This document shows, piece after piece, positions 1-21,816 of a stretch of DNA of 21,816 bases. The DNA lies in IMG/VR virus record IMGVR_UViG_3300032284_000210, positions 1-21,816 of that record. One strand, given 5' to 3'. The DNA is from a virus. Under the pieces are notes generated by a model. The model saw nothing but the letters and a program-made list of their open reading frames with translations. It had not been told where the DNA came from and searched no databases. The first letter of the stretch is position 1. Each line of letters starts with the position of its first letter. A program made the translations under genes and the position numbers.

Positions 1-430
1 ATGATACTGCATCGCCACCAGCGTATGTATTGCTGAATGCTCTGTTGTATACGTTAGCTGCAACGTTTTCTTTAGTTTGTCTAAATGACATAGCTAAAGC
101 TGCTGCACGTTTACGTGATACTGATTCATACAAGTTGTCATCTAACTCTTCTTTAGTTACAATGTAACCAAGAGCGTAAGCAACGTGTGTGTATCGTGTT
201 GTGAAGCCTTGTACTTCTGAATCGTACTGAACACCAGCACCTTCAGATTTAACTGGAGCTAAACCGAAACCAGTTAATTGTACGTCTTCTTCATAGTTTT
301 GTGATGAAGTTTCTGAATCGAAAAGATCAGTATATTCTACTGCATGCTCATCGTAAACTTGACCCCACCATTGTTTGATCCCTGGCCATAAAGCCTTAGG
401 ATGTGATGCTGTGGTAATTAAACCCGCCAT
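1..430 (-). CDS. Major capsid protein, N-terminal part (cut by window edge)
   Basis: This minus-strand frame opens at an ATG at 430 and stays open to base 1, giving about 143 residues, so the C-terminal part is missing. A clear AGGAG sits 8 bases upstream. The protein begins MAGLITTASHPKALWPG and continues with a Trp-rich helix, an acidic stretch and VAYALGYIVTKEELDDN. This is typical of the N-terminus of major capsid proteins of podovirus-like phages, which form the icosahedral shell. It is the last gene here of the leftward packaging/head operon, downstream of portal and scaffold genes, which is the usual order. The family call rests on residue pattern and position. The HK97-fold core lies outside the window. 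Confidence 0.8.
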   Translation of the reverse strand, partial: MAGLITTASHPKALWPGIKQWWGQVYDEHAVEYTDLFDSETSSQNYEEDVQLTGFGLAPVKSEGAGVQYDSEVQGFTTRYTHVAYALGYIVTKEELDDNLYESVSRKRAAALAMSFRQTKENVAANVYNRAFSNTYAGGDAVS

Positions 431-449
431 TTTAGATCTCCTTTAATTA

Positions 450-1073
450 TTAAACGCCAGTACGGCCAGTTGCTTGACCGATGTAAGCATGAACGTTCCA
501 ACGAACTACGAGTTCACAATAAGCACCTAACGCATTATCAGGACGTGTATTAATACCCACGATTTGTAATGGTAAGCTGTTTGTTGTTGCTGGACCAGTA
601 GCTACTGTGTTAGAATATGGAGCACCATTTCCTAAAGTAGTTTGGTTAGCTGTGATAGATACGTTTACGTTATTGTTTAAGTTAGATGCAGCCCAAACAG
701 TTGAATCACCTTGTACAGTGAAATAAGTCATTGGATCTGTAACAACATATAGATAATGTGCACCTGCGTTTAATGGAAGGTAAGTTTTCTCTAATGAGAG
801 TGAGTTACCAACTAATGAAGTACCAGGATCAGCAACACGAATACCAACGATTACACCTACTGGTAAACTGTTAGCTGCTACTGTACCTGACCATTTTGTT
901 ACGTATGGTGTGCCTAAAGCGTCACCACCTGCTGCTGCCATAACGATATCACCGATAGCATAAGTGTTTGAAGCATCACTCGCAACCGCGAATAATGTAG
1001 CACCTGCTGACCATGGTGAACCGTCAGTGTTTTGTACTGGGCTTAGGCCCTTAGGACGATTGATGTTCGCCAT
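450..1073 (-). CDS. Probable head-associated structural protein, 207 aa
   Basis: I do not recognise this protein by family. It is 207 aa, rich in Ala, Thr, Asn, Val and Gly, with no long helices or coiled coil evident and no membrane segment. The composition, with alternating small and beta-prone residues (for example GVIVGIRVADPGTSLVG), suggests a beta-rich particle protein. It lies between the scaffold-like gene and the major capsid gene, 19 bp from the latter, and has a strong AGGAG ribosome site. A capsid decoration or head-stabilising protein is the most natural guess. It could equally be a minor head protein. The position in a late operon is seen; the role is inferred. Confidence 0.55.
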   Translation of the reverse strand: MANINRPKGLSPVQNTDGSPWSAGATLFAVASDASNTYAIGDIVMAAAGGDALGTPYVTKWSGTVAANSLPVGVIVGIRVADPGTSLVGNSLSLEKTYLPLNAGAHYLYVVTDPMTYFTVQGDSTVWAASNLNNNVNVSITANQTTLGNGAPYSNTVATGPATTNSLPLQIVGINTRPDNALGAYCELVVRWNVHAYIGQATGRTGV

Positions 1074-1096
1074 TTAAAACTCCTTTGGTTGTTAAT

Positions 1097-1597
1097 TTAA
1101 GTTTTATAATTGATGCCTTCACGAGGAGCATAGAAGCCCTCTGCTGAAGTACCATCCTTAGTATTCTTACCTTTACGGATAGCCTCATCAATTAAGTTGT
1201 TTTTAGATTGTAGTACTGCTTGGTCTTCTTCAAACCACTCTTGCTTAATCTTCATCAAGTAGCAATATAAAGGACCACCATCGGCAGTTCTTCCTACAAG
1301 CCATCTTACCTTATCTCCAAGATCTGTGTTACGAGATACTACGTTCTCTTTAACACCACCTACTTCCTCAGGAGTAACAAACTCATAACCGCCATCTAGG
1401 GCATCTGCAATCCTACCGTTTTCATCGTTGAAACCATGAAGGTGATAACCCTCAATGGTGTAGTTTACAGATAGTTTTCCTTGCGTACCGTTAAAGACGT
1501 TTCTTTTACGTTCTTGCGAAGGTCTTTCAGAATTGTTACGAACTTGCTTCTCTAATGCTTTCTCTTTCTTTTCTTCTATTGTTGTTGCTGTTGGCAT
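1097..1597 (-). CDS. Hypothetical head-module protein, 166 aa
   Basis: This 166-aa protein has a very charged N-terminus (Lys/Glu/Arg-rich, residues 8-35) likely to be helical or disordered. A more ordered middle follows (YTIEGYHLHGFNDENGRIADALDGGYEFVTPEEV) and then a C-terminal tail rich in Lys and Gly. The start at 1597 is supported by AGGAG 6 bases upstream. It sits between the scaffold-like gene (10 bp gap) and the 207-aa structural gene. The order scaffold, small protein, capsid recurs in podovirus head modules, so a role in capsid assembly or as a minor virion protein is plausible. I see no catalytic motif and cannot name the family. Confidence 0.6.
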   Translation of the reverse strand: MPTATTIEEKKEKALEKQVRNNSERPSQERKRNVFNGTQGKLSVNYTIEGYHLHGFNDENGRIADALDGGYEFVTPEEVGGVKENVVSRNTDLGDKVRWLVGRTADGGPLYCYLMKIKQEWFEEDQAVLQSKNNLIDEAIRKGKNTKDGTSAEGFYAPREGINYKT

Positions 1598-1607
1598 ATC
1601 TTTCTCC

Positions 1608-2450
1608 TTATTCCCAGTCGTAATTATCTACATACTCTTGTTTAGTTTTGAATAAACCTTGTTTAACAAACTTGTCACAAGCCGCTTTTGCTTCAGGTGG
1701 TAAATTGTCATAAGACTTCTTACCACTACTTCCACCCGCTCTTACATTCCCAGTTGAATCAACTGCACTTCCCCTAGCTTTCTTCAAAGCTGTTTTAGTA
1801 GGAAAGTATTCTGCAATACGTTCATCCAACTTATCTAGGAACGCACGACCAGAAAGGTGAGGGAATTGTTTTCTAACAGTTGCACCCAATCCGTTTGACA
1901 CATCTGTCATTTCCATATCTTGACCAAACCAGGGATTTCTACCTAGCCAATCTTGGATATCTGGATCCGTTTGGACTTGAGGAGTTACTTGTTGTGGAGG
2001 AGGAGCTTTCGCTTCTTCTTTCGCTTCTCGTTGTGCATCTTTCAATTCGTCTAAACGATCATCTAATTGTACAACTAGATCACCGTTACCTTCTGCAATG
2101 GCTTCTTTTTTCTGGGTCTTTAATGAAGCTATTTCTGTTTGGAGTTCAGCTTGTTTACGTTCATAAGCTTCCTTTTGAAACTTCTTGAACTCTTCAACTG
2201 ATGCTTTAATGTCATCAATCTCTTTAGCCTTCTCATCTAACTTCTTCATTAAGAGTTCATTGTTCTTACGTAAGATAGGATTGATTTCCTTACCACGTTT
2301 AACAAAGGTATCAGCATCTACCCATTCGGTTTCTGATCCTCTAAACTCTTCCTTAGGTACCCACCCAAAGATCCTTGCTTCCTTCTCAACAGCTTCATTC
2401 ACCTGCTGGTCGGGGGCTTCTTGCGTTTGTACTTCTTGTTCGTCGCTCAT
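1608..2450 (-). CDS. Capsid scaffolding-like protein
   Basis: The 280-aa product is highly charged and mostly helical. It has an acidic start (MSDEQEVQTQEAPDQQ), then ARIFGWVPKEEFRG, a segment common at the N-termini of phage scaffold proteins. A long coiled coil of Glu/Lys/Gln runs from about residue 60 to 148, followed by a proline break (APPPQQ) and a C-terminal helical domain ending in a basic stretch and YVDNYDWE. Scaffolding proteins guide assembly of the procapsid around the portal and are then removed. Size, coiled coil, basic C-terminal region and position between portal and capsid genes all fit. The ribosome site is weak (GAGAAAG) and starts just after the upstream stop, so translational coupling is likely. 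Confidence 0.75.
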   Translation of the reverse strand: MSDEQEVQTQEAPDQQVNEAVEKEARIFGWVPKEEFRGSETEWVDADTFVKRGKEINPILRKNNELLMKKLDEKAKEIDDIKASVEEFKKFQKEAYERKQAELQTEIASLKTQKKEAIAEGNGDLVVQLDDRLDELKDAQREAKEEAKAPPPQQVTPQVQTDPDIQDWLGRNPWFGQDMEMTDVSNGLGATVRKQFPHLSGRAFLDKLDERIAEYFPTKTALKKARGSAVDSTGNVRAGGSSGKKSYDNLPPEAKAACDKFVKQGLFKTKQEYVDNYDWE

Positions 2451-2452
2451 GT

Positions 2453-2779
2453 TTAATCTTTCTCGTGTGTTGCCACAACGTCTAAATCGTTAATCACTCT
2501 ATACTCTTTACCATCTTTAGTCTCTTCACCTTTATAGATAAGTCCTGAGTATTTACCAAAGGTAATGAAGTCTCCAACTTTACACCATGGATCTTTTTGA
2601 TCCGCATAAGCTGTTGTACCCATTGCTACCACTGTACCACGGATTTGAGCTAACTGCTCTCTATCCTTTTGTTGACCCACAGATATGATAATACCACTTT
2701 CGGATACTTCTTCTACTTCCTCAGGTAATACTAACAACCTATGTCCTACTGGGTTAATCCCACTAGTATTTGTTGTCAT
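2453..2779 (-). CDS. GroES-like co-chaperonin (Cpn10 family)
   Basis: The 108-aa protein has the GroES layout. There is an N-terminal strand with INPVGHRLLVLPEE, a mobile-loop region with SGIIISVGQQ, then GTVVAMGTTAYADQKDPW, KVGDFITFGKYSG and a C-terminal EYRVINDLDVVATHE. GroES caps the host GroEL ring. Some phages bring their own co-chaperonin (T4 gp31 is the known case) to fold capsid protein. Its place between the 78-aa gene and the scaffold gene, two genes before the capsid genes, fits a role in capsid folding. AGGAG precedes the ATG, and the start overlaps the end of the upstream gene by 17 bp. Family recognition is strong; use with host GroEL is inferred. Confidence 0.88.
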   Translation of the reverse strand: MTTNTSGINPVGHRLLVLPEEVEEVSESGIIISVGQQKDREQLAQIRGTVVAMGTTAYADQKDPWCKVGDFITFGKYSGLIYKGEETKDGKEYRVINDLDVVATHEKD

Positions 2780-2999
2780 CTCTTGCTCCTTGAACTAAAT
2801 CTTCATAACTAACATTGTTAATTTGAAGAATTGCGTTACATCTACCTCTAACCTCGTCTTGATCTTCGCGGGGGATCCCTCCTCTGCAAAGCTCTTCTTT
2901 CATAAACTCTCTATCGTTGTTGAGGGCCTTGAAGAACGCTTTGGTTACCGGGTTGGCTATCCATTCCTGGTACTCCTGCTCCGTCACTACTATTGCCAT
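2763..2999 (-). CDS. Hypothetical protein, 78 aa
   Basis: This 78-aa soluble, mostly helical and acidic protein (MAIVVTEQEYQEWIANP, then NDREFMKEELCRGG) has no membrane segment or known motif. A good GGGAG site lies 7 bases before the ATG at 2999. It overlaps the end of the portal gene by 89 bp and the start of the GroES-like gene by 17 bp. Overlap on both sides is the compact packing seen elsewhere in this operon. Small genes of this kind are common directly after the portal. Function unknown. Confidence 0.65.
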   Translation of the reverse strand: MAIVVTEQEYQEWIANPVTKAFFKALNNDREFMKEELCRGGIPREDQDEVRGRCNAILQINNVSYEDLVQGARDDNKY

Positions 3000-4980
3000 C
3001 TGCTTCTCCCATAGTTTCTTTCATTAACTCAAGAGAACGTAAGATACCTTCTTGGTGAGCTTTAGCAGCTCCTATCTGTGCTTCTAATAAAGCAATTTGA
3101 TGACCTTCTTTTACTCCACCAGCTTGCTCTATTGCTAGTAATGCTTCTGCTTCAAGTTTAACTATCTTCGCTCTATTTAACTCAGCTTCAAGACTTAGTT
3201 TACCCATAGCAATCTTCATTCTAGATTCACTATCAGCTTGCTTAGCTTGAGCTTTAATTTGTTCTACCATAACTTTAGGATTAGGCTGTGGTTGAACAGC
3301 ATTAGGTCCTTTAGGATTAGGTAGAACTTCTTCTATGTTAGTTATCTTCATTGCATCAAGATATCTAACTAAAACATTATACATATTAAATCCTGGTACA
3401 GACGTTGCTGTTTGTAATAGTGTTTGTGCTTGCATAATTCTTTGTGTATCAGTAACTACATGTGGATCAGCTGCTGGACGTAGCATATCTGGATTCATTG
3501 TGTAATCAGCTGCTAATACGGTACCTGTAGCATACTTATGTTCTTGCTCTAAATAAAGTTGATTAAGTCTATATAACTTACGGAACTCTTCTTTAAGTGA
3601 TTTGTGAATACGTTTAAAGATACCAGCAAATACTTTCATACCTTGTTCAGCCATTGTTTGAGCTGTTTGTGCTGGGGTATTCTGACCAACATTCTCACCA
3701 GTCATAATGTCTGTAGCACCAACAATACGTTCACCGTAGTTAACGAGTGTTGTAAGTAATGTATATAATACTTGTGATGGTTCTCTTACTGGAAGAGGTA
3801 CAATACCCTTAGCAAGATCATCTCCTGTAGAATCAACGTGCTTCCACTCCAGAGGAGCAAAGTTATAATTCCCACCACGAATTTTAATACCGCGGGACAA
3901 GAAGCCTCCAGCAGTCGTAGCCATAGTACCGGCATCAATAAGCTGATTGATAATGGTATTAATAGATTCATTTAATGGTCCTAATAAAATACCAAAACCT
4001 ATATCATAGAAACCACCATCAGGTGATGGAATAAATGAATACTTAGTAAAATAAGATTCAGGTTTGATATTGATGATTTCATCTTTATCGTTACGTTTAA
4101 TAGATTCTTCAAAGTAATTAGCTACAATACGAACTACCTTACGTGTCTCTCTATGAACTGTAATAATGTATGGCTCTTTAAAACCATCACCATCTAAGTC
4201 TTCCCAACGATGTTGTTCTAAGAATTCATATGGAGTAGCAGGATCATATGTAGGTTGATCAACTCCTTGAGCTCTATTTTGGGTATTAGTTAAGTCGTCT
4301 TGTGGTATTACTTGAGCAGTAGACAGGTCTACGTCAAGCCATATACCTCTACGTTGTCTAGCTAATACATCATTCTTTGATAAATACAACACATGAGTTT
4401 GTCTTGTACAATCTCTAAGGTTCTTTGTCCAATATGAAACAACAAAGTCTTTAGCTAAAATGTTCTCTGATACAGGATGATCACAATTAAAGTCCCAATG
4501 AGTCTTCTTAAATGCACATCCAACAATAGGCACTGTAATAAGTACCTTATCCATTTCTGATTCCCAGTTCTCATCTTCTTCTAGAACTTGGTAAGACATG
4601 TGGTTTTCTACACGACGTCTCTTCATAACAAGATCTTGGTCTTGTTCTTGAATACCGTCAATACCCATCTTAACAATCTTGCTAGATGGAATTAATGCTG
4701 GGTATGCTCTACTATGGAATTGTAAAGCTGCCATTGTTACTAATGGGAACTTAACATTAGAAGCACCAGACCAAGGGAATGATTTAGTTTCTGATACTTG
4801 AAGGGCAAGCTTCATAGCATCTTCTACACGTTTTTCCCATTGACTTCTTGAGTTCTTATCAATGTCAAACTCTTGAGCTACCTTAGAACCAATTGTAGTA
4901 AGAGATGCTTCATCTAACATATCAGCAATGTTAGGTGATGCTACTAAGTCTTCTATTTTAATAGATACGTCGAGTTCCAT
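2911..4980 (-). CDS. Portal protein
   Basis: The 689-aa product matches large podovirus portal proteins in size and features. The N-terminus contains KSFPWSGASNVKFPLVTMAA and RAYPALIPSS, and the centre contains FIPSPDGGFYDIGFGILLGP followed by INTIINQLIDAGTMA, typical of portal stem/clip regions. A helical C-terminal third (residues about 560-650) is rich in Gln, Ala, Glu and Lys. The portal is the ring at the capsid vertex through which terminase packs DNA and to which the tail attaches. It starts directly after the terminase stop (TAAATG junction, with AGGAT upstream). The C-terminal tail is low-complexity (Gly/Gln/Ser/Pro) and overlaps the next gene. Confidence 0.88.
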   Translation of the reverse strand: MELDVSIKIEDLVASPNIADMLDEASLTTIGSKVAQEFDIDKNSRSQWEKRVEDAMKLALQVSETKSFPWSGASNVKFPLVTMAALQFHSRAYPALIPSSKIVKMGIDGIQEQDQDLVMKRRRVENHMSYQVLEEDENWESEMDKVLITVPIVGCAFKKTHWDFNCDHPVSENILAKDFVVSYWTKNLRDCTRQTHVLYLSKNDVLARQRRGIWLDVDLSTAQVIPQDDLTNTQNRAQGVDQPTYDPATPYEFLEQHRWEDLDGDGFKEPYIITVHRETRKVVRIVANYFEESIKRNDKDEIINIKPESYFTKYSFIPSPDGGFYDIGFGILLGPLNESINTIINQLIDAGTMATTAGGFLSRGIKIRGGNYNFAPLEWKHVDSTGDDLAKGIVPLPVREPSQVLYTLLTTLVNYGERIVGATDIMTGENVGQNTPAQTAQTMAEQGMKVFAGIFKRIHKSLKEEFRKLYRLNQLYLEQEHKYATGTVLAADYTMNPDMLRPAADPHVVTDTQRIMQAQTLLQTATSVPGFNMYNVLVRYLDAMKITNIEEVLPNPKGPNAVQPQPNPKVMVEQIKAQAKQADSESRMKIAMGKLSLEAELNRAKIVKLEAEALLAIEQAGGVKEGHQIALLEAQIGAAKAHQEGILRSLELMKETMGEADGNSSDGAGVPGMDSQPGNQSVLQGPQQR

Positions 4981-6492
4981 TTAATATCCTGTTATTTGTG
5001 AACGTCCATCATGTTTAGATTGGCTACGTGCCATTTGATAATCTTCTTCATAATCCTCTTCAGGAGAATTAGCTGATTGTACTTGGTCTACTACAAGACC
5101 TAACCAACTTAATGCATCTACTTGGTCATCATGTCTAGCTTTAGGGAAACGAACCATTTCCTCTTCTAGGTCTGGATACCAAGCAGCAGATTTATCAAAC
5201 TTAACACCACCTGCTTTAAATCTTGCTTGAAAGCTTCTTGCTCTTGATTGCTTATCTTTTGTAGGAGTCATTGGGTAAAGACTCATATACATATCACGAG
5301 CTATTTGTTCTCGTCTTAGGATAGCACCAATTGCTTTCTCAATTGCACCCTTCTCTGTTACAAAGTAATAAGGGCTATATCTTTTCTGTACTGCAAACAT
5401 CTCATCGACAATCTCAAGAGCATCCCATCTGCCCCTGCGAATGTCTACGATATTCATAATACCATCTGAATCAATTCCGCCAATAGCAATGACAGTATAA
5501 TCGCTCCTGTCTCTTGTAGATATAGCGAAATCCACTGCAGCGTAATAAGTAAGTTTCTTTTCTTTAGTAGCGATTGCATCTAATGTAAACTTTGGTATCT
5601 CTATAAAATCAGTACGTTTAAAATATGATGTAGATTCATCAATAGGATAATTCAACATCTCCTGTGCATATACATCAGGCATACCTTGTTTGTTATAGTC
5701 TTCTTTAAGCTTCTTAAAATCAGAAGCAGTATATCTATCTGCCCAAAGTATCTGACTGTAATCTTCTGAGTGAGCTCTATATCGTATAGATCTCCACTCT
5801 ACATTTTTACGTGTTGAATAGGTTCTTAATGGTTCATGTTTAATATAATCTCCATCATACTCAGGAGGCATTAAACGATTTAATAATGAATCTAAATGTA
5901 GAATAGTTCCTACTACTCTAACTACACCATGCTTTGCCATAGAACGTAATAACGCAGCATAAAACCATCTTCTTAGTTTCTCACGTCTATCTTTAGAAGC
6001 AACTTGTTCGTCACCCTCTAAGTCATCACAGATAATTAAATCTGGTCGACGTTGATCCCATTTCAAACCCCGAACTCTTTGTTCGGCACCACGTACTAAA
6101 ACTCTAAACTGTTCACCATCTTGAAACTCTACAATGATATCTGTTTGTGAATCTTTAACCAAAGACTTAACTTGGAAAAGATTGATAAGATCATCATTGT
6201 TAATAAGCTCATCTTTAATATCACTGAGAAAGTTAATAGCTTGGTTCTCAGTATCTGAAACAATTAAAGCAAACTTTCTATCTCTAAATAAAAGAGCAGC
6301 GAGCAAGTAAGCATGAGTGATTGCAGTCGATTTACCGTGGCCACGGGGGGCTGCAATTGCTACCTGTTGATTATCGCTGCAACAGAGATCCCACCACTCC
6401 AAGTGGCACTGCGGAGTAGGGGTTGAACCGTCATATCGTTTTGCTAAACATGCCCCGGCAAAACCGTGGATCATGTCTGGTGTTAACTTCAT
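4981..6492 (-). CDS. Terminase large subunit
   Basis: The 503-aa protein is the packaging motor ATPase and headful or end-cutting nuclease. A Walker A motif APRGHGKS lies at residues 48-55 and a Walker B DLIICDDLE at 151-159. The C-terminal RNase H-like nuclease has its acidic residues in YYAAVDFAISTRDRSDY (D321), TEKGAIEKAIG (E380) and ARHDDQVDALSWL (D455-D459). Length is normal for the family. It is followed at once by the portal gene and preceded by an overlapping HNH-type gene, a common arrangement around terminases. The cutting mode (direct terminal repeats, cos or headful) cannot be told from this window. Confidence 0.95.
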   Translation of the reverse strand: MKLTPDMIHGFAGACLAKRYDGSTPTPQCHLEWWDLCCSDNQQVAIAAPRGHGKSTAITHAYLLAALLFRDRKFALIVSDTENQAINFLSDIKDELINNDDLINLFQVKSLVKDSQTDIIVEFQDGEQFRVLVRGAEQRVRGLKWDQRRPDLIICDDLEGDEQVASKDRREKLRRWFYAALLRSMAKHGVVRVVGTILHLDSLLNRLMPPEYDGDYIKHEPLRTYSTRKNVEWRSIRYRAHSEDYSQILWADRYTASDFKKLKEDYNKQGMPDVYAQEMLNYPIDESTSYFKRTDFIEIPKFTLDAIATKEKKLTYYAAVDFAISTRDRSDYTVIAIGGIDSDGIMNIVDIRRGRWDALEIVDEMFAVQKRYSPYYFVTEKGAIEKAIGAILRREQIARDMYMSLYPMTPTKDKQSRARSFQARFKAGGVKFDKSAAWYPDLEEEMVRFPKARHDDQVDALSWLGLVVDQVQSANSPEEDYEEDYQMARSQSKHDGRSQITGY

Positions 6493-6749
6493 TTCTTCTT
6501 GTTTTGCTTCTCACCGGGCTTATGACCATTATCTGATCTATTAGCACTACGGCTACGAACTTTAGTATTGCTAAGAGCTTTAGAACCTCCAGAACGTAAA
6601 GGTGTTTTATGATCTACATCTTTACCTGGTTGGCCTTTAGCACGGGCTGCTTTGTTACGAGCTGCACGATCTTTCTTTGCAGCTGGAGAAGCATGATGTG
6701 CTTTATATTCAGCTTTGTAATCTCTTTTGTAGTTAGGAGAACTAGGCAT
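6489..6749 (-). CDS. Small basic HNH-type protein
   Basis: The 86-aa, very Lys/Arg-rich product begins with NYKRDYKAEYKAHHASPAAKKDRAARNKAARA. It then has GKDVDHKTPLRSGGSKALSNTKVRSRSANRS, which follows the His/Asn pattern of a compact HNH nuclease core (DVDH, LSNTKV, ANRS). Proteins of exactly this size and layout are common beside phage terminases, and HNH proteins near terminases are known in some phages to assist DNA cleavage during packaging. It overlaps the start of the large terminase by 4 bp. It may be a nuclease or a DNA-binding remnant. Activity is not proven by sequence. Confidence 0.7.
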   Translation of the reverse strand: MPSSPNYKRDYKAEYKAHHASPAAKKDRAARNKAARAKGQPGKDVDHKTPLRSGGSKALSNTKVRSRSANRSDNGHKPGEKQNKKK

Positions 6750-6988
6750 TATTTACAACCCCATCTTGATCGAGCTGCTTTACCACGCTCACCTGTCCAG
6801 CTTTTACTACGAGCACAAAATGATTTGTGTCTAGGATTAGATGAATCTTTAGTAGGAGCTTTTAAATTAGAACCAGTAGCTTTATTATACTTAGCTCTAC
6901 CTTTAGCGGTAAGACCACTACCTGCTTTAACAGATAGTTTCTCACCACGTCCTACTGATAGATTAGGTCCCTTTTTACGTTCAGCCAT
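6749..6988 (-). CDS. Small basic conserved phage protein, 79 aa
   Basis: The 79-aa basic protein carries the string SGLTAKGRAKYNKATGSNLKAP and then HKSFCARSKSW. I recognise this pattern (GLTAKGRAKYN, GSNLKAP, KSFCAR) from many phage and metaviral genomes, where it sits near terminase genes, but no function is known to me. Residue composition suggests nucleic-acid binding. It shares one base with the next gene's start (6749) and follows a Lys-rich 56-aa gene by 4 bp. It is probably part of the packaging module. Confidence 0.7.
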   Translation of the reverse strand: MAERKKGPNLSVGRGEKLSVKAGSGLTAKGRAKYNKATGSNLKAPTKDSSNPRHKSFCARSKSWTGERGKAARSRWGCK

Positions 6989-6992
6989 TTTA

Positions 6993-7163
6993 TTAGCACT
7001 TAGCCTTTGATTTAGCTTTAGGTGCTTTAGCTTTCTTAGCTACAGACTCACCATCTGATTCATAAGGCATACGACCACCTTTTGGTCCTTTACCCATTGG
7101 TTGCTTACGTGCCTTAACAGTATCGTCTACCATCTTAGCTGTGATCTTTTTAGCTGCTGCCAT
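6993..7163 (-). CDS. Lys-rich microprotein, 56 aa
   Basis: This short gene starts at the ATG at 7163, with GGAG 7 bases upstream, and ends at the TAA at 6993-6995. It encodes 56 aa: MAAAKKITAKMVDDTV, a Gly/Lys segment (QPMGKGPKGGRMPY) and a C-terminal tail of Lys-Ala repeats ending in Cys. It overlaps the end of the small-terminase-like gene by 14 bp and is followed after 4 bp by another basic gene. The tail resembles histone-like or DNA-condensing tails, so DNA binding is a fair guess. No family is recognised. Confidence 0.65.
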   Translation of the reverse strand: MAAAKKITAKMVDDTVKARKQPMGKGPKGGRMPYESDGESVAKKAKAPKAKSKAKC

Positions 7164-7761
7164 TCTCTATCTCCTGTGTTGTTGGTAATTGTTCTACTTC
7201 CTTAGCACTTGCAAACTTCTCAAACTGTTCTGCAAGAAACTTAAGCCTATCATCGACACCTACTTTGTTAGTAATGCTAGTAGGCTCACCGCGTATAAGT
7301 TGTCGTCTGTTGACGAGGTTATTAAATAAATTAGAAAGGACTTTAGTGTCTATAGGCTTTCGAACAAGCTTAGACTTTCTAACATCCCAAAGGTAATCTC
7401 CGTTTGTAAGTCTCTCTTCAATCTCTCCAAGACTCTTATCTAGAACTGTGCTGATTCTTGAACCTAGCTTTTCGTTCTGTTCTACAAACACCTTCTTTTG
7501 AATTTCACTCCACCAGGGCTCTTCTTTCCACTGACGAATGTATTTGACTGGTACTTTTGTTAATCTAGAAACTTCATCTACATCACCATAGACACAGTAC
7601 ATTGTACAAGCATCTATTTTAGTTTGCTGGGGGAACCAGCTAGGATTGTGATGATCTGCTTTCAGTGGTCTCCCACGTCGAGGAGTAGTAGATATTTCTT
7701 GACCATCTAGAAAATACCCACTTGACACTTCTTCAGTTTTCTGTTCTAAATCTTCGCTCAT
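7150..7761 (-). CDS. Probable terminase small subunit (HTH DNA-binding protein)
   Basis: The 203-aa product has a basic AT-hook-like RRGRPLKA near residue 28. A helix-turn-helix follows (about 47-85: KIDACTMYCVYGDVDEVSRLTKVPVKYIRQW), then a helical middle and an acidic C-terminal tail. This is the layout of phage small terminase subunits, which bind the packaging site and hand DNA to the large subunit. It is the first packaging gene of the leftward operon, and the large terminase lies three genes downstream. No Shine-Dalgarno is visible before the ATG. Instead a consensus promoter puts the predicted RNA start at or next to the ATG. The alternative is a transcription factor of the same fold. 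Confidence 0.7.
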   Translation of the reverse strand: MSEDLEQKTEEVSSGYFLDGQEISTTPRRGRPLKADHHNPSWFPQQTKIDACTMYCVYGDVDEVSRLTKVPVKYIRQWKEEPWWSEIQKKVFVEQNEKLGSRISTVLDKSLGEIEERLTNGDYLWDVRKSKLVRKPIDTKVLSNLFNNLVNRRQLIRGEPTSITNKVGVDDRLKFLAEQFEKFASAKEVEQLPTTQEIENGSS

Positions 7762-7796
7762 GCTATAATTATAACATAAGCTTAAAGAAATGTCAA
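7761..7796 (-). promoter_or_regulatory. Consensus sigma-70 promoter for the leftward packaging/head operon
   Basis: Read on the minus strand, TTGACA (7796-7791) and TATAAT (7773-7768) are both perfect consensus hexamers separated by exactly 17 bases. Only six bases (TATAGC) lie between the -10 box and the ATG at 7761, so the expected RNA start falls on or beside the A of that ATG. The operon would thus begin with a leaderless or nearly leaderless message. A perfect match in both boxes at ideal spacing is very unlikely by chance, even in AT-rich DNA. Confidence 0.85.
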
Positions 7797-7813
7797 GCAG
7801 TATTTGAGGGAAA

Positions 7814-7885
7814 CTACTTATTCATAACGTACATTGTTACTTCAAAGCCAAAACGCATTTCAGTAGCTGCTGGTTTAGTCCACAT
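7814..7885 (-). CDS. pqqA: PqqA-like precursor peptide of pyrroloquinoline quinone (PQQ)
   Basis: An ATG at 7885 with AAAGGAG 6 bases upstream opens a 23-codon gene ending at TAG (7814-7816). The peptide begins MWTKPA and contains GFEVTMY at residues 13-19. This matches the short PqqA of proteobacteria in length, N-terminus and the E-V-T-M-Y core. In PQQ synthesis the radical-SAM enzyme PqqE, with carrier PqqD, cross-links the Glu and Tyr of this core, here E15 and Y19. Those two residues are then cut out and oxidised to PQQ, so one peptide is used per cofactor. No pqqB-E genes are present in the window, so host enzymes would have to process it. It lies between its own candidate promoter and the terminase operon promoter. 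The call rests on a short but highly specific pattern. Confidence 0.88.
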   Translation of the reverse strand: MWTKPAATEMRFGFEVTMYVMNK

Positions 7886-7925
7886 GTTAATCTCCTTTAA
7901 AAGTTAATGTAAAGTTTTCACTCTA

Positions 7926-7960
7926 CCCTAATATTATACTCCAATGAATGAAAACAGTCT
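7926..7960 (-). promoter_or_regulatory. Candidate promoter for the PqqA-like gene, overlapped by an inverted repeat
   Basis: On the minus strand a perfect TATAAT lies at 7938-7933, about 40 bases before the expected leader end and ribosome site of the PqqA-like gene. The -35 region (about 7961-7956) reads AAGACT and is poor. A perfect 7-bp inverted repeat, ATGAAAA (7948-7954) and TTTTCAT (7967-7973), straddles that -35 position. It could be an activator or repressor site, which would fit a promoter with a good -10 but poor -35. The -10 box is seen; regulation is inferred. Confidence 0.4.
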
Positions 7961-8005
7961 TGCGTCTTTTCATGAAAGAAATCTAAGACATGTAATATAT
8001 TTCTC

Positions 8006-8041
8006 TTGACAAGATTCCAATAGTATGTTAAAATCTATTAA
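8006..8041 (+). promoter_or_regulatory. Strong rightward sigma-70 promoter
   Basis: TTGACA at 8006-8011 and TAAAAT at 8029-8034 are separated by 17 bases, giving 6/6 and 5/6 matches to consensus at ideal spacing. Predicted RNA start is near 8041. It faces away from the leftward promoters and is the best candidate for driving the structured region and the early genes that follow. The RNA would begin inside an almost pure A/T block. Confidence 0.75.
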
Positions 8042-8129
8042 TTATTAATTATATTAATTATAATTATATTTATATATTTATAATATAATATAATAATATA
8101 ATAATAATATTATATAATAATATAATAAT
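8034..8129. repeat. Almost pure A/T block, low-complexity TAATAATA-type repeats
   Basis: Apart from a single C near its left end, about 95 bases consist only of A and T. They are arranged as irregular repeats of TAAT, ATAT and TAATAATA. No gene is possible here. Such a tract directly downstream of a strong promoter at the divergence point of the genome would melt very easily and could be a replication origin's unwinding element. It could also be a spacer or a repeat-expansion relic. Composition is seen; an origin role is only inferred. Confidence 0.6.
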
Positions 8130-8139
8130 GTAAAGGGTA

Positions 8140-8251
8140 CCTAGTAAGACGGAAGGACGAAGTCCGACGTCTAAGAATCCGACCTTAGTTAAGACGAGGA
8201 CCGTGATCAATAAGAGCCTCCGTAAGGAGTGTCCGTAACTGTCCTACTAGG
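8140..8251 (+). ncRNA. Compact multibranched RNA domain (candidate structured RNA, unknown class)
   Basis: A long closing stem pairs CCTAGTAAGAC (8140-8150) with GTCCTACTAGG (8241-8251), ten pairs with one A-C mismatch. Within it are three arms. One is GGAC-GAA-GTCC (8155-8165). The second is CGTCTAAG with CTTA and GACG (8168-8175 with 8184-8187 and 8193-8196). The third is GGAC (8198-8201) with GTCC (8231-8234), enclosing CTCC-GTAA-GGAG (8218-8229). The GTAA loop is a GNRA tetraloop on this strand, supporting rightward orientation. GC content here is far above the neighbouring A/T block. No open frame with a ribosome site covers it. I cannot assign an RNA family. Confidence 0.6.
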
Positions 8252-8661
8252 CTTAATAGCTAAATCTTTCATAAATATAGGCTGGTGCCTAACACTAACA
8301 TCTTAGATGTAACAGTTTCCCCCCTTGGGGACCTATAATGGACCTTGTAATCAACCCCCTATGCTACTGGGGATTATCTTACCAACAGGTAAATTGAAGG
8401 TGTATACCACCACCTTAATCAATCAATAACTTAGCTCATAGTAATTCACTCTATAAACCCCTGCAATTAATACCCCTATTTCGAATTTTAAGGCACCTTA
8501 TTCGCACGATGTAATAGTTTTAATACCTGAGTATCAACCTGCCTCTATCACTCTCTTCGGTTGGGTACAATCCCTATCATCCTCGGTGTTTGTAAGTAAC
8601 AAGCCGGCCATTGCATCTGTCCGTCTTGATTACTAACAATCACTACTCGTCATTAGTCCGT

Positions 8662-8684
8662 GAATTACATACTCAATGTAATTC
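8662..8684. repeat. Perfect 9-bp inverted repeat
   Basis: GAATTACAT (8662-8670) and ATGTAATTC (8676-8684) form a perfect stem with a five-base loop, ACTCA. No T-run follows, so it is not an intrinsic terminator. It is one arm of the hairpin-dense non-coding region. Confidence 0.75.
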
Positions 8685-8759
8685 CCTGTCTCCCTCAGGC
8701 CGGGTGGCCAACACACCAAAGTGCTGCACGAGACTTTGTCTCGATTACGAATAGAACCC

Positions 8760-8840
8760 GTCAAGAACAATGTAATCACAATTATTTGATAGCAAACCCA
8801 AACTGCGCTATCAATCAAATAATTAAACATTCTTCTTGAC
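8760..8840. repeat. Long compound hairpin
   Basis: An outer stem pairs GTCAAGAA-c-AATGT (8760-8773) with ACATT-c-TTCTTGAC (8827-8840), 13 pairs with one C-C mismatch. An inner stem pairs ATTATTTGATAGC (8781-8793) with GCTATCA and AAATAAT segments (8807-8823), with a four-base bulge on the 3' side. Loop AAACCCAAACTGC. Twenty-six pairs within 81 bases is the strongest single structure in the non-coding region and ends 70 bp before the first rightward gene. Confidence 0.75.
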
Positions 8841-8909
8841 CGAACCTATTCGTCATGAGTAATTACTCGCACACCACATTCGGTGTATTCTTAAATCAAG
8901 GAGCATAAT

Positions 8910-9062
8910 ATGCAAGACCCTAAACAACTGTATCTTTTCAATAATGTCTGGTGTTATGACCAAGAGCGTGATGATATGGAATCAGATGACTATGAAGAAG
9001 CTTACTTCAATTATCTTCTTGACCATATTGATGAAGAAGTTAATGATGACATTGAATTCTAA
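8910..9062 (+). CDS. Acidic microprotein, 50 aa
   Basis: ATG at 8910 is preceded by AAGGAG, and the frame ends at TAA 9060-9062. The 50-aa product (MQDPKQLYLFNNVWCYDQERDD at the start) becomes very acidic, rich in Asp, Glu and Tyr toward EEVNDDIEF. It is the first gene after the rightward non-coding region and is followed at once by a terminator-like hairpin, so it may be expressed early and strongly. Small acidic early proteins of phages often inhibit or mimic DNA-binding host factors. That role is a guess; no family is recognised. Confidence 0.65.
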   Translation: MQDPKQLYLFNNVWCYDQERDDMESDDYEEAYFNYLLDHIDEEVNDDIEF

Positions 9063-9076
9063 TGTTATCTATCGGC

Positions 9077-9112
9077 AAATCGCCTGTCAGGCTTGAAGGC
9101 GATTTTCCTTCT
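9077..9112 (+). terminator. Intrinsic terminator or attenuator
   Basis: AAATCGCC (9077-9084) and GGCGATTT (9098-9105) form a perfect 8-bp stem followed by TCCTTCTT. The T-run is interrupted by C, so read-through may be partial. It separates the 50-aa gene from the 135-aa gene. Confidence 0.65.
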
Positions 9113-9157
9113 TGTAATTAATTTAATCTATATATAAACTTTTAAGGAGCAGTTCTC

Positions 9158-9565
9158 ATGGCTACAACATCATATCGTAATTCTTTTGACTTCGCAACTT
9201 TCAATGCATTTATGAAAGATAAAAACCCAAGTGCTAGCGTTAAACTAGCTATTGCAGAATCTTTAATCAATGATGCAATCAACACAATGGCTAGATTCCG
9301 TAGCCCATTGATTCAGAAAGGCTGGGATGCAGCTAATGCAGTTGCTATTCTACGCAATGCAAACAGTTATTATCTTCAACATAACAAAACTAATCCAGCT
9401 ACAACATTAACTGTAGATGAATTAATCAAAGGTGGCATTGCATTAGCTCACGAAAAAGCTATGGCTAAACAAGTCAAAACTCAAAATGAAGCTAATCGTG
9501 GTCGTCCTGAAATGACATATCCACAAGAAACTAACTCAGCTGACTATCCAAAAGAAACTGTTTAA
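9158..9565 (+). CDS. Hypothetical protein, 135 aa
   Basis: The 135-aa product starts MATTSYRNSFDFATFNAFMKDKNP and appears mostly helical (SVKLAIAESLINDAINTMARF, then GWDAANAVAILRNANSYYLQ). It ends in a polar, probably disordered tail of Asn, Glu, Pro and Thr. No membrane segment, zinc motif or catalytic signature is seen. It has its own AGGAG site and a strong terminator directly after the stop, so it forms an independent unit in the early region. A weak TTGTAA / TATAAA pair (9112-9138) could be its promoter. Function unknown. Confidence 0.75.
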   Translation: MATTSYRNSFDFATFNAFMKDKNPSASVKLAIAESLINDAINTMARFRSPLIQKGWDAANAVAILRNANSYYLQHNKTNPATTLTVDELIKGGIALAHEKAMAKQVKTQNEANRGRPEMTYPQETNSADYPKETV

Positions 9566-9575
9566 TCAATCACAT

Positions 9576-9604
9576 GGCAGGGTTTCGGCCCTGCCTTTCT
9601 TTTT
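9576..9604 (+). terminator. Strong intrinsic terminator
   Basis: GGCAGGG (9576-9582) pairs perfectly with CCCTGCC (9589-9595), followed by TTTCTTTTT. A GC-rich 7-bp stem with a T-run is a classical rho-independent terminator. It closes the 135-aa gene. Confidence 0.9.
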
Positions 9605-9616
9605 AAGGAGTATGTT

Positions 9617-9790
9617 ATGTGGTATTTACTTGAACATAAAGATACAAAAGGCACTATGTTCTTTGATGAGTTATCTGATTATCTATTCTATTCTGGTTGG
9701 CGTATCAAGCGTGAAGCCAAGTCATCTGAAGTTAATATCTTTGAGTATGATGCAATCAAAGAAAACCTAGCTATACAGGCCTATGAGTAA
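9617..9790 (+). CDS. Microprotein, 57 aa
   Basis: AAGGAG at 9605-9610 favours the ATG at 9617 over an out-of-frame ATG at 9612, which is too close. The 57-aa product starts MWYLLEHKDTKGTMFFDELSD and contains several aromatic residues, a mixed alpha/beta-looking pattern and no membrane segment. Its stop codon lies inside the loop of a perfect terminator hairpin. Unknown function; an early host-takeover protein is possible but unsupported. Confidence 0.6.
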   Translation: MWYLLEHKDTKGTMFFDELSDYLFYSGWRIKREAKSSEVNIFEYDAIKENLAIQAYE

Positions 9791-9805
9791 TCATAGGCTT
9801 TTTTT
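9779..9805 (+). terminator. Intrinsic terminator overlapping the stop codon
   Basis: GCCTATGA (9779-9786) and TCATAGGC (9791-9798) form a perfect 8-bp stem around loop GTAA, followed by seven Ts. The TAA stop of the 57-aa gene is within the loop, so ribosomes finishing translation would cover the stem and could reduce termination. GTAA is a stable GNRA loop. Confidence 0.88.
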
Positions 9806-9810
9806 ATTTG

Positions 9811-9935
9811 TGTATAAAATGATTCAATCGCATGTAGCGATTGACTTCTTATTATTAAACCCATGCTTTGAACTACTATCATCGCCGGCAGCCAGGCTTT
9901 CACTCCGTAGGCTATAAAATTGAGTCATTTATAAA
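9811..9935 (+). ncRNA. Structured leader-like element upstream of the SleB-type hydrolase
   Basis: The ends of this 125-base gap are complementary: TATAAAATGATTCAAT (9812-9827) against ATTGAGTCATTTATA (about 9919-9933), with one G-U pair and one bulge. Inside are a perfect stem TCAATCGC-ATGTA-GCGATTGA (9824-9844), which competes with the outer pairing, and a GC-richer segment with GCCGGC and AGGCTTTCACTCCGTAGGCT. It ends directly before AAGGA and the ATG of the hydrolase. Competing pairings in a leader suggest a switch, but I match no known riboswitch class. Confidence 0.4.
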
Positions 9936-9946
9936 AAGGAATCATT

Positions 9947-10327
9947 ATGGTTTTAGATTTAGAACATGCAAATGCTTCTTTAAATTGTATGGCTTTAGCT
10001 ATATATGCAGAAGCTCATACAGAATCTATTGATGCAAAACGTGCTATTGCACAAGTCATTATGAATAGATTTCGTAGTGGTAAATTCGGTAAAGATATTT
10101 GTGATGTTGTATATCAAAAAGGGCAATTCATTGGTGTTTATGATGTAGCAGAAGGTCGTCATAAATATCCAAATGATAAAGACTTTCTTAAAACAAAGTT
10201 AATTGCATTAGATATTTATTTTCATAAAGTAAAAGCACCAATTGATAATAATGTGTTATACTTTTATGACGATAGTATCTACAAACATAAATGTAAAGTA
10301 AAATTGGATTCAATCTGTTTTTATTAA
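9947..10327 (+). CDS. SleB-type cell wall hydrolase
   Basis: The 126-aa product has the core of the SleB/Hydrolase_2 family. CMALAIYAEAHTES (residues 14-27) corresponds to the usual IYHEARGE, with E22 the likely catalytic Glu. It is followed by KRAIAQVIMNRFRSGKFG and VVYQKGQF (54-61). These enzymes cleave the glycan strands of peptidoglycan, as lytic transglycosylases in characterised members. The length fits a bare catalytic domain, and no signal peptide or membrane segment is seen, so access to the wall would need a holin or incorporation into particles. It lies in the early rightward cluster, away from the head genes. Family call is firm; use as the endolysin is likely. Confidence 0.88.
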   Translation: MVLDLEHANASLNCMALAIYAEAHTESIDAKRAIAQVIMNRFRSGKFGKDICDVVYQKGQFIGVYDVAEGRHKYPNDKDFLKTKLIALDIYFHKVKAPIDNNVLYFYDDSIYKHKCKVKLDSICFY

Positions 10328-10336
10328 GGAGCTGTT

Positions 10337-10513
10337 ATGAACGATTTAGAATTGTACAATACAGAAACATTGCATGAACTTTATGCAGTTGCATGTTGGA
10401 AAGTATATGGACGTTTTCCTAAAGCTGATGTCCAAGGTGTTCCTCTTAGTAGACAAGCTTTAATCAATCAAATCAATAGCTTATCTTATAGATTAGCTAG
10501 CAAAGGAGAATAG
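10337..10513 (+). CDS. Microprotein, 58 aa
   Basis: ATG at 10337, seven bases after AAGGAG's last usable G, opens a 58-aa frame ending TAG at 10511-10513. The product (MNDLELYNTETLHELYAVACWK at the start, then GRFPKADVQGVPLSRQALINQI) looks helical and soluble, with some resemblance to small helix-loop-helix phage proteins. The gene lies 9 bp after the hydrolase and 1 bp before the next gene, so the three are likely co-translated. No function recognised. Confidence 0.6.
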   Translation: MNDLELYNTETLHELYAVACWKVYGRFPKADVQGVPLSRQALINQINSLSYRLASKGE

Positions 10514-10514
10514 T

Positions 10515-10706
10515 ATGGCTGATGATTTTGATGACCAACGTTGGATAGATTTAGATAGTGATGGTGCCATTGACCAAGAAGAAGCACATTTCTATTGGAC
10601 AATTGCAGAGTTTGAAGATTGCATTGAACGATATGGTTGTGCGTTTGTATTAAGTAAGTTAAGTGAAGTTAATCGTAATCTTATTAAGGAGAAATTAAAT
10701 GGGTGA
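10515..10706 (+). CDS. EF-hand-loop microprotein, 63 aa
   Basis: The 63-aa acidic protein holds DLDSDGAIDQEE at residues 12-23. This fits the canonical 12-residue EF-hand calcium loop at every key position (D1, D3, D5, G6, I8, E12). The loop is flanked by short helical stretches (QRWID before; AHFYWTIAEFEDCIERY after). Single EF-hand loops also occur in dockerin-type domains. Calcium binding is predicted from the pattern, not shown. GGAG lies 7 bases before the ATG, and the 3' end overlaps a small membrane-protein gene by 8 bp. The partner or role is unknown. Confidence 0.65.
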   Translation: MADDFDDQRWIDLDSDGAIDQEEAHFYWTIAEFEDCIERYGCAFVLSKLSEVNRNLIKEKLNG

Positions 10707-10854
10707 ATGCGGAAATGATTTTGATTGTTGTAATAAATACAAACCTAAAGTTTGTTTAATTCAAAGACTAATTGAATATGGAGTGGTTATTATATTGGGT
10801 CTTACTATTGCATTCTTAACTACAGCTTTATTCAATCCTCATTACTTTATGTAA
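10699..10854 (+). CDS. Small single-span membrane protein, 51 aa
   Basis: ATG at 10699 has AAGGAGAAATTAA upstream and overlaps the previous stop. The 51-aa product has a Cys-rich N-terminus (four Cys within the first 19 residues, CGNDFDCC and VC). One hydrophobic helix follows at about residues 27-45 (YGVVIILGLTIAFLTTALF) and a short tail. This could be a pinholin or spanin-type helper for the SleB-type hydrolase two to three genes upstream, or an anti-host membrane peptide. It lacks the charged C-terminus of classic holins. The membrane helix is clear; the lysis role is inferred from position. Confidence 0.6.
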   Translation: MGECGNDFDCCNKYKPKVCLIQRLIEYGVVIILGLTIAFLTTALFNPHYFM

Positions 10855-10858
10855 TTAG

Positions 10859-10897
10859 CCCTACGATTGCAGCATTGGCTATGCCTGCAATCTAGGG
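10859..10897. repeat. Long hairpin upstream of the amidoligase gene
   Basis: CCCTA-c-GATTGCAG-CAT (10859-10875) pairs with ATG-c-CTGCAATC-TAGGG (10881-10897), 16 pairs with two single-base bulges and loop TGGCT. There is no T-run after it, so it is not an intrinsic terminator. It ends 26 bases before the amidoligase ATG and could be an RNA processing site or a protein-binding leader. Confidence 0.75.
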
Positions 10898-10923
10898 TAT
10901 GTAATCATTTAGGGAGAAATCAT

Positions 10924-12477
10924 ATGAAACCTTATAGTTTTAGTGAGTTTAATAAAAGGTTTAATATGTTCGGCTGGTCTCATCCAGACATTCGTCAAAC
11001 ATATTGGACTAAAGAAGAAAATGTATATGATTACGAAATAAGAGATAGTGTTCGTAAGACATTTACATTGTCTACTATTTGGTATAAAGATGTTCGTATT
11101 ATACAATTTTATACCAACGATGAAAACAATGGTAACAGACGCTTAAGTGTTTATAACATGTATCGTGAGAATGCATTTGAAACAAGACTTATTACAAGTC
11201 CTAGCTACAGAACAAATGCTAACACTTTAATTGATGCATTGTATTACAAAGCTAATGAACCTAATTATTATAATAAAAATGGTACATTAAAGAAAGGTTT
11301 TTGGGGTGCATTAGCTAGACGCTTACGCTCACAAGCATTGCGTGTTACTTGGAATACTCAACACATGTTACAACAAGCTGTTACTATAGCTTTAAATAGT
11401 ACTTCAACTGAAACAGTTGATCAAGTATTTAATAGTTATAACATACCAGGTTGGTCTTATTACATTGATTCATTAACTAATCAATGGTATGTTGATGGCT
11501 CTCAACGACGAGTAAGACTAGGTAGTACTGAGTGGTTACATATTAATAGATCTACTGATCCAATGTCTTATGGTTATACATTCAATGAACGTAATGACAT
11601 ATGGCTTAGAGCTGATCAGTTCTATCACAGTGGTAATGTATACAATCGTTCTGAAGTAAACATTGTAGAATGTAGACAATGTGGTACTGAAACTGTAGAC
11701 GAACTAACTATTGATGGTGTGTGTCATAACTGTCTTGATGCAAGCTTTAAGATACATAACTATTCTACTCGTGTCGAAGGTATGCTTAAGTTCAAAGCTA
11801 CACGCGTTAAACCTAACACAATCTATCTTGGTTGTGAGCTTGAGTACGAAACAAACAATCGTAATCGTGCACAAATAGGTGTTGGTAAATTAATGCATGG
11901 TCATGCTCTTATGAAGTCTGATGGTTCAATTAGAAATGGCTTTGAAATTGTTACATGTCCTGCAACACTTGACATTCATCTTGAAGTGTTTAAGAAGTTT
12001 TATGATAACATTCCACCTGACTTAAAGATAGAAAAGAATGTTGGTATGCATGTGCATGTTAGTCGTAAGCCATTGAGTCAATTGACTATTGGTAAAATGA
12101 CTGAGTTCCTTAATCGTTTAGATAACAAACAATTCATTGCTCATATAGCTGGTCGCATAGATAATTCCTATGCTCGTATGGAAGATGATCGCACTGTTAC
12201 ATTCCCATTGCGTAATCGCAATGGTGGTAATCGTTACAATGCATTGAATCTAAACAATGAAAAGACAATCGAAGTCAGGTTGTTTGCAACACCAATGAAC
12301 TATAAAGAGTTTGCATCTCGAATACAATTTGTTCAAGCGTTAGTTGACTATTGTAGTCCAGCTCAAAGTAGTTTAGCATTAAAGAAACAAACTCATTACG
12401 AATCATTCATGGGTTGGTTATCTAGTAGAAGACGTATGTTCCCAGAACTTAGCAATCATTTGAAGGAGTATGTATAA
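10924..12477 (+). CDS. Amidoligase (glutamine synthetase / GCS-like fold) with zinc ribbon
   Basis: I place the start at 10924 (GGGAGAAATCAT before ATG), giving 517 aa. A frame opening at 10867 would have no ribosome site and lie in a hairpin. Residues 1-240 are an uncharacterised domain. Cys250, 253, 267 and 270 form a zinc ribbon (CRQC and CHNC). Residues 298-480 carry the amidoligase pattern: GCELEYE (303-309, metal-binding Glu), KSDGSI and FEIVT (331-344), MHVHVS (375-380), and RYNALNLNNEKTIEVRLF (437-454). This family forms amide or isopeptide bonds between a carboxylate and an amine using ATP. The stop overlaps the next gene's start (TAATG), so it is coupled to a glutamine amidotransferase, and an ATP-grasp ligase follows. 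Substrate unknown. Confidence 0.88.
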   Translation: MKPYSFSEFNKRFNMFGWSHPDIRQTYWTKEENVYDYEIRDSVRKTFTLSTIWYKDVRIIQFYTNDENNGNRRLSVYNMYRENAFETRLITSPSYRTNANTLIDALYYKANEPNYYNKNGTLKKGFWGALARRLRSQALRVTWNTQHMLQQAVTIALNSTSTETVDQVFNSYNIPGWSYYIDSLTNQWYVDGSQRRVRLGSTEWLHINRSTDPMSYGYTFNERNDIWLRADQFYHSGNVYNRSEVNIVECRQCGTETVDELTIDGVCHNCLDASFKIHNYSTRVEGMLKFKATRVKPNTIYLGCELEYETNNRNRAQIGVGKLMHGHALMKSDGSIRNGFEIVTCPATLDIHLEVFKKFYDNIPPDLKIEKNVGMHVHVSRKPLSQLTIGKMTEFLNRLDNKQFIAHIAGRIDNSYARMEDDRTVTFPLRNRNGGNRYNALNLNNEKTIEVRLFATPMNYKEFASRIQFVQALVDYCSPAQSSLALKKQTHYESFMGWLSSRRRMFPELSNHLKEYV

Positions 12478-13400
12478 TGTGTATAGCAATCTATAAACCA
12501 GAAGGTAAAGTAATTAGTAAAGATACTTTGCTTGAATGTTACGATGGTAATCCAGATGGTGCAGGCTTTATGTATGCACAGAATAAAAAGTTACATATCG
12601 AGAAAGGTTTCTTTAGCTTTGATTCATTCTATGAATCTTATAAGTTACATGAACAAAAACAAACTGTCATTCACTTTAGGATTAAGACTCATGGTAAAAT
12701 TGATACAACAAATTGTCATCCCTTTGCAGTTAATAGTTCAATTGGCTTTGTCCATAACGGTATTATTACTGGCTTCGGTGACGCTAATCATAGCGATACC
12801 ATTGGATTTAATAACAACATTCTTCAACCGCTTGTACACAAGTGGGGTAACTTGGCTCTGTTCCAAGATCCAATCATAAACTTAATTGAAGGTCGTATTG
12901 GTTACAGCAAGCTTGTGTTCCTTGATAGACATGGCAATCATAAGATTATGAATGAGTCTAAAGGTGTATGGGATGATGGTGTTTGGTATTCTAATACAAG
13001 TTACAAACCTTATGTTGCACCTGTAACTAATTGGAAAGATACTTATAGTTATGGTAGCTGGCGTAAACCTGTGTCTACATACAAAGCATCTGTACCTGCT
13101 GTAGTCAAACGCAAGTATGGTGTTATGGTTGGTGACATGGTTGAGTTACTTGAAGAATATAAAGATGTTTCAACTAACAAAGTATATGAGACTGGTGAAC
13201 TGTTTGAGATTGTTGCAATCAATAAAGATTTTACCGCTGACTTAATGTATGAGAATGAAAAAGGTGATCCAGAGTTTATTTATAATATTCCTTATCATTC
13301 TCTTAACTTTGTAGATGACTTTGAAGATGATACAATCGACCCTGTAGGTGCACCTGAGTATCATAGCTTCTCATCACCTTCATTACTCAAAGGATACTAA
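12477..13400 (+). CDS. Class II (Ntn-type) glutamine amidotransferase with C-terminal SH3-like extension
   Basis: The 307-aa protein starts Met-Cys, so Cys2 becomes the N-terminal nucleophile after Met removal. HFRIKTHG (66-73), NCHPF (79-83), FVHNGII (91-97) and SDT (106-108) line up with the GlmS/PurF-type glutaminase signature (R-x-x-T-H-G, HP, HNG, SDT). Such domains release ammonia from glutamine and pass it to a partner. The C-terminal ~110 residues contain GVMVGDMVELLEEYKDVS and GELFEIVAINKD, a beta-barrel/SH3-like pattern. The partner is presumably the amidoligase, whose stop overlaps this start, or the ATP-grasp ligase that follows by 1 bp. The glutaminase call is firm; the partner is inferred. 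Confidence 0.9.
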   Translation: MCIAIYKPEGKVISKDTLLECYDGNPDGAGFMYAQNKKLHIEKGFFSFDSFYESYKLHEQKQTVIHFRIKTHGKIDTTNCHPFAVNSSIGFVHNGIITGFGDANHSDTIGFNNNILQPLVHKWGNLALFQDPIINLIEGRIGYSKLVFLDRHGNHKIMNESKGVWDDGVWYSNTSYKPYVAPVTNWKDTYSYGSWRKPVSTYKASVPAVVKRKYGVMVGDMVELLEEYKDVSTNKVYETGELFEIVAINKDFTADLMYENEKGDPEFIYNIPYHSLNFVDDFEDDTIDPVGAPEYHSFSSPSLLKGY

Positions 13401-13401
13401 C

Positions 13402-14154
13402 ATGACACTTAAAGTCTTTCCATATAAACCTGCAAGTCTATCAGCTAAACGATTAGCTAAACGACTTGGTGTGTTGCGTGTACGACCTACATACGATGCT
13501 AAACGTCGTGATGTAATTGTTAATTGGGGTGCATCAACACCACCCCAATTCAAGTCTATGTCTCATGATTTAAACAAACATGAAGCTATAGCAATAGCAT
13601 GTGATAAACTTAAAACCTTTACTGAATTAGAATGTAAAGGATTTGAACAAATACCACAATACACTATACTTAAAGATGTGGCTAAGCAGTGGTGTAATGA
13701 AGGTGAAACAATCTATTGTCGAACTAAATTGGGCGGTCACAGTGGTCGTGGTATCGTTATATGCAATGACGCAAACAACATACCTAATGCACCATTGTAT
13801 ACTGTCAAAGCTAACCACAAGCATGAGTATCGTGTTCATGTATTCAAAGGAGAAGTCTTGTATGTCCAACAGAAAAAGAAACGACTTGGGTCAACCATCC
13901 GTAATAGCGGTATTCGCAATCATGGTAACGACTGGGTTTATTGCACACCAACTGATACACCTAGTGAGCTACTACTATCATCGTGCGTTCGGGCAGTTCA
14001 ATTGCTTGGGCTCGATTTTGGTGCTGTTGACATTGGTCATAGGGTTCGTGATAATCGGTTTTTCGTGTTTGAAATCAACACTGCACCAGGATTAATCGGT
14101 ACAACACTTGACAAGTATTCAAAAGCAATATACAATTACTATAGGAGTCTATAA
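13402..14154 (+). CDS. ATP-grasp ligase
   Basis: With the start at 13402 (AAAGGATACTAAC before ATG) the product is 250 aa. The earlier in-frame ATG at 13348 lies inside the previous gene. ATP-grasp features are IYCRTKLGGHSGRGI (104-118; lysine/arginine and glycine-rich loop), HEYRVHVFKGEV (141-152), LGLDFGAVDI (202-211) and FVFEINTAPGL (221-231; metal-binding Glu and Asn). This resembles RimK- and D-Ala-D-Ala-ligase-like members that activate a carboxylate as acyl phosphate and join it to an amine or thiol. With an amidoligase and a glutaminase directly upstream, the three probably act on one pathway. Substrate unknown. Confidence 0.88.
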   Translation: MTLKVFPYKPASLSAKRLAKRLGVLRVRPTYDAKRRDVIVNWGASTPPQFKSMSHDLNKHEAIAIACDKLKTFTELECKGFEQIPQYTILKDVAKQWCNEGETIYCRTKLGGHSGRGIVICNDANNIPNAPLYTVKANHKHEYRVHVFKGEVLYVQQKKKRLGSTIRNSGIRNHGNDWVYCTPTDTPSELLLSSCVRAVQLLGLDFGAVDIGHRVRDNRFFVFEINTAPGLIGTTLDKYSKAIYNYYRSL

Positions 14155-14156
14155 TT

Positions 14157-14468
14157 ATGTTTCAAGTAGGTGATAAAGTTAGTTTTCATGGTATTAACGA
14201 AGACTTTGATTGGGTTCATGATGTTGAAAGATATCTTGATGATATTACTGAGTATGAAATAATGGAAGTAATAAATAATAATACTATTGCTGTTTTAAAT
14301 AGTTCAGGTAATTTAATAAAAGCTGGAATAAATGAATATCAAATTCATACTAAAGAATCTTTAAGACAATTATTAATGTCTAATAACCATAAATATGCAG
14401 CTATTTGTAGCAAAGTTAGACAACTGTATCATAAACAAGACTTTCAATTCAAAGGAATTTATCAATGA
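14157..14468 (+). CDS. SH3-like small protein, 103 aa
   Basis: The 103-aa product starts MFQVGDKVSFHGINEDFDW, continues ITEYEIMEVINNNTIAVLNSSGNLIKAG and ends in a helical, basic tail. The VGDKV and Y-E-I-M-E-V-I-N pattern resembles the C-terminal extension of the amidotransferase upstream (VGDMVEL and GELFEIVAIN), suggesting related SH3/KOW-like barrels. It lies 2 bp after the ATP-grasp gene with GGAG 9-10 bases upstream of ATG, and overlaps the next gene by ATGA. It may be an accessory or scaffold of the ligase cassette. The similarity is by eye only. Confidence 0.6.
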   Translation: MFQVGDKVSFHGINEDFDWVHDVERYLDDITEYEIMEVINNNTIAVLNSSGNLIKAGINEYQIHTKESLRQLLMSNNHKYAAICSKVRQLYHKQDFQFKGIYQ

Positions 14469-14686
14469 GATGCTTAGCCTGTAACAAAGCTTTAAATGAC
14501 TATGAGTCTACACGCAAGTCGGCAACGACTGGCGAGTATCTAGACTTATGTAATGCCTGTTTTCATAATGTAGAACAAGATGTGCAAGCAGTAACTCGAC
14601 CTGACTTATTAGATGAGGAATCATTTGATGATGATGTCGAACTTGATGACTTACAAGGAGACCTATTCGATGGTATCTCGGAATGA
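14465..14686 (+). CDS. Zinc-binding microprotein with acidic tail, 73 aa
   Basis: CLAC (residues 3-6) and CNAC (29-32) form a compact zinc ribbon. It is followed by a strongly acidic, probably disordered tail (residues 49-73, rich in Asp and Glu). The start overlaps the previous stop as ATGA. Short zinc-ribbon plus acidic-tail proteins occur widely in phages; some bind RNA polymerase or nucleic acids. No specific family can be named. It bridges the ligase cassette and the replication block. Confidence 0.65.
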   Translation: MRCLACNKALNDYESTRKSATTGEYLDLCNACFHNVEQDVQAVTRPDLLDEESFDDDVELDDLQGDLFDGISE

Positions 14687-14864
14687 TATAACTAATGATA
14701 AGATACAAACCAAAGGTATTTTATCTAAAGAAGGTGAAGACAATTGGGATCGTATCTTTAAGAAGAAAAAGCTTATTATAGATGATGCTCATAATCTTCA
14801 AATTGAAACTGATGAAGATGATCTTGATGCTAAAAGATTAACTGATGCATTCCCTGGATTATAA
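14670..14864 (+). CDS. Hypothetical protein, 64 aa
   Basis: An AAGGAG at 14655-14660 selects the ATG at 14670 rather than earlier in-frame ATGs that lie inside the zinc-ribbon gene. The 64-aa product (MVSRNDITNDKIQTKGIL at the start) has a basic patch (IFKKKKLIIDD, residues 29-39) and an acidic segment (ETDEDDLDAKR). It is mostly helical and soluble. It overlaps the previous gene by 17 bp and is followed by a GC-rich hairpin before the primase gene. Unknown function. Confidence 0.6.
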   Translation: MVSRNDITNDKIQTKGILSKEGEDNWDRIFKKKKLIIDDAHNLQIETDEDDLDAKRLTDAFPGL

Positions 14865-14872
14865 CGACACAC

Positions 14873-14907
14873 GACTGTCCGGACCCGATCCGCGGGTCTC
14901 GGCAGTC
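14873..14907. repeat. GC-rich hairpin at the head of the replication block
   Basis: GACTG-t-CCG-GACCCG (14873-14887) pairs with CGGGTC-t-CGG-CAGTC (14893-14907), 14 pairs with two single T bulges and loop ATCCG. It is by far the most GC-rich segment in the region. No T-run follows; a GGAGG ribosome site begins four bases later and the primase ATG is at 14922. It may be an RNase site, a stability element or a protein-binding site. Confidence 0.8.
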
Positions 14908-14921
14908 TGTGGAGGATTACT

Positions 14922-15602
14922 ATGTCATTTATAAAACATATGCCTTGTCCTAATTGTGGTAGTAAAGATAATCTTGCTGAGTATGTAGATCATTATTATT
15001 GCTTTGGATGTAGTCATTGGAAAGCTAAGAATGATTTAGAATCTGTACGAAGCAGATTGCAGAGCACCCCTGCGATGCCATCTGGTAAGTTAAATCTTAA
15101 CATAACGGATACCATACCGCAGCAGGCCGTTCAATGGCTGCTGCAATATGGCATTACTAAATCAGATGTAGAAGCATATAAAATTGGGTGGTGTAATAAT
15201 AATCAAGTATTAGTTTTAATTAATACCCCCGACTATTATCAAGGTCGTTCATTCAATGGTGTCAAGTATAAATCCAAGGGCAAAAAGCCCTTGCTTTGGT
15301 ATGGAAATGGTGATATACTAGTGTGTGTCGAAGACGTAATCTCGGCAATTAAGGTTAGCAAAGCTAACAATGTAACTGCAACACCTTTACTAGGTTCAAG
15401 TATGCCCCTAGAACTTACAGAAACTATCATAGAACGATTTAAAACTGTTAAGGTATGGTTGGATAGGGATAAAGCAATTGAAGCTGTTAAAATGGTTAGA
15501 AACTTAAGACAGAAAGGAGTAGATGCTGATGTCATAGTTACAGATAAAGATCCTAAAGAATATACTACAGGAGAAATCAATGAATGGTTGAGAAGCAGAT
15601 AA
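14922..15602 (+). CDS. DNA primase (zinc ribbon plus TOPRIM, T7 gp4-like N-terminal half)
   Basis: The 226-aa product has a zinc ribbon with Cys9, 12, 27 and 30 (CPNCGS and CFGC), a linker, and a TOPRIM-type core. ILVCVEDVISAIKV holds the catalytic Glu (E137), VWLDRDKA holds the metal-binding Asp pair (D181, D183), and VIVTDKDPKEYTTGE is typical of the C-terminal end. It makes RNA primers on the lagging strand. In T7 the primase and helicase are one protein. Here they are separate genes overlapping by 19 bp, so coupled translation is likely. GGAGG precedes the ATG. Confidence 0.88.
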   Translation: MSFIKHMPCPNCGSKDNLAEYVDHYYCFGCSHWKAKNDLESVRSRLQSTPAMPSGKLNLNITDTIPQQAVQWLLQYGITKSDVEAYKIGWCNNNQVLVLINTPDYYQGRSFNGVKYKSKGKKPLLWYGNGDILVCVEDVISAIKVSKANNVTATPLLGSSMPLELTETIIERFKTVKVWLDRDKAIEAVKMVRNLRQKGVDADVIVTDKDPKEYTTGEINEWLRSR

Positions 15603-16822
15603 TAAAGTTGTTCTGTGAAGACAAAGAACTCTTTACAAAGTATTATAAATATGTTAACATTAATTATATTAAGATTAATTATAATAATATATATAAACTA
15701 TTTAATATAATAGATTTATATTATAATAAATATAATAATAATAATATAACTATTAATGAATTAGATATATTTTATAATAGTAATTATCTATTAAAAGATA
15801 ATGAAAGAAAAGAACTAACTACTCTTCTTGAGGAAGTATTTAGTTTAGACATCACTAACAAAGAAGGACTCATTGGTCTATTAGAGGAGCATAGACGACG
15901 CTCTCTTGCAGGCAAGGTCGCTTTGATGGCATTAGATGTCGAGTCAGGTAAGAAATCTACTGAAGATTTACTAGAGTTGTTCAATGACTTTGAACATCAA
16001 GAGGTTGAGTCTGATGAGATTACTCCAATCAATATGAACTTAAAGGAGCTATATGAAACACAAATTCAAACACCAGGTCTACGCTGGCGTCTTAACTGGC
16101 TTAATAAAAGTCTTGGCTCTCTTAGAAAAGGTGACTTCGGGTTTATCTTTGCTCGTCCCGAAACGGGGAAGACTACGTTCTTGGCGAGTGAAATTACTCA
16201 TATGGTCAGCCAAACTGACGGCCATGTGTTGTGGTTTAACAATGAAGAGCAAGGTAATAAAGTCGGAATACGGGTGTTCCAAGCTGCACTCGGACTTAAT
16301 ACAGGAGAACTCTTTAACGATCCTCAAACAAAACAAGAACGTTACGAAAGACTTACAGGTAATAGGATCGTCATCCTTGACTTCGAAGATTCAAGTAGCA
16401 AGTCTAGAATAGAATCAGTACTTAAACATTATAACCCTGCGTTAATTATCTTCGATCAGATAGATAAGATACGTGGATTCAAAGGAGAAAGAAATGATCT
16501 TGAACTTAAAGCGATTTATCAATGGGCTCGTGAGATTGCTAAAACCTACGCCCCAGTCATTGCGGTATCTCAGGCCAGTGGCGAAGCGGAAGGCAAACTA
16601 TTTCTAACTATGGATATGGTTGATGGCTCCAAAACGGCCAAGCAGGGCGAGGCCGATTGGATCCTCGGCATCGGGAAAGAACAAGACAATACAAGTCGTA
16701 CTAGATACTTTAACATCAGTAAGAATAAACTTATAGGTGATACAGATACTAGTCCTGACTTACGTCATGGGTCTACACAAGTGTTAATTAAACCTGAGGT
16801 TGCAAGGTATGAAGATATCTAA
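15584..16822 (+). CDS. DnaB/gp4-like replicative helicase
   Basis: The 412-aa product carries the RecA-like motor of replicative helicases. GDFGFIFARPETGKTTFLA has a Walker A at 190-197 (ARPETGKT, the first Gly replaced by Ala). HVLWFNNEEQGNKVGIRV follows, then Walker B ALIIFDQID near residue 286, VIAVSQASG (motif 3), and a C-terminal NISKNKLIG. The N-terminal 20-70 region is an odd Asn/Tyr/Ile/Lys-rich stretch encoded by almost pure A/T DNA. The enzyme unwinds the fork as a hexamer and pairs with the primase whose gene overlaps the start. GGAGAAATCA precedes the ATG. Confidence 0.9.
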   Translation: MVEKQIIKLFCEDKELFTKYYKYVNINYIKINYNNIYKLFNIIDLYYNKYNNNNITINELDIFYNSNYLLKDNERKELTTLLEEVFSLDITNKEGLIGLLEEHRRRSLAGKVALMALDVESGKKSTEDLLELFNDFEHQEVESDEITPINMNLKELYETQIQTPGLRWRLNWLNKSLGSLRKGDFGFIFARPETGKTTFLASEITHMVSQTDGHVLWFNNEEQGNKVGIRVFQAALGLNTGELFNDPQTKQERYERLTGNRIVILDFEDSSSKSRIESVLKHYNPALIIFDQIDKIRGFKGERNDLELKAIYQWAREIAKTYAPVIAVSQASGEAEGKLFLTMDMVDGSKTAKQGEADWILGIGKEQDNTSRTRYFNISKNKLIGDTDTSPDLRHGSTQVLIKPEVARYEDI

Positions 16823-16952
16823 ATGGACTAGATGGATCCTATTAGATTGGGATGGTACAATCATAAGATGGTTTGACTATCCTGCTACAGGAACTGTTAG
16901 GTACAAAGAACCTAAGATTGATTTAAGTAAATTAGATGAATGTTTATTTTAA
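16809..16952 (+). CDS. Microprotein with a HAD-like DxDGT string, 47 aa
   Basis: A frame of 47 codons starts at ATG 16809 within the last codons of the helicase gene and ends at TAA 16950-16952. The ribosome site is modest (GAGG about 8 bases upstream). The product contains LLDWDGTIIRWFD (residues 11-23), which matches the first motif of HAD phosphatases (DxDGT). The rest of that fold is absent, so it may be a coincidence or a relic. It ends immediately before a good AAGGAG for the next gene. Confidence 0.5.
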   Translation: MKISKWTRWILLDWDGTIIRWFDYPATGTVRYKEPKIDLSKLDECLF

Positions 16953-16961
16953 GGAGAACGT

Positions 16962-17123
16962 ATGAAGATAGCAGAAGCAAGTGTATTAGATGTATTAGCA
17001 ATTAACCCACACATCTCTGACAATGATGCAGAGGACCTCTTGACTTTAGGTGATCCTAATGATACAATAGAAGAAGGACTACTTAAATTATACGGGGATA
17101 CAGGTGGAGAATGCGCAGCTTAA
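16962..17123 (+). CDS. Acidic microprotein, 53 aa
   Basis: ATG at 16962 follows AAGGAG with good spacing. The 53-aa product starts MKIAEASVLDVLAINPHISD and is acidic and helical, ending GDTGGECAA. Its 3' end overlaps the polymerase start by 13 bp, and the GGAG that serves the polymerase lies inside it. Its place between helicase and polymerase suggests a replication accessory, but no motif supports this. Confidence 0.6.
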   Translation: MKIAEASVLDVLAINPHISDNDAEDLLTLGDPNDTIEEGLLKLYGDTGGECAA

Positions 17124-18283
17124 TCTTAGATGTTGAAACAACAATAAGCAGTAAGGGTAATCCATTTGATGAAAGGAATAAACTTTGTTATGTTGGACTC
17201 TATAATACTGACGGGCATCTTCTATATGATATTGATTATAGCGGAAGTCCTAACCGCGACAGACTTGACTCTATACAAAGAATCATTGACAGTCACGATA
17301 TTATTGTTGGCTTTAACCTCAAGTTTGACTTGCATTGGATAAGAAAATATGGAATCAATATTGTGGGTAAGCGTGTTTGGGATTGTCAGTTGGTTCATTT
17401 TATACTTACGGGCCAACAAAATCCCTATCCAAGTCTCGATGGTGTTTCTAACTATTATGATTTGGGTAGTAAGCTTGATGTTGTTGCTAGTGAGTATTGG
17501 AGCAACGGTGTGGATACCCCGGCAATCCCTAGAGATGTTCTTGAGGAATATCTAATACAAGATTTGCGTTTGACGCAACAAGTATATGATAAACAGATGG
17601 AAGAGTTTGCGGGATTAGCAAAAACAACACAACGACTTATTAGTTTACACAATCAAGATCTACTAGTCTTAGAGGAGATGGAATACAATGGCATTATATT
17701 TGACGAAGAGGAATGTAATAGACTCGGTAAAGAAATGGAAGAACAAGTTAAGAAGCTTGATGATCTCTTGTTTGAATACCATAATCTGCCTGAGTTTAAT
17801 CCCTCTAGTACAGAGCATGTATCTACTCTTCTCTATGGCGGAGTGGTTACTGTGCGTCGTAAGCAAGTCGTCGGAGTGTTCAAGACGGGCGCAAGAGCGG
17901 GCCAAGAAAAAGAAAGATGGTTTGAACATGAGATAAAGTTTGATAGACTTATCACACCACTTAAAGGATCTGAACTTGAGAAAGAAGGTTACTATTCTAT
18001 TGACGACCAAACTCTTAAGTCTCTTAAACCTAGAACTAAATATGGTAAAGAACTTATTGAACTTATCTTAACACGAGCAGTATTAGTTAAAAGATTAACA
18101 GCTTACTATCAAGGTCTAGTTGAACTACGAACTAAGATGAACTGGCCTCACGGTAAGCTACATGGTATTCTCAATCAATGTGTTGCTAAAACAGGAAGGT
18201 TATCATCAACCAAGCCTAACTTACAGAACTTTGATGGAGAGATTAAACAATTATTTGGGAGTAGGTATGCTACTGCAAGCTGA
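17111..18283 (+). CDS. Family A DNA polymerase, N-terminal piece (3'-5' exonuclease and thumb)
   Basis: The 390-aa product opens with LILDVETT (Exo I, D7 and E9), IVGFNLKFDLHW (Exo II, D73) and YLIQDLRLT (Exo III, Y147 and D151), the proofreading exonuclease. A helical thumb follows, and then GRLSSTKPNLQN near residue 362, which normally precedes motif A. It stops at TGA 18281-18283 after LFGSRYATAS. The remaining palm and fingers are encoded in the +1 frame from 18267. The join is at the usual position, so together they would make one Pol I-like enzyme of about 630 aa. GGAG lies just before the ATG at 17111. Either a split gene or a frameshift. Confidence 0.9.
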   Translation: MRSLILDVETTISSKGNPFDERNKLCYVGLYNTDGHLLYDIDYSGSPNRDRLDSIQRIIDSHDIIVGFNLKFDLHWIRKYGINIVGKRVWDCQLVHFILTGQQNPYPSLDGVSNYYDLGSKLDVVASEYWSNGVDTPAIPRDVLEEYLIQDLRLTQQVYDKQMEEFAGLAKTTQRLISLHNQDLLVLEEMEYNGIIFDEEECNRLGKEMEEQVKKLDDLLFEYHNLPEFNPSSTEHVSTLLYGGVVTVRRKQVVGVFKTGARAGQEKERWFEHEIKFDRLITPLKGSELEKEGYYSIDDQTLKSLKPRTKYGKELIELILTRAVLVKRLTAYYQGLVELRTKMNWPHGKLHGILNQCVAKTGRLSSTKPNLQNFDGEIKQLFGSRYATAS

Positions 18284-18986
18284 CGCTAAAGCATTAGAGT
18301 GGGTCTGTGCTACTTACCTATCTCAAGATGAAACGGCTATAAAGGAGATATGGGATGGGACAGACCAGCACAGCGATAACCAACTTCGCTTTGGGCTTCC
18401 TTCTAGGCTTATTGCTAAGACTTTTGTCTTTCGACTTATCTATGGAGGATCTGCTTACTCTTACGCTCATGATGTTAACTTTACTAGCGTTTCTACTAGT
18501 GAATCCTTTTGGCAAGGAATCATAGATGAGTTCTATAAAAAGTATAATGGACTCGCTAAATGGCATAAGCAAGTTGTCGACACGGCAATGCGGGATCGCC
18601 AACTAACTATGCCTACAGGAAGGATATACAAGTATGAACCTGAAGTAAAGTATGGAAAAGTTAAGTGGCCTCGTACTAAGATATTGAACTACCCTGTTCA
18701 AGGTCTTGGGGCTGACTTAATGGCAATAGCAAGAGTATCTTTATCTAATAGGATAAAAGATATGAAGGGTATTAAACTAGTTAACACTGTTCATGATTCG
18801 ATTATACTTGACTATGATAATAAAGTATGCGATAATAATAGTATAGTTAGTTTAGTTGATAAATGTTTTACAGATGTTCCGACTAACTTTAAGAAACTGT
18901 TTGGAACAAACTTTAACCTTCCCATGAGGGTCGAGTGTCAGATAGGACCTAACTGGGGTAACATGGAGATAGTGAATGTTAATTAA
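18267..18986 (+). CDS. Family A DNA polymerase, C-terminal piece (palm and fingers)
   Basis: A start at ATG 18267 is supported by GGAG at 18258-18261 with ideal five-base spacing. A longer open frame from 18162 has no ribosome site. The 239-aa product begins MLLQADAKALEW (motif A, D6 and E11). It then has RLIAKTFVFRLIYGG (motif B, R47, K51, Y59), NYPVQGLGAD, and VNTVHDSIIL (motif C, H176-D177-S178, Ser replacing the common Glu). F55 sits at the position of E. coli Pol I Phe762, and Phe or Tyr there is usual in virulent phages. Both catalytic Asp residues are on this piece, the exonuclease on the other. It overlaps the other by 17 bp and the SSB-like gene by 11 bp. Confidence 0.88.
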   Translation: MLLQADAKALEWVCATYLSQDETAIKEIWDGTDQHSDNQLRFGLPSRLIAKTFVFRLIYGGSAYSYAHDVNFTSVSTSESFWQGIIDEFYKKYNGLAKWHKQVVDTAMRDRQLTMPTGRIYKYEPEVKYGKVKWPRTKILNYPVQGLGADLMAIARVSLSNRIKDMKGIKLVNTVHDSIILDYDNKVCDNNSIVSLVDKCFTDVPTNFKKLFGTNFNLPMRVECQIGPNWGNMEIVNVN

Positions 18987-19497
18987 TATTATAGATGTAG
19001 GTCAACCTAATACACACGCTGCTAAGAATGGTAGATCATACCAATCAATTGAAGTAACGTATAAGGCTGAGAATGGTCAAGTAGCTAACAAGAAGTTAAT
19101 GTCTTTTAGTAATCCAAGTGTGTTCAATCACATTAAAGGTTTAGCTAAGGGTGCTGTTATTAATGTAACTACAACTAAAGATGCTGCTGGTTATTGGCAG
19201 TGGACTGGTATTGGAGGAGATAACGAAGTGACTGAATCTACACAAGCTAAACCTGCTGCAACTGGTGGTGGTCGAGTAACTGGTAGTAACTATGAGACTA
19301 AAGAAGAACGTGCCGCCAGGCAAATCTATATCATTCGTCAGAGCAGTATTTCCTCTGCGGTTGAATTAGTAGCTGCAACTTCTACAGAGCCTACAACAGT
19401 AGACAATGTTATTAACATTGCTAAGAAGTTTGAAGCTTATGTATTAGCTAAAGATGTTGCTCCTGAGATTAATGATGAGGACGACATTCCAGTATAA
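18976..19497 (+). CDS. Single-stranded DNA-binding protein (T7 gp2.5/SSB-like)
   Basis: The 173-aa product has an N-terminal beta-rich domain (MLINIIDVGQPNTHAAKNGRS, then SIEVTYKAENGQVANKK and GAVINVTTTKDAAGYWQWTGI), as in OB-fold proteins. A Gly/Thr/Ala linker and helical segment follow, and then the acidic tail NDEDDIPV. A DD-x-P-hydrophobic end is the hallmark of SSB tails that dock replication enzymes. Its place directly after the polymerase and before the exonuclease matches replication blocks of T7-like phages. It starts within the polymerase's last codons and ends at TAATG with the next gene. The OB fold is inferred from pattern. Confidence 0.78.
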   Translation: MLINIIDVGQPNTHAAKNGRSYQSIEVTYKAENGQVANKKLMSFSNPSVFNHIKGLAKGAVINVTTTKDAAGYWQWTGIGGDNEVTESTQAKPAATGGGRVTGSNYETKEERAARQIYIIRQSSISSAVELVAATSTEPTTVDNVINIAKKFEAYVLAKDVAPEINDEDDIPV

Positions 19498-20222
19498 TGA
19501 AAGCACTTATTGATGCTGACATAGTAGCGTATAGGGTTGCCTGTACGCTAGGTGAAGATGATGCTGCAGACTATGCGTATGCTAGAACAGAAGATCTAAT
19601 AGATCACATTCTAGTTAATACCGAAGCTACTGAGTATCATCTTTATCTAACTGGTAAGGATAACTATAGGTATACTATTTATCCTGAATATAAAGCTCAT
19701 AGACCTAAAGAGAAACCTTTCTGGTTAGAAAAGATTAGGCAGTATCTTATCGCTAACTTTAATGCTGAAGTGATTAATGGTCAAGAGGCTGACGATGCTT
19801 TAGGTATTGCTCAGACTACTGATACAATCATTTGCTCTATTGATAAAGACTTATTAATGATTCCTGGAATGCATTATAACTTTGTTAAAGATGAGTTCAT
19901 TGAAGTAGATCATTACAATGCTATGATTCATTTTTATATGCAATGTTTAGTAGGAGACCGTGCTGATAACATTAAAGGTATCCCTGGAATTGGGGTCAAG
20001 AAAGCAGAACGTATCTTAGAGAATTGTTATACTGAACAACAGTTCTTTAATGCTGTACGTGAAGCTTATAGTAATGATGAAGAATTATTAATGAATGGTC
20101 GAGTCCTTTGGATAAGACGTAAACCTAACGAAGATTGGAAGGATATATTTAATGCCCTCGTTCAAAAGCAAGCTGGAGGAACAAGTGTGGGCTCAACTGA
20201 AGAAGCAGTATCCCTCAGTTAA
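19497..20222 (+). CDS. 5'-3' exonuclease (FEN/T7 gp6-like)
   Basis: The 241-aa product shows the FEN/PIN nuclease signature: LIDADIVAYR (D6, D8), YPEYKAHRPKEKP (63-73), GQEADDALG (E97, D99, D100), CSIDKDLLMIPG (D116, D118), and LVGDRADNIKGIPGIGVKKA (151-170), the helix-three-turn-helix that grips DNA. It removes RNA primers and trims DNA ends; T7-like phages also use it for host DNA breakdown and recombination. The start overlaps the SSB-like stop as TAATG, and the last 71 bp overlap the endonuclease gene in another frame. Confidence 0.92.
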   Translation: MKALIDADIVAYRVACTLGEDDAADYAYARTEDLIDHILVNTEATEYHLYLTGKDNYRYTIYPEYKAHRPKEKPFWLEKIRQYLIANFNAEVINGQEADDALGIAQTTDTIICSIDKDLLMIPGMHYNFVKDEFIEVDHYNAMIHFYMQCLVGDRADNIKGIPGIGVKKAERILENCYTEQQFFNAVREAYSNDEELLMNGRVLWIRRKPNEDWKDIFNALVQKQAGGTSVGSTEEAVSLS

Positions 20223-20535
20223 GTACGAACCTGATAAGTATAAGTACATCCAACCTGAAAAGGAACGAACATATATTCCTGACTTCAAGACTGGTAAACG
20301 TAAGTTATACTTAGAGGCTAAAGGTAAATTGGATTTAGATACAAGACAGAAGATGGTATGGTTTAGAGAATCCAATCCTGAAGTAACCGTAGTCTTCTTA
20401 TTTATGAATCCAGATAATAAGATTAACAAACGTAGTAAAACAACCTATGCCAGATGGGCTGAAGATAATAAGTTCTTATGGCTAGACTTTAGAAAGGATT
20501 GGTTAAATGATTATAACAAACTGTGTACAAAATAA
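20152..20535 (+). CDS. Endonuclease I / Holliday-junction resolvase (T7 gp3-like)
   Basis: The 127-aa product matches T7 endonuclease I in spacing of its catalytic residues: E9 (SKLEEQVW), D44 (YIPDF), E55 and K57 (LEAKG). T7 has E20, D55, E65 and K67. RQKMVWFRESNPEVTVVFLF and TTYARWAEDNKFLW match the downstream part of that family. It resolves branched DNA before packaging and degrades host DNA. The gene begins inside the exonuclease gene, 71 bp before its stop, and ends inside the next small gene. This is the typical partner order in T7-like genomes. Confidence 0.9.
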   Translation: MPSFKSKLEEQVWAQLKKQYPSVKYEPDKYKYIQPEKERTYIPDFKTGKRKLYLEAKGKLDLDTRQKMVWFRESNPEVTVVFLFMNPDNKINKRSKTTYARWAEDNKFLWLDFRKDWLNDYNKLCTK

Positions 20536-20701
20536 AGATGGGTCTTTAGACTTTGACTTCCATGTTGATGCTAATGAAGCTTCATTCCTTATGGACTTCT
20601 CTATCAAAGAGTTAGTACGTAGAGGTATCTTAGATGTAGCTACTGATATGGCTGAACAAGAACTAGATCTATTTAAAGAAGATGGAGGGCAATTAAATTG
20701 A
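20507..20701 (+). CDS. Hypothetical protein, 64 aa
   Basis: ATG at 20507, 8 bases after AGGA, opens a 64-aa acidic frame overlapping the endonuclease by 29 bp. The product starts MIITNCVQNKDGSLDFDFHVD, then has a helical FLMDFSIKELVRRGILDVA and an acidic C-terminus. The pattern, a short beta hairpin followed by a helix with ELVRRGI, resembles small phage proteins found after replication genes. No function is known to me. GGAGGG for the next gene is encoded in its last codons. Confidence 0.6.
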   Translation: MIITNCVQNKDGSLDFDFHVDANEASFLMDFSIKELVRRGILDVATDMAEQELDLFKEDGGQLN

Positions 20702-20898
20702 GTAAAGGTAATTCACCTGCATTCCCAAGTAAAGATGCTAAAGGTCAAATATGGACTGGCTTAAACTTACGAGACTATATAGCCTTAGAAGCTATGCATG
20801 GTCTCTTAGAAGCCGATCATGTTAAGCGTGATGATATACCAGCAGAGGCTTATAGATTGGCTGATATGATGCTTGATGAAAGGACTAAATACCTATGA
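20698..20898 (+). CDS. Small conserved phage-type protein, TTG start, 66 aa
   Basis: The best start is TTG at 20698, because GGAGGG lies at 20684-20689 with good spacing and no nearer ATG exists. The 66-aa product has SPAFPSKDAKGQIW, then GLNLRDYIALEAMHGLLEAD and AEAYRLADMMLDER. I recognise this layout (PAFP, G-L-x-x-R-x-Y, A-x-x-A-M-x-G-L-L, A-Y-x-x-A-D) from a common small phage protein of unknown role. It overlaps the previous stop by 4 bp and the next micro-frame by ATGA. Confidence 0.65.
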   Translation: MSKGNSPAFPSKDAKGQIWTGLNLRDYIALEAMHGLLEADHVKRDDIPAEAYRLADMMLDERTKYL

Positions 20899-20954
20899 TC
20901 GAATTACTATTAATGGTCTTATTACTAATTAGAATAGTGGACAAATCACGATGA
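20895..20954 (+). CDS. Candidate hydrophobic micro-frame, 19 aa
   Basis: This 19-codon frame begins ATGA at 20895, overlapping the previous stop, and ends TGA 20952-20954, overlapping the next start ATGA at 20951. The peptide (MIELLLMVLLLIRIV then DKSR) is almost wholly hydrophobic and could form one membrane helix. No independent ribosome site is visible, so it would be made by coupling. Symmetrical ATGA joints at both ends favour a real coding frame, but it could simply be a short spacer that keeps ribosomes moving. Confidence 0.4.
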   Translation: MIELLLMVLLLIRIVDKSR

Positions 20955-21136
20955 GCAAACTACTATCATCATTTTACTGGGTCAAGATTCGATACGAGAA
21001 AGAAATTCGTGTCAAATGCCCTAATGAAAACGTAGCACGTGATCACGCTATGGAGTTATTTATTAATGGTTTGCCTGGTATTAGTGCTGATGATCTTAGG
21101 GTTATTCATGTTGAACAAAGTGAGGATAGAAAATGA
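20951..21136 (+). CDS. Hypothetical protein, 61 aa
   Basis: The 61-aa product (MSKLLSSFYWVKIRYEKEIRV, then NENVARDHAMELFINGLPG and VIHVEQSEDRK) looks like a small alpha/beta domain with beta-alpha-beta order and no membrane segment. The ATG overlaps the stop of the preceding 19-codon frame. Its end overlaps the start of the oxygenase gene as ATGA. No ribosome site is obvious, so coupling is likely. Family unknown. Confidence 0.55.
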   Translation: MSKLLSSFYWVKIRYEKEIRVKCPNENVARDHAMELFINGLPGISADDLRVIHVEQSEDRK

Positions 21137-21816
21137 CAGATAGTGTACAATTGTTTAAAGATAATGGTTATGTCCATTTAAAAGACTTTCTACCTAAACA
21201 TACCTGTGAAGAACTTACTACAGAACTTAAACGTTTAGTAGCAGAAAATAAAACAGTTAATGATCCACAATGTCCTTTGTCAGAAGCAGTGCATGGCGCT
21301 GAAGCCTTTGATAGACTACTTGAATACTTAACACCTTACTTTGAAAAAGCTAGTGGTCTACGTCTATTTCCTACTTATTCATATGCTAGGTTATATGACA
21401 CTCAAGGTGAAGAATTAAAAGTACATCGTGATCGTCCTGCCTGTGAAATAAGTGCTACCTTAACCTTAGGTTTTGAAGGTGATGTATGGCCTATTTATAT
21501 GGGTGATCATGAAGATAAATCTCTTAATGTAGGTAGAATTGATATGGCAGTTGGTGATGCTGTGATGTATCGTGGTATGGATAAGTATCACTGGAGAGAA
21601 CCATACACAGAAGGTAAATGGCAAGCACAAGTATTCTTACATTATGTAGACCAAGATGGTCCTCATGCTGAATGGAAGTATGACAAGAGGGAATCACTAG
21701 GTTTAAGTAAAACAATTCAACAGCCTAATCCTCAATTAGATGTAGCCTATGTTATGCAAAAGGCTGTATCAGAAGCTTTCTGTGATAAGCTTATTGAAGA
21801 ATATTCTAAACCTGAA
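21133..21816 (+). CDS. Fe(II)/2-oxoglutarate oxygenase (runs off the window)
   Basis: A frame from ATG 21133 stays open to the end, giving 228 residues without a stop. The double-stranded beta-helix core shows VHRDRPACEISATLTLGF (H98 and D100, the iron HxD pair), WPIYMG, and GDAVMYRGMDKYHWREPYTEGKWQAQVFLHY (H153 as third ligand; R155 or K163 as candidate 2-oxoglutarate anchor). The N-terminus (NGYVHLKDFLPKHTCEEL) is typical of phage and prolyl-hydroxylase-like members. Such enzymes are widespread in marine phages, with substrates usually unknown. The last residues (VMQKAVSEAFCDKLIEEYSK) look like the start of a second similar domain. Confidence 0.82.
   Translation, partial: MTDSVQLFKDNGYVHLKDFLPKHTCEELTTELKRLVAENKTVNDPQCPLSEAVHGAEAFDRLLEYLTPYFEKASGLRLFPTYSYARLYDTQGEELKVHRDRPACEISATLTLGFEGDVWPIYMGDHEDKSLNVGRIDMAVGDAVMYRGMDKYHWREPYTEGKWQAQVFLHYVDQDGPHAEWKYDKRESLGLSKTIQQPNPQLDVAYVMQKAVSEAFCDKLIEEYSKPE

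Follow-up and report, generated by a model that had tools for sequence, protein, structure and literature searches.

A PqqA peptide identical to that of Methylophilaceae methylotrophs encoded in a phage genome, and a palindrome common to viral and host pqqA upstream regions

In fresh and coastal waters, methylotrophs form an important sink for one-carbon compounds, methanol among them, and PQQ-dependent methanol dehydrogenase is their entry reaction. The DNA analyzed here (the window) is the whole of a 21.8-kb viral record (21,816 nucleotides), in which a stretch of 23 codons reads as pqqA, the gene for the PQQ precursor peptide. Does a viral genome encode authentic PqqA, and what would a phage gain from bringing such a small gene into a methylotroph?

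The initial annotation had described a 23-codon PqqA gene with a ribosome site, and we found the reading frame, the AAAGGAG motif, and the residues E15 and Y19 all present, on the minus strand, which it had not specified. The frame runs from an ATG at 7885-7883 through 23 codons to a TAG at 7816-7814.

7814..7885 (stop included), minus strand: pqqA, encoding the 23-aa PQQ precursor peptide MWTKPAATEMRFGFEVTMYVMNK
7892..7898, minus strand: Shine-Dalgarno sequence AAAGGAG of pqqA, recognized by sequence, with a 6-nt spacer to the ATG and conserved in relatives

E15 and Y19, whose atoms become PQQ, stand in the E-x-x-x-Y spacing. The alignment to PqqA families by which this identification could be checked came out in its favor, as the peptide matched the curated HMMs Pfam PF08042 (42.4 bits, cut-off 21.1, E = 6.4e-11) and TIGR02107 (40.4 bits, cut-off 20, E = 1.8e-10), exceeding both cut-offs about twofold. 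A DNA pattern for W..P, 27 nt, and E-V/I-T-x-Y had a single occurrence in the window, and none of 100 dinucleotide shuffles contained it. PHROGs held no family for the gene, and a search of Rfam over pqqA returned no RNA family, only one lncRNA match far under the gathering score. These sequence comparisons confirm that 7814-7885 encodes authentic PqqA; the phage is of lytic type.

The location of the gene is a phage genome rather than a host fragment, with pqqA surrounded by genes for TerL, portal, primase, helicase, and polymerase; the record as a whole carries a terminase, a portal, a primase, a DnaB-like helicase, a family A polymerase, and nucleases.

4981..6492, minus strand: terminase large subunit (TerL; phrog_38, 1e-84), the query for finding relatives
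7150..7761, minus strand: terminase-small-subunit-like (terS-like) gene, so called by position, directly downstream of pqqA and first of the leftward packaging and structural operon
10867..20535, plus strand: amidoligase, GATase, and ATP-grasp genes and the replication module, host evidence independent of PqqA

The gene at 7150..7761 had no PHROG match. The amidoligase, GATase, and replication genes are syntenic with those of the OM43 phage MEP402, the first two preceding the replication module in matching order, and a search of 50,697 phage records gave MEP401 and MEP402 as the best amidoligase matches. Identity to MEP402 is 51% for GATase, 62% for the helicase, 55-65% for the polymerase, and 71% for the endonuclease, but only 25% for TerL. 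When we compared the peptide with candidate hosts, as the initial annotation had proposed, it proved identical, letter for letter, to chromosomal PqqA of Methylophilaceae, namely the orphan copies of KB13, LSUCC0401, Ca. Methylopumilus, and Methylophilus methylotrophus, and nearly all matches to the pattern WTKP[AST]ATEM in a genome collection fell in this family. Peptide identity and MEP402 synteny, the latter independent of PqqA, therefore point to a Methylophilaceae methylotroph as the predicted host, with replication genes closest to those of OM43 (Methylophilales) phages. The gene and its family, the host-identical peptide, the phage context, and the host clade are all readings of sequence. 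We rejected the window family as a temperate phage of this host, as TerL gave only distant partial matches in 187 Methylophilaceae genomes.

Among the IMG/VR relatives found with the window TerL, 19 of 46 carry pqqA, as do all 10 of those of at least 33 kb. An earlier reading, that most TerL relatives are without pqqA, was discarded as an artefact of looking near TerL alone, since every record of at least 33 kb is positive, mostly elsewhere in the genome. One relative of 50.8 kb (G152) has two pqqA genes at separate positions (loci L297 and L298). The gene occupies about five genomic positions among these relatives, and the positions group by clade on the TerL tree:

window clade, L306, L307, L287: upstream of the terS-like gene
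L298, L300, L301, L304, L305: at the late operon's 3' end, where it faces ribonucleotide reductase
L299, L303: on the opposite strand, between the genes for ATP-grasp and primase
L297: next to ATP-grasp
L289: following the capsid gene

The unit common to these positions is larger than the reading frame and can be delimited in the window as follows.

7814..7960 (approximate extent), minus strand: pqqA cassette of promoter, leader, and ORF, a homologous block of ~150 nt that lies elsewhere in relatives and has an empty-site counterpart
7933..7938, minus strand: TATAAT -10-like element of the cassette, without a good -35, in the same slot in relatives and also in cassettes at other positions
7768..7796, minus strand: TTGACA-17-TATAAT, a consensus sigma-70 promoter that separates pqqA from the gene following it and would drive the late-direction operon, not pqqA

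The block of -10, leader, Shine-Dalgarno sequence, and ORF in the window is 81-89% identical over 141-151 nt to the cassettes of L301, L305, L303, and L299, all of which sit at other genomic positions, and the homology stops at the pqqA stop codon or just past it. At the empty site, relatives with pqqA elsewhere have a conserved AT-rich block followed directly by the terS promoter. The cassette may have changed place inside phage genomes or may have been acquired several times. The gene is not indispensable, because MW202796, a complete circular relative with a TerL 75% identical to that of the window, lacks it. As an observation apart, the -10 of the terS promoter (7761-7796 region) ends 6 nt before the terS-like ATG, and the mRNA would therefore be leaderless or nearly so; relatives of the window clade show it too.

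Beyond these relatives, pattern scans of IMG/VR returned at least 325 stretches, of which 324 translate to short PqqA ORFs, giving at least 324 viral loci; the count is a lower bound, because two of the four sub-scans gave minimum counts only. When 125 of the pqqA loci were joined by shared proteins, they fell into 27 components, nine with at least 4 members (fragments can inflate this count), and Venkman, MEP402, Melnitz, and the window belong to different components. Very large viral contigs of 356 kb (L020) and 163 kb (L114) also carry pqqA. Apart from matches labelled as phage of Acinetobacter, a tblastn search of annotated phage records (E ≤ 10) found PqqA only in the genomes of nine methylophage isolates (Venkman, P19250A, MEP301, MEP401, MEP402, and four Melnitz) and, with 100% identity, in MW202481, a circular metagenomic phage. 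The same records came up with a second query, of the RLGFE..MYF type. HMO-2011-type phages, considered as a route to more methylophage records (MEP431-434), led to none among the matches listed. Matches labelled "Acinetobacter phage" were rejected: the contig CAKLQF020000010.1 (L125, "Acinetobacter phage MD-2021a") is apparently bacterial DNA filed as phage, because it contains pqqBCDE and ppk. The expectation that gene finders miss so small a gene was borne out, as five isolate methylophage records have no feature over pqqA; in the four Melnitz records and MW202481 it is covered by a "hypothetical protein" only, antisense to pqqA in Melnitz EXVC044M and MW202481. The papers on the MEP, Venkman, and Melnitz phages do not mention pqqA.

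Upstream of host and viral pqqA alike we found a palindrome, CTMATGA-NNN-TCATKAG. With an operator matrix trained on host sites alone, 68% of the upstream regions of 236 non-redundant viral pqqA genes scored above 6 bits, compared to 3.4% of shuffles and 1.3% of downstream regions, and 42% scored above 10 bits, compared to 0.7% and 0. Sites cluster ~85-120 nt upstream in viruses and lie 114-142 nt upstream in hosts, and the isolates Melnitz, P19250A, and MEP301 score 18.8, 12.1, and 10.5 bits. The exact core TMATGATTTTCATKA has 20 copies in 12 host genomes, against 1 for the reversed pattern, and 19 of the 20 lie upstream of pqqA or pqqB (17 of them ~90-150 nt before pqqA and 2 before pqqB). 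Since it stands upstream of host pqqB as well as pqqA, the operator is tied to PQQ synthesis, and its presence before Methylophilus pqqB suggests that PQQ genes form a regulon whose regulator has yet to be identified. Binding of a protein at the palindrome is an inference, and a literature search found no description of the site. The wide recurrence of viral pqqA, the homology of cassettes at different positions, and the operator common to host and phage are shown by sequence. The two copies before pqqB are in the Methylophilus loci L529 and L535, and Methylophilus sp. 42 (L539) has one exact copy away from both genes.

In the window itself, the palindrome has decayed.

7960..7976, minus strand: slot of the PQQ operator, now decayed (TTCATGAAAAGACGCAA), in which the left half remains and the right half is lost; it aligns with the operator of L301 and L305

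The window pqqA accordingly fails to match CTMATGA-NNN-TCATKAG, and the host-trained matrix does not pick this slot. The best matrix match in the window (9.3 bits, 176 nt upstream) was discounted because it lies inside an AT-rich repeat.

We propose that a lytic phage of a Methylophilaceae methylotroph brings in a self-contained pqqA cassette of ~150 bp, whose peptide would be translated in infection, cross-linked between E15 and Y19 by host PqqE/PqqD, and processed to PQQ by host PqqB/PqqC and proteases. By topping up a precursor that is consumed, the phage could keep PQQ-dependent methanol dehydrogenase, the cell's main entry for carbon and energy, running while it replicates. We consider it probable, in support of the inference drawn in the initial annotation, that phage pqqA sustains host PQQ synthesis and methanol oxidation in this way; expression, modification by host enzymes, the effect on PQQ, and a fitness benefit are all inferred. 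Cross-linking by PqqE/PqqD and conversion to PQQ are likely, an inference from identity with host PqqA. The initial annotation saw no pqqB-E genes in view, which holds for the annotated genes of the window, and neither PqqE nor a PQQ alcohol/methanol dehydrogenase (TIGR03075) scored above cut-off in any of 46 related or pqqA-bearing viral records; these phages would therefore supply the consumable precursor only. In Methylovorus sp. MP688, a member of this host family, PqqA availability is reported to be rate-determining for PQQ (Ge et al. 2015, cited in PMC11317620). Hosts also amplify the gene on their own account: we found pqqA in 120 of 120 Methylophilaceae genomes examined, mostly in 2-8 copies and up to 12, and multiple host pqqA genes beside single-copy pqqB-G were noted earlier (PMC4109929). 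Against the proposal, hosts already hold several copies, so that the need for a phage gene during infection is unproven; the operator of the window is decayed, MW202796 does without the gene, and in M. extorquens AM1 the pqqA of the operon was reported dispensable (orphan copies were not examined there).

Could the reading frame be spurious, or a host gene carried along to no purpose? Apart from a length of just 23 codons, nothing favors a chance ORF, and the HMM E-values, the absence of the pattern from shuffles, the host-identical peptide, and the conserved Shine-Dalgarno sequence and promoter refute it on sequence evidence, so that we regard it as virtually ruled out. A passenger gene taken from the host and functionless in the phage would be short and cheap to carry, and pqqA is absent from MW202796; even so, viral pqqA is, by comparison of its DNA versions, under purifying selection. 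The mean pN/pS across 121 distinct DNA versions is 0.205, with codon position 3 the most variable, and W2, P5, R11, G13, F14, E15, T17, and Y19 are invariant in 136 of 136 viral copies. Part of this is built in, since the viral search patterns fix W, P, E, V/I, T, and Y (mostly also T and K) and thereby lower pN; R11, G13, and F14 were free to vary. Together with the Shine-Dalgarno sequence, the pN/pS value favors, on sequence evidence alone, a short gene that is expressed and constrained as coding DNA. The window peptide is encoded at 33 viral loci by 27 DNA versions and at 85 host loci by 59, with no DNA version common to both, and within the window clade ORF differences are synonymous, L252 excepted. 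A functionless passenger is also hard to reconcile with the near-universal presence of pqqA, at changing positions, in the phage family of the window and with its occurrence in no fewer than nine groups of viral contigs that have several members, and we consider it very unlikely.

A working peptide might still serve something other than PQQ supply. It could be made, and perhaps modified, for lanthanide handling, for instance, or to occupy PqqE/PqqD and throttle the host: PMC11317620 proposes that PqqA could belong to an alternative lanthanide uptake system, orphan pqqA copies are regulated by lanthanide supply (PMC11317620), and the phages bring pqqA alone, without the enzymes. A decoy would be expected to lose its reactive residues, however, whereas the entire peptide is kept host-identical, beyond E15 and Y19, and the host operator precedes pqqB as well as pqqA; another purpose thus seems unlikely, though it keeps some weight. 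Alternatively, the DNA rather than the peptide could matter, with replicated operator copies titrating the host regulator and shifting host PQQ gene expression. That 68% of the non-redundant viral pqqA genes have a host-type operator before them would fit such a sponge, but a sponge has no need for a constrained ORF, and some phages, that of the window included, kept the ORF but lost the operator, which leaves this idea scarcely tenable.

Phage pqqA itself is not a first, because it was reported in 2020 in the Lake Baikal methylophage population VP_266 and proposed there as an auxiliary metabolic gene (PMC7678222). Like the window, VP_266 is a viral contig with a predicted Methylophilaceae host that encodes PqqA (PMC7678222), but it is T4-like and also encodes methanol dehydrogenase, whereas the window has a lone pqqA in an MEP402-like phage. 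A 2026 reservoir study lists viral pqqA/D/E. MEP401 and MEP402 share with the window the order of the replication module and a pqqA placed immediately before the first leftward gene; they differ in TerL, and their own pqqA is unannotated and unmentioned in PMC10580990. On the host side, Methylophilaceae PqqA (e.g., of beta proteobacterium KB13, Ca. Methylopumilus, and Methylophilus methylotrophus) has the same 23 residues, encoded by orphan genes away from pqqB-E and often with a similar upstream operator, but the window gene, with a -10 and leader of phage type, is at least 3 synonymous DNA changes away from the nearest host copy.

The phage auxiliary metabolic genes psbA, pmoC, and amoC are host-like genes for bottlenecks in energy metabolism that recur in unrelated phages. 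By analogy, phage pqqA may belong with them, except that its product is a stoichiometrically consumed cofactor-precursor peptide and not an enzyme subunit; it would rank among the smallest phage metabolic genes, supplying substrate rather than enzyme. In the literature searched, we found no report of its recurrence at 324 or more viral loci and in methylophage isolates, of cassette behavior, or of an operator common to phage and host. It is an evenly balanced possibility that unrelated phage lineages of methylotrophs, as a guild, have repeatedly acquired or moved a ~150-bp cassette wired into the host PQQ regulon by its operator, with precursor dosage as a common lever on methanol oxidation and with the operator marking an undescribed pqqA/pqqB regulon in Methylophilaceae. 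The isolates Venkman, Melnitz, MEP301, MEP401, and MEP402 and their hosts open this idea to direct testing, and the palindrome gives a way toward the regulator of Methylophilaceae PQQ synthesis, which is so far unknown. A 23-codon gene skipped by annotation appears common in methylophage genomes.

Three other regions of the window merit mention. The plus-strand cluster at 10867-14154 (amidoligase, glutamine amidotransferase, and ATP-grasp, the first two as in MEP401/402) may possibly serve peptide or cell-wall modification. At 21133-21816, also on the plus strand, the PHROGs label "ferrochelatase" looks wrong, and several phage homologues are annotated as 2OG-Fe(II) oxygenase. Finally, 7996-9157, ~1.1 kb at the divergence point without convincing genes, is extremely AT-rich at 8000-8100 (about 10% G+C) and partly conserved (77-88%) in relatives with or without an adjoining pqqA; it is possibly a replication origin or a regulatory RNA region.
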